Source: Amycolatopsis deserti
GTDB lineage: Bacteria > Actinomycetota > Actinomycetes > Mycobacteriales > Pseudonocardiaceae
Length of the DNA: 64,000 nt
Assembly: GCF_014653945.1 (NCBI RefSeq)
Contig: NZ_BNAU01000001.1
Span: forward strand, 558,001-622,000
Direction of reading: 5' to 3'
The stretch's first letter is position 1. Every line of letters begins with the position of its first letter. The translations under genes were made by a program, and so were the position numbers. The notes below the pieces were generated by a model. That model searched no databases, had not been told where the DNA came from, and was given only the letters and a program-made list of their open reading frames with translations. Shown here piece by piece: positions 1-64,000 of the stretch.

Positions 1-1166
1 ATGACCCCCGGGAACCACAGCGCGGGCGACAGGTCCGCGACGACCCCCAGCTCGGCCAGCCGCGGCACGTCCTCCTCCGCGACGTACTGCCCGTGCGCGA
101 TGTGGAACTTCGCCTCCCCGTACCCGGCGGCCCGCACCGCGGCCACGGCGTCCAGCGTCATCCGCACCGACGCGTCCCCGGTGCAGTGGATCTTCGCCGA
201 CATGCCCTGCCCGGCCACCCGCAGCAGCCACCCGGTCAGTTCGTCCGCGCTCATCGTGGTCTCCCCGCGCCAGGACGGGCCGTGCACGTCGTCGGGCAGG
301 TACGGCCGCAGGAACGCGGCGGTCTTCGACGTCGGCACCCCGTCCAGGAAGATCTTGACGAAGTCCGGCCGGTGCCGGCTGCCGCGGTAGTCCTCCCGGA
401 CGTCGATCAGGTCCTGCCCGAGCGGGTGCGTGCCGAAGATCTTGTCGTTGACCTGCAACGACGTAACCACCCACGCGTCCAGCCGCCCGGTGTCCTCCAG
501 ATGCTCGAGCGCCCGCAGCATCGGCAGCGACGCGGCGGCGTCCTGGAACGCGGTGACCCCGAACGAGTGCAGGATCTCGATGGCCCGCAGGCACGCCCGC
601 GCATCCTGCTCCACAGTGGACGGCGCCGAGGCCGCATAGGCCCGCTCGACCGGGATCAGGGCGGACTCGATCAGCAGCCCGGTGCCGGCGGAGATCCCGG
701 CGAGCGCCAGCGCCGCCGAGGACACCCACCGGTTGTGGCAGCTGTCGTCGCGCAGCAGCACCGGCCGTCCGCCGGCCGCCTCGTCGAGCGCGGCCAGCGC
801 TTCCGGGGTGGACAGTTCCGGGATCAGCGTGCTGCCCCAGCCGCCGCCGACCACCCACGCGTCCGGCGGCAGCTCCGCCGACCAGGCCCGGATGGCGGTC
901 AGCAGGCCGGGCAGGTCCTCGGTGCCGTCGAACCGCAGCTCGAACAAATCGGCCCGCCCGGCGGTCAGGTGGTGGTTGTGCACGTCGGCGAGCGCGGGCA
1001 TCAGGAACGCGCCGCCGTGGTCGACGACCTCGCCCTCGAACCGCGAGACCAGCTCCTCGTCACCGACGGCGGTGATCACCCCGTCGGTGACGACGAGGAC
1101 GGAGGCGCGCGGCCGCGCCGGGTCGAGCGTGTGGATGCGGGCGTTGCGGTGCACCTGGACGGACAT
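1..1166 (-). CDS. Amidohydrolase, YtcJ-like (C-terminus beyond the window)
   Basis: A metal-dependent amidohydrolase of the YtcJ type; family members hydrolyse amide or cyclic amide bonds, and the substrate here is unknown. The N-terminus reads MSVQVHRNARIHTLDP, followed by the family's metal-binding start, ALADVHNHHL, around residue 55. A candidate metal-ligand Lys lies in the DFVKIFLDGVPTSK segment and a His in KIHCTGDASVR. About 388 codons are visible; the family is usually 500-550 aa, so the end is cut by the window edge. The ATG at 1166 is preceded by a good GGAGG. It lies 13 bp downstream of the copper amine oxidase on the same strand, so the two are probably co-transcribed. Confidence 0.85.
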   Translation of the reverse strand, partial: MSVQVHRNARIHTLDPARPRASVLVVTDGVITAVGDEELVSRFEGEVVDHGGAFLMPALADVHNHHLTAGRADLFELRFDGTEDLPGLLTAIRAWSAELPPDAWVVGGGWGSTLIPELSTPEALAALDEAAGGRPVLLRDDSCHNRWVSSAALALAGISAGTGLLIESALIPVERAYAASAPSTVEQDARACLRAIEILHSFGVTAFQDAAASLPMLRALEHLEDTGRLDAWVVTSLQVNDKIFGTHPLGQDLIDVREDYRGSRHRPDFVKIFLDGVPTSKTAAFLRPYLPDDVHGPSWRGETTMSADELTGWLLRVAGQGMSAKIHCTGDASVRMTLDAVAAVRAAGYGEAKFHIAHGQYVAEEDVPRLAELGVVADLSPALWFPGV

Positions 1167-1179
1167 CGGGTTCCTCCAC

Positions 1180-3057
1180 TCAGTCGCAGCAGTGCGCGCC
1201 GCGGGTCTTGGGCACGTCGAGGGCGGGGTTGCGGTCGAAGAACCCGACCGGCTTGAGCGTGAACCCGGTGTGGTCGACCGGCATGATCGGCCAGTCCTCC
1301 GGGCGCGGGAAATGAGTGAGCCCGAAGGTGTGCCACACGACGAGGTCCTGTCCGTCGATGTCCCGGTCCTCCGCCACGTACGCGGGCAGCCCGGCGCCAC
1401 CGGGGTGCTGGTTGACGAAGTCTCCGGCGGCGTAGCGCTGCGCAGGGTCGTAGCGGGTGACCCACAGGTGCTTGGTGGCGAAGGTGGCGCGGCGGTGGAT
1501 CGAGGACTCCGCGTCGGCGAGCAACTCGGGATTGCCCTCGGGGATCAGCGCGTAGGCGACCGGGTCGCCGAGCCGGTTGCGGGACTCCGGATTGGTGATG
1601 TGCCAGACCCGGCCCCGCCGGGTGTCGGCGAGCCGCTGCGCCTCCGACTCGCGCCGCAGCGGGGTCCGCCGGTGGGTGAAGGCGTTGCCGCGCGGGTTGT
1701 CCGGCCCGATCGGCACCCGCTCGACCTCGACCTCCTCCACCAGGTTCGCCGGCCCGTCCACGGCCATGTCCAGGCGGGCGCTGAACAGGTGCTGGTGGTA
1801 GGGCGCCCCCAGGCCCGGGGCGAGTTCGGAGGCGTAGGGGTAGCCCTTGCCGGGGTAGGCCGAGGTGAACACGACGCCGGTGGCCTTGACCTCGCACTCG
1901 ATGGTGCCGTCGAGGTAGAGGTACCAGTAGAAGCCGTAGTCGTAGTTGCCGACCGTGGTGAAGAACGAGATCACCATGCGCCGCTGACGGCGGGTCTCGG
2001 ACGAGCCGGCCCACAGGTCGGTGTGCTTCCAGAGGATGCCGTAGTCCTCTTCGTGCAGGCAGATCGCGTTGGGCAGCACGCGCGGGTGGCCGAGCTCGTC
2101 GGCGATCACCGCGTCCAGGTAGGTGATCTCGCCGAGGCAGTCGCAGCCGAGTTCGAGCGCGTTGGCGTAGCGGCCGATGAGGTACTCGCCGGTGTCGAAG
2201 TAGTTCTGCCACGAGCGGATGGGGGAGGGGTCGGCGTAGGGCACGACCATCTCCGAGATCGAGGCGCGGTGCACGATCGGCCGGTCCCGGTCGCCGTCGC
2301 GGAACGAGATCTCGTGCAGGACAAGGCCTTCGCGCGCGTCGAACCCGATGCGCAGCGACCAGTTCTCCCACCTCAGCAGGTTCCCGTCGAGGGTGAAGCT
2401 GGGGCCTTCGGGCTGGGTGATCTCCAGCGGCTTCTGCGAGGTCCGCGGCGGTCCGGTGACGGCGGGGTCGTCGAAGTTGCCCGGTTCGGCGGGGACGGGG
2501 ACCGGGCCGAGGTCGATCACCCGGGTGACCTCCCGCGCCAGGACGTCGACGAACCCGACGAGCCCGTCGACCGGATGCGCCCATGCGTGGTCGGCCGGGT
2601 GTTCCTGGACGAACGCCAGGCCGCGCAGGATGCGCCGCCCGGTCTCCTCCGGGTAGCCGAACACCCCGGCCGACAGCGGCGCCACCCGCACCTTCGTCAC
2701 GTCCAGGTCGCGGGCGGCCAGCGCGGCCAGCCACCGCTCGTCCTTCGCCAGCACCTCCTCGACCAGGGCGAACTCCTCGTCCAGCACCGGCAGCTGCCCG
2801 TCCACGGCGGGGTCGAGCGCGCGCTGCGCGAGCACGGTCTCCGCGGTGAGCGACACCAGCACGTCCCGGCCACCGGTGACGTCGTGCAGGAGGACCCGCA
2901 CCACGCGATCGGGGCGGACGGTCTCCTTGGCGGGTTCTTCGAGCCCCAGGTAGACGACCCGGGCGGTGTCGGGGAACAGGCCGGCGCCGGTGAGGACCCG
3001 GCGGGCGGTGGTGATCTCGCCGGCGGTGAGCGGGGCGAGCGGGTGGGCCGGAGGCAT
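1180..3057 (-). CDS. Copper/TPQ-containing primary amine oxidase
   Basis: Oxidises primary amines to aldehyde, ammonia and hydrogen peroxide. The 625-aa product is close in length to Arthrobacter phenylethylamine/histamine oxidases. The topaquinone motif is N371-Y372-D373-Y374, so Tyr372 should be converted to the cofactor. Upstream, [10 protein letters not shown] holds the expected catalytic-base Asp. The copper ligands are the HxH of PYHQHLF and a later His in [17 protein letters not shown] 3057 is chosen because AGGAG sits just upstream and the conserved N-terminus begins there. No signal peptide is visible, so it is probably cytoplasmic. Substrate is not readable from sequence; phenylethylamine or tryptamine would suit the aryl-acetate genes nearby. 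Confidence 0.92.
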
Positions 3058-3141
3058 CGTCGGACTCCTTTTTTTCTCCACGTGTAGACGAAAGCGTGAG
3101 GCATCGTCGCCGCGAGCGCAAGAGGCCGTTACCGTGAACGC

Positions 3142-3732
3142 ATGCCGAAGCAGGTGGACCACGACGAGCGGCGCGCGGAGATCGCCGGCGCGGCGTGGCG
3201 CGTCATCGCCGAACGGGGCATCGACGCGGCCACCATGCGGGCCATCGCCGAGGAGATGGGCATGGCCAACGGCGCGCTCAAGCACTACTTCCCGGGCAAG
3301 AACGCCCTCATCCGCACCGCGTTCACCCGCGTCGTCGACAACACCGACGCCCGCGTCCGGGACCGGCTCGGCGACGCGACAGGCCTGGCGGCCCTGCGCG
3401 TGTTCTGCCACGAGGTCATGCCGGTCGAGGACGTCACGCGGCTGGAGGCCCGGGTCGTGCTGCCGTTCTGGCAGCGCGCCCTCGCCGACGCCGAGCTGGA
3501 GGCGGTCTACGACGCGGCGATGGCCGCCTGGCGGGAGCGGATCGGCGGGTTCCTGCGCGACGCCCGCGCCGCGGGCGAGATCCGCACCGCCGTCCCGGAC
3601 GAGGTGATCGTCGAGCAGCTGCTCGCCATGCTCAACGGCGTGCAGGCCCTGGCGCTGCTCAGCCCGGGCACCACCACGCCGGAGCTGCAACGGCGGATGA
3701 TCGAGGCGTTCCTGGACGGCCTGGCGGAATAG
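3142..3732 (+). CDS. TetR/AcrR-family regulator
   Basis: A 196-aa one-component regulator. The N-terminal helix-turn-helix covers about residues 10-55 ([23 protein letters not shown]) and a helical ligand-binding domain follows, with a BetI-like overall look. It is divergent from the copper amine oxidase across 84 bp and lies upstream of the MFS/opine-dehydrogenase operon. It is therefore a natural candidate to control both directions, perhaps in response to an amine. A strong palindrome at 3791-3807 lies between this gene and the transporter. Confidence 0.88.
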
Positions 3733-3787
3733 GGGAATTCTTCAGCCGGCGCAGGGATACACCCATTGTCGCCCGAACCCGCCCGTA

Positions 3788-3810
3788 GTTAGCGTTCCCG
3801 GAACGCTGAC
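3788..3810. promoter_or_regulatory. Candidate operator, near-perfect 23-bp palindrome
   Basis: AGCGTTCC-C-GGAACGCT is a perfect 17-bp palindrome at 3791-3807. With GTT/GAC on the flanks it extends to 23 bp with one mismatched pair. It lies just upstream of the GTG start of the MFS gene (3833) and downstream of the TetR gene. That position suits a repressor site for the transporter operon; the cognate regulator is inferred. Confidence 0.55.
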
Positions 3811-3832
3811 GAGGAAATCACGGGAGGCGTTC

Positions 3833-5212
3833 GTGCCGTCGAGCGAAGACTTGTTGCCCGGAGAACGGAAATCCTACGCCTACCAGTGGTACGTGGTGGC
3901 GGTGTGCATGGTCGCCTACGTGTTCTCCTTCGTCGACCGGCAGATCCTGTCGCTGATGATCGAGCCGATCAAGCGTGACCTGCACCTGTCCGACACCCAG
4001 TTCAGCCTGCTCAACGGGCTGGCCTTCTCCCTGCTGTACTCGGTGATGGGCCTGCCCATCGCGATACTGGCGGACAAGCGCTCCCGCCCGCTGATCATCT
4101 CGATCGGGGTCGCGTTCTGGAGCCTGGCCACCGCCGCCTCCGGGCTGGCGAAGGGATTCGTGCACCTGTTCTGCGCGCGGATCGGCGTCGGGGTCGGCGA
4201 AGCCGCGCTTTCCCCGGCCGCGTATTCCATGTTCAGCGACATGTTCCCGAAAAGCAAACTCGGGCGCGCCTACGGAATCTATTCGCTGGGCTCGTTCATC
4301 GGCGGCGCCGCCGCGTTCGTCATCGGCGGCTACGTCATCAACCTGCTCAAGTCGGTCGACACCGTCACGCTGCCGCTGATCGGCGAGGTGCGGGCGTGGC
4401 AGCTGACGTTCCTGATCGTCGGGCTGCCCGGGATCGTCCTGGCCGTGCTGGTCTTCCTCACCGTGCGCGACCCGCGGCGCCGCGGCCTGCAGCGCGACGC
4501 CGACGGCGGCGTGCGCAAGGTCGCGCTGCGTCACGTGTTCGCGTTCCTGTGGCGGCACCGGCGCACGTTCACCGCGCACTACCTGGGGTTCTCGCTCTAC
4601 GCGCTGGTGCTGCTCGGGATGATGGCCTGGACCCCGGCGTTCTACATCCGCGCCTTCGGCCTGACCTCCACCCAGGCCGGCTACCTGCTCGGCGTGGTGG
4701 TGCTGGTCGCCAACGGCAGCGGCGTGCTCTTCGGCGGCTGGCTGGTCGACCTGCTCGCCCGGCGCGGACACCCCGACGCCGCGATGCGGGCCGGGGTGAT
4801 CGGCGCGCTGGGCATGATCGTCCCGGTGGTCGTGTTCACCCAGGCCGGTCAGCTGTGGCTGTCGCTGGTGCTGCTGGCCGTGGCGATGTTCTTCGCCTCC
4901 TTCCCGATGCCGGCCTCCACCGCCGCGATGCAGGTGCTCAGCCCCAACCAGATGCGGGCCCAGGTGTCGGCGATCTTCCTGCTGATCTCGAACCTGATCG
5001 CGCTCGCGCTGGGCACCACCCTCGTCGCGCTGGTCACCGACCGGGTCTTCGGCGACCCGAAGATGGTCGGCTCGTCACTGTCCATTGTCTACGGCCTCGC
5101 CTCCGTGGCGACCGTGCTGCTGCTGTGGCGCGGGTGCCGGCACTTCCGGCACAGCCTCGCGGCCGAGCGGGAGACCGGGGAACGCGCCGCACAACCGGAA
5201 GGAGTCAGCTAG
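3833..5212 (+). CDS. MFS transporter, spinster-like
   Basis: A 459-aa, 12-helix major-facilitator permease of the spinster-like type. The hallmark after helix 1 is FVDRQILSLMIEPIKRDL, and the motif-A-like loop is ILADKRSR. Bacterial relatives usually sit in aromatic or organic-acid catabolic operons as uptake carriers. The GTG start has GGGAGG 8 bp upstream. The stop abuts the ATG of the next gene, so it heads a three-gene operon with an opine-dehydrogenase-like protein and a 3-hydroxyacyl-CoA dehydrogenase-like protein. Substrate unknown. Confidence 0.87.
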   Translation: MPSSEDLLPGERKSYAYQWYVVAVCMVAYVFSFVDRQILSLMIEPIKRDLHLSDTQFSLLNGLAFSLLYSVMGLPIAILADKRSRPLIISIGVAFWSLATAASGLAKGFVHLFCARIGVGVGEAALSPAAYSMFSDMFPKSKLGRAYGIYSLGSFIGGAAAFVIGGYVINLLKSVDTVTLPLIGEVRAWQLTFLIVGLPGIVLAVLVFLTVRDPRRRGLQRDADGGVRKVALRHVFAFLWRHRRTFTAHYLGFSLYALVLLGMMAWTPAFYIRAFGLTSTQAGYLLGVVVLVANGSGVLFGGWLVDLLARRGHPDAAMRAGVIGALGMIVPVVVFTQAGQLWLSLVLLAVAMFFASFPMPASTAAMQVLSPNQMRAQVSAIFLLISNLIALALGTTLVALVTDRVFGDPKMVGSSLSIVYGLASVATVLLLWRGCRHFRHSLAAERETGERAAQPEGVS

Positions 5213-6301
5213 ATGAGGATCGCAGTGCTGGGCGGTGGACACGGCTGCTGGGCCGCGGCGGCCGAACTGGCCGAGACCGGGCACGACGTGCGGTGGTGGC
5301 GCCGTGATGCCGCCGCCCACCAGGCCCTCCGCGCGGCCGGGGCGATCACCGTCCGCGATCACCGCGGCACCCGGCAGGTGCGGGTGGGCGAGCTGGTCAC
5401 CGACCTCGCCGCAGCCGTGCGCGACGCCGAGCTGATCGTCATCCCGCTGCCCGCCACCACCCACCCCGACCTGGCCGCCCGGCTCGCCCCGCTGCTCACC
5501 GACGGTCACGTGGTGTTCCTGCCGCCGGGCACGCTCGGCTCGGTGCTGTTCGGCAAGGCGCTGGCCGACGCGGGCAACCCAGCCGACGTGGCGTTCGCCG
5601 AGACCGGCACGCTGCCGTACCTCGCCCGCCGGCACGGGGACACCGAGGTCGTGATCAGCGGTTACGCGACCCGGCTGCCCACCGGCGTGTTCCCGGCGCG
5701 CCTGGCCGGCAAGGCGTTCGACGTGCTGCGCGCGGCCTACCCCAGCGTCGAGGAGAGCGAGGACGGCCTCAGCGGGGCGCTGATGAACGCCGGACCGGTG
5801 ATCCACCCGCCGCTGATCCTGATGAACGCCGGGCCGCTGGAGCACTTCGACGCCTGGGACATCCACAACGAGGGCACCCAGCCCGCGATCCGGCGGGTCA
5901 CCGACGCGCTGGACGCCGAACGGATCGCGCTGCGCGAGGCGCTGGGCTACGGCGCGCCGCACTTCCCGCTGGCCGACCACTACGCCACCGACGGCGACGA
6001 GTGGATGTACGGCCGGGCGGCGCACGAAAAGCTCACCGACAGTGGCGACTGGCGGGAGAAGATCGACCTGCTCACGCACCGCTACATGCTGGAGGACACC
6101 CGGCTGGGCCTGTCGCTGCTGGTGTCGGCCGGCCGCTGGGCCGGGGTGCCGACACCGGTCGCGGCCGGACTGCTGAGCCTCGCTTCCGCGGTCACCGGGC
6201 GCGATCTCTACGCCGAGGGCCGCACCCTGGAGAGCCTCGGGCTGGCCGGGCTGTCCCGGCCGGAGCTGGGCCGCCTGCTGCGGGAGGGGTACACCTCGTG
6301 A
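5213..6301 (+). CDS. NAD(P)-dependent opine (octopine/nopaline) dehydrogenase family protein
   Basis: A 362-aa two-domain oxidoreductase. The N-terminal Rossmann motif is VLGGGHGCWAAAAELAETG. The C-terminal domain has the opine-dehydrogenase signature MNAGPVIHPPLILMNAG (about residues 192-208), in which the His is the likely catalytic residue. Family members reversibly join or split an amino acid and a keto acid at a secondary amine. In this catabolic operon, oxidative cleavage of an opine-like or N-alkyl amino acid is more likely than synthesis. It starts directly after the MFS stop and overlaps the next start by 4 bp, so the three proteins are probably translationally coupled. Confidence 0.82.
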   Translation: MRIAVLGGGHGCWAAAAELAETGHDVRWWRRDAAAHQALRAAGAITVRDHRGTRQVRVGELVTDLAAAVRDAELIVIPLPATTHPDLAARLAPLLTDGHVVFLPPGTLGSVLFGKALADAGNPADVAFAETGTLPYLARRHGDTEVVISGYATRLPTGVFPARLAGKAFDVLRAAYPSVEESEDGLSGALMNAGPVIHPPLILMNAGPLEHFDAWDIHNEGTQPAIRRVTDALDAERIALREALGYGAPHFPLADHYATDGDEWMYGRAAHEKLTDSGDWREKIDLLTHRYMLEDTRLGLSLLVSAGRWAGVPTPVAAGLLSLASAVTGRDLYAEGRTLESLGLAGLSRPELGRLLREGYTS

Positions 6302-7317
6302 GCGAGCCGATCGCCGTGGTGGGAGCCGGCCGCATGGGGGAGGGCATCGCGCTCACCTGCCTCGCGGCCGGTTTTCCCGTCGTGCTGGCCGATGTGAAGG
6401 ACCGCACCGAGGAGGACCGGCGTGCCTACGCCGACCGGCTCCGCGCCCGGCTCGGGGCCGGGGTGACCGTGTGCGGGCGGGAGCCGGGCGCGCTGGCCGG
6501 TGCCTCGGTGGTGTTCGAAGCCGTGCCGGAGGTCCTGGAGATCAAGCGCGACGTCCTGGCCTGGGTCTGCGCCGAGGTCGCCGGGGACGCGGTGATCGCC
6601 TCGACCACGTCGACGTTCCTGGTCACCGAGATCGCCGAGCTGGTCGACCGGCCGGAGCGGGCGGTCAACGCGCACTGGCTCAACCCCGCCGACGTGATGC
6701 CGCTGGTCGAGGTCAGCCGGAGCGACGGCACCGACCCGGCGGCGGTCACCCGGCTGACCGGGCTGCTGGAGCGCCTCGGCAAGATGCCGGTGGTGTGCGG
6801 GCCCGCGGCGGGCTACATCGTGCCGCGCCTGCAGGCGCTGGTGATGAACGAAGCGGCCCGCATGGTCGAGGAAGGCGTGGCGAGCGCGAGCGACATCGAC
6901 CTGGCCGTGCGGGCCGGGCTCGGCCCACGGTTCACGGTGCTCGGGCCGCTGGAGTTCATCGACTGGGGCGGCGGTGACATCCTCTACTACGCCTCCCGCT
7001 ACCTGGCCGCCCAGCTCGGCGACCGGTTCCGGCACCCGGACGTGATCGAGGAAAACATGACGGCCGGCCGCCGCGGCCAGCGCGACGGCGCCGGGTTCTA
7101 CACCTACGACCCCGACCGGGTCGCCGGGTACCGGGCGGCGCGGATGCGTGAGTTCGCCGAACTGTTCCGCCTGCGCGAACCGGAACTGCGGGCCGGCACC
7201 CCGGTGCCGGCCCGCAGGCCGTCAGGACGCCAGGGCCACGGCGGCGCCGGACCGTCGGCGGTGCACCACCGCGACTGCGAGCCCGAGGACGAACACGGCC
7301 ACGACGGACGCCAGTAA
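6298..7317 (+). CDS. 3-hydroxyacyl-CoA dehydrogenase family protein
   Basis: A Rossmann-type NAD-dependent dehydrogenase of 339 aa. It has a GxGxxG-like N-terminus (VVGAGRMGEGIALTCLAAGF) and the family's NAHWLNPADVMPLVEV segment carrying the catalytic His. It would oxidise a hydroxyacid or hydroxyacyl intermediate. GTG 6298 is chosen for its GTGA overlap with the previous stop and a GGGAGG ribosome site. The last 30 or so residues look like read-through: this frame continues to 7317, overlapping the 3' end of the convergent APC permease by 96 bp. The conserved fold ends near residue 310, so this tail may be unimportant. Confidence 0.83.
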   Translation: MSEPIAVVGAGRMGEGIALTCLAAGFPVVLADVKDRTEEDRRAYADRLRARLGAGVTVCGREPGALAGASVVFEAVPEVLEIKRDVLAWVCAEVAGDAVIASTTSTFLVTEIAELVDRPERAVNAHWLNPADVMPLVEVSRSDGTDPAAVTRLTGLLERLGKMPVVCGPAAGYIVPRLQALVMNEAARMVEEGVASASDIDLAVRAGLGPRFTVLGPLEFIDWGGGDILYYASRYLAAQLGDRFRHPDVIEENMTAGRRGQRDGAGFYTYDPDRVAGYRAARMREFAELFRLREPELRAGTPVPARRPSGRQGHGGAGPSAVHHRDCEPEDEHGHDGRQ

Positions 7318-8652
7318 CCCGGCCGCGGTCGCGGCCGAACCGCCGGTGAGCGTCCGGAAGTTGTCGACCAGCAGGACGATCCCGGCCAGGATCAGGATCG
7401 CCGCCAGTGCCGGGGAGACCGTGGTGTGCCAGACCGGTTCCCCGCGCCGGTCCCGCCGGAACCAGACCAGCACCGAGACGCTGGTCAGCACGTAGAGCAC
7501 CAGCAGCCCGACCACCGACACCCCGCCGAACCACGAGAACAGCGTCAGCACCGGATCCAGGCCGCCCACGGCGAACGGGACCACCAGCGCGGCCGCGATT
7601 CCCGTCGACGCCAGGCCCGCGACGTACGGGGAACCGTGCCGGTTGGTCCAGGCCAGCCGCCGCGGCAGGATCGCGTTCTCCGCCAGCGAGTGCAGGTACC
7701 GGTTGATGGCGTTGTGGAAGGCGAGGATCCCGGCCAGCAACGAGGTCGCGAGGATGATGCCGACCGCGTGCGCCGCCCAGCCACCCAGCGTCGCCTGGAT
7801 CGCGCCCGCCACCAGCGTGCTCGCCTCACCCGCGCCGACCGCCTGCCCGGCGGCGTCCACAACGGACCCGGCGCCGTAGAAGCTGACGACCATCCAGGAC
7901 ACGAAGGCGAAGAACCCCGCCACGACCGCCACCGCGAGGTAGGTGGCGCGGGGGATGGTGCGCCGCGGATCGCGGGCCTCCGGCGCGTACAGGGCCGTCG
8001 ACTCGAAGCCGAACATCGACGCGACGGCGAAGGTGAAGGCGACGCCGGGCGCGCCGGAGGCGATCGCCGACGGGCCGAAGGTCGCGGAGAACCCGAGGCC
8101 CTGCGGCCCGCCGCCGCGGACGAGCGTGATCACCGCGAACACCAGCAGGATGCCCATCTCCAGCGCGACCAGGCAGGCCAGGGCGCGGGCGCCGATCTCG
8201 ATGTTCAGCCACGCCCAGGCCATGACGAGCACCATGGTCACCAGGGCGCACGCCCACCACGGGACCGAGATCCCGGCGTAGGCCGCCAGCAGGCCCGACA
8301 CGGTCGCGCCGTAGAGGCCGTACATGGCGGCCTGCACGGTGCAGTAGGCGAGCAGGGCGACGAAGGCCGACGCCGTGCCGGTCGCCGCGCCGAGGCCGCG
8401 GCCGATGTAGGTGTAGAAGGCGCCGCCGTCGGTCACGTGCCTGCTCATCGTGATGTAGCCGGCGGCGAACACCGCCATCACGATTCCGACGAGCAGGAAC
8501 GTGGCCGGGGCGGCGGGCCCGTTGCCGAGGGCGATGGCGATCGGCAGCGCGCCCGCGATCCCGGTGAGCGGGGACTGGGCCGACAGGACGAAGAAGACGA
8601 TCGCGGCGACGCCGAGCGAGCCCCGGCGCAGCGCGGTGGAGGGGAGAGACAT
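7222..8652 (-). CDS. APC-superfamily amino acid/amine permease
   Basis: A 476-aa permease with about 12 hydrophobic segments. The first-helix motif LSAQSPLTGIAGALPIAIALGNGP is typical of APC carriers. It probably imports an amino acid or amine by proton symport. It lies 18 bp downstream of a small dimeric-barrel protein and, further upstream, a flavin amine oxidase, all on the same strand. The group reads as import plus oxidation of an amine. The start follows a GGAAGGA-type site. Confidence 0.87.
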   Translation of the reverse strand: MSLPSTALRRGSLGVAAIVFFVLSAQSPLTGIAGALPIAIALGNGPAAPATFLLVGIVMAVFAAGYITMSRHVTDGGAFYTYIGRGLGAATGTASAFVALLAYCTVQAAMYGLYGATVSGLLAAYAGISVPWWACALVTMVLVMAWAWLNIEIGARALACLVALEMGILLVFAVITLVRGGGPQGLGFSATFGPSAIASGAPGVAFTFAVASMFGFESTALYAPEARDPRRTIPRATYLAVAVVAGFFAFVSWMVVSFYGAGSVVDAAGQAVGAGEASTLVAGAIQATLGGWAAHAVGIILATSLLAGILAFHNAINRYLHSLAENAILPRRLAWTNRHGSPYVAGLASTGIAAALVVPFAVGGLDPVLTLFSWFGGVSVVGLLVLYVLTSVSVLVWFRRDRRGEPVWHTTVSPALAAILILAGIVLLVDNFRTLTGGSAATAAGLLASVVAVFVLGLAVAVVHRRRSGAAVALAS

Positions 8653-8670
8653 CGTTGTCCTTCCGGTGGG

Positions 8671-8976
8671 TTACAGCGGGGAGGCGGCGGCCTCGGGCAT
8701 GTGCCCGGCGGTGATCTCGACACCGGAAAGGGCGCCCGCGAACGCGGTGAACTCCGGGATGTCGCCGGCGCCGGCGTTGGCCCGCTCGGCCGCCTCCTGC
8801 GTACGGTAGATCCAGACGTCGGTCCACGAGCCGTCCTCGCCGCGGCTCAGCGCGGGCACGGACAGCAGGTCCGGATGGGCTGTGCGGACGGCCAGGATCG
8901 CGGCCGACCGCAGCGCCACGAGACGGTCCTCGGGCAGGGCCGTGCGGTAGCGGACGAACTCGACGAAGTAGGACAT
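8671..8976 (-). CDS. Small protein, probable dimeric alpha/beta-barrel (ABM-like)
   Basis: A 101-aa protein beginning MSYFVEFVRYRTALPEDRL. It has the beta-alpha-beta-beta-alpha-beta character and length of antibiotic-biosynthesis-monooxygenase (ABM)-like dimeric barrels, for example the central DVWIYRTQEAAERAN. It sits 28 bp after the flavin amine oxidase and 18 bp before the APC permease, so it is probably in the same operon. Function is unknown; handling of a reactive aldehyde or imine product would fit the context. Family placement rests on sequence character only. Confidence 0.6.
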   Translation of the reverse strand: MSYFVEFVRYRTALPEDRLVALRSAAILAVRTAHPDLLSVPALSRGEDGSWTDVWIYRTQEAAERANAGAGDIPEFTAFAGALSGVEITAGHMPEAAASPL

Positions 8977-9004
8977 GGTTGTTCTTCCTTCCGGTGTGGA
9001 CGGT

Positions 9005-10297
9005 TCAGCGGGTGAGCAGCCGCCGGGCGACGGTCAGGCCGGTTTCGATGGCGCCGTCGATGAATCCGGCCCAGCCGGTCGCGTAGCCGCTGCCGGCGAA
9101 GTGGAGACCGTCGTGCGGCCGGCGGAATTGGTCGAGCGCGCGGAGCTGGCCGGGGGCGAGCATCGGCCAGGTCTCCCCGGCGTACTCGTCGGCGACCCAG
9201 TCGTGCCCGTCGGCCGCGACGACCTCGAGATCGGGCCGCCACAGCGCGAGCGCCTTGGCCACCGCCTCGGTGTCGTCCGGCCGCAGCGCGGCGGCGCGCG
9301 GGCCGAACGCGACCAGCAGGGTGTCACCGTCCACGGCGTACTCGGTCTGGCCGAACGTCAGCGGCGAGTCCGGGCCGGCAAACACGACGAACGGGTCTAC
9401 CTCACCGCGCAGGCGGATCCACGTCTTCATCCCCTTCGAAGCCTGTCCGGCCCGGGCGGCGTCCCGCAGGACCGCGGGCAGGCCGGGCTCGAACTCGATC
9501 GAGGAGAGGATGTTCTGGGGCAGGGTCACCACGACGTCGCCGGCTTCGAAGGTCTCGCCCGACGCGGTCTCCACCGCCATCCCGGTGGCCGTGCGGCGGA
9601 CCTTCGTGACGACCGTGCCGAAACGGATGTCGGCGTCCGCGTCGGCCGCGATGGCCTCGGCCAGTGCCGCGGTGCCGTCGGCGAACTTGACGCTCGCGCA
9701 GGTCTCGAACATCAGCGGCCAGCTGCCCGAGGCCGCCGCGCACCACCGGAGGGCCTGGGTGAGCGCGCCGTCCTCCGGCGGGCTGTTGAAGTTCAGCGCC
9801 CACATGCCCGCCAGGAGTTCGCGGTCGGTCGCCGGCAGCCCGAGGGCCTCGATCCGGTCGGTGACCGACAGCCGGTCGAGCGCGTGCAGCGCGTCCGGAT
9901 CGGGGCGGCGGAACGGCTCCCACGGCCACTCGAACGCCTCGCGGCTGTCGGCGAGGAACGCCCGCATCCCGGGGTCGAACAGGGCGAACAACTCCTCGGC
10001 GGTGCCTTCGCGAGCCTGCCCGCCCACGTGCCAGTAGGCCCTGGCGGGAACCGGGCTGCGGGTCAGCCGGAGTGAGTAGCGGGTGATCTCGGCCCACACG
10101 TGCGGCTGTGTCCAGTGCACCCAGGTGCCGCCGAGGTCCAGCTTCCGGCCCAGGCGGTCGGTGGTCCAGGTGCGGCCGCCGATGCGGTCGCGGGCCTCCA
10201 GGACGGTGACCGCGGTGCCGCGGTGGGTCAGTTCGCGCGCGGCCGTGAGGCCCGCGAACCCGGCTCCGATCACGACGACGTCGGCGCGTTCAGGCAT
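9005..10297 (-). CDS. Flavin-containing monoamine oxidase family protein
   Basis: A 430-aa FAD-dependent amine oxidase of the MAO/tryptophan-monooxygenase fold. The dinucleotide motif is VVIGAGFAGLTAARELTHRG, followed by EARDRIGGRTWT and LGGTWVHW. The C-terminal FAD signature is HFAGSGYATGWAGFIDGAIE. That last segment lacks the SGGC cysteine that binds FAD covalently in mammalian MAOs, so flavin is probably non-covalent. It would oxidise an amine or amino acid, producing hydrogen peroxide. It is divergent from a TetR gene with a clear inverted repeat between them. It is the second amine oxidase here with a different cofactor from the copper enzyme. Confidence 0.85.
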   Translation of the reverse strand: MPERADVVVIGAGFAGLTAARELTHRGTAVTVLEARDRIGGRTWTTDRLGRKLDLGGTWVHWTQPHVWAEITRYSLRLTRSPVPARAYWHVGGQAREGTAEELFALFDPGMRAFLADSREAFEWPWEPFRRPDPDALHALDRLSVTDRIEALGLPATDRELLAGMWALNFNSPPEDGALTQALRWCAAASGSWPLMFETCASVKFADGTAALAEAIAADADADIRFGTVVTKVRRTATGMAVETASGETFEAGDVVVTLPQNILSSIEFEPGLPAVLRDAARAGQASKGMKTWIRLRGEVDPFVVFAGPDSPLTFGQTEYAVDGDTLLVAFGPRAAALRPDDTEAVAKALALWRPDLEVVAADGHDWVADEYAGETWPMLAPGQLRALDQFRRPHDGLHFAGSGYATGWAGFIDGAIETGLTVARRLLTR

Positions 10298-10410
10298 GGG
10301 AAATCCCTTCGATGTGCTGGGCAGATCGAATGCGGAAGAACTGGTGGACGGGCGCCGCGGCCGGAGGGTGTCCGTCGCCCGCGGCGGTGTGCCCACTGTG
10401 ACCCGGCCGG

Positions 10411-10436
10411 CCAAATTAGTCAAGTGGATAATTTGG
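10411..10436. promoter_or_regulatory. Candidate TetR operator, inverted repeat CCAAATTA-N10-TAATTTGG
   Basis: Perfect 8-bp arms at 10411-10418 and 10429-10436 with a 10-bp spacer. It is AT-rich within very GC-rich DNA and lies between the divergent flavin amine oxidase (start 10297) and the TetR gene (start 10458). The size and spacing suit a TetR dimer site that also covers the regulator's own promoter. Confidence 0.6.
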
Positions 10437-10457
10437 GCGCCCGGTACCATCGCGACG

Positions 10458-11036
10458 GTGACGAGACAGACGGGCGGGCGGACGCGGCCGCACGGCACGG
10501 GCCGGGAGGCGCTGCTGGAGGCGGCCGTGCGGGTCGTGGCCCGCCAGGGCCTCCGGCAGCTCACCTACCGGTCCGTCGCGAAGGAGGCCGGCGTCAACCA
10601 CGGGCTGGTGACCCACTACTTCGGCAGCATCGACGAACTGACCGCCCAGGCCCTGCGCCGGTCCCTGGACAGCAGCGTGCCGTCGGTGACCCCCGAGCCC
10701 GGCTCCGGCCGTCTCGACCTGCTCGCCGACGGCCTCGCCGACTTCGTGGCCGAAGAGCCGGAGACCCAGGCGTTCCAGTACGAGCTGGCGCTGGAGTCTC
10801 GGCGCCGGGCCGAGCTGGCGCCGCAGGTCCGCGCGCTCTACGACAGCTACCGCGCGGCGATCCGCACCGAGCTGGCCGCGGCCGGACTGGACGACGAAGA
10901 CCTGGCCGCGCTGGTGTTCGCCGCCCTGGACGGCCTGGTGTTCCAGCAGATCTGCGGTGTCAACGCAGTGCCGACCGAGCGGGTCCTCGATGCCCTGCGC
11001 CAGGTGCTCACGCGGCTGCGGCCGGACGCCGGCTGA
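10458..11036 (+). CDS. TetR-family regulator of the flavin amine oxidase operon (inferred)
   Basis: A 192-aa regulator with an N-terminal HTH (LTYRSVAKEAGVNHGLVTHYFGS, about residues 32-54) and a helical C-terminal domain. The frame is open far upstream. GTG 10458 is preferred because the family's N-terminus begins there and the inverted repeat at 10411-10436 lies just before it. Its stop is only 3 bp from the stop of the convergent MHS transporter. Local autoregulation and control of the amine oxidase/APC operon are inferred from the divergent layout. Confidence 0.82.
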   Translation: MTRQTGGRTRPHGTGREALLEAAVRVVARQGLRQLTYRSVAKEAGVNHGLVTHYFGSIDELTAQALRRSLDSSVPSVTPEPGSGRLDLLADGLADFVAEEPETQAFQYELALESRRRAELAPQVRALYDSYRAAIRTELAAAGLDDEDLAALVFAALDGLVFQQICGVNAVPTERVLDALRQVLTRLRPDAG

Positions 11037-11039
11037 GCC

Positions 11040-12377
11040 TCACCGGCTCGGCTCCGGGACGGCGGTGCGGCGGCTCGCCCGGCTAGCGCGCACCGGCGCG
11101 GTTTCGGGCAGGCAGAGCAGGCACACCAGCGACAGCACCAGCAGCGCGGCCAGGTAGAAGCCCACGTTGTGCGCGTCCCCGGTGCCGGCGATGATCCGGT
11201 TCGCGATCATCGGCGAGATGCCGCCGCCCAGCACCGCTCCGACGTGGTAGCCCACGCCCACCCCGGACTGGCGCTGCTCGCGCGGGAACAGCTCGCTGAA
11301 GAACGTGTACATCGGTCCGAAGAGGACACCGGTGGCGCAGAACCCGAGGATCACCGCGGTGTTGACGGCGGCGACCGTGCCCGCCGAGCTGAGCGGGAAC
11401 ATCACCAGCGCGGAGGTCAGCGACAGCACGGCACCGGCCAGCATCACCGGCTTGCGGCCGACCCGGTCGGACAGCCACGCGGCGCCCACGTTGCACAACG
11501 CGTGGCAGACCAGGGCGATCATCGAGCCGTTGACGATCGGCTGCCGAGGCAGCCCGAGGCCCTCCGGGGCGCGGGCCGTGGCGTAGGACAGCATGAACGT
11601 CGCCAGCGCGAACGTGCTGGCGGTGAGCCCGATGTTGACGCCCGCGACCAGGGCGAGCCGCCGCCAGTTCGTCTTCACCACCGCCAGCAGCGGGGCCTTC
11701 TCCCGCGCGCCCTCCTGTTCGGCCATCCGCCGGAACTCCGGGCTCTCGGCGACGCCCTTGCGGATCCACAGGCCGACGACGAGCACCAGGCCGCCGGCGA
11801 GGAAGGGGATCCGCCAGCCCCAGCCCAGGACCGCGCCGTCGGGGAGCAGCAGCACCAGGGTGAAGGCGAGGTTGGCCAGGATCGTGCCGACGGGCGAACC
11901 GATCGCCACGAACGACCCGTACAGGCCGCGGCGGCGCTGCGGCGCGTGTTCGATCGCCAGCACGGCGGCGCTGGAGTTCTCGCCGCCGCGCGCCAGGCCG
12001 TGGCACAACCGCAGCAACACCAGCATGACCGGCGCGGCGACACCGACGGCCGCGTAGGTGGGCAGCACGCCCATCCCCAGCGTCGCCAGGCCCATCAGGA
12101 CGAACGCGCCGAACAGCGCGGTCTTGCGGCCGCGCCGGTCGCCGAGCCAGCCGAAGACGGCGCCGCCGAGCGGGGCGGCCACGAAGCCGATCGCGAACGT
12201 CGCCAGGCTCATGAACGTGCCGAACCACGCGTCGCCGGTGGCGAAGAACACCTGGCCGAACACCAGGGCGGCCGCGGTTCCGTAGATCTGGAAGTCGTAC
12301 AGCTCGAGCGAGGTGCCGACCGCGGCGGCCACGCCGATGCGTGGCAGGCTGGGCCGGGCGGGATCCGGTGTGGTCAT
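11040..12377 (-). CDS. MFS transporter, metabolite:H+ symporter (MHS) family
   Basis: A 445-aa, 12-helix transporter of the MHS branch (relatives of ShiA/KgtP/ProP-like carriers). It shows the loop motif FGWLGDRRGRKTAL and the following LLRLCHGLARGGENSS. These carriers import organic acids. It is divergent from the SnoaL/response-regulator pair, and the 176-bp gap contains two copies of the motif also found near the iac genes. Uptake of indole-3-acetate or a related acid is therefore a reasonable inference. The MFS genes reported near some proteobacterial iac loci give a loose precedent. Confidence 0.85.
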   Translation of the reverse strand: MTTPDPARPSLPRIGVAAAVGTSLELYDFQIYGTAAALVFGQVFFATGDAWFGTFMSLATFAIGFVAAPLGGAVFGWLGDRRGRKTALFGAFVLMGLATLGMGVLPTYAAVGVAAPVMLVLLRLCHGLARGGENSSAAVLAIEHAPQRRRGLYGSFVAIGSPVGTILANLAFTLVLLLPDGAVLGWGWRIPFLAGGLVLVVGLWIRKGVAESPEFRRMAEQEGAREKAPLLAVVKTNWRRLALVAGVNIGLTASTFALATFMLSYATARAPEGLGLPRQPIVNGSMIALVCHALCNVGAAWLSDRVGRKPVMLAGAVLSLTSALVMFPLSSAGTVAAVNTAVILGFCATGVLFGPMYTFFSELFPREQRQSGVGVGYHVGAVLGGGISPMIANRIIAGTGDAHNVGFYLAALLVLSLVCLLCLPETAPVRASRASRRTAVPEPSR

Positions 12378-12411
12378 GGACCGTCCTCATCGTCCGTGGT
12401 GGTTCCCGCTA

Positions 12412-12475
12412 CGGTAGGAAAACGTCGGCCGTGCCTCCCAGTCGCAAATCCCGCAGCCGCGTAGGGAAAACCTGC
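12412..12475. promoter_or_regulatory. Two candidate response-regulator sites upstream of the SnoaL/regulator pair
   Basis: CGGTAGGAAAACGTC at 12412-12426 and CGTAGGGAAAACCTGC at 12460-12475 share GGAAAAC with a G/T-A-rich left flank. A closely matching element (CGTAAGGAAAACCCTTA on the minus strand) lies at 16335-16351 upstream of iacG, and a weaker one at 17872-17887 upstream of iacA. I infer binding by the FixJ-like regulator encoded at 13105-13719. Confidence 0.45.
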
Positions 12476-12553
12476 AGCACGCTTGACAAGCTCGGAGCCG
12501 GTGACTGAGGGTGTTGGGCATCGCGCCTTCTGCTGCGGAGAAGGAGAACTCTG

Positions 12554-13108
12554 TTGACCGACGCGGCTTTGGAAGCACTCGCCCGGCGGGTGGCGGTCCT
12601 CGAGGCCGAGGCCGACATCCGGCGGCTACAAGCTCGTTACATGTTCCTGTGCGACACGCCGCTGCCCGAGTACGGGGTCGCCGGTGACGCGGAACGCATC
12701 GAGCTGATCCTCCAGCTCTACACCGAGGACGCGGTGTGGGAGGGCGTCGGCGAGTACTACGACGGCCAGTTCGGCCGGGCCGAGGGCAAGGCGGCCATCC
12801 GCGCGCACTTCGAGCGGTTCTGGGGCGAGAAGCGGGATCCGGCGCTGCTGCTCAACGCGCACTACCTGACCTCGGAGCAGATCCACGTGCACGGCGACAC
12901 CGCCGACGGGCAGTGGATCCACATGCAGCCGTGGCTGTTCTCCGACGGCTCGGCCCTGTTGCGGTCCAGCCGCCTCAACAACACCTTCCGCCGGGACGAG
13001 GGGGTCTGGCGGATCACCCGGACCCGCACCGAGAACGTGTTCGTGGCGCCGCTGCCGGACCACTTCGCCAGCGCCCACCCGTCGGCGTCGGTGCTGCTGA
13101 AGCCATGA
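12554..13108 (+). CDS. SnoaL/NTF2-like protein of the iac region
   Basis: A 184-aa NTF2-fold protein. The opening LARRVAVLEAEADIRRLQARYMF and later YTEDAVWEGVG and VWRITRTRTENVF are typical of SnoaL-like aromatic-pathway proteins. Such proteins act as cyclases, isomerases, dehydratases or accessory subunits; the specific role is unknown. The TTG start at 12554 has AAGGAGAA upstream. Its stop overlaps the regulator's ATG by 4 bp, so the two are co-translated. Because proteobacterial iac clusters include an uncharacterised gene (iacI), this is a candidate counterpart, but I cannot verify that. Confidence 0.75.
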   Translation: MTDAALEALARRVAVLEAEADIRRLQARYMFLCDTPLPEYGVAGDAERIELILQLYTEDAVWEGVGEYYDGQFGRAEGKAAIRAHFERFWGEKRDPALLLNAHYLTSEQIHVHGDTADGQWIHMQPWLFSDGSALLRSSRLNNTFRRDEGVWRITRTRTENVFVAPLPDHFASAHPSASVLLKP

Positions 13109-13719
13109 CGGGCGAAGCGGTGGTGCACATCGTCGACGACGACGAGGGGCTGCGGCAGTCGCTGGCGTTCCTGCTGGAGAGCGTGGGGATCCAGGCGCTG
13201 ACCTACCCGGACGCGCCGGCGTTCCTGGCGGAGTTCGACCCGGACGAGCCGGCGGTGGTGATCGTCGATGTGCGGATGCCGGGCATGAGCGGGTTCCAGC
13301 TGCAGGAGGAGCTGACCGCGCGCGGCTACCCGGCGCCGGTGGTGTTCTGCTCGGCGCACGGTGACATCCCGATGTCGGTGCGCGCGCTCACCCGCGGCGC
13401 GGTGGACTTCCTGGAGAAACCCTACGAACCGCAGCGGATCCTGGAGGTGGTGCAGCGCCAGCAGCAGGACGCGTGCCGCCGCTTCGCGCGCGACGCCGCG
13501 CGGCGGGCCGTGCAGCAGCGGTTGAGCCAGCTGACCCAGCGGGAACGCGAGGTGCTGCGGCTGGTGGTGGAGGGGGTTTCCAGCCAGATGGCGGCCAACC
13601 GCCTGGGCACCAGCGTGAAGACGATCGACGTGCACCGGGCCCGCATCAAGGCGAAAACCGGAGCGGACAGCCTGGGCGCCCTGGTGCACGACATCCTCAC
13701 CCACCGGGTGACGGTGTAG
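13105..13719 (+). CDS. FixJ-type response regulator (receiver + LuxR HTH)
   Basis: A 204-aa two-domain regulator. The receiver domain covers residues 1-120, with the acidic pocket DDD near residue 11, phospho-acceptor Asp55 (VVIVDVRMPGMSG) and the switch Lys in FLEKPYEP. The LuxR-type HTH is at about 140-200 (LTQREREVLRLVVEG, KTIDVHRARIKAKT). This is the FixJ/TodT/StyR arrangement common in aromatic catabolism. It is coupled to the SnoaL gene by ATGA overlap. The obvious partner is the PAS kinase at 16347-17834. Two-component control of iac genes has precedent in Paraburkholderia phytofirmans. Confidence 0.9.
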   Translation: MTGEAVVHIVDDDEGLRQSLAFLLESVGIQALTYPDAPAFLAEFDPDEPAVVIVDVRMPGMSGFQLQEELTARGYPAPVVFCSAHGDIPMSVRALTRGAVDFLEKPYEPQRILEVVQRQQQDACRRFARDAARRAVQQRLSQLTQREREVLRLVVEGVSSQMAANRLGTSVKTIDVHRARIKAKTGADSLGALVHDILTHRVTV

Positions 13720-14266
13720 TAGTTAGCTGGCGCGCGATCGGGTGGCTCCCGCGCGGGGGCCACCCGAGGGCGGCGCCTCCTGGGTGGACGGGGGCGGTCA
13801 GCGCTTGCTGTGGCGGGGAGCAGCCCAGCGCGGCGCGTCCTGGGTGGACGGGGGCGATCGTCGCTTGCCGTGGCGGCTCAGGCGCCGGGTCGCCGGGTCG
13901 AACTCACCCGGCCAGGGCGCGTTCCGCTGGCCGGCGGCGGATCAGCTGGCGCCCGAGGGCAAGCCGCGCCTGCGCTCGGGCGGCGGATCACCGCGTCATC
14001 GGCTACAACTCACCAGCCAGGGCGCGTTCCACCCAGCAGCCCGTGGCCGGTCGCGCGGTTTCCTGCCGCGCGTGGCTGATCAGGTGCCCGGCGCCTGCCA
14101 GGGCCGGCTCACGGGCGGGGGGAGCCCTAGGGACGGCGCGTCCTGGGTGGACGGGCGCGATCAGCGCTTGCCGTGGCGGCTCACGCGCTGAGTCTCCGGG
14201 TGGACTCACGGGGCCACGGCGCGTCCCGCTGGCCGGCGGCTCACGCACCGCGTCCTCGACTGGAAC
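13720..14266. repeat. 547-bp non-coding region of degenerate repeats, including decayed copies of the amidase 3' end
   Basis: No gene is convincing here. Unit A (CGGCGCGTCCTGGGTGGACG, then a GATCAGCGCTTGCCGTGGCGG-like stretch) occurs at 13771, 13831 and 14134; the first two are exactly 60 bp apart. Unit B (AACTCACCCGGCCAGGGCGC followed by GTTCC) occurs at 13901 and 14007, and again at 14264 where it is the real 3' end of the amidase. The 14007 copy continues matching the amidase for about 75 bp; on the minus strand it reads RQETARPATGCWVERALAGE against the gene's RQETALLATGCWVERALAG. The block therefore looks like repeated partial duplication of the amidase tail followed by decay. Confidence 0.7.
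14007..14085 (-). pseudogene. Decayed duplicate of the amidase C-terminal coding end
   Basis: On the minus strand this stretch still encodes a recognisable amidase tail (QETARPATGCWVERALAGE), close to the tail of the intact gene at 14267-15481. Base changes have moved the stop slightly downstream (GELstop instead of Gstop). No upstream amidase sequence accompanies it, so it is a fragment, not a second gene. Confidence 0.65.
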
Positions 14267-15481
14267 TCATCCGGCCAGGGCGCGCTCCACCCAGCAGCCC
14301 GTCGCCAGCAGGGCCGTTTCCTGTCGCGCCCGGCCGATCAGCTGCAGCCCCAGCGGCAGGCCGTCCTTCGTGGACAGGCCGGGCACCGCCAGCTGCGGGA
14401 CTCCCAGTGCCTGCCACGGGCGGCTCAGCACCGGGTCGCCCGTCGCGGTCAGGCCGGCCGGTGCGGGGCCCGGCGCCGCGGGGCCCAGGATCGCGTCGCA
14501 GGACCGCAATAGCTCCGACACCACCCCACCCGCCGAGCGCACCACCTCCCGCGCCCGCCGGTAATCCGCCTCCGGGGTGCGCGCGCCGGTGCGCAGCAGC
14601 GTCGCCAGTGGCGCGCTCAGCTCGTCGGCCCGCGCCAGCTCGGCCGCCCGCTCCCGGGCCGCCTCGTAGGCCATCACCACCGGGTGCGCGGCCGTCACCT
14701 CCGCGATCAGCCGCTCGTCCGGGAACGCCTCCACCACCGCCCCGGCCGCGACCAGCCGCTCGCGCGCCTCCGCCAGCGCCTCCCGCATCTCCGGGCCCGC
14801 CGTCCCGGTCCACAGCAGCAGCCGCGGCGGAACCAGCGGCGCGGCACCCGCGTCCGGCTCGCCCGTCAGCGCCGCGAACGCCAGCGCCAGATCCGCCACC
14901 CCCGCCGTGTAGAAGCCGTGGCTGTCCAGGCTCGGGCTCAGCCCGGTCACCCCGTCGACCGGGAACCGGCCGTGGCTGAGCACCAGCGCCGCGACCCCGC
15001 AGAACGCCGCCGGCCGGATCACCGAACCCGCGGTCTGCGAACCCAGCGCCAGCGGCACCTGACCCGCGGCGACGGCGGCCGCCGACCCGCTCGACGACCC
15101 GCCCGGCGAGTGGCCCGGCGCGCTCGGGTTGTCCGTCGGCCCGGGGGAGAAGAACGCGAACTCGGTGGTCACGGTCTTGCCCACCGGCACCGCCCCCGTC
15201 CGTCGCCACGCGGTGACGATCGCGGCATCGGCCTGCGCGGGCGGGGCGCCGGCGCGCAGACTGGACCCGCACCGCGTGGGCAGGCCGGCGACGTCGATGA
15301 TGTCCTTCACCCCGAGCGGCACCCCTCCGAGCGGACCGGACACGGTCAACGACGGCGCCTCCGCGAACTCCACCCACGCCCGCAGCCTCGGCTCGGTTTC
15401 CGCGATGCGCTCCCGCGACCGCCGCAGCGCCCCGTCGGTCGAACCGGTCACCAGCTCCCGCAGCGACCACGGCGCCCTCAC
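14267..15481 (-). CDS. iacH: Amidase signature family protein (IacH-like)
   Basis: A 404-aa amidase with the Ser-cisSer-Lys triad. Lys59 is in PLGVKDIID, the cis-Ser is in SPGGSSSGSA near residue 129, and nucleophile Ser153 is in GSQTAGSVIRPA. The spacing agrees with malonamidase-type enzymes. GTG 15481 is chosen for its 4-bp GTGA overlap with the stop of the preceding small gene. It is the last gene of the iacG / small-protein / amidase operon. IacH of proteobacterial iac clusters is likewise an amidase of unsettled role; indole-3-acetamide hydrolysis is one option. The 3' end is duplicated in the adjacent repeat block. Confidence 0.82.
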   Translation of the reverse strand: MRAPWSLRELVTGSTDGALRRSRERIAETEPRLRAWVEFAEAPSLTVSGPLGGVPLGVKDIIDVAGLPTRCGSSLRAGAPPAQADAAIVTAWRRTGAVPVGKTVTTEFAFFSPGPTDNPSAPGHSPGGSSSGSAAAVAAGQVPLALGSQTAGSVIRPAAFCGVAALVLSHGRFPVDGVTGLSPSLDSHGFYTAGVADLALAFAALTGEPDAGAAPLVPPRLLLWTGTAGPEMREALAEARERLVAAGAVVEAFPDERLIAEVTAAHPVVMAYEAARERAAELARADELSAPLATLLRTGARTPEADYRRAREVVRSAGGVVSELLRSCDAILGPAAPGPAPAGLTATGDPVLSRPWQALGVPQLAVPGLSTKDGLPLGLQLIGRARQETALLATGCWVERALAG

Positions 15482-15735
15482 GCGTCCTCCCAGGCGGCCT
15501 CGGCGACCCAGTAGTCCATGCCGCTCTCGCTCACCCCGTGCCGCCACTCCGAGATCCGGCGCAGCGTCGGCTCGACCCGCGCGGTGACGGCGTCGGCCGC
15601 CTCCGGGCCGTCCTCGGGCACCTGCCAGTGCACCCAGTTCAGCTCGCGGCCCTCGGCGTCGTGCACGAACAGGTCCACGTGCCGCCAGCCGTAGCCGTGC
15701 GTGTCGGTGTAGCAGGTCAACGTCATCCGTTCCAT
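15478..15735 (-). CDS. Small conserved-looking protein of the iac operon, function unknown
   Basis: An 85-aa acidic protein starting MERMTLTCYTDTHGYGWRHV and rich in Trp (six or seven, for example LNWVHWQVP and SEWRHGV). It contains no recognisable motif, signal peptide or membrane helix. It is 10 bp downstream of the flavin reductase and overlaps the amidase start by 4 bp, so it is certainly in the same transcription unit. The Trp-rich composition might suit aromatic ligand binding, but that is speculation. Confidence 0.75.
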   Translation of the reverse strand: MERMTLTCYTDTHGYGWRHVDLFVHDAEGRELNWVHWQVPEDGPEAADAVTARVEPTLRRISEWRHGVSESGMDYWVAEAAWEDA

Positions 15736-15745
15736 GCGCGCTCTC

Positions 15746-16252
15746 CTAGGCCGCCGTGGTGCCGAGGCTGTGGAACCGGCGCCGGAAGTACACCAGCGCC
15801 GCCGGGTCGTCCCCGGTGAGCACGGTGTCCACCTCGACGAACAGCACCGAATGCGACCCCGACGCCTGCTCGCCCACGATGGTGCCGACCACCGACGCGC
15901 ACGCCCCGGTGAGCACCGGGACCCCGTGGGTCGCCAGGTCCCACCGCCCGTCGGTGAACCGCTCGGCGGTGGGCACCCCGGTGGCGCCGGCGAAGTGCAG
16001 CGCCAGGTCCTCCTGGCCGGCGCCGAGCACGTTCACCGCCAGCCGGCCGTTGCCGACCAGGATGTCGTGCGAACGGGCGGTGCGGTTGACGCAGACCAGC
16101 ACCGTTGGCGGCGAGTCGGTCACCGAACACGCCGCGCTCACGGTCAGGCCGGCGCGGCCCCGCGGGCCGTCGGTGGTGATGACGGTGACCGCCGCGGACA
16201 GGGTGGCCATCGCGGCGCGGAACTCGGTCTGCCGCCGGGTCAGCTCGGGCAC
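15746..16252 (-). CDS. iacG: Flavin reductase (HpaC/IacG-like)
   Basis: A 168-aa FMN/FAD reductase of the HpaC-type split-barrel family. It starts with the family pattern MATLSAAVTVITTDGPRGRAG, then LTVSAACSVTDSPPTVLVC, and GSHSVLFVEV near the C-terminus. It would use NAD(P)H to supply reduced flavin to a two-component monooxygenase. The IacA-like flavin monooxygenase at 17970 is the obvious client. It heads the leftward operon iacG / small protein / iacH. A GGAAAAC-type candidate regulator site lies about 85 bp upstream, at the end of the kinase gene. Confidence 0.88.
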   Translation of the reverse strand: MPELTRRQTEFRAAMATLSAAVTVITTDGPRGRAGLTVSAACSVTDSPPTVLVCVNRTARSHDILVGNGRLAVNVLGAGQEDLALHFAGATGVPTAERFTDGRWDLATHGVPVLTGACASVVGTIVGEQASGSHSVLFVEVDTVLTGDDPAALVYFRRRFHSLGTTAA

Positions 16253-16334
16253 GATTCCTCCAAACGATCGCCGGACGAGTTGACCGTACGCGCGCGCCGG
16301 GGCGGCCGGGAATTGCGACTTCTTCCGCTGCCGC

Positions 16335-16351
16335 TAAGGGTTTTCCTTACG
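16335..16351 (-). promoter_or_regulatory. Candidate response-regulator site upstream of iacG
   Basis: On the minus strand this reads CGTAAGGAAAACCCTTA, with TAAGG and CCTTA forming an imperfect palindrome. It shares CGTA(A/G)GGAAAACC with the site at 12460-12475. It overlaps the stop codon of the kinase gene and lies upstream of the iacG start at 16252. Confidence 0.45.
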
Positions 16352-17834
16352 TCTCGGCGAGCGGCAGCGCGAACCCGAACCGGGACCCGCCGCCCTCGCG
16401 CGGCTCGGCCCAGATGCGGCCATGCTGGCGCGTGATGATCCGGTGCGACAGCGCCAGCCCGATCCCGCTGCCGTGCTCCTTGGAGGTGAACGACTCGGCG
16501 AACGGGTCGCGCGGCAGCCCGCGTCCCCGGTCGTCGACGGTCAGCACGCCCTCGCCGCCCTCGGCGCGTGTGGTCAGCACGATCTCGCGGCGCTCCGGGT
16601 CGCAGGCGGCCACCTCGTCGATCGCGTTGAAGCAGAAGTTGAGCACCACCTGCCCGGTCAACACCCGTTCGCACCGCACCGGCACCGGACCCGGATGCTC
16701 GCGCACCACCACCTCGACCCCCGCCGCGTCCGCCCGCAGCCGCACGAAGTACAGGCACTCGGTGACGATGTCGCCGAGATCGGCCACCTGCCGCACGTGT
16801 TCCAGGTGCCCGACGAACGCACGCAGGGCGGCGACGATCGCGCTCGCCCGGTCGATCTGCCGGACCGCGCTGTCGATGCCGAAGGTCACGTGCTTCGCCG
16901 CGGCCTCGCCCGCGGCCGCCAGCGAGGCCGCGTGGCGGGCGGCGCCGCCCAGGAAGTTGCCCGCCGCCGCGAGCGGCTGGCCCAGCTCGTGCGCGATCGC
17001 CATCGCCATGTCGCCCATCGCGTGGTACCGGGCCAGGTAGTTCTCCTGCTGCAGCTCGCGTTCCCGGCGCAGGTCGGCCCGCACGCGCCCGGACACGTCG
17101 TGCAGGATCATCAGCAGCGCGTCCCCACCGGTCTCCTGCAGCAGTTCCAGGCTGCCCTCCAGCCACACCGGCTCCTCCGCCGCGGCGACCGCGAGCTGCA
17201 CCGTGGTCACCGGATCGGCGCGCTCCAGCACCTCCGCCCAGGACACCGGACGGCCGGCCAGCCGCAGCGTGCCGTAGCGCTCCAGCGGGCCGAGCGGCTG
17301 CCCGCTGTCCGCGCCGATCACCTCCAGCGCGGTGTCGGTGGCGAACCGGAGCGTTCCGGCGCGGTCCAGCATCAACGCGATCGTCGAGGTGCGGTGCGCC
17401 AGCGCGTCCATGTAGGACGCGGTCCGCCGCAGCTCCTGCTCGACCTCCTGCTCGCGTTCGATGTCGCGGAACTGCACCATGACCGCGGTGCCCTGCGCGA
17501 GTTCGACGCGGATCGCGATCGCCTCGGTCGGGATCACCCGGCCGGTGCGCGAGCGGTAGTGCCACTCGATGCTGTTGGTGCCCTTCTCCACCGCCTCCTG
17601 CAGCCACGCCCGCCCGATCACGCGGTCGTACTGGCGGGCCGTGCTGCTCATGTGGTGCGCCTTGAGCGGCCGCAGCTCGGCCACGCTCCACTCGAGCATC
17701 TCGCACGCGGCGGGGTTGGCCCACAGGATGTTCTTCGTCGCGGCGTCGTGCACCAGCACGCACATGCGGCTGGCGTTGAGCATCGCCACGAAGTCCTCGG
17801 TGACCAGTTCGGGCGCGCGGGGATCCACCTGCAT
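16347..17834 (-). CDS. PAS-domain sensor histidine kinase, FixL-like
   Basis: A 495-aa kinase without visible membrane helices, so probably cytosolic. An N-terminal PAS domain (LVHDAATKNILWANPAACEML, then RTGRVIPTEAIAIRV) is followed by a second PAS-like segment around residues 150-250. The dimerisation domain carries His282 in AIAHELGQPLAAAGN, the HELxQPL form of FixL-type kinases. The ATPase domain has the N box NFCFNAIDEV, G1 VDDRGRGLP and G2 GSGIGLALS. It probably senses an aromatic ligand and phosphorylates the FixJ-like regulator at 13105. It is divergent from iacA. Confidence 0.9.
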   Translation of the reverse strand: MQVDPRAPELVTEDFVAMLNASRMCVLVHDAATKNILWANPAACEMLEWSVAELRPLKAHHMSSTARQYDRVIGRAWLQEAVEKGTNSIEWHYRSRTGRVIPTEAIAIRVELAQGTAVMVQFRDIEREQEVEQELRRTASYMDALAHRTSTIALMLDRAGTLRFATDTALEVIGADSGQPLGPLERYGTLRLAGRPVSWAEVLERADPVTTVQLAVAAAEEPVWLEGSLELLQETGGDALLMILHDVSGRVRADLRRERELQQENYLARYHAMGDMAMAIAHELGQPLAAAGNFLGGAARHAASLAAAGEAAAKHVTFGIDSAVRQIDRASAIVAALRAFVGHLEHVRQVADLGDIVTECLYFVRLRADAAGVEVVVREHPGPVPVRCERVLTGQVVLNFCFNAIDEVAACDPERREIVLTTRAEGGEGVLTVDDRGRGLPRDPFAESFTSKEHGSGIGLALSHRIITRQHGRIWAEPREGGGSRFGFALPLAET

Positions 17835-17871
17835 CCCGCCAGCGTAGGCCGGGCGTGCCGGCGCCGCGCTG

Positions 17872-17887
17872 AAGGAATCCCCTACCC
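17872..17887. promoter_or_regulatory. Candidate regulator site upstream of iacA
   Basis: The minus strand reads GGGTAGGGGATTCCTT, a weaker relative of the GGAAAAC motif seen upstream of iacG and of the SnoaL/regulator pair. It lies between the kinase start (17834) and the iacA start (17970), where divergent promoters must be. Confidence 0.3.
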
Positions 17888-17969
17888 GGGGCCGCAGAAC
17901 CACCAATTCCGCGCGGTGTGCCCGGCTGCCTACCGTCGCAAGGACAACCCGCGACGAGGAGGAGGCGCG

Positions 17970-19103
17970 ATGGTGCACACCCCGGAGGGCGTCGGGTTCG
18001 GCGACGTCCTCGCCGAGCTCGCGCGGCGGCGGCAGGAGTTCCGCGAGCAGCGCTACGTGCCGAAGGACTTCGTCGACCGGCTCAAGCGGATCGGCATCTA
18101 CCGCGCGGCGACGCCGAGCAAGTTCGGCGGGCAGCCGCTGCCGCCGGCCGAATTCCTGGACGCCGTCGAACGGATTTCGGTGGTCGACGGCTCCACCGGC
18201 TGGGTCGCCAGTTTCGGCTCCGCCCAGATCTACCTGGCCGCACTACCGCTGGAAACCCAGGCCGAGCTGTACCGCGACGGCCCGGACGTGGCGTTCGCGG
18301 GCGCGTTGTTCCCGATGCAGCGCGCCGCGGCCACCGAACGCGGTTACCTGGTCGACGGGCACTGGAAGTTCGCCAGCGGCTGCATGGGCGCCGACGTGAT
18401 CGGGGTCGGGCTGCCCGGCGACGAGGACTCCGGCGGCAAGCCGCGCACCGCCGTGCTGCGGCCGGACCAGGTCGAGATCGTGCAGGACTGGGACGTGGTC
18501 GGCATGCGGGCCACCGGGTCGTTCGACATCGTGGTGCGCGGGGTCGAGGTGCCGCGCGAGTGGACGTTCATCCGCGGCGGCGCGCCGACCGTGGACGAGC
18601 CGCTCTACCACTACCCGACGATCGCCTACGCCTCCCAGGTCCTCGCCGTGGTCGGCGCGGGCGTGGCGCGCGCGGCGCTGGACCACGCCAAGCAGGCCGG
18701 CGGCGGCTACACCGGCGTCACCGGCGCCCCGAAACTCGCCGACCGGGCCTACTACCGCACCGAGGTCGCCCGCGCCGAGGCCGAGCTGTGCTCGGCCCGC
18801 GCCTGGTTCTACGACCTCAGCGACCAGGTGTGGCAGCACGTGCTGCGCGGCGACCCCGCCACCGACGAGCACAACGCCCGGCTGCGCCTGGCCGCCGCGC
18901 ACCTGGCCCGGGTGTCCTCGGCGGTGGTGGACCGGCTCGTGGAGATCTCCGGCACCGCCCCGATCTACACCGGGCACCCGCTGCGGGACCTCGCCGGCGA
19001 CGCCGTGGTGCCCAAGCAGCACGCCTTCCTCGGTCCGGCCATCTTCGACTCGGCCGGCGCCGTCCTGATGGGACTGTCACCCACCAGTCCCGGTTTCCGC
19101 TGA
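17970..19103 (+). CDS. iacA: Flavin-dependent monooxygenase with acyl-CoA dehydrogenase fold (IacA-like)
   Basis: A 377-aa group-D flavin monooxygenase (relatives: HsaA, HpaB2-type, IacA). Segments VDGSTGWVASFGSAQIYLA and SGCMGADVIGVGLPG match the fold, which here uses reduced flavin and oxygen and not acyl-CoA. In the iac pathway IacA makes the first hydroxylation of indole-3-acetate. The ATG has a strong GAGGAGGAG site. It leads a run of six genes in the order monooxygenase, small protein, Rieske alpha, beta, SDR and reductase, the order of known iac clusters. Reduced flavin would come from iacG across the divergent promoter. Confidence 0.85.
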   Translation: MVHTPEGVGFGDVLAELARRRQEFREQRYVPKDFVDRLKRIGIYRAATPSKFGGQPLPPAEFLDAVERISVVDGSTGWVASFGSAQIYLAALPLETQAELYRDGPDVAFAGALFPMQRAAATERGYLVDGHWKFASGCMGADVIGVGLPGDEDSGGKPRTAVLRPDQVEIVQDWDVVGMRATGSFDIVVRGVEVPREWTFIRGGAPTVDEPLYHYPTIAYASQVLAVVGAGVARAALDHAKQAGGGYTGVTGAPKLADRAYYRTEVARAEAELCSARAWFYDLSDQVWQHVLRGDPATDEHNARLRLAAAHLARVSSAVVDRLVEISGTAPIYTGHPLRDLAGDAVVPKQHAFLGPAIFDSAGAVLMGLSPTSPGFR

Positions 19104-19132
19104 CCCGACCACCCCCGACGAGGAGGACCGAG

Positions 19133-19513
19133 ATGAGCGCACCCCCGCTGCGCGTGCTGTTCTGCATCGGCATCAACCAGAACTTCTTCGACCTGCCCGC
19201 CGACGGCATCACGCCCGGCCACGTGTGGCAGGCGTTCGTGTCCATGATGGACGGCATCAAGGCGTTGCCGGGTGTGGACTTCATCGGCGACATCGACGAC
19301 GACGCGCACATGGTCGGCCCCTCCGACGGCTGGCCGTGGACCGCCTACCTGCTCGCCGACGTGGACACGGTCGACACCGTCAAGGCCGCCTGCAACCTGT
19401 TCCGCACCACCCCGGTGGGCGACGGCGACGCGAAGCTGTGGCGCTTCGCCAAGGTCGAAGCCCGCATCGGCCGCGCGCTGACGGTGCGCGACGACGTCGA
19501 GCTGCCCGGCTGA
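19133..19513 (+). CDS. iacB: Small protein between the monooxygenase and Rieske alpha genes (IacB-like)
   Basis: A 126-aa protein beginning MSAPPLRVLFCIGINQNFFD, with GHVWQAFVSMMDGIKALPGV and SDGWPWTAYLLADVDT. Alternating strands and helices suggest a ferredoxin-like or dimeric-barrel fold. No catalytic motif is evident. Its position between iacA and the Rieske alpha subunit is that of the uncharacterised iacB; the assignment is by position and size, not by a remembered alignment. A GAGGAGGA ribosome site precedes the ATG, and the gap to the next gene is 12 bp. Confidence 0.7.
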   Translation: MSAPPLRVLFCIGINQNFFDLPADGITPGHVWQAFVSMMDGIKALPGVDFIGDIDDDAHMVGPSDGWPWTAYLLADVDTVDTVKAACNLFRTTPVGDGDAKLWRFAKVEARIGRALTVRDDVELPG

Positions 19514-19525
19514 GGAGAGGACACC

Positions 19526-20803
19526 ATGACCGACGACATCTTCGCCGAGGCGCCCGCGGACCTCGTCCAGCCGGACCGGGTCGCCGGCCGCCTCTACACC
19601 GACCCGGCGATCTTCGAGCAGGAGATGACGAAGATCTTCGAGCGCACCTGGGTGTGGGTCGCGCACGAGAGCGAGCTGCCCAAGCCCGGCACCTTCAAGT
19701 CCACCTACGTGGGCCGTCAGCCGGTGATCGTCTCGCGGGACCGCAAGGGCAACCTGCACACGCTCCTCAACCGCTGCCGCCACCGCGGCGCCAGCCTCTG
19801 CGAAAAGCCGCGCGGGCAGGCCAACGGCTTCACCTGCCCGTACCACGCCTGGTCCTACGGCCTGGACGGCACGCTGCGCGGCATCCCCTACCCGGACGGC
19901 TACGAGGGCGTGGTGGACAAGAAGGACCTGTCGCTGCGCAAGCTGCGCACGGAGTCCTACGGCGGCATGGTGTTCGCCACCTTCGCCGGCGACATCGAGC
20001 CGCTGGCGGACTTCCTCGGCGACGCCAAGCTGTGGCTGGACCGGTTCATGAAGCAGGGCGGCGGCTATCCGGTCAAGGTGCTGGGCCGCCACCAGTTCCG
20101 GTTCCGCGGCAACTGGAAGATCCAGCTGGAGAACACCACCGACGGCTACCACTTCCCGATCGTGCACCGCTCGTGGATGGCGTCGGTGGACGCCGAGACC
20201 GCTGACATGATGTCGTTCATGACCGACCCGGCGGCGATCACGCACGCGCTGGGCAACGGTCACAGCGTCATGCAGATGGTGCCGGAGCACTCCGACCTCG
20301 ACGCCGACGACGGCACCGAACCGCTGCAGGCCCGCTTCGACCACGTCGTGGCCGAGCTGTCCAAGACCCTGGACGACGGGCAGGTGCGCAAGCTGGTCCG
20401 CGCCATGCACGGCACCGGGTTCAACCTGAACCTGTTCCCGAACGTGTCGATGTCGGCGGCGTTCTTCCGCGTCCTGCGGCCGATCGCGGTGGACGAGACC
20501 CTGATCGAGCACATCGCGATCGGCCCGGACGGCCCGCCCGAGCTGGACGTGGTCAACCGCGAGCGGATGCGCATCCACGAGCACTTCCAGGGCCCGTTCG
20601 GGTTCGGCACCCCGGACGACGCCGAGGGCTGGGACCGCGTGCAGCGCGGCGCCCAGGCCGCGCCGGAGATGCCGATCCTGGTCAACCGCGGCCTTGGCCG
20701 GGAGAAGGACGACGAGCACGGCTGGCCGACCTCCCACGTGACCGACGAGGCCGGCATGCGCGCCGCGTACTCCCAGTGGAAGCAGATGATGAGCGATGAC
20801 TGA
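19526..20803 (+). CDS. iacC: Rieske aromatic-ring-hydroxylating dioxygenase, large subunit (IacC-like)
   Basis: A 425-aa catalytic subunit. The Rieske [2Fe-2S] ligands are C84-x-H86 and C104-x2-H107 (NRCRHRG, FTCPYHAWSYG). The mononuclear-iron segment NTTDGYHFPIVH supplies His209 and His214, with bridging Asp206. It adds O2 to an aromatic or heteroaromatic substrate; in the iac pathway this subunit takes the oxidised indole-acetate intermediate towards catechol. The stop overlaps the beta-subunit start by 8 bp, so the two are co-translated. Confidence 0.9.
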   Translation: MTDDIFAEAPADLVQPDRVAGRLYTDPAIFEQEMTKIFERTWVWVAHESELPKPGTFKSTYVGRQPVIVSRDRKGNLHTLLNRCRHRGASLCEKPRGQANGFTCPYHAWSYGLDGTLRGIPYPDGYEGVVDKKDLSLRKLRTESYGGMVFATFAGDIEPLADFLGDAKLWLDRFMKQGGGYPVKVLGRHQFRFRGNWKIQLENTTDGYHFPIVHRSWMASVDAETADMMSFMTDPAAITHALGNGHSVMQMVPEHSDLDADDGTEPLQARFDHVVAELSKTLDDGQVRKLVRAMHGTGFNLNLFPNVSMSAAFFRVLRPIAVDETLIEHIAIGPDGPPELDVVNRERMRIHEHFQGPFGFGTPDDAEGWDRVQRGAQAAPEMPILVNRGLGREKDDEHGWPTSHVTDEAGMRAAYSQWKQMMSDD

Positions 20804-21296
20804 GGCGACGATCGTCCCGGCGACCGACACGCGCGTCACCCGCGCGATCGAGCTGATCTGGCGCGAAGCCGAACTGCTCGACCGCAAGGACTACCTGGTG
20901 TGGCAGGAGCTCTACACGCCCGACGCGTACTACGTCGTGCCGATCGATCCGGACACCGAGGACTTCGCCGGCTCGCTCAACATGATCTACGACGACGCGC
21001 GCATGCGCCAGGCGCGCGTGGCCCGGATGACCGAGGGGTACGCCCTGGCCGCCGTCGACGCCGCCCGCACGGTCCGCACGGTGTCCCGGTTCGTGCCGGA
21101 GTCCGTTTCGGACGAGGAGGTGGTGCTGCGCTCGGCGCAGGTGCTGATCGCGTTCAAGCGCGGACGGCACGACATCTGGGCCGCCGACGTGCGCCACCGC
21201 ATCCGGCTGTCCGACGAGGGCGACCGCATCGCCGAGAAGGTCGTGCGGCTGGTGGACAGCGAGGACGCCGTGCCGGCCGCGGGGTTCCTGCTGTGA
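20796..21296 (+). CDS. iacD: Ring-hydroxylating dioxygenase, small subunit (IacD-like)
   Basis: A 166-aa beta subunit with the NTF2-like fold of the family. The opening AIELIWREAELLDRKDYLVW, then ELYTPDAYYVVPID and SLNMIYDDARMRQARV, are characteristic. It packs with the Rieske alpha subunit into the hexameric oxygenase and is structural. It overlaps both neighbours (8 bp with alpha; 4-bp GTGA with the SDR), which implies strict translational coupling and stoichiometric production. Confidence 0.9.
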   Translation: MTEATIVPATDTRVTRAIELIWREAELLDRKDYLVWQELYTPDAYYVVPIDPDTEDFAGSLNMIYDDARMRQARVARMTEGYALAAVDAARTVRTVSRFVPESVSDEEVVLRSAQVLIAFKRGRHDIWAADVRHRIRLSDEGDRIAEKVVRLVDSEDAVPAAGFLL

Positions 21297-22018
21297 GCGC
21301 GCAGACCGCGGTGGTCACCGGCGGCGCCCACGGGCTCGGTGAGGCGATCGTGCGACGCCTGCACGCCGAGGGCTTCCGCGTCGCGATCGCCGACCTCGAC
21401 GGGACCGCCGCCGAGGCGCTGGCGAAGGAACTCGGCGCGGCGAAGGGGTACGCGGTCGACGTCGCCGACCCGGCCGCCCTGACGGGACTGCTGTCCGGCG
21501 TGCTGGCCGACTTCGGGTCGGTGCACGTGCTGGTCAACAACGCCGCCCGCACCCAGGCGAAGAAGCTGATGGACATCACCGCCGAGGAGCTGGACGCGGT
21601 CCTGAAGGTCAACCTCGGCGGCACGTTCCACGCCTGCCAGATCTTCGGCGCGCACTTCGCCGCGCGGGGCTACGGCCGGATCGTGAACATGGCGTCGCTG
21701 GCCGGGCAGAACGGCGGCACCGCGACCGGCGGGCACTACGCGTCGTCCAAGGGCGCGATCCTGTCCGCCACCAAGGTGTTCGCCCGCGAACTGGCGCCGC
21801 ACGGGGTCACCGTCAACGCGGTGTCGCCCGGCCCGCAGGACAGCCCGGCGGTGCGGTCCATTGTGGACGACCTGGACGGGTTCGTGCGGACCATCCCGGT
21901 CGGCCGGCTCGGCGACCCGGCGTTCGTCGCCCGGATGGTCGCCCTGCTCGCTTCGCCCGAAGCCGCCTCGGTCACCGGCGCCTGCTGGGACGCCAACGGC
22001 GGCCTCTACCTGCGCTGA
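21293..22018 (+). CDS. iacE: Short-chain dehydrogenase/reductase (IacE-like)
   Basis: A 241-aa classical SDR. The cofactor motif is TGGAHGLGE, NNAA is near residue 82, and the active-site Y-x3-K is in HYASSKGA with an upstream Ser in VNMASLAG. In the iac pathway the SDR (IacE) acts with IacA on the route from hydroxylated indole-acetate to the oxindole intermediate. The GTG at 21293 is selected because it overlaps the beta-subunit stop and starts the conserved strand AVVTGG directly. Confidence 0.85.
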   Translation: MSAQTAVVTGGAHGLGEAIVRRLHAEGFRVAIADLDGTAAEALAKELGAAKGYAVDVADPAALTGLLSGVLADFGSVHVLVNNAARTQAKKLMDITAEELDAVLKVNLGGTFHACQIFGAHFAARGYGRIVNMASLAGQNGGTATGGHYASSKGAILSATKVFARELAPHGVTVNAVSPGPQDSPAVRSIVDDLDGFVRTIPVGRLGDPAFVARMVALLASPEAASVTGACWDANGGLYLR

Positions 22019-22034
22019 CCCCGAGGGAGGGACG

Positions 22035-22976
22035 ATGACGAGAACCGTGGTCCGCGTCGCGGAGGTCAGGCAGGAGGCCGCCGGGATCCGCGCCCTGCGC
22101 CTGGTCCGCGACGACGGCGCCCCGCTGGGACCGTACGAGGCCGGCGCGCACGTCGACGTCGTCGGCCCGACCGGCCTGGTGCGGCAGTACTCGCTGTGCT
22201 CGCCGCCGCACGAGCCTTCGTCGCTGCTGATCGCGGTGAAGAAGGAGGCCGCCTCACGCGGTGGTTCCGCAGCGCTGCACACGGTTCAGGCCGGGGACAC
22301 GCTGGAGATCGGCGAGCCGCGCAACCTGCTGCGGATCGCCGACGCCGCCCGCCATGTCCTGGTGGCCGGTGGCGTCGGCGTGACCCCGCTGCTGAGCCTG
22401 GCCTACGAGCTGGACCGCCGGGGTGCGGAGTTCGAGCTGCACTACTTCGCGCGGGCCCGGGAGCAGGCCGCGTTCGCCGACCTGGTCGCTGCCGAGTTCG
22501 GTGCCCGGCTGCATTTCGGCGTGCCGCGCGCCGAGCAGCCGACGCTGCTCAAGGAGGTCGCGGCTGATCTGCCCCCGGACGCACGCGTCTACACGTGCGG
22601 GCCGGAGGGGTTCATGGCGCAGGTCGGCGCGGTGTTCGCGCCCGTCGTCGGTGCGGAGCGGGTGCACGTCGAGCACTTCGTGGCCGCGGAGATCGACACC
22701 AGCGGGGACCGCCCGTTCACCGTGGAGCTGGACACCGGCGAGGTGTTCGCGGTGCCCGCGGACAAGTCGATCCTCACCGTGCTGGGCGAGAACGGCATCG
22801 AGGTGTTCTCCTCGTGCGAGGAGGGCATCTGCGGCTCGTGCGTGTCCGGGGTGCTGGAGGGCGAGCCGGACCACCGGGACAATTGCCTGTCGGCGGCCGA
22901 CCGGGCGGCCGGGGACCAGATGGCGCTGTGCGTCTCCCGCGCGAAAACCCCCCGGTTGAAGATCGAGCTGTACTGA
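22035..22976 (+). CDS. iacF: Phthalate-dioxygenase-reductase-type FMN/[2Fe-2S] reductase (IacF-like)
   Basis: A 313-aa electron-transfer protein with three domains in order. The FMN-binding barrel has RQYSLCSPP, the NAD-binding domain has GVGVTPLLSL and YTCGPEGFM, and a C-terminal plant-type [2Fe-2S] ferredoxin has CEEGICGSC plus a later Cys in MALCVSRA. It passes electrons from NADH to the Rieske centre of the dioxygenase. It ends the iacABCDEF run, and a strong hairpin follows at 23001-23031. Confidence 0.9.
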   Translation: MTRTVVRVAEVRQEAAGIRALRLVRDDGAPLGPYEAGAHVDVVGPTGLVRQYSLCSPPHEPSSLLIAVKKEAASRGGSAALHTVQAGDTLEIGEPRNLLRIADAARHVLVAGGVGVTPLLSLAYELDRRGAEFELHYFARAREQAAFADLVAAEFGARLHFGVPRAEQPTLLKEVAADLPPDARVYTCGPEGFMAQVGAVFAPVVGAERVHVEHFVAAEIDTSGDRPFTVELDTGEVFAVPADKSILTVLGENGIEVFSSCEEGICGSCVSGVLEGEPDHRDNCLSAADRAAGDQMALCVSRAKTPRLKIELY

Positions 22977-23000
22977 TTCGCTGCCGGAGCAGCTGCGAGG

Positions 23001-23031
23001 ACGCCAACCGGCGGGGCGCGCCGGTTGGCGT
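23001..23031. terminator. Bidirectional terminator-like hairpin between convergent operons
   Basis: A perfect 12-bp stem (ACGCCAACCGGC / GCCGGTTGGCGT) with a 7-base loop. It lies in the 67-bp gap between the ends of iacF and of the convergent transketolase subunit. There is no long T tract, as is common in actinobacterial hairpin terminators. Confidence 0.7.
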
Positions 23032-23043
23032 TCACTCGGCAGA

Positions 23044-24030
23044 TCAGCCCAGGGCGGCCCGGGCCGCGCGGGCGATCCCGTCCGCGTCGAGGCCGTAGTG
23101 CCGGTACAGGTGGGTCGGCGGTCCGATGAGCGCGTACTCGTCCCGGAGCCCGTGCCGCACCACCCGCGCCGGGAGGCCCTGTTCGGCGACGACCTCGGCG
23201 ACCGCGCCGCCGAGCCCGCCCAGGATGCTGTGCTCCTCGACGGTCAGGATCACGCCGGACCGGGCGGCCGCCTTCGCCACCGCGTCGGCGTCGAGCGGCT
23301 TGACGGTGTGCATGTCCAGCACGCCGGCCGAAATCCCCTCGGCGCTCAGCGCCGCCGCCGCGGACAGGGCGGGGTGCACCATCGATCCGGTGGCGATGAT
23401 CGTCAGATCGCCGCCGGCCGAGTGCTCGATCGCCCGCCCGATGGTGAACTCCCGGTCGCCGCGGTCGTAGACGTCGGGATCCTGTCCGCGCCCGATCCGG
23501 AAGTAGATCGGGCCCGGCCAGGTGGTGGCCGCCCGCAGCGCGGACCGCAGCTGCGCCGCGTCGGCCGGGGCGATCACGGTCAGGCCCGCGATGCTGCGGG
23601 TGATGGCGAGGTCCTCGGTGGCGTGGTGCGAGGTGCCGTAGTAGCCCAGGGTGATGCCGGCGTGGTGGCCGATCAGCCGGACCGGGAGCTTGGTGTAGGC
23701 CACGTCCGTGCGGATCTGCTCGCACGCGAGCAGGGCCAGGAACGAGGCGAAGGTCGCCACGTGCGGCTGCCAGCCGGTGGTGGCCAGGCCCGCGGCGGTG
23801 GACACCATGTGCTGCTCGGAGATGCCGAACTGGACGTAGCGGTCCGGGTGGCGGTCCTGGAAGCGGACCAGGCCGTTGGAGTACTTCAGGTCCGCGGTGC
23901 CGGCGACGATCGGATGTCCCTCGTCCACCAGATCGCCGAGGGTGTCGGCCAGGGCGTGCAGGCCCGGGGCGCGGTCCAGCAGGGTCAGCAGGTGCCAGGA
24001 TTCGGGCTGCAGCCCGGGTGCGACGCTCAT
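23044..24030 (-). CDS. Transketolase C-terminal-type subunit
   Basis: A 328-aa protein matching the central and C-terminal (pyrimidine-binding plus C-domain) half of transketolase. It carries RFQDRHPDRYVQFGISEQHM, whose Glu is the expected cofactor-activating residue, and IGRGQDPDVYDRG. With the N-terminal half encoded just upstream (4-bp ATGA overlap) it forms a split transketolase. Such split enzymes usually sit in sugar or sugar-alcohol catabolic clusters, not the central pentose pathway. The divergent IclR gene probably controls it. Confidence 0.87.
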   Translation of the reverse strand: MSVAPGLQPESWHLLTLLDRAPGLHALADTLGDLVDEGHPIVAGTADLKYSNGLVRFQDRHPDRYVQFGISEQHMVSTAAGLATTGWQPHVATFASFLALLACEQIRTDVAYTKLPVRLIGHHAGITLGYYGTSHHATEDLAITRSIAGLTVIAPADAAQLRSALRAATTWPGPIYFRIGRGQDPDVYDRGDREFTIGRAIEHSAGGDLTIIATGSMVHPALSAAAALSAEGISAGVLDMHTVKPLDADAVAKAAARSGVILTVEEHSILGGLGGAVAEVVAEQGLPARVVRHGLRDEYALIGPPTHLYRHYGLDADGIARAARAALG

Positions 24031-24890
24031 CGGCCCCTCCGCAGTTCCTCGATCGCGTTGCGCTCGTCCTGCTCGGCGAGCCAGCCCAGGTGCCAGCCGA
24101 ACTCGGCTTCCATGTAGGAGATGCCCTTGCCCTTCACGGTGTCGGCGATGATCACGACGGGAGTGGTGCGGGTGGTGTCCGCGACGACCTCGCGCAGCAA
24201 GCCGAGCAGCGCGGCCACGTCGTGCCCGTCGACCCGGTGGGCCTGCCAGCCGAAGGCGCGCCACTTGTCTTCGAGCGGCTCGATCCCGGTGACGGTGTCG
24301 ATCCGGCCGTCGAGGGAGTGGTCGTTGCGGTCGACGATCGCGATCAGGTTGGACACCCGGTGGTGGGCCGCCCCGAGCGCCGCCTCCCAGATCTGCCCCT
24401 CGTGCAGCTCGCCGTCGCCGAGCAGGACGAAGACGTTCGAGTCGTAGCCCCGCATCCGGGTGCCCAGTGCGATCCCGGTGCCGGTGGACAGCGCGTGGCC
24501 CAGTGATCCGCTGCTGAAGTCGATGCCGGGGATCCGGGTCATGTCCGGGTGATCGCCGAAGGCGTTGCCCAGCCGGGTGTAGTCGTCCAGCTCGCGCGGG
24601 TCGAAGAACCCCCAGTCGGCCAGCAGCGGGTACAGCGTCGCCGCGGCGTGGCCCTTGCCGAACAGGAAGCGGTCGCGCTCGGGCCAGTCCGGCTCGCCGC
24701 GCCGCAGCCGCATGACGCCGTAGTAGAGCGTGGCGAGGATTTCCGCGCAGGAGAAGCCGGAGGCGTAGTGACCGGTCTTGGCGATGGAGATCAGCCGGAC
24801 GGTTTCCAGGCGGGCGTGCAGCGCGCGCTCGCTGATCGTGTCGATGAGGTCCGCGAGCCCGGGCCGCGGATCGTGGTTGACGACTGTCAT
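24027..24890 (-). CDS. Transketolase N-terminal-type subunit (ThDP-binding)
   Basis: A 287-aa protein. The thiamine-diphosphate motif is GDGELHEGQIWEAA, ending in VDRNDH, and the N-terminal KTGHYASGFSCAEILATLYY is typical. It supplies the ThDP-diphosphate and Mg site for the split enzyme with the next gene. The ATG at 24890 fits the family N-terminus, although the ribosome site is weak. It is divergent from the IclR regulator across 90 bp. Substrate could be a ketopentose or a modified sugar imported by the ABC system to the right. Confidence 0.86.
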   Translation of the reverse strand: MTVVNHDPRPGLADLIDTISERALHARLETVRLISIAKTGHYASGFSCAEILATLYYGVMRLRRGEPDWPERDRFLFGKGHAAATLYPLLADWGFFDPRELDDYTRLGNAFGDHPDMTRIPGIDFSSGSLGHALSTGTGIALGTRMRGYDSNVFVLLGDGELHEGQIWEAALGAAHHRVSNLIAIVDRNDHSLDGRIDTVTGIEPLEDKWRAFGWQAHRVDGHDVAALLGLLREVVADTTRTTPVVIIADTVKGKGISYMEAEFGWHLGWLAEQDERNAIEELRRGR

Positions 24891-24980
24891 GAGACGGCAA
24901 AGTACCGTCTGTCGGGCACGCTGTCCATAGAACGAGAATCCTTTCTGATGGTCGTCGTGTCCGCAGAGCGGTAAGATTCC

Positions 24981-25775
24981 GTGGTGGCGAATGACGGAAG
25001 CGTGATGCTGGTGCGCAAGGTGGCGCAGGTGCTCGACCACCTCGCGCAGGGAGAAGCGACGGCGGCGGAACTGGCCGAGGCGCTGGGGGAGCCGCGCAGC
25101 TCGGTCTACCGGCTGCTGTCCAGCCTGCAGGCCGAGGGCCTGGTGGAGCACGGATCCCGGCGCGGGCAGTTCCGGCTGGGGTTCAAGCTGCTCACCCTGG
25201 GTACCGCGGTGGTCGCCAGGTTCGACGAGCGCGAGTTCGCGCAACCGGTCCTGGAACGGCTGCACGACCTGACCGGGGAAACGGTCTTCCTCTGCGTCCG
25301 CCGGGGGGACACCGCGGTGTGCATCGAACGGCTCGCCGGCAAGCGGGTCCAGTCGCTGGCGCTGCAGCTCGGCGGATCGCTGCCGCTGCACGCCGGCGCG
25401 GCCTCCCGTGCCCTCCTGGCGTTCGCGCCGGAGACCGAATGGGAGGCCTACCTCGAGCGCAACGTGCCGTTGTCGCGGTTCACCGGGTCCACGCCGTCCG
25501 AGCCCGGCACGCTGCGCAAGCTGCTGCGGCAGGCCCGGGAGGAGGGGTTCGCGCTGAGCGACCAGGACGTCACGGTCGGCGTGGCGGCGATCGGGGTGCC
25601 GGTCGTGGACTACCGGGGTGAGGTCCGCGCCGCGGTGTCGATCAGCGGCGTGCGCGAGTCGATCCTCGGCGAGGACTTCCCCCGCTGGCGCGACCTGCTG
25701 CTCGACGCGGGCCGTGAAGTGTCCCGCGCGCTGGGCTCGGAACTCGCGGGCAAGAACATCGCGCGGTTCGACTGA
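24981..25775 (+). CDS. IclR-family regulator
   Basis: A 264-aa regulator with an N-terminal winged HTH (TAAELAEALGEPRSSVYRLLSSLQAEGLVE, about residues 26-56) and the IclR effector domain (LTGETVFLCVRRGDTAVCIER; GVAAIGVPVVDYRGEVRAAVSISG near the C-terminus). It is divergent from the transketolase pair and upstream of the SDR/ABC genes, so it is positioned to regulate both. IclR proteins usually answer to a small organic acid or sugar-derived effector. Confidence 0.88.
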   Translation: MVANDGSVMLVRKVAQVLDHLAQGEATAAELAEALGEPRSSVYRLLSSLQAEGLVEHGSRRGQFRLGFKLLTLGTAVVARFDEREFAQPVLERLHDLTGETVFLCVRRGDTAVCIERLAGKRVQSLALQLGGSLPLHAGAASRALLAFAPETEWEAYLERNVPLSRFTGSTPSEPGTLRKLLRQAREEGFALSDQDVTVGVAAIGVPVVDYRGEVRAAVSISGVRESILGEDFPRWRDLLLDAGREVSRALGSELAGKNIARFD

Positions 25776-25901
25776 CGCCGTCTTCCCGGCCGCAGGCGGA
25801 GCCAGAATTCTCACCCACTAGACGAGTCGTCCTTTGTATGAGAACGTGTCTCCCAGTGCGGGGCGCTCCAGCCCCTGCCTGACGGCTGAGGGAGGCCAGT
25901 C

Positions 25902-26693
25902 ATGGTCGACGGTGACCTGTCCGGTCGGGTCGTGGTCATCACCGGCGCGGGCGGCGGCATCGGGCTCGCCTGCGCCCGGCGCGTGCTGGACGCGGGCGCC
26001 GTGGTCGTGGGGGCCGACCTGCAGACCACGCAGCTCGAAGAGCTCGCCGGCCCGGACCGGGTGCGGGCCGTGCGCGCCGACCTGCGCGCACCCGGCGCGG
26101 CGGAGGAGATCATCGCGGCCGCGCTGGACGGGTTCGGACGCGTCGACGTGCTGGTGAACAACGCCGGAGTCGCCCCGGTGCGGGACGGTTTCCTCGGCAT
26201 CACCGACGCCGACTGGGCCGCGACACTCGAGCTGAACCTCATGGGCTACGTCCGGGCGGCCCGCGCCGCGGTGGCGGCGATGCGTGACGCCGGCTCGGGC
26301 GCGCTCGTCCACATCGCCTCCGAAGCGGCGCGCATGCCCAACCCCCGGCTGCCGGACTACAGCGTCTCCAAGGCCGCCGTGCTGATGCTGTCCAAGGTGC
26401 TCGCCGCCGAGTTCGCGCCGTTCGGCATCCGGTCCAATGTGGTCTCCCCGGCGTTCGTCCGGTCACCCATCTACGACCGTCCCGGTGGTCTCGCCGACAG
26501 TCTCGCCGACGAGTTCGGTGTGGACCGCGAGACCGCGCTGCGGCGCTACGTCGAGCTCAACGGCATTCCGCTCGGCCGGCTCGGCACCGTCGGCGAGGTC
26601 GCCGAGATGGTGGCGTTCCTGGCCTCCGACCGCGCGGGTTTCGTGACCGGCGCGAACTTCTGCGTCGACGGCGGCGTGACCCCGGTCGTCTGA
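25902..26693 (+). CDS. Short-chain dehydrogenase/reductase of the sugar cluster
   Basis: A 263-aa classical SDR with TGAGGGIGLACARRV, NNAGV at about residue 87, and Y-x3-K in DYSVSKAA. It would oxidise a hydroxyl of a sugar, polyol or related alcohol to a ketone, fitting the neighbouring transketolase and ribose-type importer. A rho-independent terminator directly follows (26709-26730), so it may be transcribed separately from, or more strongly than, the ABC genes. Confidence 0.85.
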   Translation: MVDGDLSGRVVVITGAGGGIGLACARRVLDAGAVVVGADLQTTQLEELAGPDRVRAVRADLRAPGAAEEIIAAALDGFGRVDVLVNNAGVAPVRDGFLGITDADWAATLELNLMGYVRAARAAVAAMRDAGSGALVHIASEAARMPNPRLPDYSVSKAAVLMLSKVLAAEFAPFGIRSNVVSPAFVRSPIYDRPGGLADSLADEFGVDRETALRRYVELNGIPLGRLGTVGEVAEMVAFLASDRAGFVTGANFCVDGGVTPVV

Positions 26694-26708
26694 CGCTCCA
26701 GCCGATCC

Positions 26709-26730
26709 GGGCAGGGGTGCCTGCCCTTTT
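26709..26730 (+). terminator. Rho-independent terminator after the SDR gene
   Basis: GGGCAGG and CCTGCCC form a perfect 7-bp stem with loop GGTG, followed at once by TTTT. It lies 16 bp after the SDR stop and before the ABC substrate-binding gene. It could end the SDR transcript or attenuate read-through into the importer. Confidence 0.7.
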
Positions 26731-26754
26731 CCGCGAACAGACAAGGAATCGACG

Positions 26755-27711
26755 ATGATCCATCGCATGCTGCCCTCGGGCCGGCCGCTGCGCCGCTTCG
26801 GCGCGCTGGCCGCGGCCGGGCTCACGGTCCTCGCCGCACTCGCCGGCTGTGCCTCCGGCGCCGGTTCCGGCGCGGGCGGTCTCACCGTCGGCGTGACGCT
26901 CAACGCCGCGTCCAACCCGTTCTTCCTCGCCGAGGGCAAGGCGATCGAGGAGGCGGCCGGCCCCGGGGTGCGCGTCACCGTCCAGTACGCCAACGCCGAT
27001 GTGGCGACCCAGAGCAACCAGATCGACGCGTTCATCCGCCAGCGCGTGGGCTCCATCGTCGTCGACGCGGTCGACTCGGACGGGATCGGGCCCGCGGTGC
27101 TGCGCGCCGAGCAGGCCGGCATCCCGGTGGTCGCCATCGACGTCACCGCCGCGGGCGCCGACGCCACCGTCGCCAGCGACAACGTGCAGGCGGGCCGCGA
27201 CGCCTGCGCCTACCTGGCCGAGCAGCTCGGCGGCCGGGCGAAGATCGCGATCGTGGACGGGTCGGCGGTGTCGGCCATCGCCGATCGCATGACCGGCTGC
27301 CGTCAGGCGCTCGCGCAGGCGCCCGGGATCGAGGTCGTCGCCACCCAGCGCGCCGACCTGACCCGCGACAAGAGCATGACCGTGGCGAGCAACATCCTCA
27401 CGGCCCACCCCGATGTCGCCGGGTTCTTCGGCGTCAACGACCCGACCGCGATCGGGATCGCGCTCGCCGCTCAGCAGAAGGGCGCCCGCGTGAAGGTCGT
27501 GGGCGTGGACGGCGCCCGGCAGCTGACCGACCTGTTCGGCGAGGGCCTGATCATCGGCACCTCGGGGCAGGACCCGGCGAAGCTCGGGCGCACCGGCCTC
27601 GACCTGGCCACCCGCCTGGCGCGCAAGGAGCAGGTGCCCTCCGCGCCGGTGCTGATCCCCACCGTGCTGGTCACGCCGCAGACGCTCGGCGCCTACCCGA
27701 GCTGGGGCTGA
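26755..27711 (+). CDS. Ribose-type ABC transporter, substrate-binding lipoprotein
   Basis: A 318-aa periplasmic-binding protein of the RbsB class. It has an N-terminal signal with lipobox LAGC (Cys32), then the binding fold opening VGVTLNAASNPFFLAEGKAIEE. The hinge segments AIDVTAAGADATVASDNVQ and GFFGVNDPTAIGIALAAQ are also typical. It would be anchored to the outer face of the membrane and deliver ligand to the permease. It is the first gene of a three-gene importer (1-bp and 4-bp gaps). The ligand cannot be read; sugars, polyols and other small molecules are all known for this class. Confidence 0.9.
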   Translation: MIHRMLPSGRPLRRFGALAAAGLTVLAALAGCASGAGSGAGGLTVGVTLNAASNPFFLAEGKAIEEAAGPGVRVTVQYANADVATQSNQIDAFIRQRVGSIVVDAVDSDGIGPAVLRAEQAGIPVVAIDVTAAGADATVASDNVQAGRDACAYLAEQLGGRAKIAIVDGSAVSAIADRMTGCRQALAQAPGIEVVATQRADLTRDKSMTVASNILTAHPDVAGFFGVNDPTAIGIALAAQQKGARVKVVGVDGARQLTDLFGEGLIIGTSGQDPAKLGRTGLDLATRLARKEQVPSAPVLIPTVLVTPQTLGAYPSWG

Positions 27712-27712
27712 C

Positions 27713-29269
27713 ATGGCAGTCAACCACGACACAGCCGACACAGCCGACACAGCCGATGACGCCGTGGTGCGGCTGGACGAGGTCACCAAGTCCTTCGCGG
27801 GCAACCCGGTGCTGCGCGGTGTCTCGCTCGGCCTGACGCCCGGCGAGGTGCACGTGCTGGCCGGGGAGAACGGGGCGGGCAAGTCGACGCTGATCAAGGT
27901 GCTGACCGGCATCCACGCCCCGGACAGCGGGCGCGTCCTGGTCGACGGCGCGCCGGTGACGTTCGCCGGTCCCGGTGACGCCCGGCAGCGCGGACTCACC
28001 GTCGTGCACCAGGAACTGAGCCTCGTGCCGGAGCTGACCGTCGCCGAGAACATCGTGCTCGGCCGGGAGCCGCGGCGGCGCGGCGGACGGTTCGACCGCG
28101 GGCAGGCCCGGGCACGGGCCGCCGACGCGCTGGCCCGGGTCGGTGCGTCGCTCGACCCGGACGCCCGCGTGGCCGAGCTGGGCACCGGGCAGCAGCAGCT
28201 GGTCGAGATCGCCCGGGCGCTGGCCGACCGTCCGCGGGTGCTGGTACTCGACGAGCCCACCGCCGCGCTGTCCGACGAGGAGGCCAAGGCGCTGCTGGGC
28301 ATCGTCGAGGAACTGCGCGACGCCGGTCTCGGCCTGCTCTACATCAGCCACCGGATGGCCGAGATCGACCGGATCGCCGACCGCGTCACGGTCCTGCGTG
28401 ACGGCCGGGTGGCCGACACCATGTCCCGCACCGGGATGAGCGAGGACCGGATCGTCACCTCCATGGTCGGGCGGCCCGTCGCCAACCTCTACCAGCACGG
28501 TGAGCGGCGCCCCTCGGCGCAGGTGCGCCTGCGGGTGGAGCGGATCAGATCGCGGGACGTGCGCGAGTGCTCGTTCGAGGTGCGGGCCGGTGAAGTGGTC
28601 GGGTTCGCCGGCATCGTCGGCGCCGGCCGCAGCGAGCTGTGCCGCCTGATCGCCGGGTTCGACCGGAGCGACGGAGGCGTCGTCACGGTGGACGGCCGGC
28701 CGGTCGACACCGCGCGGCCCGCGTCCGCCGCGTCGGCGGGCATCGTGATGCTGCCGGAAAGCCGCAAGAGCCAGGGCCTGTTCCCGGCGATGTCGGTGGC
28801 GGACAACGTGTGCACCGGCACCCGGCTGGGCCGTCGCCCGCTGGGACGGACCTCGGCGGGTGCCCGCAGGTCCGCCGCGCGCTCCTACGCCGACCGGATG
28901 CGGATCAAGGCGGCCGGCCTGGACCAGCGCGTCGCCGAACTGTCCGGCGGCAACCAGCAGAAGGTCCTGCTCGCCCGGTGCCTGGCCCGCCGCCCCGCGG
29001 TGCTCATCCTCGACGAGCCCACGCGCGGCGTCGACATCGGCGCGAAGGCCGACATCTACGCCCTGGTCAACGAGGTCGCCGCCCGCGGCGTCGCCGTCGT
29101 GCTCATCTCCTCCGAACTGCCCGAGGTCCTCGGCCTGGCCGACCGCGTCCTGGTGATGAGCGGCCGGTCGATCGTCGCCGAGCTGTCCGGCGCGGCGATG
29201 ACGGAGGAAGAGGTCATCCGGCACGCGACCGGCTCGGCGAACGCACCCGCCGAACTCACACAGAGGTGA
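27713..29269 (+). CDS. Ribose-type ABC transporter, tandem ATPase
   Basis: A 518-aa RbsA/MglA-like protein with two nucleotide-binding domains. The first has canonical Walker A GENGAGKST and signature TGQQQLVEIARAL. The second has the degenerate GIVGAGRSELC typical of this family and signature LSGGNQQKVLLARCL. The N-terminus carries a threefold tandem repeat of the 9-mer ACAGCCGAC (27731-27757), giving DTADTADTA, a likely length-variable tail. The start lies one base after the binding-protein stop. Confidence 0.92.
   Translation: MAVNHDTADTADTADDAVVRLDEVTKSFAGNPVLRGVSLGLTPGEVHVLAGENGAGKSTLIKVLTGIHAPDSGRVLVDGAPVTFAGPGDARQRGLTVVHQELSLVPELTVAENIVLGREPRRRGGRFDRGQARARAADALARVGASLDPDARVAELGTGQQQLVEIARALADRPRVLVLDEPTAALSDEEAKALLGIVEELRDAGLGLLYISHRMAEIDRIADRVTVLRDGRVADTMSRTGMSEDRIVTSMVGRPVANLYQHGERRPSAQVRLRVERIRSRDVRECSFEVRAGEVVGFAGIVGAGRSELCRLIAGFDRSDGGVVTVDGRPVDTARPASAASAGIVMLPESRKSQGLFPAMSVADNVCTGTRLGRRPLGRTSAGARRSAARSYADRMRIKAAGLDQRVAELSGGNQQKVLLARCLARRPAVLILDEPTRGVDIGAKADIYALVNEVAARGVAVVLISSELPEVLGLADRVLVMSGRSIVAELSGAAMTEEEVIRHATGSANAPAELTQR
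27731..27757 (+). repeat. Three tandem 9-bp repeats inside the ATPase N-terminus
   Basis: ACAGCCGAC, ACAGCCGAC and ACAGCCGAT in direct succession encode an acidic DTA repeat ahead of the folded ATPase. The unit length keeps the frame, so copy-number change would be tolerated. Confidence 0.7.
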
Positions 29270-29273
29270 TCCG

Positions 29274-30284
29274 ATGGAAACCACGTCACTGACCGAAGCC
29301 GTCCGGCTGGACCGGCCGGAGAGGCGGCGCGGGCCGCGCGGACGCGGCAGCGTGACCGACTGGCTCGGCGTGCTGTCCGCGTTGCTGGTGCTGGTCGTCG
29401 TGTTCGCGATCGCGGCCCCGTTCTTCTTCACCGTGCCCAACCTGCTGGACATCGCCCGGCAGATCGCGGTCACCGCGATCCTCGGCGCGGGCCTGACCTT
29501 CGTCATCATCACCGCGGGCATCGACCTGTCGGTCGGCTCGGCCGTCGGCGTCACCGCGTTCGTGGCGGTTTCCCTGTCGCTGCAGGGTTTTCCGGCACTG
29601 GTCGCGCTCCCGGTGGCGCTGGCGGCCGGCGTGGCCGTCGGCCTGGTCAACGGGGCGCTCGTGGCCGGTCTCGGGCTGGCCCCGTTCATCGTGACCCTGG
29701 CCGCGCTCACCTACCTGCGGGGCGTGACCTACGTGGGCACCGACGGGACCACGCTGTTCTCCACCGAGCTGAGCTACGCGACGCTCGGCAGCGGGGTGGT
29801 GCTGGGCGTCCCGACGCCGGTGCTGGTCATGGTCGCGGTGTTCGCGATCGGCGGCTACCTGCTCAACCGCACGGTGTTCGGCCGGTGGGTGTTCGCCGTC
29901 GGCGGCAACCCGGAGGCGGCGCGGCTGGCCGGGATCCCGGTCCGGCGCGTGCTCGTGTGGGTGTACGTCCTGTCCGGACTGTGCGCGGCGATCGGTGGCG
30001 TGATCGCCTCGGCCCGCCTGCAGAGCTCGGTGCCCGATCTGGGCAGCGGCTACGAGCTGTCCGCCATCGCGGCCGTGGTGCTCGGCGGCACCTCGCTGAT
30101 GGGCGGGCGCGGCTCGCTGACCGGGACCTTCCTCGGCGCCGCGATCATGGGTGTGCTGGTCAACGGCATGACCCTGCTCGACGTGTCGTCGTTCTACCAG
30201 CAGATCATCCAGGGGGCCGTCATCGTCGTCGCCGTCGCACTGGACCGCCTGCGGTCCCGCCGGACCGGAGCAGGCCCGGCATGA
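29274..30284 (+). CDS. Ribose-type ABC transporter, permease
   Basis: A 336-aa RbsC-like permease with about eight to ten hydrophobic helices. It shows the family motif FVIITAGIDLSVGSAVGVTAF and the coupling segment NPEAARLAGIPV, plus the C-terminal ELSAIAAVVLGGTSLMGGRG. It completes the importer with the two preceding genes. The N-terminal 25 residues are charged and cytoplasmic. Confidence 0.9.
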   Translation: METTSLTEAVRLDRPERRRGPRGRGSVTDWLGVLSALLVLVVVFAIAAPFFFTVPNLLDIARQIAVTAILGAGLTFVIITAGIDLSVGSAVGVTAFVAVSLSLQGFPALVALPVALAAGVAVGLVNGALVAGLGLAPFIVTLAALTYLRGVTYVGTDGTTLFSTELSYATLGSGVVLGVPTPVLVMVAVFAIGGYLLNRTVFGRWVFAVGGNPEAARLAGIPVRRVLVWVYVLSGLCAAIGGVIASARLQSSVPDLGSGYELSAIAAVVLGGTSLMGGRGSLTGTFLGAAIMGVLVNGMTLLDVSSFYQQIIQGAVIVVAVALDRLRSRRTGAGPA

Positions 30285-30318
30285 GCCCGATCCACACAAC
30301 CACGGGGAGAGAACAACA

Positions 30319-31380
30319 GTGACCACTCGGACCACACTCGTCGTCGGCGCGCACGGCGTGATCGGCGGAGCGGTGGCGCAGCGGCTGCGCGACCACGACC
30401 GGCGGGTGGCGACCCTGGCGCGCCGCGGCCCGGTGACGCTCCCCGACGGCAGCGTGATCGACGACCACGTGCGGGTCGACCTGCTCGACCCCGCGGCCAC
30501 CACCGCCGCGCTGGCGGACCGGGCGGACATCACGGACGTGGTGTTCGCCGCCTACGTCGAGCGCGAAACCATGGCGGCCACCGTCGGCCCGAACGTCGCC
30601 ATGCTGCGGAACCTCCTCGACGCGCTGCACGCGAGCGCGTCCACGGTGCGGCACGTCGTGCTCATCGGCGGGGGGAAGTCCTACGGCGAGCACCTCGGCC
30701 ACTACAAGACCCCGGCCAAGGAGAGCGATCCGCGTTTCCTCGGGCCGATCTTCTACAACGACCAGGAAGATCTGTTGTGGGCGGACGCCGGCCGGGCGGG
30801 CTACACCTGGACGGTGCTGCGGCCGGACGGGGTGCTGGGGGTCAGCCTCGGCTCGCCGATGAACCTCGTCACCGGGCTGGCCGTGTTCGCCGCGGTCAGC
30901 AAGCACCAGGGGGTGCCGCTGCGGTTCCCCGGCACCCCGCAGGCGTGGACGGCGCTGCACCAGGCCACCGACGCGCGGATCGTCGCCGGCGCGGTCGAGT
31001 GGGCCCTGGACAGCCCGGCCGCCCGCGGTGAGGTCTTCAACGTCACCAACGGCGACCACTTCCGCTGGCAGCACCTGTGGCCCGACATCGCCGTGTCCTT
31101 CGGGATGCCCGCGGCCCCGCCGCAGCCGATGTCACTGGCCGAGCAGATGGCGGACAAGGACAGCACCTGGGACGAGCTGGTGGCCGAGCACGATCTGCGG
31201 CAGCTCCCGCTGTCCGCCGTGGCGGCGTGGCCGTTCATCGACGGCTGGCTCGCCAACGGCGCCGACATGGTGCAGAGCACCATCAAGATCCGCCGCGCCG
31301 GATTCATCGAATGCCTCGACACCCACGAGAGCTTCCTGGACAACCTCGACCGGATGCGCGCCCTGCGCCTGATCCCCTGA
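30319..31380 (+). CDS. NAD(P)-dependent reductase/epimerase of the PRISE (progesterone-5beta-reductase/iridoid-synthase-like) type
   Basis: A 353-aa extended SDR. The cofactor motif VVGAHGVIGGAVAQRL and the atypical active-site region IGGGKSYGEHLGHYKTPAKE resemble PRISE-type reductases, which reduce activated C=C bonds of enones. The C-terminal part (FNVTNGDHFRWQHLWPDIA) agrees. It follows the ABC permease by 34 bp (GTG start, GGGGAGAG upstream) and precedes a flavin monooxygenase. That suggests the imported compound, or a product of it, is an unsaturated carbonyl compound. Substrate unproven. Confidence 0.78.
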   Translation: MTTRTTLVVGAHGVIGGAVAQRLRDHDRRVATLARRGPVTLPDGSVIDDHVRVDLLDPAATTAALADRADITDVVFAAYVERETMAATVGPNVAMLRNLLDALHASASTVRHVVLIGGGKSYGEHLGHYKTPAKESDPRFLGPIFYNDQEDLLWADAGRAGYTWTVLRPDGVLGVSLGSPMNLVTGLAVFAAVSKHQGVPLRFPGTPQAWTALHQATDARIVAGAVEWALDSPAARGEVFNVTNGDHFRWQHLWPDIAVSFGMPAAPPQPMSLAEQMADKDSTWDELVAEHDLRQLPLSAVAAWPFIDGWLANGADMVQSTIKIRRAGFIECLDTHESFLDNLDRMRALRLIP

Positions 31381-31397
31381 CCGACCCTGAGGAGACG

Positions 31398-33137
31398 ATG
31401 ATGACGACGACCGACCCGGAGACGATCGCCGCGCGCTGGCTCGACGAGTTCGGCAACCTGCTGACCCACGGGTCCGATCTGTCGCCGCTGTTCGCGAGCG
31501 AGTGCTACTGGCGCGATCTGGTGGCGTTCACCGACGACATCCACACGGTGGCGGGGGACCGGGTGCCCGCGGAGCTGACCGCCCGCCAGCCGGTCGCGAA
31601 GGCGTCCGGATTCCGGGTCGCGGCCGGCCGCACGCCGCCGCGGTTCGTGGAGCGCAACGGGATCCGCGCGCTGGAGGCGATCTTCGAGTTCGAGGTCACC
31701 GCGGGCACCGGCGCCGGGGTCGTGCGGCTGGTCGAGGAACCCGGGCGCGGTCACGTGGCGCGGAACCTGCTGACCACGGTGGACCAGCTGGCCGGCTATC
31801 CGGAGCGGGTCGGCGAGAACCGGCCGGTCGGCCAGCGCGACTCGGCGAAGTTCGGGGGTCCGAACTGGCTCGACCGCCGGGAGGCGGCCCGCGCCTACGC
31901 CGATCACGATCCGGACGTCCTCATCGTGGGCGGCGGGCAGAGCGGGCTGGCGCTCGCCGCGCGACTGGGGCAGCTGGACGTCGACACGCTCGTGGTCGAC
32001 ACCCACGAGCGGCCCGGGGACAACTGGCGCAAGCGCTACCACGCGCTGACGCTGCACAACGCGGTCTGGCTCAACGACCTGCCGTACCTGCCGTTCCCGC
32101 CGACCTGGCCGGTGTTCGTGCCCAAGGACAAGCTGGCCGGCTGGTTCGAGTCCTACGTGGACGCGATGGAGATCAACTTCTGGGGTGGCACCACGTTCCA
32201 GGGGGCCGCCTACTCCGCCGAGAACGGCACCTGGGAGGCGCGCTTGCGGCGCGCGGACGGCAGCACGCGCGTGCTGCGCCCGAAGCACGTCGTGATCGCG
32301 ACGGGCGTGAGCGGCCTGCCCTTCGTCCCGGACCTGCCCGGGCTCGGCGAGTTCGCCGGGGAGGTGCTGCACTCCAGCGCCTACCAGGACGGGGCCGACC
32401 ACGCCGGCAAGCGCGTCATCGTCGTGGGCACCGGCAACAGCGGGCACGACGTGGCGCAGGACCTGCACGCCAACGGCGCGTCGGTCACGATGATCCAGCG
32501 CAGCCCCACGACCGTGGTCAGCATCGAACCGAGCGCCGCGCTGGCCGACGCCTCCTACCTGACCGCGCCGACGCTGGAGGACAGCGACCTGATCGGGCTG
32601 TCCGTGCCGTACCCGGACCTCGTGGTGGGCGCGAAGCAGCTCACCGCGCGGATGAAGGAGCTGGACCGCGACCTCGTCGAGGGGCTGAACCGGATCGGGT
32701 TCCGCACCGACTACGGCCACGACGAGACCGGGCAGCAGATGAAGTACATGCGCCGCGGCGGCGGGTACTACCTCAACGTCGGGTGCTCCGACCTGCTGAT
32801 CTCCGGCGAGATCGGCCTGGTGCAGTGGGCGGAGGCGGACCGGTTCACCCGCGACGGCCTGCGCATGTCGGACGGTTCGGTGGTGGAGGCCGACCTCGTC
32901 GTGCTCGCCACCGGGTACCAGAGCCAGCAGGAAGGGTTGCGGCACCTGATGGGGGACGAGGTGGCCGACACCGTGGGACCGATCTGGGGCTACGACGACG
33001 AGGGCGAGGTCCGCAACATGTGGCGGCACACCGCCCAGCCCGGCCTGTGGTTCACCGCGGGCAACTTCCAGATGTGCCGGACCTACTCCAAGGTGCTCGC
33101 CTTCCAGCTGCGGCGCAGCCTCGACCAGGCCGGGTGA
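31398..33137 (+). CDS. Flavin monooxygenase with an N-terminal NTF2-like domain
   Basis: A 579-aa fusion. Residues about 10-140 form an NTF2/SnoaL-like domain (FASECYWRDLVAFTDDIHTV). A two-Rossmann flavin monooxygenase follows, with FAD motif VGGGQSGLA near residue 178, GDNWRKRYHALTLHN, and NADPH motif VGTGNSGHDVAQDL near residue 344. The PFPPTWPVFVPKDKLAGWFE region recalls YUCCA-type and Baeyer-Villiger-like FMOs. It would insert oxygen into a ketone, keto acid or amine. It follows the PRISE reductase by 17 bp and ends the operon. Start is ATG 31398 or the ATG at 31401, behind GAGGAGA. Confidence 0.85.
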   Translation: MMTTTDPETIAARWLDEFGNLLTHGSDLSPLFASECYWRDLVAFTDDIHTVAGDRVPAELTARQPVAKASGFRVAAGRTPPRFVERNGIRALEAIFEFEVTAGTGAGVVRLVEEPGRGHVARNLLTTVDQLAGYPERVGENRPVGQRDSAKFGGPNWLDRREAARAYADHDPDVLIVGGGQSGLALAARLGQLDVDTLVVDTHERPGDNWRKRYHALTLHNAVWLNDLPYLPFPPTWPVFVPKDKLAGWFESYVDAMEINFWGGTTFQGAAYSAENGTWEARLRRADGSTRVLRPKHVVIATGVSGLPFVPDLPGLGEFAGEVLHSSAYQDGADHAGKRVIVVGTGNSGHDVAQDLHANGASVTMIQRSPTTVVSIEPSAALADASYLTAPTLEDSDLIGLSVPYPDLVVGAKQLTARMKELDRDLVEGLNRIGFRTDYGHDETGQQMKYMRRGGGYYLNVGCSDLLISGEIGLVQWAEADRFTRDGLRMSDGSVVEADLVVLATGYQSQQEGLRHLMGDEVADTVGPIWGYDDEGEVRNMWRHTAQPGLWFTAGNFQMCRTYSKVLAFQLRRSLDQAG

Positions 33138-33149
33138 GCGGGGCGGCGG

Positions 33150-33632
33150 TCAGCTCCGGGCGGGCTCGGCCGTCGCGCCGGGCCAGTGCTGGCCGCGCGC
33201 CCACGAGTCCAGCACGATCAGGGTCTTCGTGCTGGTGATGCGGTGGCTGCGGCGCAGCTCGTCGACCGTGCGCTGCAGGTGCTGCAGGTCGCGCACCCGC
33301 AGCCACACCAGGGCGTCGGGGTCGCCGGCGATGGTGAACACCGCCTGCGCCTCCGGCATCCGGGTGGTGGTTTGCACGATCTCGTCCACGTTGGTGGTGC
33401 CGAAGAACCGCAGCTGGGTGAAGGCCTCCACACCCCAGCCGAGCTTCGCGTGATCGACCTGCACGGTGAACCCGGTGATCACGCCGGTCTCCTGCAGGCG
33501 GTCGACGCGGCGCTTCACCGCGGCCGTGGACAGCGTGACGCGAGAGGCGATGTCGGACAGCGTCCGCCGGGCGTCCTCCCGGAGCAGGGCCAGGATCTCC
33601 CGGTCGGTCGCGTCGATCAGTTCGTCGGCCAT
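33150..33632 (-). CDS. Lrp/AsnC-family regulator
   Basis: A 160-aa feast/famine regulator. The N-terminal HTH is at about residues 6-60 (LDRE-like IDATDREILALLREDARRT, SDIASRVTLSTAAVKRRVDRL) and a RAM ligand-binding domain follows. It is divergent from the indolepyruvate oxidoreductase gene across 155 bp. This is a frequent pairing, so it probably activates that gene in response to an amino or keto acid. Its end is 12 bp from the stop of the convergent monooxygenase. Confidence 0.9.
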   Translation of the reverse strand: MADELIDATDREILALLREDARRTLSDIASRVTLSTAAVKRRVDRLQETGVITGFTVQVDHAKLGWGVEAFTQLRFFGTTNVDEIVQTTTRMPEAQAVFTIAGDPDALVWLRVRDLQHLQRTVDELRRSHRITSTKTLIVLDSWARGQHWPGATAEPARS

Positions 33633-33646
33633 GCCCGCGGATCGTA

Positions 33647-33724
33647 CGCAACAAATGCGAGCTGGAACACTGCACCGGCGAGAATCTTTGCGTGCTTCGC
33701 GGAGCCGGCCCGGTGGTTGTTGCG
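33647..33724. promoter_or_regulatory. Widely spaced inverted repeat in the Lrp / indolepyruvate oxidoreductase control region
   Basis: CGCAACAA at 33647-33654 and TTGTTGCG at 33717-33724 are perfect 8-bp complements 62 bp apart. The left copy lies just upstream of the Lrp start and the right copy about 60 bp before the oxidoreductase start. Lrp proteins often bind several spaced half-sites, so this could be a pair; chance is not excluded. Confidence 0.3.
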
Positions 33725-33787
33725 CGTGGCTGATGTCATTGGCTGAAGTGATCCACGTCCCAACCGGCGTGACGCGAAAGGCCCGGC

Positions 33788-36700
33788 ATGACGACCTTCA
33801 CCCTGGACGAGCGGTACGTGCGCGACTCGGGCACCGTCTACCTGACCGGCGTGCAGGCCCTGGTGCGGGTGGTGCTGGACCGTGTCCGGCACGACCGGCG
33901 GGCCGGGAACGACACGGCCGCGTTCGTGTCCGGGTACGAGGGCTCGCCGCTGGCCGGGTTCGACCTGGAGCTGGCGCGCCGGTCGAAGCTGCTGGACGAG
34001 CACGCGGTCGTGCACCGGCCCGGGCTCAACGAGGAGCTGGCCGCCACGTCGGTGATGGGCAGCCAGATGGCCGCGAACCTCGGCGCGCTGCGCACGGACG
34101 GCGTGACCGGGTGGTGGTACGGCAAGGCACCGGGCCTGGACCGGGCCACCGACGCCCTGAGACACGCCAACCTCGCCGGCACCCACCCGCGTGGCGGCGC
34201 GGTCGCGCTGGTCGGTGACGACCCGAACGCCAAGTCCTCGACCGTGCCGTGCGCCTCCGAGCACGCGCTGGCCGACCTGGCGATGCCGGTGTTCTTCCCG
34301 GCGGACTCGCAGGACGTCCTGGACCACGGGCGGCACGCCGTGGAGCTGTCCCGCGCCAGCGGGCTGTGGACCGCGATGAAGATCGTCGCCAACGTCGCCG
34401 ACGCGGCGGGCACCGCGGAGGTGGACCCCGTGTGGGCCGCGCCGGCGCTGCCCGAGGGCGCCTACGGGCACCGGCCGAGCAGCCGCCTGCTCGGCCCGGA
34501 ACTGGCCGCGCTGGAGCACAGCCTGCACCGGATCCGGCTGCCGCTCGCGCTGGAGTACGTCCGGGCCAGCGGCGTCAACCGGATCGTGCGGTCCGGGCCC
34601 GGGGACCGGGTCGGGATCGTCACCGCGGGCAAGTCCTATCTGGACCTGCGGCAGGCGTTGCGCACGCTCGGGCTCGACGAAGCCGACCTCGGCCGCTACG
34701 GCATCCGTCTGCTCAAGCTGGGCGTGATCCACCCGGTCGAGCCGGAGATCGTCACCGAGTTCGCGCGCGGCCTGGAGCAGATCGTGGTGGTGGAGGAGAA
34801 ACGCGCGCTCGTCGAACCCGCCGTCAAGGAGATCCTCTACGGCCGCACCGGCGCGCCGCGGGTGCACGGCAAGACCGGCCCGGACGGGCGGACGCTGTTC
34901 ACCGAGCTGGGCGAGCTGGACCCGGAGTCGATCGCGAAGGGGCTCGCCCGCCTGCTCGGCGACATCGAACCCGTGCGCGCGTGGCAGGGGCGGCGCCGGC
35001 GGGAGCGGATCGCGGTGCCCCTGCTGGCCCGCACGCCCTACTTCTGTTCGGGCTGCCCGCACAACTCCTCGACCAAGGTGCCCGAGGGCACGCTCGTGGG
35101 CGGTGGCATCGGCTGCCACACGATGGCCTTGTTCATGGAACCCGAGCACGTCGGCGACGTCGTCGGCATCACGCAGATGGGCGGCGAGGGCGCCCAGTGG
35201 ATCGGGATGGCGCCGTTCGTGCAGGTGCGGCACCTGGTGCAGAACATCGGAGACGGCACGTTCACCCACTCCGGCAGCCTCGCCGTGCGGGCCGCGGTCG
35301 CGGCGGGCGTGAACATCACGTACAAGCTGCTGCACAACTCCGCGGTGGCGATGACCGGCGGGCAGGACGCGGTCGGCGCGCTGCCGCTGGACAAGCTCGC
35401 CGCGCTGCTGCTGTCCGAGGGCGCGGCCAAGGTCGTGATCACCTCCGACCAGCCGCGCAAGCTGCGGCGGCTGCGGTTCCCGCGCGGGGTCGAGGTGCGC
35501 TCGCGCGACGATCTGTTGCGCACGCAGGAGGAGCTGGCCGCGGTCCCGGGCGTCACCGTGCTGATCCACGACCAGGAGTGCGCGGCGGAGAAGCGGCGCA
35601 AGCGGCGGCGCGGCAAGCAGGAGACCCCGGCGACCAAGGTGTTCATCAACGAGCGGGTGTGCGAGGGCTGCGGCGACTGCGGGGTGAAGTCCAACTGCCT
35701 GTCCGTGCAGCCGCATGAGACCGAGTTCGGCCGCAAGACCCGCATCCACCAGGCGTCGTGCAACGTCGACTACTCGTGTCTGAAGGGCGACTGCCCGTCG
35801 TTCGTGACCGTGGTGCCCGGCCACCGGCCGCGGCGCCGCGAACTGCCGCCGCTGGACGCGACGGCCCTGCCCGACCCGGTGGCCGCGACCGGCGATGTGG
35901 CGGTGCGGATCACCGGTATCGGCGGCACCGGCGTGGTGACCGTCGCGCAGATCCTGGCCACCGCCGCGGTGCTCGACGGACGGCACGTGCGGACCCTCGA
36001 CCAGACCGGGCTCGCGCAGAAGGGCGGCGCGGTGGTCTCCGACGTCAAGATCACCACCGCGCCGGTGGAGCAGGCGGCCAAACTCGCCGCGGGGGAGTGC
36101 GACCTGTACCTGGCCTGCGACCCGCTGGTGGCGGCCGACCCCGCGCACCTGGCCGTGGCCGACCCGGCTCGTACCGTCGCCGTGGTGTCCACTTCGGAGG
36201 TTCCGACCGGGCGGATGATCGTCGACACCGCCGTGTCCTTCCCGGACCAGCCGGCGATCCGGTCCGTGTTGGACGATGCCACCGCCCGCGGCCACTACCT
36301 GGACGCGCGCGCGGCGGCCGAGGCCCTGTTCGGGGACGACCAGTTCGCCAACATCCTCCAGCTGGGCGCGGCGTACCAGACCGGGGCGCTCAACGTCAGC
36401 GCCGAGGCCATCGAACGGGCCATCGAGATCAACGGCACCGCCGTGCCGGCCAACCTGCAGGCGTTCCGCCGGGGCCGGCAGCTGGTGGCCGACCCGGACG
36501 CGCTGTCCGCCGAGCTGGCTCCGCCGACGGCGCCCGAGGCGGTTGTCGCCGACCCGGCCGCGGTCGCCCGGGTGCGGTCGCTGGTCCGCACCGAGGGCGG
36601 TGAGCTGGCGCGGCTGCTCGACGTGCGGGTGCCGGACCTGATCGCCTACCAGGACGAGGCGTACGCGCGGAGCTACGCCGAGTTCGTCGAGCAGGTCCGT

Positions 36701-37234
36701 GCCCGCGCTGGGGATGGCCCGGTCACCCAGGCCGTCGCCCGGAACCTCTACAAGCTCATGGCGTACAAGGACGAGTACGAGGTCGCGCGGCTGTCGCTCG
36801 ACCCGGCGCTGGCCGCCGAGATCCAGGCGCAGTTCGGGCCCGGTGCCCGCTACGCCTACCAGTTCCACCCGCCGGTGCTGCGGGCGCTGGGCCTGCAGCG
36901 CAAGATCGGGCTCGGCCCGTGGGCGCGGCCGGTGCTGCGGGCGCTGCGGGCCGGACGACGGCTGCGCGGCACCCGGTTCGACGTGTTCGGCTACGCCCGG
37001 GTGCGGCGCGTCGAACGGCAGCTGATCACCGACTACCGCTCTGCGATCACCCGCGCGCTGGCCGGCCAGGCGGCGGAGCCGGTGCTGCTGGAACTCGCCG
37101 GGCTGCCGGACGTGGTGCGCGGCTACGAGGACATCAAGCTCGCCGGGGTCGCCGAGTACCAGCGCCGCCAGGCGAAGCTGCTGGAGGAGATCGACCACGC
37201 GGGCACCGGCCGCACCCCGGTGGCCGGCGCCTGA
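33788..37234 (+). CDS. Indolepyruvate:ferredoxin oxidoreductase, single-chain
   Basis: An 1148-aa fused enzyme that oxidatively decarboxylates aryl- or branched-chain 2-oxo acids to acyl-CoA, with ferredoxin as acceptor. The order is an N-terminal pyruvate-oxidoreductase domain (VSGYEGSPLAGFD), a ThDP-binding domain (CSGCPHNSSTKVPEG at Cys420, GGGIGCHT) and a ferredoxin-like cluster region (CEGCGDC from Cys625 with more Cys to about 670). The gamma domain (ITGIGGTGVVTVAQILA near 710) comes next, then a C-terminal extension. Length equals that of the actinobacterial fused form. In an indole-acetate context it would give indoleacetyl-CoA from indolepyruvate, but other keto acids are equally possible. 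Confidence 0.92.
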   Translation: MTTFTLDERYVRDSGTVYLTGVQALVRVVLDRVRHDRRAGNDTAAFVSGYEGSPLAGFDLELARRSKLLDEHAVVHRPGLNEELAATSVMGSQMAANLGALRTDGVTGWWYGKAPGLDRATDALRHANLAGTHPRGGAVALVGDDPNAKSSTVPCASEHALADLAMPVFFPADSQDVLDHGRHAVELSRASGLWTAMKIVANVADAAGTAEVDPVWAAPALPEGAYGHRPSSRLLGPELAALEHSLHRIRLPLALEYVRASGVNRIVRSGPGDRVGIVTAGKSYLDLRQALRTLGLDEADLGRYGIRLLKLGVIHPVEPEIVTEFARGLEQIVVVEEKRALVEPAVKEILYGRTGAPRVHGKTGPDGRTLFTELGELDPESIAKGLARLLGDIEPVRAWQGRRRRERIAVPLLARTPYFCSGCPHNSSTKVPEGTLVGGGIGCHTMALFMEPEHVGDVVGITQMGGEGAQWIGMAPFVQVRHLVQNIGDGTFTHSGSLAVRAAVAAGVNITYKLLHNSAVAMTGGQDAVGALPLDKLAALLLSEGAAKVVITSDQPRKLRRLRFPRGVEVRSRDDLLRTQEELAAVPGVTVLIHDQECAAEKRRKRRRGKQETPATKVFINERVCEGCGDCGVKSNCLSVQPHETEFGRKTRIHQASCNVDYSCLKGDCPSFVTVVPGHRPRRRELPPLDATALPDPVAATGDVAVRITGIGGTGVVTVAQILATAAVLDGRHVRTLDQTGLAQKGGAVVSDVKITTAPVEQAAKLAAGECDLYLACDPLVAADPAHLAVADPARTVAVVSTSEVPTGRMIVDTAVSFPDQPAIRSVLDDATARGHYLDARAAAEALFGDDQFANILQLGAAYQTGALNVSAEAIERAIEINGTAVPANLQAFRRGRQLVADPDALSAELAPPTAPEAVVADPAAVARVRSLVRTEGGELARLLDVRVPDLIAYQDEAYARSYAEFVEQVRARAGDGPVTQAVARNLYKLMAYKDEYEVARLSLDPALAAEIQAQFGPGARYAYQFHPPVLRALGLQRKIGLGPWARPVLRALRAGRRLRGTRFDVFGYARVRRVERQLITDYRSAITRALAGQAAEPVLLELAGLPDVVRGYEDIKLAGVAEYQRRQAKLLEEIDHAGTGRTPVAGA

Positions 37235-37465
37235 CCGGCTGACGGGCCGCGGGTGCGCCGCACGAGGCGTGGCGCGTCCCGGGGAAGCCGCGCGCCGATG
37301 GCGCACAGCACGGCCGCGGCCGCGCTGCGCACGCGCGTCCCACGCGGGTGCGCGTCGCACGTGGCCGCGCGTTGCACGTAGGTGCGAGGGAGCCGCGTGC
37401 GGGTGGTGTGCCCGGCGCCCGCCACATGTGGCGCGCTGTGCCAGCAGCGGCTCTCACCGCCCGTG
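37235..37465. other. Non-coding, CG-rich spacer with short degenerate repeats
   Basis: No credible gene. The sequence is built of variations on GCACGTGG / GCGCGTCCCACG / GCACGTAGG, giving alternating CGCG runs unlike the flanking coding DNA. A small CCGCC/GGCGG stem at 37457-37473 abuts the hydrolase stop and could help terminate the converging transcripts. Nothing else is recognised. Confidence 0.5.
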
Positions 37466-38242
37466 TCAGGCGGGTTGGGCGAGGAAGTCGGCGACGAGGT
37501 GGCTCGCCTCGGGGCGGCACTCCTCGAAGTAGGCGTGCCGCGCTCCGGGGAACACGTGCACCCGCGCGCCCGGGATGCGCTCCGCCAGCAGGGTGGCGTT
37601 CACGGCGGGGGTGAGCTGGTCGTCCGCACCGTGGAGGACCAGCGTCGGGGCCGTGATGCGCGGCAGCGCGTCCCACGCGTCGTGCTCGTTGCTCGCCCGC
37701 AGGTGGTACTTGCGCGCGTGCGCGGGCATCGACGGGTCGCCCAGCGTGCGGTACGGGCCGGGGTGCGTGGTCCGCCAGCCGGGCGTGTACATCAGATCCG
37801 CCAGCGTCTCCGCGGCGTCCGGCCGCAGCAGCGCCCGCCGCACCTCCGCCGACCGTTCGACCGCGTGCCGCCCGCCCGGCGAGGCGCAGCCCAGCACCAG
37901 CCGGCCCACCCGCTCCGGGTGCCGGATCGCCAGCCACTGCGCCACCCGCCCGCCCATGGAGGTGCCGTACACGTCCGCCCGCTCGATACCCAGCCCGTCC
38001 AGGACCGCCACCACGTCGTCGGCGAACAGCTGGGTCGAGTAGGGCACGTCCGGCTTGCCGCTCGCCCCGGTGCCGCGGTAGTCCATCGTGATCGTGCTGT
38101 GGGCCGGGTGGAAATCGGCGCGGGTGGAGTCCCACCAGGTGTGGTCGTTGGCCTGGCCGGCCAGCAGCACGAGGGGGCGTCCCGTGCCCCGCCGCTGGAC
38201 CGCGAGCGCGGTCCCGTCCGCCGCGATCACCTGGTCGGTCAT
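37466..38242 (-). CDS. Alpha/beta-fold hydrolase
   Basis: A 258-aa hydrolase with the oxyanion segment LVLLAGQAND, nucleophile elbow GTSMGG (Ser about residue 94), Asp in LHGADDQLTP and His in GARHAYFEE. Size and motif pattern match 3-oxoadipate enol-lactonase-like and esterase-like members, so it could hydrolyse an ester or lactone of an aromatic pathway. It is monocistronic and convergent with the indolepyruvate enzyme. Substrate unknown. Confidence 0.86.
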   Translation of the reverse strand: MTDQVIAADGTALAVQRRGTGRPLVLLAGQANDHTWWDSTRADFHPAHSTITMDYRGTGASGKPDVPYSTQLFADDVVAVLDGLGIERADVYGTSMGGRVAQWLAIRHPERVGRLVLGCASPGGRHAVERSAEVRRALLRPDAAETLADLMYTPGWRTTHPGPYRTLGDPSMPAHARKYHLRASNEHDAWDALPRITAPTLVLHGADDQLTPAVNATLLAERIPGARVHVFPGARHAYFEECRPEASHLVADFLAQPA

Positions 38243-38270
38243 GACTCCCCGTTCTCTCGTGGTGGCCCCA

Positions 38271-38429
38271 GTGTCTCACCGGACCGAGTGGAGTGACGCT
38301 CCTTGCGGCCGCTGTCACAGCTGTGGCGCGATCACAATGTCCGAAGAGGACGAAAGGGCGATGGGGGAGGGGGCCACCGCGCGGCGCCAGGGCAAGATGC
38401 CCTCGCTGGACGAGATCCGGCTCCGCTAG
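38271..38429 (+). CDS. Possible small Cys-rich protein (52 aa)
   Basis: A short frame with a GTG start at 38271 carries a zinc-ribbon-like cluster C-G-R-C-H-S-C near residues 12-18, then a charged tail ending GKMPSLDEIRLR. The second half (from the internal ATG at 38337) has strongly GC-biased third positions, as real genes here do. No good ribosome site is visible at either start. It lies between the divergent hydrolase and thioesterase genes. It could be real, start at 38337 (30 aa), or be chance. Confidence 0.35.
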   Translation: MSHRTEWSDAPCGRCHSCGAITMSEEDERAMGEGATARRQGKMPSLDEIRLR

Positions 38430-38495
38430 CGGCCTCCTCGCGGTCCCGTGTCATGCTGTCTGCCGGACAGCTGCCACGACCGAACGGATGCGAGT

Positions 38496-39320
38496 GTGAC
38501 CGACCACGCCACCACCACCTTCGCCGACGTCACCCGGCTCGAGGAGATCTCGCCGGGCCGCTACCAGGCGCAGGCGCATCCGGACTGGACCATCGGCGGC
38601 AAGCCCAACGGCGGCTACCTGCTGGCGATTCTCGGGCGCGCCGCGACCCGCTCCGCCTCGCACCGGGACGTGCTGGCGGCCAGTGCGCACTACCTGCGTG
38701 CGCCGGATCCGGGCCCGGTGGAGGTGGGTGTGGAGGTGCTGCGGACCGGGCGCTCGGCGAGTCAGGTGCGGGCCCGGCTGACCCAGGGTGGCACGCCGTG
38801 CGTGGAGGCGATGTTCACGCTCGGCACGCTGGACGCGGAGTCCAAGCCGTACTGGAGTCAGGGCATGCCGGAGCCGGAGGGGCGCGAGTACGCCGACTGC
38901 GTGCCGGTCACCGGCCCGGCCGGGGGTGGTCCGGGGCCGGCGATCATGGACCAGGTGGATCTGCGCATCCAGCCGGAGGACCTCGGTTTCGGCCGGGGCG
39001 CTCCGAGCGGGGCGGGGGTGCTGCGCGGCTGGCTGGGCCTGCCCGGCGGCGCGGATTTCGACCCGTTGTCGCTGCTGTACGCGGTGGACGCGTTTCCGCC
39101 CGCGACGCTGGACATCGCGCTCACCGGCTGGGTGCCGACGCTGGAGCTGACCGCCTACGTGCGGGCGGTGCCGGCCCCCGGCCCGGTGCGGGTGCTGCAC
39201 CAGGCGCGGCTGATCGAGGACAACCGCGTCGACGAGGTCTGTTTCGTGTGGGACAGTCGCGGCCGGCTGGTCGCGCAGGCGACCCAGCTGGCCGGGATCC
39301 GGCTGGACCCGCCGGCCTGA
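38496..39320 (+). CDS. Acyl-CoA thioesterase-like protein (tandem hot-dog)
   Basis: A 274-aa protein of the TesB-like thioesterase group: two hot-dog halves, with WTIGGKPNGGYLLAILGRA in the first and an ASAHYLRAPDPGPVEVGVEVLRTGR strand pattern. It would release free acids from acyl-CoAs. The start is inferred as GTG 38496, where the family N-terminus begins. It is convergent with the MHS transporter gene. Function beyond the family is unknown. Confidence 0.78.
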   Translation: MTDHATTTFADVTRLEEISPGRYQAQAHPDWTIGGKPNGGYLLAILGRAATRSASHRDVLAASAHYLRAPDPGPVEVGVEVLRTGRSASQVRARLTQGGTPCVEAMFTLGTLDAESKPYWSQGMPEPEGREYADCVPVTGPAGGGPGPAIMDQVDLRIQPEDLGFGRGAPSGAGVLRGWLGLPGGADFDPLSLLYAVDAFPPATLDIALTGWVPTLELTAYVRAVPAPGPVRVLHQARLIEDNRVDEVCFVWDSRGRLVAQATQLAGIRLDPPA

Positions 39321-39382
39321 GCCGAGCGGCCGCCCGGCGGGCGCGGGTGTCGTAGTTCTGCACCGCCCTGACACGCCCGGAG

Positions 39383-40744
39383 CTACTCCTGGCGGGCCGG
39401 GGTGCGGCTGTCTTCCCGCAGGTCCTCGGCGCGCAACAGGGGAGCGCCCGCGGTTTCGCGGAGGGTGCACGCCGCCACCAGGCCGAGAACCGCCGCGGCC
39501 ATCAGGTACGGGCCGGGCACCAGGGTGCTGCCGGTCGCCGAGATCAGCACCGTCATCAGGTAGGGCACGGTGCCGGCGAACAACGCCGCGGTCAGGTTGT
39601 AGGCGATCGACAGGCCGCCCTGGCGCGTGCGGGTCGGGAAGATCTCCGCCGACCACACCGCGTAGGTGCCGAGGATCGCGGCGAGGATGACGCCCAGGCC
39701 GAGCCCGGCGATCCAGGTCCCGGCCAGGCCGGTGCGCATCAGCAGGAACGCCGGCGTGGCGAGCACGAACAGCGCGACCCCGGCGCTGATCAGCACCGGC
39801 CGCCGTCCGACGCGGTCGGACAGCCGGCCGAACGCGGGCACCAGCAGCAGCCCGGCGAGCGAGATGACGGTGGACAGCAGGGCGGCGCTGCCCGCGGAGT
39901 GTCCGAGGTGGTCGGTTTCGTAGGTGACCAGATAGGTCAGCACCGCGTAGAACGGCACGTGCATCATCGTCATCAGCCCGGCGGCCTGCAGCAGCTGCTT
40001 CTTGTTGTGCCGGAACAGTTCCTTGACCGGGCTGCGCGGGATGTTGTCGGTGGCCTCGAGCGCCCGGTACTCGGGGGTGTCCTCGATCTTGGTGCGGATG
40101 ACGAACCCGATGACGCCCAGCGGGGCGGCGATGAGGAACGGGATCCGCCAGCCCCACGCCGACAGCTGGTCGGTCGACAATCCGGTGGACAGCAGGAAGA
40201 ACACGAACGATCCGGCGAGGAAGCCCAGCAGCGAGCCCACTTCCAGCCAGCTGACGCCGAACCCGCGGCGGCGGCGCGGCGCGTGCTCGGCGAGGAAGCT
40301 GGCCGCGCTGCCGAACTCGCCACCGGCGGCGAAACCCTGCACCAGCCGCAGCAGCACCAGCAGCAGCGGCGCGAAGATCCCGAGCGTCGAGTAGCCCGGC
40401 AGCAGTCCGATCGCGAGCGTGGCGCCGGACATCACGAAGATGACCAGCGACAGCGTGCGCTTGCGGCCGATGCGGTCGCCGAGCGGGCCGAACACCAGCG
40501 CGCCGACCGGGCGGATGCCGAAGGACACCGCGAACACCCCGAACACCGCGAGCAGGCCGGCGGTGCTGTTCTCGTCCGGGAAGAACACGTCGGCGATGGT
40601 GCTGGCGAGATAGGCGTAGGCGGCCCAGTCGAACCAGTGCACGAAGACGCCGACCGCGCCGGCCGCGACGCTGCGCCGCAGCGACGCGGGATCGGCGAGG
40701 GCCTCGGTGAGATCCTCGGCCGCGGGGGTGTTGCGGGTGGTCAT
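39383..40744 (-). CDS. MFS transporter, metabolite:H+ symporter (MHS) family
   Basis: A 453-aa, 12-helix carrier. It shows the MHS pattern VFGPLGDRIGRKRTL after helix 2 and LLRLVQGFAAGGEFGSAASFLAEHAP. It imports an organic acid or amino-acid-like compound with protons. It is downstream of the aspartase gene on the same strand but 165 bp away, with its own likely promoter. The likely cargo is the substrate of the aspartase/M20 cluster, by context only. Confidence 0.86.
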   Translation of the reverse strand: MTTRNTPAAEDLTEALADPASLRRSVAAGAVGVFVHWFDWAAYAYLASTIADVFFPDENSTAGLLAVFGVFAVSFGIRPVGALVFGPLGDRIGRKRTLSLVIFVMSGATLAIGLLPGYSTLGIFAPLLLVLLRLVQGFAAGGEFGSAASFLAEHAPRRRRGFGVSWLEVGSLLGFLAGSFVFFLLSTGLSTDQLSAWGWRIPFLIAAPLGVIGFVIRTKIEDTPEYRALEATDNIPRSPVKELFRHNKKQLLQAAGLMTMMHVPFYAVLTYLVTYETDHLGHSAGSAALLSTVISLAGLLLVPAFGRLSDRVGRRPVLISAGVALFVLATPAFLLMRTGLAGTWIAGLGLGVILAAILGTYAVWSAEIFPTRTRQGGLSIAYNLTAALFAGTVPYLMTVLISATGSTLVPGPYLMAAAVLGLVAACTLRETAGAPLLRAEDLREDSRTPARQE

Positions 40745-40787
40745 GGTGCCTCCTCGGGTTCGCGGACGACGCTAAGCGCGGCCGAAG

Positions 40788-40833
40788 CATCGGACAAGAA
40801 GAAAGACATGGAGCATTGCATCGGAAAATCCGA
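40788..40833. promoter_or_regulatory. Direct and inverted repeats upstream of the MHS transporter
   Basis: GCATCGGA occurs at 40788-40795 and again 30 bp away at 40818-40825. The second copy is part of the palindrome TCGGA-AAA-TCCGA (40821-40833). These lie 44-90 bp upstream of the transporter start (40744), a suitable place for a regulator site. No regulator gene is adjacent. Confidence 0.4.
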
Positions 40834-40909
40834 AGCAGAGGCGGTGAGCTGCGGTGACACTTCGCTCCAACAGCGGGGAAACACAGTGTTCACAGTGGAC
40901 GGCGGCGCG

Positions 40910-42313
40910 TCAGGCCACGCGCCTGCCGGTGAGCGCCTCGGGAGTGGTCAGCTCCCGCAGCTGTTCCTCGGTGAGCAGGGCCCGTTCCCGCACCACGTCC
41001 AGCGCCGGCCGGCCGGAGTGGTGGGCCTCGAGTGCGATGGCGCACGCCGTCTCGTAACCGAGGACGGGGCTGAGCGCGGTCACCAGCCCCGTGGAGGCGG
41101 CCACCAGGTCGGCCAGGCGCTCGCGGTGGGCGGTGATCCCGGCGACGCAGTGCCGGGTCAGCACCCCGATGCCGGCGGTGAGGTGGTCCAGCCCGGCGGT
41201 CAGGGCACGGGCGATGACCGGTTCGAAGGCGTTGAGCTGCAGCTGCCCGCCTTCCGCGGCGAGGGTGACGGTGACGTCGTGGCCGATGATCTCGAACGCG
41301 ATCTGGTTGACCGCCTCGCAGATCACCGGGTTGACCTTGCCCGGCATGATCGACGAGCCGGCCTGCCGGGCGGGCAGCGTGATCTCACCGAACCCGGCCC
41401 GCGGACCGGACGACAGCAGCCGCAGGTCGTTGCAGATCTTGGACAGCTTGACCGCGACCCGTTTCAGCACCCCGGACAGCTGGACGAACACGCCCACGTC
41501 CTGGGTGGCCTCGATGAGATCGGGGGCGGAGACCAGCGTGGGGATCCCGGTCAGCACGCGCAGGTGCGCCACCGCCCGCTCGCGGTAGCCCGGCCGCGCG
41601 TTGAGGCCGGTGCCGATCGCGGTGCCGCCGAGGTTCAGCTCGTGCAGCAGCAGGCGCGCTTCGGCCAGGCGCTGCTCGTCCTCGGCGAGCGTGGCCGCGA
41701 ACGCCCCGAACTCCTGGCCGAGCGTCATCGGCACGGCGTCCTGCAGCTGGGTGCGGCCCATCTTGAGCACGTCGGCGAACTCCGCGGCCTTGGCGCCGAA
41801 GGCTTCCCGCAGCCCGGCGAGCGCGGTGAGCAGTTCGGCGAGGTGCTCGTCGAGGGCGAGCTTGACCGCGGTCGGGTACACGTCGTTGGTGCTCTGCCCG
41901 AGGTTGACGTGGTCGAGCGGGTGCAGGAACCGGTAATCGCCGCGGCGGTGGCCGAGCATTTCCAGCGCCCGGTTGGCGATCACCTCGTTGGCGTTCATGT
42001 TCGTCGACGTCCCGGCGCCGCCCTGGATCAGGTCGACGACGAAGTGGTCGTGCAGCGCGCCGCCGCGGATCTCCGCGCACGCCGCCGCGATGGCCCGGGC
42101 CCTGGCCTCGTCGAGCGCGCCGACCTCGGCGTTGGCCGCGGCGGCGGCCTGTTTCACCGCCGCGAGCGCGGTGACCAGGTGTGGCCGGTCCGCCAGTGTT
42201 TCCCGCGTGATCGGGAAGTTGGTCAGCGCGCGGGCGGTGTGGGCGCCGTAGTAGGCGTCCGCGGGCACACTGATCTCGCCGAGCATGTCGTGCTCGATCC
42301 GCGGCTGGGACAT
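40910..42313 (-). CDS. aspA: Aspartate ammonia-lyase (aspartase/fumarase family)
   Basis: A 467-aa member of the fumarase/aspartase superfamily. The signature GSSIMPGKVNP near residue 320 holds the catalytic Ser loop, with QGGAGTSTNMNANEVIANRA near 95 and HPLDHVNLGQSTNDVYPTA near 135. Aspartase (Asp to fumarate plus ammonia) is favoured over fumarase by the opening MLGEISVPADAYYGAHTARA; the distinction is not absolute. It lies 25 bp downstream of an M20 amidohydrolase, which suggests that enzyme releases aspartate. Confidence 0.84.
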   Translation of the reverse strand: MSQPRIEHDMLGEISVPADAYYGAHTARALTNFPITRETLADRPHLVTALAAVKQAAAAANAEVGALDEARARAIAAACAEIRGGALHDHFVVDLIQGGAGTSTNMNANEVIANRALEMLGHRRGDYRFLHPLDHVNLGQSTNDVYPTAVKLALDEHLAELLTALAGLREAFGAKAAEFADVLKMGRTQLQDAVPMTLGQEFGAFAATLAEDEQRLAEARLLLHELNLGGTAIGTGLNARPGYRERAVAHLRVLTGIPTLVSAPDLIEATQDVGVFVQLSGVLKRVAVKLSKICNDLRLLSSGPRAGFGEITLPARQAGSSIMPGKVNPVICEAVNQIAFEIIGHDVTVTLAAEGGQLQLNAFEPVIARALTAGLDHLTAGIGVLTRHCVAGITAHRERLADLVAASTGLVTALSPVLGYETACAIALEAHHSGRPALDVVRERALLTEEQLRELTTPEALTGRRVA

Positions 42314-42338
42314 CCTTGTCCTCCTGGATTCTCCGGAC

Positions 42339-43475
42339 TCAGGTGAGCGTCGGGGTGGTCGCGCGGTCGATGCCGGTCCACGCGAGCGCGATGGCCCCGT
42401 CGAGCAGGGCCCGCTGGGCGGTGCCGCCGACGCAGAACGCGGCGAACTCGCGCTGGTGGTTGACCGCGGGCAGTGAACCGATGCCGATGTAGGGGTGGAT
42501 CGCGGGCACGACCTGGGACACGTTGCCCATGTCGGTCGAGGCGCGGTTCATCCGCGCCGCGGTGCCGGGCGGGGCGAACTCGCGGCCGAGCGCCTCGGCG
42601 TTGGCCCGGTAGGCGGCCAGCGCCATCTCGTCGGCGCGGAACTCCGCGTACGGCTTGCTTTCCGGCTCCACGCTCAGCTCGCAGCCGGTCGCCAGCGCGC
42701 CGGCCTCGAACGCGCGCATCACGCGGGGTTCCAGCTCGGCCAGTTCGGCCAGGGTCTCGGCCCGCACGTACCAGCGCCCGGTCGCGGTCTCCGGGATCGC
42801 GTTCGGAGCGTCGCCGGCGTGCGTGACGACGCCGTGCACCCGCGCCGAGGCCGGGAGCTGCTGGCGCAACAGTCCGATCGCGACCTGCGCGACGGTGAAC
42901 GCATCGGCGGCGTTGATCCCGGCCTCGGGGTAGGCCGCGGCGTGGGCGGACTTGCCGGTGTAGGTGATCTTGGAGTGGCTGACCGCGAACGGGCGGGCCT
43001 CGGCGACGTCGACCGGCGCCGGGTGCACCATCATCGCCAGGTCCGCGCCGGTGAACGCGCCGCGGTCGAGCATCTCGATCTTGCCGCCGCCGCCCTCCTC
43101 GGCCGGGGTGCCGTACACCTCGACGGTGATCCCGGCATCGTCGGCGACGGCGGCCAGGCCCAGCGCGGCGCCGACCGAGCTGGCGGCGATGAGGTTGTGC
43201 CCGCAGGCGTGGCCCAGGCCGGGGAGGGCGTCGTACTCGGCGCACACCGCGATCCGGGTGGGGCCGCTGCCGAACCGGGCGTGGAACGCGGTGTCCAGGC
43301 CCAGGTAGCCCGCGGTGACGTCGAACCCGGCGCGGTCGAGCAGGTCGGGCACCATCGCGGCGGCCCGGTGCTCCTCCCACGCCGTCTCGGGGTCGGCGTG
43401 CAGCCGCTCGGACAGGCGGATCAGGTCGTCGGCGTGCCCGTCGATCCGCGCACGGGCGGCGTCCTTGGCGGCCAT
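42339..43475 (-). CDS. M20-family amidohydrolase (AbgB / IAA-amino-acid-hydrolase-like)
   Basis: A 378-aa zinc-dependent amidohydrolase. Metal ligands are visible in AEYDALPGLGHACGHN, TPAEEGGGGK and MVHPAP, and the dimerisation domain begins at YTGKSAHAAAYPEAG. Relatives cleave N-acyl or aminobenzoyl amino acids, including auxin conjugates. It is coupled to the DUF1028 gene by a one-base TGATG overlap (a GTG one codon earlier is also possible) and precedes the aspartase. Hydrolysis of an N-acyl-aspartate is a sensible inference. Confidence 0.84.
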   Translation of the reverse strand: MAAKDAARARIDGHADDLIRLSERLHADPETAWEEHRAAAMVPDLLDRAGFDVTAGYLGLDTAFHARFGSGPTRIAVCAEYDALPGLGHACGHNLIAASSVGAALGLAAVADDAGITVEVYGTPAEEGGGGKIEMLDRGAFTGADLAMMVHPAPVDVAEARPFAVSHSKITYTGKSAHAAAYPEAGINAADAFTVAQVAIGLLRQQLPASARVHGVVTHAGDAPNAIPETATGRWYVRAETLAELAELEPRVMRAFEAGALATGCELSVEPESKPYAEFRADEMALAAYRANAEALGREFAPPGTAARMNRASTDMGNVSQVVPAIHPYIGIGSLPAVNHQREFAAFCVGGTAQRALLDGAIALAWTGIDRATTPTLT

Positions 43476-44140
43476 CACAAGTCCCCGGGCACGCCGTAGG
43501 ACGGGGCCGAGGCGGGGTCGAGCCCGCGTCGGACGTAGTCGTCGCGCTGCGGCAGCCAGACGTCGAGGATCTCGGCCAGGCGGTCCACCGGGTCGTCGGC
43601 CCAGTCCACCCGCAGATCGGTGACCGGCCAGTCCACGCCGGCCACCACGACCAGGCCGGCCGAACGCACCGGGCCTTCCTCACCGCCGGCCGCCACCGCC
43701 GCCCGCAGCGCGGCCAGCAGGCGCTGTTCCAGCTCGCCGCCCGCCGCGGTGAACGCGTCGATCATCACCCCGGGGATGTGTTCGCCGGCGAGCATGTTCC
43801 CCGCCGCGACCGCGCCGTCGGCGGTGGCCGTGGCGTGCGTGCCCAGGGTGCGGGCGCCGCTGTAAGCGAACCCCGGGCCGGTGCGGCCGAGCACCGTCAG
43901 CTGCCGGTAGCCGATGTCCGCCGCCGCACCGGCCACTTCGGACAGTGCCCGCCCGGCGTCGCCGTGGTCGGCCAGGCGGTCCAGCAGCCGGGTGCCCAGC
44001 CGCGGGTCGGTGACGTTCTGCGAAGCGGCCGCGCCGACGCCGGGCCGCAGGTGCGCGACGCGCGCCACCACCGCCGGGCTGGAGGAGCTGGCGACGACGC
44101 CGAACCGGTCGCCGTCGCGGGCCACGAGGGAAAAGGTCAC
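43475..44140 (-). CDS. DUF1028 family protein (Ntn-hydrolase-like)
   Basis: A 221-aa protein starting [20 protein letters not shown], the hallmark opening of DUF1028, predicted to have the Ntn-hydrolase fold. Its biochemical role is not established, but it often sits beside RidA and amidohydrolase genes. The GTG at 44140 overlaps the RidA stop by 4 bp, and its own stop overlaps the M20 start, so RidA, DUF1028 and M20 are one coupled unit. Confidence 0.83.
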
Positions 44141-44559
44141 CGTTCCTCCTCCGGGATCACCGCGATCGCGTCGATCTCGCACAGCCACTCCGGGCGGGCC
44201 AGCGCGGAGACCACCACGCCGGTCGAGATCGGGTGCACGCCCCGGGTCCAGCGGCCCACCACGCGGTACACCGCTTCCCGGTAGCGCGGGTCGATCAGGT
44301 AGATCGTGAGCTTGACCAGGTGCTCCATCCGGCTCCCGGCCTCTTCCAGGAGCATCTTGATGTTCGCCATCGCCTGCTCGGCCTGGGCCGCGGCGTCCCC
44401 GATGCCCACCGATTCGCTGGTGTCCAGGTTCTGCCCGATCTGCCCGCGCACGTAGACCGTGCCGTTCGCGACGACGGCCTGGCACAGGTCGTTGGCGAGG
44501 TTCTGCTCGGGATAGGTGTCACGGGTGTTGAACGGGCGGATCCGTTTGTGCGTGGTCAC
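44137..44559 (-). CDS. RidA-family protein (enamine/imine deaminase-like)
   Basis: A 140-aa RidA/YjgF/UK114 protein: [38 protein letters not shown], and the C-terminal [17 protein letters not shown]. The family hydrolyses reactive enamine/imine intermediates or acts on related N-containing compounds. It leads the leftward operon RidA / DUF1028 / M20 / aspartase and is divergent from a flavin monooxygenase. That suggests the pathway passes through an imine, for example after oxidation at a carbon next to nitrogen. Confidence 0.87.
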
Positions 44560-44589
44560 GGGGATCAGCGTGACCGGCCTCGCAGCTTC

Positions 44590-44684
44590 TGTCCAACAGA
44601 TGTTTTAGCACCACTGCATCGAAACCGTTGATGCCAGAGTTATCGCGAAAACAGATGTCCAAGGCCAACAACATCTGTTGGACA
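44590..44684. promoter_or_regulatory. Two inverted 15-bp operator-like elements in a divergent control region
   Basis: TGTCCAACAGATGTT at 44590-44604 is exactly complementary to AACATCTGTTGGACA at 44670-44684, with centres 80 bp apart. A partial third copy, AACAGATGTCC, lies at 44650-44660. The surrounding DNA is clearly more AT-rich than average. Both elements lie between RidA (start 44559) and the flavin monooxygenase (start 44743). They are probably binding sites for one regulator controlling both directions. Confidence 0.6.
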
Positions 44685-44742
44685 GGAAATCTCGCGGCCT
44701 CCAGGATTCGGTGAGGCGTACACAACCGAGGTGGAGGTCTGG

Positions 44743-45984
44743 ATGTCGAGCCGAGAGGTGGAGGTCCTCGTCGTGGGCGGGGGCCAGGCCGGGCTGGCGA
44801 TGAGTGAGCACCTGAGCGAGGCCGGGGTGCCGCACCTCGTCCTGGAGCGGCACCGGATCGCCGAGCGCTGGCGCACGCAGCGGTGGGACTCGCTGGTGGC
44901 CAACGGCCCCGCGTGGCACGACCGCTTCCCGGGACTGGAGTTCGGCGACCTGGCCCCCGAGGAGTTCGCGTCCAAGGACCAGATCGTCGGCTACTTCGAG
45001 GCCTACGCGGACAAGATCGCCGCGCCGGTCCGCACCGGGGTGGAGGTGACCTCGGTGCGCAGGCACACCGGACGGCCCGGCTTCCGCGTGGAGACCTCCG
45101 ACGGGCCGCTCGACGCGCGGTTCGTGGTCGCCGCGACCGGGCCGTTCCAGCGGCCGGTGATCCCGCCGATCGTCCCGGACGGCGCCGGCCCGGTGCAGAT
45201 CCACTCCAGCTCGTACAAGAACCCGGAGCAGTTGCCCGACGGCGCAGTGCTCGTGGTCGGGGCCGGCTCGTCCGGGGTGCAGATCGCCGAAGAGCTGCAC
45301 CGGTCCGGGCGGCGCGTGTACCTCTCGGTCGGCCCGCACGACCGGCCGCCCCGCCGGTACCGCGGGCGCGATTTCTGCTGGTGGCTCGGGGTCCTGGGCA
45401 AGTGGGACGCCGACACCCCGCCGCGCGGCGCGGAACACGTCACGATCGCCGTCAGCGGCGCCCGCGGCGGGCACACGGTGGACTTCCGCGCGCTGGCCGC
45501 GCTGGGCGTCAACCTCGTCGGCATGACCAGCTCGTTCGACGGCGGCATCCTCCGGTTCGCGCCGGACCTGGGTGCCAACATCGCCCGCGGCGACGCGAAC
45601 TACCTGGCGCTGCTCGACGAGGCCGACGCCTTCGTCGAGCGCAACGGCCTGGACCTGCCCGAGGAGCCGGAGGCCCGCGAACTCGGCCCCGACCCGGCGT
45701 GCGTCACCGACCCCACCCTCGAACTCGGCCTCGCCGCCGCCGGGGTCACCTCGATCGTGTGGGCGACCGGGTTCGCCGTCGACTACAGCTGGCTGCAGGT
45801 CGACGCGCTCGACGAGAACGGCGGGCCGCGGCACCGGCGCGGCGTGTCCACCGAGCCGGGCGTGTACTTCCTGGGCCTGCCGTGGCTGGCGCGGCGCGGG
45901 TCGAGCTTCATCTGGGGCGTGTGGCACGACGCGAAGTTCGTCGCCGACCACATCACCACCCAGCGCGGCTACCTACGGCAGTGA
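44743..45984 (+). CDS. Flavin-containing monooxygenase (CzcO/YUCCA-like)
   Basis: A 413-aa NAD(P)/FAD monooxygenase: FAD motif VVGGGQAGLAMSEHLSEAG, RWRTQRWDSLVANGP, second Rossmann VVGAGSSGVQIAEEL near residue 175, and C-terminal VWATGFAVDYSWLQ. ATG 44743 is preferred over the upstream GTG 44731 because GGAGGT sits 7 bp before it. It is divergent from the RidA operon. A monooxygenase producing a carbinolamine or imine would explain the nearby RidA. Its 3' end overlaps the convergent LysR gene by 12 bp. Confidence 0.86.
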   Translation: MSSREVEVLVVGGGQAGLAMSEHLSEAGVPHLVLERHRIAERWRTQRWDSLVANGPAWHDRFPGLEFGDLAPEEFASKDQIVGYFEAYADKIAAPVRTGVEVTSVRRHTGRPGFRVETSDGPLDARFVVAATGPFQRPVIPPIVPDGAGPVQIHSSSYKNPEQLPDGAVLVVGAGSSGVQIAEELHRSGRRVYLSVGPHDRPPRRYRGRDFCWWLGVLGKWDADTPPRGAEHVTIAVSGARGGHTVDFRALAALGVNLVGMTSSFDGGILRFAPDLGANIARGDANYLALLDEADAFVERNGLDLPEEPEARELGPDPACVTDPTLELGLAAAGVTSIVWATGFAVDYSWLQVDALDENGGPRHRRGVSTEPGVYFLGLPWLARRGSSFIWGVWHDAKFVADHITTQRGYLRQ

Positions 45985-46902
45985 ACCGTCCGGGTGCGCG
46001 TAGAGGTCGCGGCACAGCTTGACGAACTCCTGCGACCGCCGGGTCAGGCGCACGCCGCGCATCCACGCGACGACGATCTCCAGCGGATCGACGTCGTCGG
46101 TCACCGTGAGCGGGACGGCGCGCGCCCCCGCGTAGGTCGTGTCCACCGGCGGGCGCTGGTTGAGCACGGCGAACCCGTGGCCGTGCGCGACGAGGGCGCG
46201 CACGGTTTCGTAACCGCTGGTGCGGTGGCGGATCACCGGCTCGACGCCGGCGTCGCGCAGCACCGACTGCAGGTATTCGCGGCTGTTGGGCAGATCGAGC
46301 AGCACCATGGGCTCGCCGGCCAGCTGCGCCAGCGACACCGTGCCGCCCTTGCTCCTGGCGAGCGGGTGGTCCGGCGCCACCAGCACGTAGGGCGGCGCGG
46401 TGTCCACGACGACGTGCTCGATGTCGTCGTCGAGGTCGTAGCCGTACAGCAGCGCGACCTCGCACTTGCCGGCCCGCAGCGCCGTCTTCAGCGCGGAGTG
46501 CTCGCCCTCGCGCACCGACACCCGCACCTGCGGATGGCGTCGCTCGAACTCGGCGAGCAGGCTGGGCAGCCGGAACGGCGCCAGCGTCGAGAAGCAGCCG
46601 ACCGTCAGCGACCCGACGAGCTCGGTGCCGGCCTGCCGCGCCGCTTCGACGAGTTCGGCGCCGTGGGCGAGGAAGTCCAGCACCCGCTGGTGGAACTCCT
46701 TGCCCGCGGTGGTGAGGCTGAGCCCGCGCGCGTGGTGACGCAGCATCAGCTGCACGCCCAGCTCACGCTCCAGCTGCGCGATCGCGGTCGACACCGCCGA
46801 CTGCGACACCATCAGCTCCCGCGAGGCGGCGGTCATGCTCAGGTGCCGGGCCGCCGCCTCGAAGTACCGCAGCTGGACGAGGGTGAAGGAGGGCTCGCTC
46901 AC
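45973..46902 (-). CDS. LysR-family transcriptional regulator
   Basis: A 309-aa regulator with an N-terminal winged HTH (FTLVQLRYFEAAARHLSMTAASRELMVSQSAVSTAIAQLE, split here by function: scaffold, then recognition helix) and a two-lobed effector domain beginning SLTVGCFSTLAPFRLP. The GTG at 46902 fits the family N-terminus; an upstream GTG is possible. It is convergent with the monooxygenase, and no gene is divergent from it. The paired operators at 44590-44684 are a candidate target, as LysR proteins respond to pathway intermediates. Confidence 0.87.
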   Translation of the reverse strand: MSEPSFTLVQLRYFEAAARHLSMTAASRELMVSQSAVSTAIAQLERELGVQLMLRHHARGLSLTTAGKEFHQRVLDFLAHGAELVEAARQAGTELVGSLTVGCFSTLAPFRLPSLLAEFERRHPQVRVSVREGEHSALKTALRAGKCEVALLYGYDLDDDIEHVVVDTAPPYVLVAPDHPLARSKGGTVSLAQLAGEPMVLLDLPNSREYLQSVLRDAGVEPVIRHRTSGYETVRALVAHGHGFAVLNQRPPVDTTYAGARAVPLTVTDDVDPLEIVVAWMRGVRLTRRSQEFVKLCRDLYAHPDGSLP

Positions 46903-47008
46903 CGCGTCATCCTGCCTCGCCGCCCCGGGCCCCGCCACGCCCGGGGCCTTGCGGCACCGTCCACACCGGATCAGGGCGGCCGTCGCGTGGGGGCAGGAAC
47001 GAGAACGC

Positions 47009-47845
47009 CTATCCCACGGCGGTGGCGATCACGTCCAGCGCGGACCGCGGGGCCCGGCCGAGTAGATCGGCCAGGTCGCCGCCGGTTTCGGCCAGGAAAC
47101 CGGCGGCGATGACGGAGTAGGTGGAGACCACGATCGGGATCTGCCAGCCCGGGACACCGGCGGTGGTGAGCGCCTCGCGGAGCTGGGCCAGTGTGCCGGG
47201 CTCGTAGACGACGTCCTTTCCGGTTGCCTCGGCCACCGCGCGGGCGATGTCGGCGCCGCCGATGGCGTGCTCGCCGACCAGTTCGTAGATCTTGCCACCG
47301 TGGCCGCCTGGCTTGGCCACGATCTTGGCGGTGACGTCCGCGAGGTCCTCCCGGGCCACCGCGGCCAGCCGTCCCTCCCCGAGCGGGCCCGTGAACCTGC
47401 CGGTGGCCGCGGCCTCTGCCGCACCCGGGATGCTCATCTCGGCGTAGATGCCGTTGCGCAGGATCGTCCAGTCCGCACGGCCGGCCATCAACCGGCGCTC
47501 CGTCCAGCGATGCGGAAGCGCGAACGCGAGGTGGTCCCCGGCCGCGGACAGACTCGTGTAGACGATGTGGCCGACCCCGGCCTGCTCCGCGGCGTCGATG
47601 GCGGCCCCATGGCGGGCGATGACCACGTCGTCTTCCGCATATCCGGCCGAGATGAGCAACAACACCTCCGCGCCCTCGAACCCCTTCGTCAGACTCGCCG
47701 GGTCGTCGAAGTCGACAAGGCGTGTCGGCACGTTCACCGCCAGCTGATGCGGAGTCCTGCTCCCCGCCCACACGCCCTCGTTCTCGGTCAGGCGCTCCAG
47801 CACAAGGCTTCCCAGCCCACCCGACGCACCGGTCACCAGGATCAA
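47009..47845 (-). CDS. NAD(P)H-binding quinone-oxidoreductase-like protein (QorB/NmrA type)
   Basis: An atypical SDR of 278 aa with N-terminal LILVTGASGGLGSLVLERL and the NmrA/QorB body (GHIVYTSLSAAGDHLAFALPH, ELVGEHAIGGADIARAVAEATG). QorB-like enzymes reduce quinones. I chose TTG 47845 because it starts the first conserved strand and has GAGGGGG upstream; the ATG at 47926 would overlap the start of the divergent regulator. The pairing with an HxlR regulator matches the qor2/qorR arrangement of corynebacteria. Confidence 0.75.
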   Translation of the reverse strand: MILVTGASGGLGSLVLERLTENEGVWAGSRTPHQLAVNVPTRLVDFDDPASLTKGFEGAEVLLLISAGYAEDDVVIARHGAAIDAAEQAGVGHIVYTSLSAAGDHLAFALPHRWTERRLMAGRADWTILRNGIYAEMSIPGAAEAAATGRFTGPLGEGRLAAVAREDLADVTAKIVAKPGGHGGKIYELVGEHAIGGADIARAVAEATGKDVVYEPGTLAQLREALTTAGVPGWQIPIVVSTYSVIAAGFLAETGGDLADLLGRAPRSALDVIATAVG

Positions 47846-47925
47846 CGCTGCCCCCTCGATATGGTTCTCTTCGGTAACCGCTCCAGTGTCGGCCGCTGCC
47901 GGGCGGAGCGTAAGGAGGCACGTCA

Positions 47926-48348
47926 ATGTCGGTGAGGCACACCGGGGTAACCACCGATCCCGTCATCGTCCGTGACGACGAACAGGCGGCCTGCGATGTC
48001 CGGGAGGTCCTGGACCGCATCGGCGACAAATGGACGGTGCTGGTGATCAACGAGCTGGCGCACGGCGTACGCCGCTTCCGGCGACTCCAGCGGGACGTCC
48101 CGGGCATCTCCCAGCGCATGCTGACCCTGACCCTCCGCCGCCTGGAACGGGATGGCCTGGTGGTACGCACCGTCTATCCGACCGTTCCGGCGCGCGTCGA
48201 GTACGCGCTCACTCCCACTGGTCACAGCCTCACATCCGTACTGAAAGCCGTCGCCGACTGGGCGGCGGAGCACCGCCACACCGTGATCGAGTCCCGCGCC
48301 CGCTGGGACAGCGGGACAGGAGCGCCTGGTCCCGGTGTGGACGCCTAG
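47926..48348 (+). CDS. HxlR (DUF24)-family regulator, QorR-like
   Basis: A 140-aa winged-helix regulator: [24 protein letters not shown], then [37 protein letters not shown] (wing region). A single N-terminal Cys23, just before the first helix, is in the place of the redox-sensing Cys of QorR/YodB-type proteins. It is divergent from the QorB-like gene and probably represses it until oxidised or modified by quinones. The C-terminal 15 residues run up to the edge of the MITE-like element. Confidence 0.85.
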
Positions 48349-48478
48349 GGCCTGTCCTCAAAGTCGGTGATTCGACCGGGTTGATCCCGGCCGGGCAGGG
48401 TTCTGGCCGACAAGGGCTACTCCACCGGAGCATGAGCGACCTGGCCACACTGCTCATCTGGCTTTGCGGACAGGCCCT
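48347..48478. mobile_element. 132-bp MITE-like remnant of an IS5-type insertion sequence
   Basis: Terminal inverted repeats AGGGCCTGTCCTCAAA (48347-48362) and TTTGCGGACAGGCCCT (48463-48478) match at 15 of 16 positions. Inside, GTTCTGGCCGACAAGGGCTA encodes VLADKGY, a motif seen in IS5-family transposases. The rest of the transposase is missing, so this is an internally deleted, non-autonomous copy. It lies directly between the HxlR and TetR genes and overlaps the last two bases of the HxlR stop codon. No clear target duplication remains. Confidence 0.7.
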
Positions 48479-48483
48479 GGAAC

Positions 48484-49638
48484 TCACGCGCCCAGGGCGG
48501 CCAGCACCAGCGCGGTGATCTCCGCCCGGTGCGCCGGGCTGTCCTGCCACCGCAGGCGGCGGCCGGCCTCGAAGACCACCCCGAAACCGGCGTGAACCAG
48601 TACCCGCGCCTGGCGCGAGTCCAGGTCCGGGCGCACCGACCGCAGCTGCTGCTCCCACACCGCGATGTGCTCGCGCTGCGCGGCGACCAGCGGCCGCCGC
48701 AGGGTGTCCGGCAGCCCGGCGATCTCGGCGTTGGCGACCGTGGTCAGCGCGTGGTAGGTGAAGCTGTACGCCACATACGTCGCCGCCAGCGTGGCGAGCG
48801 CGTCCCGTGGGCCGGTCACCCCGCGCAGGTTGTGGTCCACCGCCTGGGTGAGCAGTCCGGCCGCCTGCAGGCACGCGGCCGCGAGGATGTCGGCTTTGCC
48901 GGGGAAGTACCGGTACAGCGCGGACGGGACCAGTCCCACGGCCTCGGCGATCCGGCCGTTGGTGACGGTGGCGAACCCGTCGCGCTCGAACAGCGGCACC
49001 GCCGCCGCGAGGATCTGCGACCGGCGGGTCCGGGGCACGGGCTGGACGGGGAGTTCGACCAGCCGCGGGCTCTCGACCGCGCCGCTCGCCACGACCCGCA
49101 GGGCAGCCGCCCGCAGCACGTCCTCGAGCCGCCGCTGGGCGATCGAGGTGTGGTGCATCGTGATCGACCCGATCGCCCCGAGCGCCGCCACCGCTCGCAG
49201 GTGCTCCCCGGGCAGCGGGTGTTCCCGCCGCACCGCCTCCGCCACCCGCCCGGCCACGCGGTCGAACTTCCCCCGCAGCACCCGGCGGTCGTCCCGGTCG
49301 AGGTAGCGGGCCTCCCACCGGTAGACGCCGCCGGAGGCGCGGTGGGCGACCGTGACGCGGGTGACGGCGGCGAGCACGTCGGCCAGCGGCGCCTCCGCGG
49401 GCACCTCGTCGAGCGTGCGCACCAGCCGGTCGGCCATCACGTTCGCGCACTCGGCGAACAACGCGTACTTGTTCGGGAAGTGCCGGTACAGGGCAGCGGC
49501 GGTGATGCCCACGCCGGCGGCGATCTCCTCCATCGACGCCGCGTGGTAGCCGCGCTCGCTGAACACCCGCCCGGCTGCTTCCACGATGAGCTGCCTGCGG
49601 TTGCGCGGCCGCACGGCCGCGGTCGGCTCGGCGGTCAC
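48484..49638 (-). CDS. Tandem TetR-TetR fusion regulator next to lcp
   Basis: A 384-aa protein made of two complete TetR-type units. The first HTH is at about residues 15-60 (SMEEIAAGVGITAAALYRHFPNK) and the second at about 205-250 (TNGRIAEAVGLVPSALYRYFPGK), each followed by its own helical domain. The frame is open further upstream; GTG 49638 is chosen as the first start giving a normal TetR N-terminus. It is divergent from the latex-clearing-protein gene. TetR-type repressors of lcp are known in Gordonia and Rhodococcus, but with a single domain. Confidence 0.85.
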   Translation of the reverse strand: MTAEPTAAVRPRNRRQLIVEAAGRVFSERGYHAASMEEIAAGVGITAAALYRHFPNKYALFAECANVMADRLVRTLDEVPAEAPLADVLAAVTRVTVAHRASGGVYRWEARYLDRDDRRVLRGKFDRVAGRVAEAVRREHPLPGEHLRAVAALGAIGSITMHHTSIAQRRLEDVLRAAALRVVASGAVESPRLVELPVQPVPRTRRSQILAAAVPLFERDGFATVTNGRIAEAVGLVPSALYRYFPGKADILAAACLQAAGLLTQAVDHNLRGVTGPRDALATLAATYVAYSFTYHALTTVANAEIAGLPDTLRRPLVAAQREHIAVWEQQLRSVRPDLDSRQARVLVHAGFGVVFEAGRRLRWQDSPAHRAEITALVLAALGA

Positions 49639-49762
49639 AGCGGCGCGGACGGACGCGGGAACTGGGCCATGCGCGCCAGTCAACCACCACGTCTTGCCGA
49701 CGGCGTGCCCACCTCGATATGTTAATCGGAAATCTCCCCTGGAACCAGCAGACACCGCACCA

Positions 49763-49784
49763 TACCTACCAAGGAAGCTAGGTA
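49763..49784. promoter_or_regulatory. Candidate operator at the lcp start, TACCTA-N10-TAGGTA
   Basis: Perfect 6-bp arms at 49763-49768 and 49779-49784 with a 10-bp spacer that contains the AAGGAAG ribosome-binding region. It ends 5 bp before the lcp ATG. A repressor bound here would block transcription elongation or initiation of lcp; the TetR-TetR protein is the obvious candidate. Confidence 0.5.
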
Positions 49785-49789
49785 AGTAA

Positions 49790-51001
49790 ATGAGCGATCT
49801 CAACCGAAGGCGAGCACTGTCGCTGGGCGTCGCACTCGGACTGGCCGGCGCGGCGAGCGCCACCGCCCCGGCGTGGGCGTGGTCCCCGGCGAGCTCGGTC
49901 GCCGGCACCGGCTCGGGCGCCGACCCGTGGTGGGTCTGGGACGACGAGGTGGACACCCTGGTCGCCGGGCTCTTGGCCGCCGGCCGGATCCCCGCGGTCA
50001 ACACGGCGCTGGCGTCGTGGGTGAACAACCGCGACCCGCTGCCGTCCGGCCTGCCCGCCGAACTGTCGGCCTACCTGCGGAAGGTCAACCGGTTGCCGTC
50101 CTGGGCCGACCCGGTCAAGCTGCGCCGCGCCGCGGACTTCAACCGGCGCAAGGACACCTACCTGTTCATGCTGTACGGCCTGGGCAGCGGCATCATGAGC
50201 ACGGTGATCCCGCGCGAGGCCAAGTCGGTGTACTGGTCCGCGGGCGGCGCCGACATGAAGGACCGCGCGGCCAAGACGTTCACCTTCGGCTACGACCTCA
50301 GCGACCTCGACGCGTTCGAGCCGTCGGGCCAGTTCGTGGTCACCGCCAACAAGACGCGCCTGGTGCACGCCGCGGTGCGGCACCTGCTGCCGCAGTCGCC
50401 GCACTGGACGGCGGTCGCCGACGAGCGGATCCCGATCAGCAACGGCGACATCCTGATCACCTTCCACAGCCTGGGCACCTTCGTGCACCGCAAGCTGATC
50501 GAGTGGAAGGTCCCGATGTCGGCCGCCGACGAGGAGGCCTTCCTGCACTCCTGGCAGGTCGCCATCCACCTGCTCGGGGTGCGGGAGGAGTTCATCCCGA
50601 AGACCTGGGCCGACGCGGACGCGCAGTCCGCGCAGGTGCTCACCCCGCTGCTCGCGCCGACGTTCGAGGGCCACGAGCTGGCCGAGGACCTGCTCGGCCT
50701 GACCGCGCAGGTCGACCTCGGCGTCACGCGCGGCTTCCTCAACGAGTTCGTGCGGTACGTGCTCAGCGACGAGATCGGCGACTGGCTGAACCTTCGCCGC
50801 GACTACGCCGCGGCCGGCCTGATCCGCGCCGGGTGGCCGGCCTACATCGCCTTCCGCGAGGGGCTGCTGCCGGTCGCCCCCGCCGGGTTCTACCTGTTCG
50901 ACCAGTTCGTCCGCGCGCTGGCGATGCTGTTCCTGAACAACGGCAGATCCCCGGTGACGACCCCGATCACCATCCCCACCGGGAACCGGCCCGGGTCGTG
51001 A
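49790..51001 (+). CDS. lcp: Latex clearing protein (rubber oxygenase), DUF2236 family
   Basis: A 403-aa exported b-type haem dioxygenase that cleaves poly(cis-1,4-isoprene) into oligo-isoprenoid aldehydes/ketones. The N-terminus is a Tat signal (NRRRALSLGVALGLAGAASA, then APAWA cleavage). The conserved block is K188-T-R190-LVH193AAVRH198LLPQSPHW, with more His at 226, 233, 253 and 260, in a spacing like that of the Streptomyces K30 Lcp haem-site residues. The convergent OxiAB-like hydroxylase and divergent TetR reproduce known lcp neighbourhoods. A related MpaB/DUF2236 oxygenase with another substrate cannot be fully excluded. Confidence 0.83.
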   Translation: MSDLNRRRALSLGVALGLAGAASATAPAWAWSPASSVAGTGSGADPWWVWDDEVDTLVAGLLAAGRIPAVNTALASWVNNRDPLPSGLPAELSAYLRKVNRLPSWADPVKLRRAADFNRRKDTYLFMLYGLGSGIMSTVIPREAKSVYWSAGGADMKDRAAKTFTFGYDLSDLDAFEPSGQFVVTANKTRLVHAAVRHLLPQSPHWTAVADERIPISNGDILITFHSLGTFVHRKLIEWKVPMSAADEEAFLHSWQVAIHLLGVREEFIPKTWADADAQSAQVLTPLLAPTFEGHELAEDLLGLTAQVDLGVTRGFLNEFVRYVLSDEIGDWLNLRRDYAAAGLIRAGWPAYIAFREGLLPVAPAGFYLFDQFVRALAMLFLNNGRSPVTTPITIPTGNRPGS

Positions 51002-51005
51002 ACCC

Positions 51006-51036
51006 CCGTGGGGCGGCCCGGCGGACCGCCCCACGG
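51006..51036. terminator. Hairpin between convergent lcp and the molybdenum hydroxylase operon
   Basis: CCGTGGGGCGG (51006-51016) pairs perfectly with CCGCCCCACGG (51026-51036) around a 9-base loop. It fills the 41-bp space between the two stop codons and can serve both directions. Confidence 0.7.
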
Positions 51037-51042
51037 CGCCGG

Positions 51043-53214
51043 TCAGTCCAGCAGGTCCTCGATCCGGATCGGGATGTGCCGGACCCGGATGCCGGTGGCG
51101 TTGTGGATGGCGTTGGCGACCGCCGCGGCCACGCCCACGGTGCCGATCTCGCCGAGGCCCCGCGCGCCGAGGTCGTTGTGCAGCGTGTCCGGGTACTCCA
51201 CGAAGTGCACGTCGATGTCCGGGATGTCGGCGTTGACCGGGATCAGGTAGCCGGCGAGGTCGGCGTTGGCGAGCCGCCCGCCGGCCTCCACCTCGAAGCC
51301 CTCGTGCAGCGCCGCCGACACGCCCCAGATCATGCCGCCCTCGAGCTGGCTGCGCGCCGCCCGCTCGTTGATGATCCGGCCGCCGTCGAAGACCCCGAGC
51401 ATGCGCGACACGCGGGCCTCGCGCGTGAGGCGGTGCACGCGAACCTCCACGAACTGCGCGCCGAACGAGCTGAACGAGTGCTTGGTCAACTCCTCGCCGG
51501 GCGCCGACGAGCCGACCGCCGTCAGGCTGGGGCGGCCCACCGCGCGCAGCACCTCGCCGAAGGTCATCGACCGGCCCTCGCCGTGGACGCGGCCGTCGGC
51601 GTAGGTGACCTCCTCGCCGGCGAACGGGGCGCCCGGGGCGGAGGCCACCGCGAGCAGCTCGTCGATCACCTGGGACGCGCCGGCCATGATCGCGGTGCCC
51701 GCGCTGGCCGTGGCGGTCGAGCCTCCGGACATCCCGCCGGGCGGCAGCGCCGAGTCGCCAAGGCGCGGCGTGATCCGCCCGGGCGCGATGTCCAGCGATT
51801 CCGCGCCCACCAGGGACAGCACGGTCAGCAGGCCGGTCCCGGGGTCCGCCCCGCTGGTCTGGATGTCGGCGGTGTCGTCCGCGTTGAGGGTGACCCCGAC
51901 TGAGGCGGGGAACCGGAGCGCGGGGAACATCGCCACGGCCATGCCCATGCCGACGAGCCAGTCGCCGTCGGTGCGTCCCCGCGGCCTGCGTTCGGCCCAT
52001 CCGAACCGCTCCGCGCCGATGCGGAAGCACTCGTCCAGGTGCTTGCTCGACCACTGCAGGTCCCGGCCGGGCGGTGCGAGCGAGTTGTTCCGCCGCCGCA
52101 GCTCGATCGGGTCCATGCCGAGCGCGTCGGCCAGCTCGTCCATCGCGCTCTCCAGCGCGAACGACCCGGGCGCCTCGCCGGGCGCGCGCATGAACGTGGT
52201 CGGCGGGAGGTGCAGCGGCACGATCCGCTGGCTGATCGACAAATTCCGCGTCGCGTACCACTCGCGGGACGTGCCGTGCGAGGTCGGCTCGACGAACGAC
52301 CGGGCGGGATCGGTGCCGCACCACGAGTCGTGCCGCAGCGCGACGAGCGTGCCGTCCCGTTCCGCGCCCAGCGTGATCCGCTGCACCGTCGCCGCCCGGC
52401 CCGCCGTCGCCGTGAACACCTGCTCCCGCGTGAGCGCCGCCTTCACCGGCCTGCCCAGCGCGCGGGACGCGGCGGCCGCCAGGAACGCCGGCGCCGAGGT
52501 GCGGGCCTTGCCGCCGAACGCGCCGCCCACGAACGGGTTCACGGCCCGCACCGCCGACGGGTCCAGCCCCAGCGCCGTGGCCAGCTCCACGGCCTGCAGG
52601 TTGGCGGCCTGGTTTCCACTGTAGACGGTGAGCGCGCCGTCGGCCCACACCGCGACGGCCGAGTGCGGCTCCATCGGGGTGTGGTGCTGCGCTGCCGTGC
52701 GGTAGGTCGCGTCGACGACCACCGGGCTGGCGGCGAACGCGTCCTCGATCGAGGTGACACCGTCCTCGAGCACCGTGAGCGTCGGCGGAGCGTCCACGTG
52801 CCCGGGCGCGGCCTCGATGGCGGTGTCCAGCCCGTCTTCCAGCGACGTCAGCGCGGGCAGCTCGCGGTAGGCGACCTCGACCAGCGCGGCGGCGTCCCGC
52901 GCCTGTTCGAACGTCTCCGCCACGACGAAGCCGATCGGCTGGCCGACGTAGGTGACCTCGGTGTCGCGCAGGGGAACCCACGTCTCGCCGAACATCGGCG
53001 TGATCACCGGGTTCAGCACGAGCGGGTCGAACGGCGAGTACACCCCGAGCACGCCCGGGGCGCTCTTCGCCGCGGTGACGTCCATGCTCTCGATCTCGCC
53101 GTGCGCGATCGTGCTGACCACGACGTAGCCGTACACCATGCCGGGGAAGTTGTGGTCCAGCGCGTACTTCGCGCCACCGGTGACCTTCAGCGGCGCGTCC
53201 AGCCGTGCGGGCAT
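51043..53214 (-). CDS. Molybdenum hydroxylase (xanthine dehydrogenase family), large subunit; OxiB-like
   Basis: A 723-aa catalytic subunit. Molybdopterin-binding segments include GGAFGGKARTSAPAF and FMRAPGEAPGSFALE, and the catalytic Glu689 is in RGLGEIGTVG. It hydroxylates aldehydes or N-heterocycles. In Streptomyces K30, oxiAB beside lcp are thought to oxidise the aldehydes formed from rubber. The ATG at 53214 overlaps the preceding stop by one base (TGATG). It is convergent with lcp. Confidence 0.88.
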   Translation of the reverse strand: MPARLDAPLKVTGGAKYALDHNFPGMVYGYVVVSTIAHGEIESMDVTAAKSAPGVLGVYSPFDPLVLNPVITPMFGETWVPLRDTEVTYVGQPIGFVVAETFEQARDAAALVEVAYRELPALTSLEDGLDTAIEAAPGHVDAPPTLTVLEDGVTSIEDAFAASPVVVDATYRTAAQHHTPMEPHSAVAVWADGALTVYSGNQAANLQAVELATALGLDPSAVRAVNPFVGGAFGGKARTSAPAFLAAAASRALGRPVKAALTREQVFTATAGRAATVQRITLGAERDGTLVALRHDSWCGTDPARSFVEPTSHGTSREWYATRNLSISQRIVPLHLPPTTFMRAPGEAPGSFALESAMDELADALGMDPIELRRRNNSLAPPGRDLQWSSKHLDECFRIGAERFGWAERRPRGRTDGDWLVGMGMAVAMFPALRFPASVGVTLNADDTADIQTSGADPGTGLLTVLSLVGAESLDIAPGRITPRLGDSALPPGGMSGGSTATASAGTAIMAGASQVIDELLAVASAPGAPFAGEEVTYADGRVHGEGRSMTFGEVLRAVGRPSLTAVGSSAPGEELTKHSFSSFGAQFVEVRVHRLTREARVSRMLGVFDGGRIINERAARSQLEGGMIWGVSAALHEGFEVEAGGRLANADLAGYLIPVNADIPDIDVHFVEYPDTLHNDLGARGLGEIGTVGVAAAVANAIHNATGIRVRHIPIRIEDLLD

Positions 53215-54173
53215 CAGCGGCTCCCCTCGGTGACTTCGAGCAGGGCGCGGACGATCGTCCGCGGCAACAGGGACAGCTTGAAAGCGTTGTCCGCCAGCGG
53301 CTTCGCGCCCTCGACCGCGAGCGCGGCCGCGGCCGTGAAGGACTCCTCCGTGGCGGGTTTCCCGCGCAGCGCCGCCTCGACGGCGGTGAGCCGCCACGGC
53401 ACGGTGGCCACCCCGCCGGCCGCCACCCGGGCGTCGGCGACGACCCCGTCCCGCACGTCCACGGCGACCGCGGCCGAGCACAGCGCGAACTCGTAGGACT
53501 GCCGGTCGCGCACCTTGACGTAGGTGGACCGCGCGGCCCAGTCCAGCCGCGGCACGACGACCTCGGTGATCAGCTCGCCGGGCCGCAGATCGTGTTCGGC
53601 CTGCGGGGTGTCGCCGGGCGTGCGGTAGAAGTCGGTGAGCGCGACGACGCGCTCGCCGCCGGGCCCGGCCAGCCGGACCGAGGCGTCCAGCGCGACGAGC
53701 GCGACCGCCACGTCGCTGGCGTGCGTGGCGACGCACGCCTCGCTCGTGCCGAGCACCGCGTGCATCCGGTTCGCGCCGGTGATCGCGGGACAGCCGCTGC
53801 CCGGGTCGCGGCGGTTGCACGGGGTGGACACATCCCGGAAGTACGTGCACCGCGTCCGCTGCATCAGGTTGCCGCCGATGCTCGCCATGTTGCGCAGCTG
53901 CTGGGACGCGCTGAGCAGCAACGCGCGCGAGATCGCCGGGTACACACCGGGGTGCGCGGCGATGTCGGCCATCCGCTCCAGCGCGCCGATCCGCAGCCCG
54001 TCGCCGGTGTCGATGCCGCGCAACGGCAGCCCGTTGATGTCCAGCACCTGCCGCGGGGTCAGGACGTCGAGCTTCATCAGGTCGACCAGCGTGGTGCCGC
54101 CGGCCAGGAAGGTGCCGGAAGTGCCCAGCGCGTCGGCGACGGTCGCCGGGGCGGTCAGCTCAAAGGGTCGCAT
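53214..54173 (-). CDS. Molybdenum hydroxylase, FAD-binding (medium) subunit
   Basis: A 319-aa protein of the CoxM/XdhB type: FAD motifs FLAGGTTLVDLMKL near residue 20 and the NMASIGGNLMQRTRC segment near residue 98. It carries electrons from the molybdenum/iron-sulphur subunits to the acceptor. The start overlaps the end of the small-subunit gene by 14 bp. Its presence makes this a three-subunit enzyme, unlike the two-subunit OxiAB described for Streptomyces. Confidence 0.88.
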   Translation of the reverse strand: MRPFELTAPATVADALGTSGTFLAGGTTLVDLMKLDVLTPRQVLDINGLPLRGIDTGDGLRIGALERMADIAAHPGVYPAISRALLLSASQQLRNMASIGGNLMQRTRCTYFRDVSTPCNRRDPGSGCPAITGANRMHAVLGTSEACVATHASDVAVALVALDASVRLAGPGGERVVALTDFYRTPGDTPQAEHDLRPGELITEVVVPRLDWAARSTYVKVRDRQSYEFALCSAAVAVDVRDGVVADARVAAGGVATVPWRLTAVEAALRGKPATEESFTAAAALAVEGAKPLADNAFKLSLLPRTIVRALLEVTEGSR

Positions 54174-54612
54174 CGGCCCTCCTCGCGCGCTCCACGGCCC
54201 GGACGATGTTCGGGTACGCCGAGCAGCGGCAGAGGTTGCCCGACATGAACTCCCGGACGTCCTCGACGTCCTGTTCGACGGCGGCCACCGCGGACATGAT
54301 CTGCCCGGGCGTGCAGAAGCCGCACTGCAGCGCGTCCTGCTCGGCGAAGGCCCGCTGCACGGGGTGCGGTCCGTCCCCTGTGGACAGTCCTTCCACGGTG
54401 GTGACCGGCTCGGTCACGGTGGCGGCGAGCGTGAGGCAGGACAGCACGGGCCGTCCGCCGACGTGCACCGTGCAGGCGCCGCACTGGCCGCGGTCGCAGC
54501 CCTTCTTGGGACCGGTGATGCCGAGCCGTTCGCGCAGCGCGTCCAGCAGCGTCACCCCGGGGTCGATGCTCAGGTCGGCGGGGTCGCCGTTCACTTCGAG
54601 TGAGATGTCCAC
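54160..54612 (-). CDS. Molybdenum hydroxylase, [2Fe-2S] small subunit; OxiA-like
   Basis: A 150-aa protein with two iron-sulphur domains. The plant-ferredoxin-type cluster is GCDRGQCGACTVHV with a later LSC, and the C-terminal cluster is QCGFCTPGQ plus GNLCRCSAYPNIV. No signal peptide is visible, so the enzyme is cytoplasmic. It is the first gene of the small / medium / large operon. Its promoter region is shared with a divergent TetR gene and holds two matched palindromes. Confidence 0.92.
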   Translation of the reverse strand: MDISLEVNGDPADLSIDPGVTLLDALRERLGITGPKKGCDRGQCGACTVHVGGRPVLSCLTLAATVTEPVTTVEGLSTGDGPHPVQRAFAEQDALQCGFCTPGQIMSAVAAVEQDVEDVREFMSGNLCRCSAYPNIVRAVERARRADATL

Positions 54613-54656
54613 GGAAAACTCTTCCCTGAGAGCGTGGTGGGGCCGGGAAACCGGAT

Positions 54657-54706
54657 CGGATACTTATCCGCTAGAGCTGCGGTCGACGGTATCGGATTAC
54701 AATCCG
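54657..54706. promoter_or_regulatory. Two copies of a palindromic operator, CGGAT-N4-ATCCG
   Basis: CGGATACTTATCCG (54657-54670) and CGGATTACAATCCG (54693-54706) are both perfect 6-2-6 palindromes sharing TCGGAT....ATCCGC, with centres 36 bp apart. They lie between the [2Fe-2S] subunit start (54612) and the TetR start (54785), positioned to control both. Confidence 0.65.
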
Positions 54707-54784
54707 CTTCGCAACGAACAGTACTCCCGGAGCTGCTCCAAGTGACCGGGTTACGGTGGTCCGGCACCAGGAGAGGGAGGCGCC

Positions 54785-55354
54785 ATGACGACGGGTTCGG
54801 TCAGCCCACGGCGTGCCGACACCCGGCGCAACCACGAGCGCATCCTCGCCGTCGCAGCGCGGACCCTCGCCGAGACGGGCGAGGTGTCGTTCAACGCGAT
54901 CGCGAAACGGGCCGGGGTCGGGGTGGGCACGGTGTACCGGCACTTCCCGGCACCGGCGGACTTGATCCTGGCGGTGTACGACCGCGAGGTGCGGCACTTG
55001 GTGGATATCGTGCCGGAGCTGCTGGCGCGCACCGGCCCGGACGAAGCCTTCCGCACCTGGGCGACGGGCCACCTGGCGCCCTACATGATGACCAAGCGCG
55101 GCCTGGCGAAGGCACTGGCCGCGGCCACGGCGCAGCGCGGGACGCTGCCGGCCGGCGCCGTGCAGTCCATCAGGGAGGCGATGGACGCACTTCTGAAAGC
55201 GAACATCGAGGCAGGCCTGGTGCGGCCGGAGATCGACGGGGAGACCGTGATGCGCGGCCTGCTGGGCCTGCTCTACCTCGACCCGGATGGCGACTGGCAG
55301 CGGCAGAGCGCCGACCTGATCGACCTCGTGTGGCGCGGCATCCGCGCGGACTGA
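54785..55354 (+). CDS. TetR-family regulator of the molybdenum hydroxylase operon (inferred)
   Basis: A 189-aa regulator with an HTH at about residues 15-60 (VSFNAIAKRAGVGVGTVYRHFPAP) and a helical C-terminal domain. It is divergent from the three-subunit hydroxylase across 172 bp containing the duplicated palindrome, which is presumably its binding site. The ATG is preceded by GAGAGGGAGG. It separates control of the aldehyde-oxidation step from that of lcp, which has its own regulator. Confidence 0.86.
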   Translation: MTTGSVSPRRADTRRNHERILAVAARTLAETGEVSFNAIAKRAGVGVGTVYRHFPAPADLILAVYDREVRHLVDIVPELLARTGPDEAFRTWATGHLAPYMMTKRGLAKALAAATAQRGTLPAGAVQSIREAMDALLKANIEAGLVRPEIDGETVMRGLLGLLYLDPDGDWQRQSADLIDLVWRGIRAD

Positions 55355-55454
55355 CGCGTTTGTGTGAAAACCGGCCCGCGTAGGTGCCCCCGTCCTCTAA
55401 GGTTCACTGGCGGCCCGCGTCGAGCGGGTGTCCCTGGGGGAGAGGTGTCCACGC

Positions 55455-56768
55455 ATGCGGCGAACTCTGGCGACCGTCCTGTGCCTGCCGGTTCTGGTGA
55501 CGGCCGGCGCTTGTGGTGGTTCGGACGGTCCGGCGACGGGGCTGACCACCTCGGCCACCGCCGCGCCCGGATCCACGTCCGCCACGCCCGCGGCCAAGAC
55601 CGCTGACCCGCCGACGGCGTTCGACGTCGCCGGCGCCGTCGCGCTGCCCAGCACCGCGCTGCGCGCCAACGTGGCCGGCTCGGTGGTGTCGAAGTTCGCC
55701 GCCTTGCGCGACCGCACCGCCTACATCGTCACCCCGACGGAGCTGACCGCGGTGGACGTGCTGACCGGGCAGCAGAAGTGGACCGTCCCGATCGACGGCG
55801 AGCCCGGCGACCCGCACGGCCAGAGCGGGCCGTTCGTCAACCCGACCGGCCCGCGTCCACCCGTGGTCACCGGCGACCTGGCCGTCGCCGCCGTCCCGGT
55901 CGTCATCCCGGAGAAGGGCACGACCCCGGCCTCGGTCGCGTTGTCCGTCGTCGCCGCCGAGCCCGGCAAGGGCACCAAGAAGTGGCAGGTGGACGTCCCG
56001 GTGTCGGACGACCCCTACGCCGACGCCGGCAACGCGGTCACCCAGGTCGTCGCGGTCACCGGCGGCGCCGTGATCGCCAGCTACGGCAAGCAGGACGACC
56101 ACCTCACCGTCGCGCTCGACCCGGCCAGCGGACGGACCCTGTGGACCCGGCAGGACTACGAGGCCGGCAGCGTCCACGGCGACATCGTCGTCGGCACCGA
56201 CTACAACGTGCCCGAGAACTCCTCGATGACCCAGGCCACCGCCCTCGACGTGACCACCGGCGGGCAGAAGTGGGTCGCCGCGCGCGAATCCAGCCAGCTC
56301 ACGATGATCCCCGCCGACCCGGCGCTGGTCGTGGTCAACCGCACCGACTACGGCACCGGCCACCCGTTCCTGCTGTTCCTCGACCCCGCCACGGGTGCGG
56401 AGAAGGTCAAGCTCGAAGGCGAGGGCGGGTTCGGCTCGCGCGCCTACGGGGAATGCCTCTACGACGAGCAGTCCGTGCTGCTGTGCCAGCAGGACGACGT
56501 GCTCACCGGCTACGACGCCCGGACCGCGGCGAAGCTGTGGAGCCTGCCCGACGAGGCGGCCAACCGGGTCGCGCCCGGCAGCGTGACCGCCGCCTGGCAC
56601 GGCGCGGTCTACGGCACCACCGCCGGCGGTCAGCCCCTCGTGCTGGACGCCGCGACCGGCAAGGACCTGTCCACCGAACCCGGCGTCGTTCCGGTGCTCG
56701 TGAGCGAGTACGCCGGCATCGGCGTCGACGACGACGGCACGCCCACCGCGTATCCGGTCAAGGGCTGA
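55455..56768 (+). CDS. Probable lipoprotein with PQQ-like beta-propeller repeats
   Basis: A 437-aa exported protein. The signal MRRTLATVLCLPVLVTAGAC ends in a lipobox-like Cys20, followed by a Thr/Ser/Ala-rich linker and a propeller domain with repeated LDxxTGxxxW-like blades (VDVLTGQQKWTV, LDPASGRTLWTR, LDVTTGGQKWVA, YDARTAAKLWSL). Such proteins act as surface scaffolds or sensors; no enzymatic residues are claimed. An in-frame GTG 27 bp upstream is an alternative start. It stands alone after the TetR gene. Confidence 0.8.
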   Translation: MRRTLATVLCLPVLVTAGACGGSDGPATGLTTSATAAPGSTSATPAAKTADPPTAFDVAGAVALPSTALRANVAGSVVSKFAALRDRTAYIVTPTELTAVDVLTGQQKWTVPIDGEPGDPHGQSGPFVNPTGPRPPVVTGDLAVAAVPVVIPEKGTTPASVALSVVAAEPGKGTKKWQVDVPVSDDPYADAGNAVTQVVAVTGGAVIASYGKQDDHLTVALDPASGRTLWTRQDYEAGSVHGDIVVGTDYNVPENSSMTQATALDVTTGGQKWVAARESSQLTMIPADPALVVVNRTDYGTGHPFLLFLDPATGAEKVKLEGEGGFGSRAYGECLYDEQSVLLCQQDDVLTGYDARTAAKLWSLPDEAANRVAPGSVTAAWHGAVYGTTAGGQPLVLDAATGKDLSTEPGVVPVLVSEYAGIGVDDDGTPTAYPVKG

Positions 56769-56791
56769 GCACACCGGAAATCCCGGTGACG

Positions 56792-57646
56792 ATGGCCGTC
56801 GGGGAGTCCTACGTCGAGCGCCCGCCGTCGCCCGGTTTGGCGGGGGTGGTGCGCACGGTGTGGATCCAGCGCACGGGTGACGCGCCGTACGTGCAGCGGC
56901 ACTTGCCCACGGGCGGAGTCGAGATCCACTGCCCGCTCGGTGGCCGTCCGCGGCTGCTCGGTCCGCTCACCGGCCCGGAGATCGAGGTCATCCCGCCGCA
57001 CACGACCCTGGTCGGGGTGCGGTTCCGCCCGGGGACCGCGCCGCCGTTGCCGACGGCGCTCGACGACCTGGCCGACCGGCGGGTGAGCCTGGCCGAGCTG
57101 TGGGGACCGCGGGTGGACCGGCTCGTGGAGGCCATGGGCGGGACGCCGGAGCGCGCGCTGACGGTCCTGCGGGCCCACCTCCTGGCGGAGTTCCGCGCCG
57201 GGGGAGTGGATCCCCTGGTGCGTGCGGCCGCGTCGGCGCTGATGCCCTGGCGCCCGGTCGGCATCGACTCCCTCGCCGCGCACCTGGCGCTGTCCACCAG
57301 CCAGCTGCGGCGGCGCTGCCTGCGGGCGGTCGGCGTGGCACCCAAGGTGCTGCAGCGGACGTTGCGGTTCCAGGGGTTCCTCGCGCTCGCCCAGGCGGGA
57401 GCCACGGCGACGGGGAGGCGGGGCGCGGACGGCATGGCGGGCCTGGCGGTCGACGTGGGCTACGCCGACCAGGCGCACCTCAGCCGGGAATGCGTCCGCC
57501 TCACCGGTCTCACCCCGCGCGAACTCCTCGGCGGCGACGTCGAGCGCTGCGGGTGCGGCCACGACCACTCGGCGTCCTACCGGCCCTTCCTCGCCGGGCG
57601 CGGCCGTGCGCGATTCGTTCAAGACCCGGCGCCGCGCCGACCCTAG
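56792..57646 (+). CDS. AraC-family regulator
   Basis: A 284-aa regulator with an N-terminal domain of the DUF6597 type (RHLPTGGVEIHCPLGG; LVGVRFRPGTAPPL) and a C-terminal AraC double HTH (IDSLAAHLALSTSQLRRRCLRAVGV; VDVGYADQAHLSRECVRLTGLTPRELL). The last 25 residues are His/Cys-containing (CGCGHDH), a possible metal-binding tail that I cannot interpret further. The start is ATG 56792; GTG 56786 is possible. No obvious target is adjacent other than the epimerase gene downstream. Confidence 0.83.
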   Translation: MAVGESYVERPPSPGLAGVVRTVWIQRTGDAPYVQRHLPTGGVEIHCPLGGRPRLLGPLTGPEIEVIPPHTTLVGVRFRPGTAPPLPTALDDLADRRVSLAELWGPRVDRLVEAMGGTPERALTVLRAHLLAEFRAGGVDPLVRAAASALMPWRPVGIDSLAAHLALSTSQLRRRCLRAVGVAPKVLQRTLRFQGFLALAQAGATATGRRGADGMAGLAVDVGYADQAHLSRECVRLTGLTPRELLGGDVERCGCGHDHSASYRPFLAGRGRARFVQDPAPRRP

Positions 57647-57679
57647 TGTCGGTGCCGGGTTCGGCAGCGAAGGAGAGCG

Positions 57680-58600
57680 ATGAGCAAGGTCCTCGTCACC
57701 GGCGGGCTGGGCATGATCGGCGCCCACACCGCCCGCGCACTCGCCGACCTCGGACGGGACGTGGTCGTCACCGCGCACCGCCGGGCCGAGGTGCCGTCGT
57801 TCCTCGCCGGCGAGGTCGCCGTGGAATCCCTCGACGTCACCGACGCCGAGGCGTTCCTCGCCCTCGGCGGACGGCACGACATCGCCGACATCGTCCACCT
57901 CGCGGGCAGCATCCCCGGTGACGACCCGGTCGCCTTCTTCCGCACCGACACCACCGGTCTGCTCAACGCGCTGACCGCCGCCCGCGCGTGGGGCGTGCGC
58001 CGGTTCGCCGTCGCGAGCAGTCTCGGCGTCTACCTCGGGCGGCCCGAGATCCCGTGGCACGAGGACCTGGCGCTGCCCGCCGCCGAGGTGCCGCACCTGA
58101 TCATCGCGTTCAAGAAGGCCGTCGAGCCGCTCACCACGCACAGCCTGCGGGGCAGCGGCGTCCAGCCGGTGGTCCTGCGCATCGGGAGTGTCTGGGGGCC
58201 GCTGATGGACCCGGAGTCGCCGTTCAACCCGATCCCGCCGTACATCAGCGCGGTGCTCCGCGGTGAGCAGCCGCCGCCGCTGCACGCCGACGACGGCGGC
58301 GACAGCTGCTACGCACCCGACGCCGGGCGCGCGATCGCGTTGCTGATCACCGCGGAGACGCTGCGCCACGACACCTACAACGTGTCCCGGGGCCGGCCGT
58401 TCACCCACCGCGAGCTCGCCGGCGCCCTGGAGGCGATCAGCCCCGGCCTGCGGCTCGACCTGCGGCCCGGTGCGCGGAACGGCCCCGCCCCGTACCTGGA
58501 CATCACCCGGCTGACGCGGGACACCGGCTTCACGCCCGCGTTCGACGTCGCCGCCGCGGTCGCCGACTACGTCGCCTGGCGCGGCGGCAACCCCCGCTGA
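57680..58600 (+). CDS. NAD-dependent epimerase/dehydratase (extended SDR)
   Basis: A 306-aa nucleotide-sugar-epimerase-type protein: LVTGGLGMIGAHTARALADLG, DIVHLAGSIPGDDPV, AVASSLGVYLGR and VLRIGSVWGP. The usual YxxxK is not clearly present (LIIAFKKAVEPL occupies its place), so the chemistry may differ from classic epimerases. It starts after AAGGAGAG and is followed 12 bp later by a small flavin-binding protein gene. Confidence 0.8.
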   Translation: MSKVLVTGGLGMIGAHTARALADLGRDVVVTAHRRAEVPSFLAGEVAVESLDVTDAEAFLALGGRHDIADIVHLAGSIPGDDPVAFFRTDTTGLLNALTAARAWGVRRFAVASSLGVYLGRPEIPWHEDLALPAAEVPHLIIAFKKAVEPLTTHSLRGSGVQPVVLRIGSVWGPLMDPESPFNPIPPYISAVLRGEQPPPLHADDGGDSCYAPDAGRAIALLITAETLRHDTYNVSRGRPFTHRELAGALEAISPGLRLDLRPGARNGPAPYLDITRLTRDTGFTPAFDVAAAVADYVAWRGGNPR

Positions 58601-58612
58601 AGGAGAGTGCGA

Positions 58613-58996
58613 ATGCTCGGCCCCGACGTGCGCCGAGTCCTCGACGGCACTTCGATCGCCCACCTCGCCACTGTCCTGCCGGACGGCTCGCCCCACGCCG
58701 CACCCGTCTATGTGGGCACCCGCGGCGAGCACATCGTCTTTTTCACCGGCCCGGGGATGCAAAAGGCCCGCAACCTGCGCCGCGATCCACGGGTGGCGCT
58801 GTCCATCGCGCCGGCGGACAACCCGTTCGAGCCCGTCGTCGTGCGGGGGAGGGTGGTCGGCTGGCTCGAGGGCGACGAGGCGTGGGAGATCGTCGACCAG
58901 CTGGCCGTGAAGTACACCGGCGAGCCCTACCCCCGGGGCGACGAGCGCGTCGTGGCGCTGATCGAGCCCGGGCGGCAGCGCGTCGGGATCGGCTGA
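58613..58996 (+). CDS. PNPOx-fold (FMN/F420) protein
   Basis: A 127-aa split-barrel protein: SIAHLATVLPDGSPHAAPVYV, NLRRDPRVALSI and VVVRGRVVGW. This is typical of actinobacterial pyridoxamine-oxidase-like or F420H2-dependent reductases. Cofactor and substrate are not determined. ATG 58613 is chosen over GTG 58607 because AGGAGAG at 58601 gives better spacing. It is in an operon with the epimerase-like gene. Confidence 0.8.
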   Translation: MLGPDVRRVLDGTSIAHLATVLPDGSPHAAPVYVGTRGEHIVFFTGPGMQKARNLRRDPRVALSIAPADNPFEPVVVRGRVVGWLEGDEAWEIVDQLAVKYTGEPYPRGDERVVALIEPGRQRVGIG

Positions 58997-59003
58997 CCCG
59001 TGC

Positions 59004-59390
59004 TCAGTGGTCGTTGTACCACTGAGCGGTGTCCTGGTAGGCGTAGGGCGTGCCGCTCTTGTAGAGGTAGATGCGGAAGTTGATGTAGGCGTTCTCCGGC
59101 AGGTTGTGCTCGTTCGCGTCGGTGGCGTCGCAGTTGCCGTTGCCACCCGCCTTGAGCGTGTAGGAGCCGCCGTTCCAGTACACGTCGAGGCCGACGGCCC
59201 ACCCGTCCGATTCGATGTCGCAGACCTTGACCACGTCGCCGTACTCGGTGAAGTAGGCGACGCCTCCGGGATCCGCGTCATTGGTGTGAACCTCGTGATC
59301 GGCGGCGGCGGCTTCCGGCGCGGCCAGCACGGAGAGCGCGGTGAGCATCCCGGCGCTGACGACACCGGCGAGCTTGTGTGAGCGTTTCAT
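59004..59390 (-). CDS. Small secreted protein, function unknown
   Basis: A 128-aa protein with a clear Sec signal peptide (KRSHKLAGVVSAGMLTALSVL, cleavage near AAA-DHE), leaving about 98 residues. The mature part is rich in Tyr, Asn, Asp and Gly, with two Cys (VCDIESDG, GNCDATDAN) that could form a disulphide. It resembles the small extracellular beta-proteins common in actinobacteria. It is convergent with the PNPOx-fold gene (7-bp gap). Confidence 0.75.
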   Translation of the reverse strand: MKRSHKLAGVVSAGMLTALSVLAAPEAAAADHEVHTNDADPGGVAYFTEYGDVVKVCDIESDGWAVGLDVYWNGGSYTLKAGGNGNCDATDANEHNLPENAYINFRIYLYKSGTPYAYQDTAQWYNDH

Positions 59391-59616
59391 TCGACCCTTC
59401 AGGTTTTCGGGAGCGGTATCGAAAGGAATGCTCGCAGGCGCGGCCCGCAGGGGAGGGACGTTTCGCTGATGCCCGGTCCGGCCCTGGGACGGCCGTGAAG
59501 CCGGGTGGTGTGCGGTTCGGGTGCGGTTGCGGTACGGAAGGCGCCGCCTCAGGAACGTTCCGTGCCTTCACCTGGAAAGAGAACCGAGCCGAACCGGAGT
59601 TCGCGCTCGCTCCTTG
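59391..59616. other. Upstream region of the secreted-protein gene
   Basis: A 226-bp stretch between the start of the secreted-protein gene and the stop of the GntR gene, both on the minus strand. It should contain the promoter of the secreted protein. I see no gene, no strong hairpin and no repeat. Confidence 0.4.
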
Positions 59617-60378
59617 TCACGGGGACGTCTCGACCGCGATCGGCGCTCCGCCGGTCGTGCGGACTGAAGGCTCCGGACACGGGCGCGGAAACGCGCCGTC
59701 GGCCTGGGCAGCTCGGTCGCCGCCGAGCAGGATCTCCGTGGTGTGGCTGATGTGCCGCGCCAAGGCCTCGACAGCGGCTTCGGTGTCGCGGGCGAGCGCG
59801 AGTTCCATAAGCGTGCGGTGTTCTGCGATGACATCGCGGCCGGGGTGCCTGGAGTGCTGCTGCGACCACGAGCGGTACAGCTCCGCGGAGTCGCGCAGCG
59901 AATTCGCGATGCTCAGCAGGCGGGAGTTGCGGCAGCCGGCCAGCAGCGTGTGGTGGAAGTCGGCGTGGGCGCGTGACCAGGCGTCGCTGACCCGTTCCGG
60001 ATCGTCCTGGTCGTACTGCGGAGTCCGCTCGAGCGTGTGGTGCTTCGCGACCAGATCCGATTCCCACGGCGTGTCGCCCTCGGCCAGCGACATGCGCAAC
60101 ACCAGGCACTCGATCGCCACGCGGGCGGCGGTGAGGTCGGTCAGGTCCTCCGCGGACAACGGCGTCACCTGGAAACCCTGGTGCGGCTGCGACCGGACGA
60201 GGTCCTGCTCGGCCAGCCGAGTCAGTGCTTCGCGAAGCACCCCCACGCCGACGCCGTACCTGGCGCCGAGTTCCGGGAACTTCAGCTTCTCGCCCGGGGC
60301 CAGCCGCCCGGCCAGGATGTCGGCCCGCATCGTCGCGAACGTGTCGTCCGCCCGGGTGCCGTGCGTGGATCGCGCCAT
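59617..60378 (-). CDS. GntR-family (FCD domain) regulator
   Basis: A 253-aa regulator: winged HTH at about residues 15-75 (LKFPELGARYGVGVGVLREALTRLAEQDLV) and an FCD effector domain (ARVAIECLVLRMSLAEGD; DFHHTLLAGCRNSRLLSIA; EHRTLMELALARDTEAAVEALARHI). It is divergent from the fumarylacetoacetate-hydrolase-like gene and the hydroxylase operon, which it probably represses until an aromatic acid binds. Confidence 0.88.
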   Translation of the reverse strand: MARSTHGTRADDTFATMRADILAGRLAPGEKLKFPELGARYGVGVGVLREALTRLAEQDLVRSQPHQGFQVTPLSAEDLTDLTAARVAIECLVLRMSLAEGDTPWESDLVAKHHTLERTPQYDQDDPERVSDAWSRAHADFHHTLLAGCRNSRLLSIANSLRDSAELYRSWSQQHSRHPGRDVIAEHRTLMELALARDTEAAVEALARHISHTTEILLGGDRAAQADGAFPRPCPEPSVRTTGGAPIAVETSP

Positions 60379-60413
60379 GTTTCCACAGTAGCAGGAGAAG
60401 AGAACGTCGCAGA

Positions 60414-60446
60414 AACTTTCCGCTTTCTCTTGAAGTTTAGAAAGTT
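60414..60446. promoter_or_regulatory. Candidate GntR operator, nested inverted repeats
   Basis: AACTTTC (60414-60420) pairs with GAAAGTT (60440-60446), and inside it CTTTCT (60423-60428) pairs with AGAAAG (60439-60444) across 10 bp. The AT-rich block lies between the divergent GntR gene and the aromatic operon. Confidence 0.45.
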
Positions 60447-60508
60447 AGGCGGCATGCTGAGACCCGCAGCGCAGGGTGGCGCCGGCCGCCCGGCCGAGGA
60501 GGACGACG

Positions 60509-61351
60509 ATGAAGTTGGCAAACCTGGCAGGACGAGCGGTCTTGGTGACCGCCGACGGAGCGGCTGACGTCGCCCGGGACAGCGACGGGCGCTTCGGCCC
60601 GGATCCGCAGGCGGTCCTGGAGCGTTGGGCCGAGTTCCGGGAGTGGGCGCGAAGTGCGACGCTGACTCCGCGGAGTTTCGACGAGGCGTTGCTCGGCCCG
60701 CCTGTGCCGAGGCCGCGGCAGATCTTCGCGATCGCGCTCAACTACCGGGCGCACGCGGTCGAGTCGGGCTTCGAGATCCCGGCCAAGGCCTCGGTGTTCA
60801 CCAAATTCGCCTCGTCGCTGACCGGACCGGCCGGCGACATCGCCCTCGTCGACGGGAACGTCGACTGGGAAGCGGAACTGGTCGTCGTGATCGGCCGCGA
60901 GGCGCGCGCCGTGCGCGAACAGGACGCGTGGGACCACGTCGCCGGGCTGACCAACGGCCAGGACATCTCCGAGCGCACCCGGCAGCTTGCCGGGCCCGTG
61001 CCGCAGTTCAGCCTGGCCAAGTCGCACCCGGGCTTCAGCCCGATCGGGCCGTGGGTGGTCACCCCCGACGAACTGGAGAACCCGGACGACCTGGAGATCG
61101 CCTGCGCGATCAACGGCGAAGAGGTCCAGAAGAGCCGGACCTCGGACCTGATCTTCCCGGTGCCCGTGCTGATCGCACAGCTTTCCGAGGTCCTCACCCT
61201 CTACCCGGGCGACCTGATCTTCACCGGAACCCCGGCCGGCGTCGGCCTCGCCTCGAACCCCCAGCGCTACCTCGCCGCCGGCGACGTGCTGACCACCCGG
61301 ACCGAGGGGCTGGGCCGGATGACCCACCGCCTCGTCGCGCCCCGGGACTGA
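60509..61351 (+). CDS. Fumarylacetoacetate hydrolase family protein
   Basis: A 280-aa FAH-fold enzyme: IFAIALNYRAHAVESG, metal-binding Glu pair in VDWEAELVVVIG, TNGQDISER, and C-terminal PGDLIFTGTPAGVG. Members hydrolyse or decarboxylate/isomerise acyl-pyruvate or 2-oxo-enoate products of ring cleavage. It starts behind GAGGAGGA at ATG 60509. It leads the operon with a flavin hydroxylase, suggesting ring-hydroxylation and cleavage-product processing. No ring-cleavage dioxygenase is in view; it may lie beyond the right edge. Confidence 0.87.
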   Translation: MKLANLAGRAVLVTADGAADVARDSDGRFGPDPQAVLERWAEFREWARSATLTPRSFDEALLGPPVPRPRQIFAIALNYRAHAVESGFEIPAKASVFTKFASSLTGPAGDIALVDGNVDWEAELVVVIGREARAVREQDAWDHVAGLTNGQDISERTRQLAGPVPQFSLAKSHPGFSPIGPWVVTPDELENPDDLEIACAINGEEVQKSRTSDLIFPVPVLIAQLSEVLTLYPGDLIFTGTPAGVGLASNPQRYLAAGDVLTTRTEGLGRMTHRLVAPRD

Positions 61352-61369
61352 CCGGGAAGGAGACCGACC

Positions 61370-63115
61370 ATGCGAGTCGTCGAAACCGATGTCCTCGTCG
61401 TGGGCGCCGGGCCCTGCGGACTCACGGCCGCGGCGTTCCTGGCGATGTACGGCGTCGAGGCCATCACCATCACCAAGTACCCGCGCACCGCCAACACCCC
61501 GCGGGCGCACATCACGAACCAGCGCACCATGGAGGTCATGCGCGACCTCGGCATCGAGGAACAGGTGCGTGCCGTGTCCGTCCCCAACGAGCTGATGGCC
61601 GACAACGTGTGGGCCACGAGCATGGCGGGCAAGGAGATCGCCCGGGTGAAGACCTGGGGGACGATGGTCGGCCGCAAGGCCGACTACGAGGCGGGAAGCC
61701 CGTCGGCCATGTGCAACATGCCCCAGCACCTGTTCGAACCGCTGATCCTGCAAGGCGCGGTCGACCGCGGCGCCGACGTCCGGTTCTCCACCGAACTGAC
61801 CGAAATCGCCCAGGACGACACCGGTGTCACGGCGACTGTTCGGTACCGCCACACCGGCGAGACCTATCTGATCAAAGCGAAGTACGCCATCGGCGCCGAC
61901 GGCGGCCGCTCGACGGTCGCCGAACAGCTCGGGTTCACGCTGGAGGGAGAAACCGGTCTCGGCTACGCGGTCAACATCTGGCTCGAAGCCGACCTCTCGC
62001 GCTTCCGCGCACACCGCCCGGGCGTGCTGTTCTGGACCGCTCAGCCGGGCAACGACTTCTGGCTCGGCTCCGGGGTCTTCATCACCGTGCGGCCCTGGAA
62101 CGAATGGGTCCTGGTGTTCATGTACGACCCGGACACCGAGGAGATCGACACCAGCGAGGAAGCGATGCTGCCTCGCATCCACAAGGCCATCGGCGACGAC
62201 AGCGTCCCGGTCACGATCAAGAACGTCTCGACCTGGCAGGTCAACCACGTCCTCGCCACCGAGTACCGGCGAGGACGGGTGTTCCTCGCCGGTGACGCCG
62301 CGCACCGGCACCCGCCCGCGAACGGGCTCGGGTCCAACACCTCGATCCAGGACGCCTACAACCTCGCCTGGAAACTGGCCGCGGTCCTCAAGGGCCAGGC
62401 CGGCGAAGCGCTGCTCGAGAGCTACCACCAGGAACGCCACCCGGTAGGTCGCCAGGTCGTCGACCGCGCCCTGAAAAGCGCCGACATCGTCGGCCGGGTG
62501 CCGTCCATCCTCGGCATCCGGCCGGGCCAGACCGACGAGGAAGGCTGGGCGGCGATCGACGGGTTCTTCGCCGACACCGACGACGGCCGCAGGCGACGGA
62601 AAGCTCTCGAAGACTGCCTCGACGAGAACGCATATCACTTCCACGCGCACGGCGTCGAACTCGGCCAGCGCTACACCTCGGTCGCCGTTGTCGACGACGG
62701 CACCCCGTTCCCCGCCTACACCCGCGATCCCGAGCTCTACTACCACCCCACCACCCACCCCGGCGCGTACCTCCCACACGTCTGGGTCGAACGACACGGC
62801 AAGCAAATCTCGACGCTCGACGTCGTCGGGCACGGCAAGTTCACCCTGATCACCGGCATCGGCGGCGAAGCATGGACCGCCGCCGCGGAGAAGGTCAGCG
62901 CGGAGCTGGGCGTCGAGATCGCCAGCGCACCCATCGGCTACCGGCTCGCCTTCGACGACGTGTACGGCGACTGGGCCAGAACCCGCGAGGTGACCGACGG
63001 CGGCTGCCTGCTGGTCCGGCCCGACCGGCACATCGCCTGGCGCAGCCACGACAAGGCCGACGACCCGGTCAGCGTGCTGCGCGAAGCGGCCAAGTCCGCC
63101 CTCTCCCGCACCTGA
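61370..63115 (+). CDS. FAD-dependent aromatic hydroxylase (phenol / 2,4-dichlorophenol 6-monooxygenase-like)
   Basis: A 581-aa class-A flavin monooxygenase: FAD motif VVGAGPCGLTAAAFLAMYGV, RAHITNQRTMEVMRDLGIE, DG motif GADGGRSTVAEQLGF, and GD motif GRVFLAGDAAHRHPPANGLG. A C-terminal thioredoxin-like domain of the TfdB type follows (to HIAWRSHDKADDP). It would hydroxylate a phenol next to the existing OH using NADPH and O2. It is 18 bp after the FAH gene and followed by two NTF2-like genes. Confidence 0.9.
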   Translation: MRVVETDVLVVGAGPCGLTAAAFLAMYGVEAITITKYPRTANTPRAHITNQRTMEVMRDLGIEEQVRAVSVPNELMADNVWATSMAGKEIARVKTWGTMVGRKADYEAGSPSAMCNMPQHLFEPLILQGAVDRGADVRFSTELTEIAQDDTGVTATVRYRHTGETYLIKAKYAIGADGGRSTVAEQLGFTLEGETGLGYAVNIWLEADLSRFRAHRPGVLFWTAQPGNDFWLGSGVFITVRPWNEWVLVFMYDPDTEEIDTSEEAMLPRIHKAIGDDSVPVTIKNVSTWQVNHVLATEYRRGRVFLAGDAAHRHPPANGLGSNTSIQDAYNLAWKLAAVLKGQAGEALLESYHQERHPVGRQVVDRALKSADIVGRVPSILGIRPGQTDEEGWAAIDGFFADTDDGRRRRKALEDCLDENAYHFHAHGVELGQRYTSVAVVDDGTPFPAYTRDPELYYHPTTHPGAYLPHVWVERHGKQISTLDVVGHGKFTLITGIGGEAWTAAAEKVSAELGVEIASAPIGYRLAFDDVYGDWARTREVTDGGCLLVRPDRHIAWRSHDKADDPVSVLREAAKSALSRT

Positions 63116-63148
63116 GCCCGGCCATTCATTCGATCAAGGAGGCTCGAA

Positions 63149-63586
63149 ATGACCATCACGACCGGCACCATGACCGACGAACAGCGCAAGTCGGTAGCCC
63201 TGGAGTTCCTCAAGCGAGTCGATTCCGGCGGCAACGTCGTCGAACTCTTCGCCGACGACGCCGAGTTCTGCTTCCCGAAATACGGCATGGTCCGTGGCAT
63301 CGACAAGATCCAGGAATTCTTCGGCCAGCTCGGCGGCATCATCTCGTCGATCGAGCACCACACCGCGTACTTCAACTACGTCGTCGACGGCGACAAGGTC
63401 GTCGTCGAAGGCACCAGCCACGGCACGACCGCGAACGGCGTCGAGTGGCGTGCGGGAGTCACCTCCTCCGGGCCTTGGTGCGATGTGTTCGAAATCCGCG
63501 ATTTCAAGATCCAACGCCTCTTCGTCTACCTCGACCCGGACTACGCCGGCGAGGACACCGCCCGCTACCCGTGGCTCAACAAATAG
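63149..63586 (+). CDS. NTF2/SnoaL-like protein 1 of the hydroxylase operon
   Basis: A 145-aa NTF2-fold protein (ALEFLKRVDSGGNVVELFADDAEFCFPK; IDKIQEFFGQLGGI; FEIRDFKIQRLFVYLDPDY). Such proteins work as isomerases, dehydratases or small accessory subunits in aromatic pathways. It starts 33 bp after the hydroxylase behind AAGGAGG. Specific function unknown. Confidence 0.82.
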   Translation: MTITTGTMTDEQRKSVALEFLKRVDSGGNVVELFADDAEFCFPKYGMVRGIDKIQEFFGQLGGIISSIEHHTAYFNYVVDGDKVVVEGTSHGTTANGVEWRAGVTSSGPWCDVFEIRDFKIQRLFVYLDPDYAGEDTARYPWLNK

Positions 63587-63618
63587 ACTTTCCCTTCTGC
63601 CGTAAGGATCCTTGACTC

Positions 63619-64000
63619 ATGACGACCATGCGACCGGACGCAGCACTGTCCCGCGACGAGATCATCGCGCGCAATCTCGAGGTGGTACAAGAACACTTCC
63701 ACAACGAAAACCCTGACGACGTCGACAAGGCGATCGCTCTCTACGCCCCGGAAATCTCCTGGGAAGCGCCCAACCGCGGGCTCGTGTACACCGATGCCGG
63801 CGACGTCCGCGACGCCTACATGAAGATCTTCCGCACCCTGCAGTTCCACTCGCTGACCACGTTGCGGCGCTTCGCCACGGAACAGTTCGTGTTCGACGAC
63901 GCAGTCGCCGACGTGACCGTGGTCGGCGACGAGATGCCCAACCTGCCGTTCTCCGTCGGCAGCCGGATCAGCCTCCGGATCGTGCACTGCTTCGAACTCC
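63619..64000 (+). CDS. NTF2/SnoaL-like protein 2 (continues past the window)
   Basis: At least 127 aa of a second NTF2-fold protein, clearly different in sequence from its neighbour (ARNLEVVQEHFHNENPDDVDKAI; IALYAPEISWEAPNRG; YMKIFRTLQFHS). The start is ATG 63619, with a weak AAGGAT site. It lies 33 bp after the first NTF2-like gene in the same operon. The end is outside the window, so size and C-terminus are unknown. Confidence 0.75.
   Translation, partial: MTTMRPDAALSRDEIIARNLEVVQEHFHNENPDDVDKAIALYAPEISWEAPNRGLVYTDAGDVRDAYMKIFRTLQFHSLTTLRRFATEQFVFDDAVADVTVVGDEMPNLPFSVGSRISLRIVHCFEL

Follow-up and report, generated by a model that had tools for sequence, protein, structure and literature searches.

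Which pathway is encoded by the oxygenase cluster in this part of the Amycolatopsis deserti genome, how is it switched on, and which of its proteins take the route beyond dioxindole-3-acetate? An earlier note had read the cluster as an iac-type locus for degradation of the auxin indole-3-acetate under two-component control. Based on family scans of the window (the whole stretch of 64,000 nucleotides that was analysed), comparison with related loci and searches for common upstream sites, we consider it probable, as a prediction from sequence, that the iac-type set oxidises indole-3-acetate to catechol and is likely controlled by its own PAS kinase and FixJ-type regulator via sites located 75-86 bp before start codons.

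An iac-type gene set

Pfam and NCBIfam scans combined with open reading frame coordinates place all genes named in the earlier note where it had put them; the gene families are those it gave, and the same block recurs in relatives, so it is not a product of chance. As judged from the Acinetobacter counterpart of each member, the run 17970-22976 comprises A-F in iac order, all on the plus strand: an IacA-like flavin monooxygenase (17970-19103; Acyl-CoA_dh_2; 45% identity to Acinetobacter IacA), an IacB-like small protein (19133-19513; 60%), the IacC-like alpha subunit of a Rieske dioxygenase (19526-20803; PF00355, PF00848; 56%), the IacD-like beta subunit (20796-21296; PF00866; 36%), an IacE-like short-chain dehydrogenase (SDR; 21293-22018; 48%) and an IacF-like PDR-type reductase (22035-22976; 37%). 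The alpha and beta subunit genes overlap by 8 bases, and the beta subunit and SDR genes by 4. Homologues of A-F are hence found in one block at 36-60% identity to Acinetobacter, and at 51-70% to Streptomyces and Rhodococcus counterparts. For the IacB-like protein, a structure model and fold search predict a ferredoxin-like alpha+beta fold.

Three genes had not been mentioned in the earlier note, namely an IacI-like SnoaL-fold protein with a TTG start (12554-13108, plus strand; PF13577; 38% over 165 residues to Acinetobacter IacI), an 85-residue open reading frame, here orf85, and an MFS metabolite/H+ symporter (11040-12377, minus strand; TIGR00883 E 4e-107, below the curated cut-off), which is a candidate auxin or DOAA transporter. 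On the minus strand, a flavin reductase (15746-16252; PF01613) and an amidase (14267-15481; PF01425) belong to the families of IacG and IacH. They are 58% and 52% identical to their counterparts in a Streptomyces iac run, yet only 29% (over 80 residues only) and 30% identical to Acinetobacter IacG and IacH, such that the iac assignment stands for A-F and I, while the G- and H-like labels are weak against Acinetobacter. Some metagenome relatives of the IacA-like protein carry the source label indole-3-acetate monooxygenase. However, six of 51 IacA matches (64-76% identity) lack IacB-F within the surrounding 13-20 kb (one is accompanied by an amidase relative), and IacA identity alone is therefore not diagnostic of the pathway. 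Taken as a whole, the comparisons support a predicted iac-type set at 12554-22976, with A-F in order together with the SnoaL-type IacI, flavin reductase and amidase.

The MarR-controlled iac systems of Pseudomonas putida 1290 and Acinetobacter share IacA-F and I, looser G/H relatives and the order A-B-(I)-C-D-E-F with the window; the Acinetobacter plasmid locus of our comparison set reads H-A-B-I-C-D-E-F-G. Unlike these, the present block includes orf85 and distributes flavin reductase, amidase and IacI over separate transcription units. Across the genes at 9005-22976, scanning with Pfam and NCBIfam detected two-component and TetR regulators only and no MarR gene.

The predicted catechol end point

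In iac clusters following the catechol route, cat genes are usually located nearby. A Streptomyces plasmid carries iacABCDEF, flavin reductase, amidase and catBAC as a single run, a Rhodococcus iac locus is adjoined by catechol 1,2-dioxygenase and muconate cycloisomerase genes, and catBAC adjoins the iac block in several relatives. In A. deserti, catBAC is present on another contig of the same genome, and of two catechol 1,2-dioxygenase matches above the curated cut-off one lies within it (locus L114). The iad clusters of Variovorax and Bradyrhizobium, marked by an IadD/IadE-type pair and two MarR genes, possess an oxygenase of the Rieske type as well. Compared by description, these auxin loci share that enzyme type with the window, but are set apart from its predicted catechol end point by a route that ends at anthranilate and by two MarR regulators (according to excerpts of PMC9613470).

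orf85 accompanies the dioxygenase module

The gene orf85 (15478-15735, minus strand), between flavin reductase and amidase, encodes an uncharacterised protein of 85 amino acids with 36 invariant columns in 25 sequences. It is found (E<=1e-10) in 41 of 297 genomes of the family, which are exactly the 41 holding IacC (E<=1e-120), the enzyme predicted to attack the ring, as raw genome counts that ignore shared descent and cover 9 of 46 genera; one of the 41 matches (G054) has an internal stop codon. IacC and IacD are located within 10 kb at 77 of 80 orf85 loci, and orf85 travels with IacC-D-F and IacI. Among 72,556 plasmid records exactly three contain orf85, the same three that give the best IacC matches (69-76%), and on two iac plasmids it resides at a distance from the iac block of the same plasmid. 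The protein has no NCBIfam match, its best Pfam match (E 0.021) occurs in one of 25 members, and comparison with PDB sequences returned short unrelated stretches only and no convincing match.

Could orf85 be a mere passenger, i.e. a structural or stress protein trapped in the operon with no role in the pathway? The fold search yielded no significant match that would hint at catalysis, and in the plasmid records searched orf85 is absent from the Acinetobacter and Cupriavidus iac records, and some iac systems can therefore probably do without it. Nevertheless, we regard such a passenger as improbable, considering the invariant columns and the equality of orf85 and IacC presence over the 297 genomes. 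In addition, orf85 is kept beside IacC-D-F in the split or rearranged loci L164, L165, L178 and L194, and it was not found in loci with IacA-B-E only (L088, L089, L100) nor in their genomes. By this linkage, orf85 is an uncharacterised protein of the predicted IacC-D-F-I module.

A sensor kinase and FixJ-type regulator linked to iacA

The histidine kinase (16347-17834, minus strand; PAS, HATPase_c) has an N-terminal PAS domain and, by hydropathy, no predicted membrane segment; the response regulator (13105-13719, plus strand; Response_reg, GerE) is of the FixJ type. The earlier description of the kinase as FixL-like is apt for the kinase core, as the match to the NCBIfam FixL equivalog (score 135, cut-off 850) is confined to residues 257-494, and does not extend to the sensor domain, which in the oxygen sensor FixL is a haem-binding PAS domain. 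The regulator matches FixJ over its own length, again below the curated cut-off.

In the 297 family genomes, the kinase (E<=1e-60) is present in 43 and an IacA match (E<=1e-90) in 51, with all 43 contained within the 51, and the kinase is near iacA in 42 of its 43 genomes. The two genes are arranged head-to-head, 105-255 bp apart, in 59 of 81 loci examined; the split layout, previously called unusual, in fact recurs through the family. A head-to-head kinase is also seen in the Cupriavidus iac locus, where kinase (37%) and regulator (50%) are homologous by sequence to the window pair. A two-component system is likewise no novelty for iac, since LuxR/IacS pairs have been reported for Paraburkholderia phytofirmans and four Pseudomonas strains (excerpts of PMC11630574), and Caballeronia glathei is listed with an iacS gene (excerpts of PMC7225977). 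By description, these loci, that of P. phytofirmans PsJN included, resemble the window in combining a sensor kinase with a LuxR-type regulator. They differ in the LysR regulator and IacT transporters of PsJN-type loci (excerpts of PMC11676955, on strain LB400) and in IacY, listed for C. glathei (excerpts of PMC7225977); the Cupriavidus plasmid record differs in its lack of orf85.

Among four regions of the kinase, the first PAS domain (PAS1) shows the highest identity in 15 of 19 relatives, is tied in one and ranks second in three. One of the latter is the Cupriavidus kinase, with 46% in PAS1, 48% and 43% in the catalytic regions and 9% in the second sensor region. PAS1 spans residues 13-136, with W38, R71, W77, W91 and R94 among its invariant positions. 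Conservation that equals or exceeds that of the catalytic core suggests that PAS1 is likely the auxin sensor.

Predicted regulator sites

Four start codons are each preceded, at a distance of 75-86 bp, by a partly palindromic site of the type GTAGGGGA-N2-TCCCCTAC, which has no further copy in the 7.74 Mb genome. Site 1 (3728-3747, plus strand; held-out PWM score 30.5) lies 86 bp before the transporter gene MFS2, and has an equally placed counterpart in three further Amycolatopsis genomes; site 2 (12460-12479, plus strand; 18.1) lies 75 bp before iacI; site 3 (16332-16351, minus strand; 15.7) lies 80 bp before the flavin reductase gene, overlapping the end of the kinase gene; and site 4 (17867-17886, minus strand; 29.2 with the window left out of training) sits between the kinase gene and iacA, 84 bp before the latter. 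A degenerate pattern has four matches in the genome, all in this locus, and none when reversed; as it was written to fit the four sites, only its absence elsewhere is informative.

In 53 of 67 loci, the IacA gene is preceded by TAGGGGA. A matrix trained without the window detects the site in 72 of 80 loci, compared to 2 of 80 when reversed and 1-5 of 80 in five shuffles, although only positions other than those upstream of IacA count as independent, since most of these loci also supplied the IacA-upstream sites used for training. Upstream of the flavin reductase the score exceeds 8 in 49 of 64 loci, and before iacI in only 6 of 65; for 14 of 159 sites, no start of a tested gene lies within 350 bp.

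It is conceivable that the iac assignment is right but that the conserved site is the target of some other protein, such as a TetR or a regulator encoded elsewhere. Two TetR genes are close by (10482-11036; and 3142-3732, plus strand, PF00440, PF13977), and locus L121 keeps the site without kinase and regulator, but relatives of the TetR at 10482 occur in only five of 80 loci. The site moreover goes with the sensor pair, being present in 71 of 73 loci with kinase and/or regulator vs one of seven with neither (80 named loci), and L088 and L100, holding IacA-B-E only, retain both pair and site. An Acinetobacter locus without the pair scores 16.3, and two loci with it score low (Cupriavidus, 8.6; L101, 10.9). 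Overall, we judge binding by another protein to be unlikely. The two-component control proposed earlier is favoured by gene linkage and by the common predicted DNA site, and the kinase-regulator pair likely switches the locus on through the four predicted sites.

The left flank and the substrate

Site 1 leads into genes to the left of the interval covered by the earlier note, encoding MFS2 (3833-5212; PF07690), an opine-dehydrogenase-like NAD(P) enzyme (OpDH, 5213-6301; PF02317) and a 3-hydroxyacyl-CoA-dehydrogenase-like enzyme (HCDH, 6298-7317; PF02737, PF00725), all on the plus strand. To our knowledge, MFS2-OpDH-HCDH is part of no iac pathway. Further left, a copper amine oxidase of the AGAO type (1180-3057, minus strand; PF01179 E 6e-159 on 1180-3066, start codon at 3057) is, judged purely by linkage, a possible tryptamine-to-auxin feeder; a homologue is located within 10 kb of orf85 in eight of 80 named loci (L116, L119, L122, L152, L158, L166, L187, L191).

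The placement of these dehydrogenases under the same site raises the question of whether the locus acts on a related indole or arylacetate, such as indole-3-propionate, an auxin conjugate or an oxindole, and would turn over auxin only on the side, if at all. Several indole acids serve as substrates for the IacA and IacE of Caballeronia (excerpts of PMC7225977). In Streptomyces/Gordonia loci L170, L172, L176, L177 and L192, IacC-D-F, IacI and orf85 are combined with a distant IacA (54-60%), and neither IacB nor IacE adjoins it. On the other hand, four of these five genomes have an IacB match elsewhere (one with an internal stop codon), and in the window A-F and I are all present in the order of auxin degraders, with IacB at 60%. 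We consider a different main substrate unlikely.

Proposed mechanism

With indole-3-acetate as the presumed substrate, auxin would enter the cell and bind PAS1 of the kinase, which would then phosphorylate the FixJ-type regulator. The regulator would bind its site and activate iacABCDEF, flavin reductase-orf85-amidase, iacI-regulator and MFS2-OpDH-HCDH. In an upper module, IacA (with flavin reductase) and IacE, together with IacB, would convert auxin to dioxindole-3-acetate. A lower module made up of IacC-D-F, IacI and orf85, probably joined by the amidase, would carry this on to catechol, to be consumed via ortho cleavage by the products of catBAC, encoded on another contig. For the chemistry of the lower step we can only guess that the amidase opens the lactam and that the dioxygenase attacks the two ring carbons bearing the nitrogen and the side chain, in the manner of anthranilate dioxygenase; ammonia would be lost and the side chain released as a keto acid, with orf85 possibly acting inside that sequence. 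Only tentatively do we suggest, as a combined proposal that is somewhat doubtful, that orf85 represents a catalyst, so far undescribed, in the dioxindole-3-acetate to catechol half in actinobacteria and that PAS1 is a dedicated auxin receptor driving a four-promoter regulon that includes a transporter-dehydrogenase operon not known to have been linked to auxin.

Implications

The intermediates between dioxindole-3-acetate and catechol were undetermined by 2022 (according to excerpts of PMC9613470), and dioxindole-3-acetate was left unconverted by IacB and IacI in E. coli (excerpts of PMC7225977). The natural loci that split IacA-B-E from IacC-D-F-I-orf85, together with orf85-IacC co-occurrence, provide a parts list for this lower half, and the PAS kinase without predicted membrane segment, linked to auxin genes in two phyla, represents a candidate bacterial auxin receptor. 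Rhodococcus fascians PBTS2 grew on auxin, and its authors detected no iac genes in the chromosome (as stated in excerpts of PMC7002392). R. fascians entries include relatives of both IacA (72%) and orf85 (75%), and the actinobacterial iac branch may account for the growth of PBTS2 on auxin.

Locus assignment and layout

The reading of this stretch as an iac-type auxin degradation locus, put forward in the earlier note, holds at the level of sequence families, since IacA-F and IacI each have a counterpart in an Acinetobacter plasmid locus (order amidase-A-B-I-C-D-E-F-flavin reductase) and catechol genes accompany iac elsewhere. In one actinobacterial plasmid locus catBAC lies in the same run as iac, in another a catechol dioxygenase adjoins it, and the window's own genome (7.74 Mb; window at G000:C1:558001-622000) carries catBAC on contig C2. 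IacA-F share 51-70% identity with the actinobacterial plasmid loci. The best database relative of IacA, from an Amycolatopsis, is 94% identical, and the 12554-22976 block recurs with per-protein identities of 89-99% in A. thermalba and of 84-96% in A. tucumanensis; the latter also has a second, partial regulator match (82%). Three genes were missing from the earlier gene list, namely IacI (12554-13108), an MFS gene (11040-12377) and orf85 (15478-15735, minus strand), which encodes an uncharacterised 85-residue protein.

IacA by itself is not diagnostic of the pathway. The 297 family genomes yield 51 IacA matches; IacC is present in 41 genomes, and three of the matches (L088, L089 and L100) come with IacA-B-E only. 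Identity of IacA alone over-calls the pathway, because six IacA-like genes (L092-L097, 64-76% identity) have no IacB-F within the 13-20 kb fetched; one of these (L092) has an amidase relative nearby. A sister genome holds a decayed iac copy (L098, G146:C1:3689337-3709300) with partial IacA, IacB, pieces of IacC, and IacF, where orf85, the sensor pair and a predicted regulator site scoring >15 were not found.

The layout, previously considered unusual, instead recurs across relatives. The order IacI-regulator, amidase-orf85-flavin reductase-kinase, iacABCDEF is also found in Amycolatopsis, Saccharopolyspora, Prauserella and others and, with the regulator inverted, in Nocardioides, some Amycolatopsis and several Nocardia. 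In 59 of 81 loci the PAS kinase (16347-17834, minus strand) and iacA are head-to-head with 105-255 bp between them, and the two are likewise head-to-head in a Cupriavidus iac locus, which has a homologous sensor pair. Passages of PMC11630574 report two-component control of iac for Paraburkholderia and some Pseudomonas, and passages of PMC9613470 place auxin-degrading loci, iac-like and iad-like taken together, in five phyla (Actinobacteria among them) and 221 genera. On a Caballeronia sp. SBC2 plasmid, IacA (51%) has a flavin reductase and a LysR gene as neighbours, with an IacC match (61%) about 24 kb away, a split iac arrangement in Burkholderiales.

Between the FixJ-type regulator (13105-13719, plus strand) and the amidase, positions 13771-14288 hold imperfect direct repeats, including three 71-nt copies, two of which share 72% and 89% identity with the third; the sole ORF tested in this gap (13742-14191) is without a Pfam match. 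Directly right of iacF is a separate sugar locus (23044-29269) with a transketolase split into two halves, an IclR regulator, an SDR and ribose-type ABC genes. In the last 2 kb of the window (62001-64000) GC content drops to 0.657, against 0.688 to 0.762 in the other 2-kb bins.

Predicted regulator sites and the sensor pair

The motif TAGGGGA, which 53 of 67 loci carry upstream of IacA, belongs to a predicted, partly palindromic site with an N2 spacer; some Streptomyces sites are full palindromes, e.g. TAGGGGAATTCCCCTA, and in most Pseudonocardiaceae sites one half is TTCAG. Scored with a matrix built from 39 unique sites, none of them from the window or its two closest relatives, four predicted sites in the window reach 30.5 (86 bp before MFS2), 29.2 (84 bp before iacA), 18.1 (75 bp before iacI) and 15.7 (80 bp before the flavin reductase), and the next-best position 10.2; a degenerate pattern covering the four has no other occurrence in the genome (control 0). 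Sites >15 are present in 72 of 80 loci, compared to 2 for reversed sequences and 1-5 for shuffles, and 145 of 159 sites lie ≤350 bp upstream of a tested gene start (iac genes, sensor pair, transporters and upstream operon).

Site presence tracks the sensor pair, being observed in 71 of 73 loci with kinase and/or regulator and in one of seven with neither. That one is L121, and genome G225, possibly its own, has a kinase-regulator pair elsewhere; L181 and L182 have the pair without a site. Several findings count against generality: a site >8 precedes iacI in just 6 of 65 loci and, outside the 80, an Acinetobacter locus lacking the sensor pair scores 16.3, whereas two loci that possess it, Cupriavidus (8.6) and L101 (10.9), do not exceed 15.

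The kinase begins with a PAS domain (PAS1) and has no membrane-helix-grade hydrophobic stretch (top 19-residue mean 1.28). PAS1 is conserved as well as the catalytic core or better: of 19 relatives compared, 15 have it as their highest-identity region, one shows a tie (L101), and in three (L127, L104 and Cupriavidus L009) it ranks second. In Cupriavidus, PAS1 reaches 46%, the two catalytic regions 48% and 43%, and the second sensor region 9%; across 20 kinase sequences, 32 PAS1 residues are invariant versus one in the second sensor region. From this conservation we infer that PAS1 would bind auxin or an early product.

The top-scoring site lies outside the interval first described and precedes the MFS2 operon (3833-7317, plus strand), which comprises MFS2, opine-dehydrogenase-like and 3-hydroxyacyl-CoA-dehydrogenase-like genes. 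Three other Amycolatopsis genomes retain both operon and site; in A. rhizosphaerae (L138) the operon adjoins iac, as do its two dehydrogenases in Enemella (L195). As a guess, its products may serve side-chain acid handling or export. Between this operon and iac, 7222-10297 encodes an amino acid permease, a 101-aa ORF and a flavin amine oxidase, which along with a copper amine oxidase (1180-3057) might channel tryptamine or other amines towards auxin.

orf85 and the predicted lower module

Comparative sequence data suggest that orf85 is a member of the lower module, together with IacC-D-F and IacI. Across 25 sequences 36 columns are invariant, including four histidines and six tryptophans. When 5.8 billion protein clusters were searched with an orf85 profile (7992 candidates scored), 245 proteins matched at E≤0.01; among the 120 matches listed, the named organisms are actinobacterial and the labels hypothetical or uncharacterised, bar one source's 'immunity protein'. 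The structural model (pLDDT 91) has topology b-b-b-a-b-b-b, and a fold search with it gave no convincing match.

In the 297 family genomes, orf85 and IacC occur in the identical 41, one orf85 match (G054) containing a stop codon, and among 72,556 plasmid records orf85 turns up in just three, which are also the top three for IacC. Two peptide patterns from orf85, run against a collection of species genomes, hit 132 stretches and gave 123 relatives. Within 10 kb of orf85 in the best 80 of these 123, IacC and IacD are present in 77, IacA and amidase in 73 each, kinase and regulator in 71 each, IacE and IacF in 70 each, IacB in 67, flavin reductase in 66, window-type IacI in 64 and Acinetobacter-type IacI in 10. 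The three loci without IacC are L138 and L181, on contigs of 10-12 kb, and L182; the L138 genome has IacC on a different contig, and that of L182 two IacB matches elsewhere. Ten genomes lack IacB in the fetched stretch, nine of which have a match outside (in L152, L158 and L191 apparently just 2-3 kb past the edge), and only G696, the genome of L172, is without any. Two apparent counter-examples carry orf85 on the same plasmid: in Streptomyces 1.5 kb past the stretch first fetched, adjoining IacI-regulator-kinase, and in Rhodococcus about 36 kb from iacA, beside second-copy IacD-E-F, a regulator and an amidase.

Where the modules separate, orf85 accompanies IacC-D-F (L164, L165, L178 and L194), with IacA-B-E several kb off in the first three and out of range in L194, and it is absent from the three IacA-B-E-only genomes. 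In these three loci IacC-D-F, IacI and orf85 were not found, except for a 35% Rieske match several kb off in L100; L088 and L100 keep the sensor pair, flavin reductase and site, and L089 a kinase fragment and site. Their pathways may end at dioxindole-3-acetate. Five other loci (L170, L172, L176, L177 and L192) have a distant IacA (54-60%) within an IacC-D-F-orf85-IacI locus and no IacB, IacE or site; perhaps another upper pathway feeds the same lower module there.

Relatives of IacA (72%) and orf85 (75%) are also present in R. fascians (P0111 and P0189). Auxin use has been reported for R. fascians strain PBTS2 in a passage of PMC7002392, and these relatives possibly explain it.
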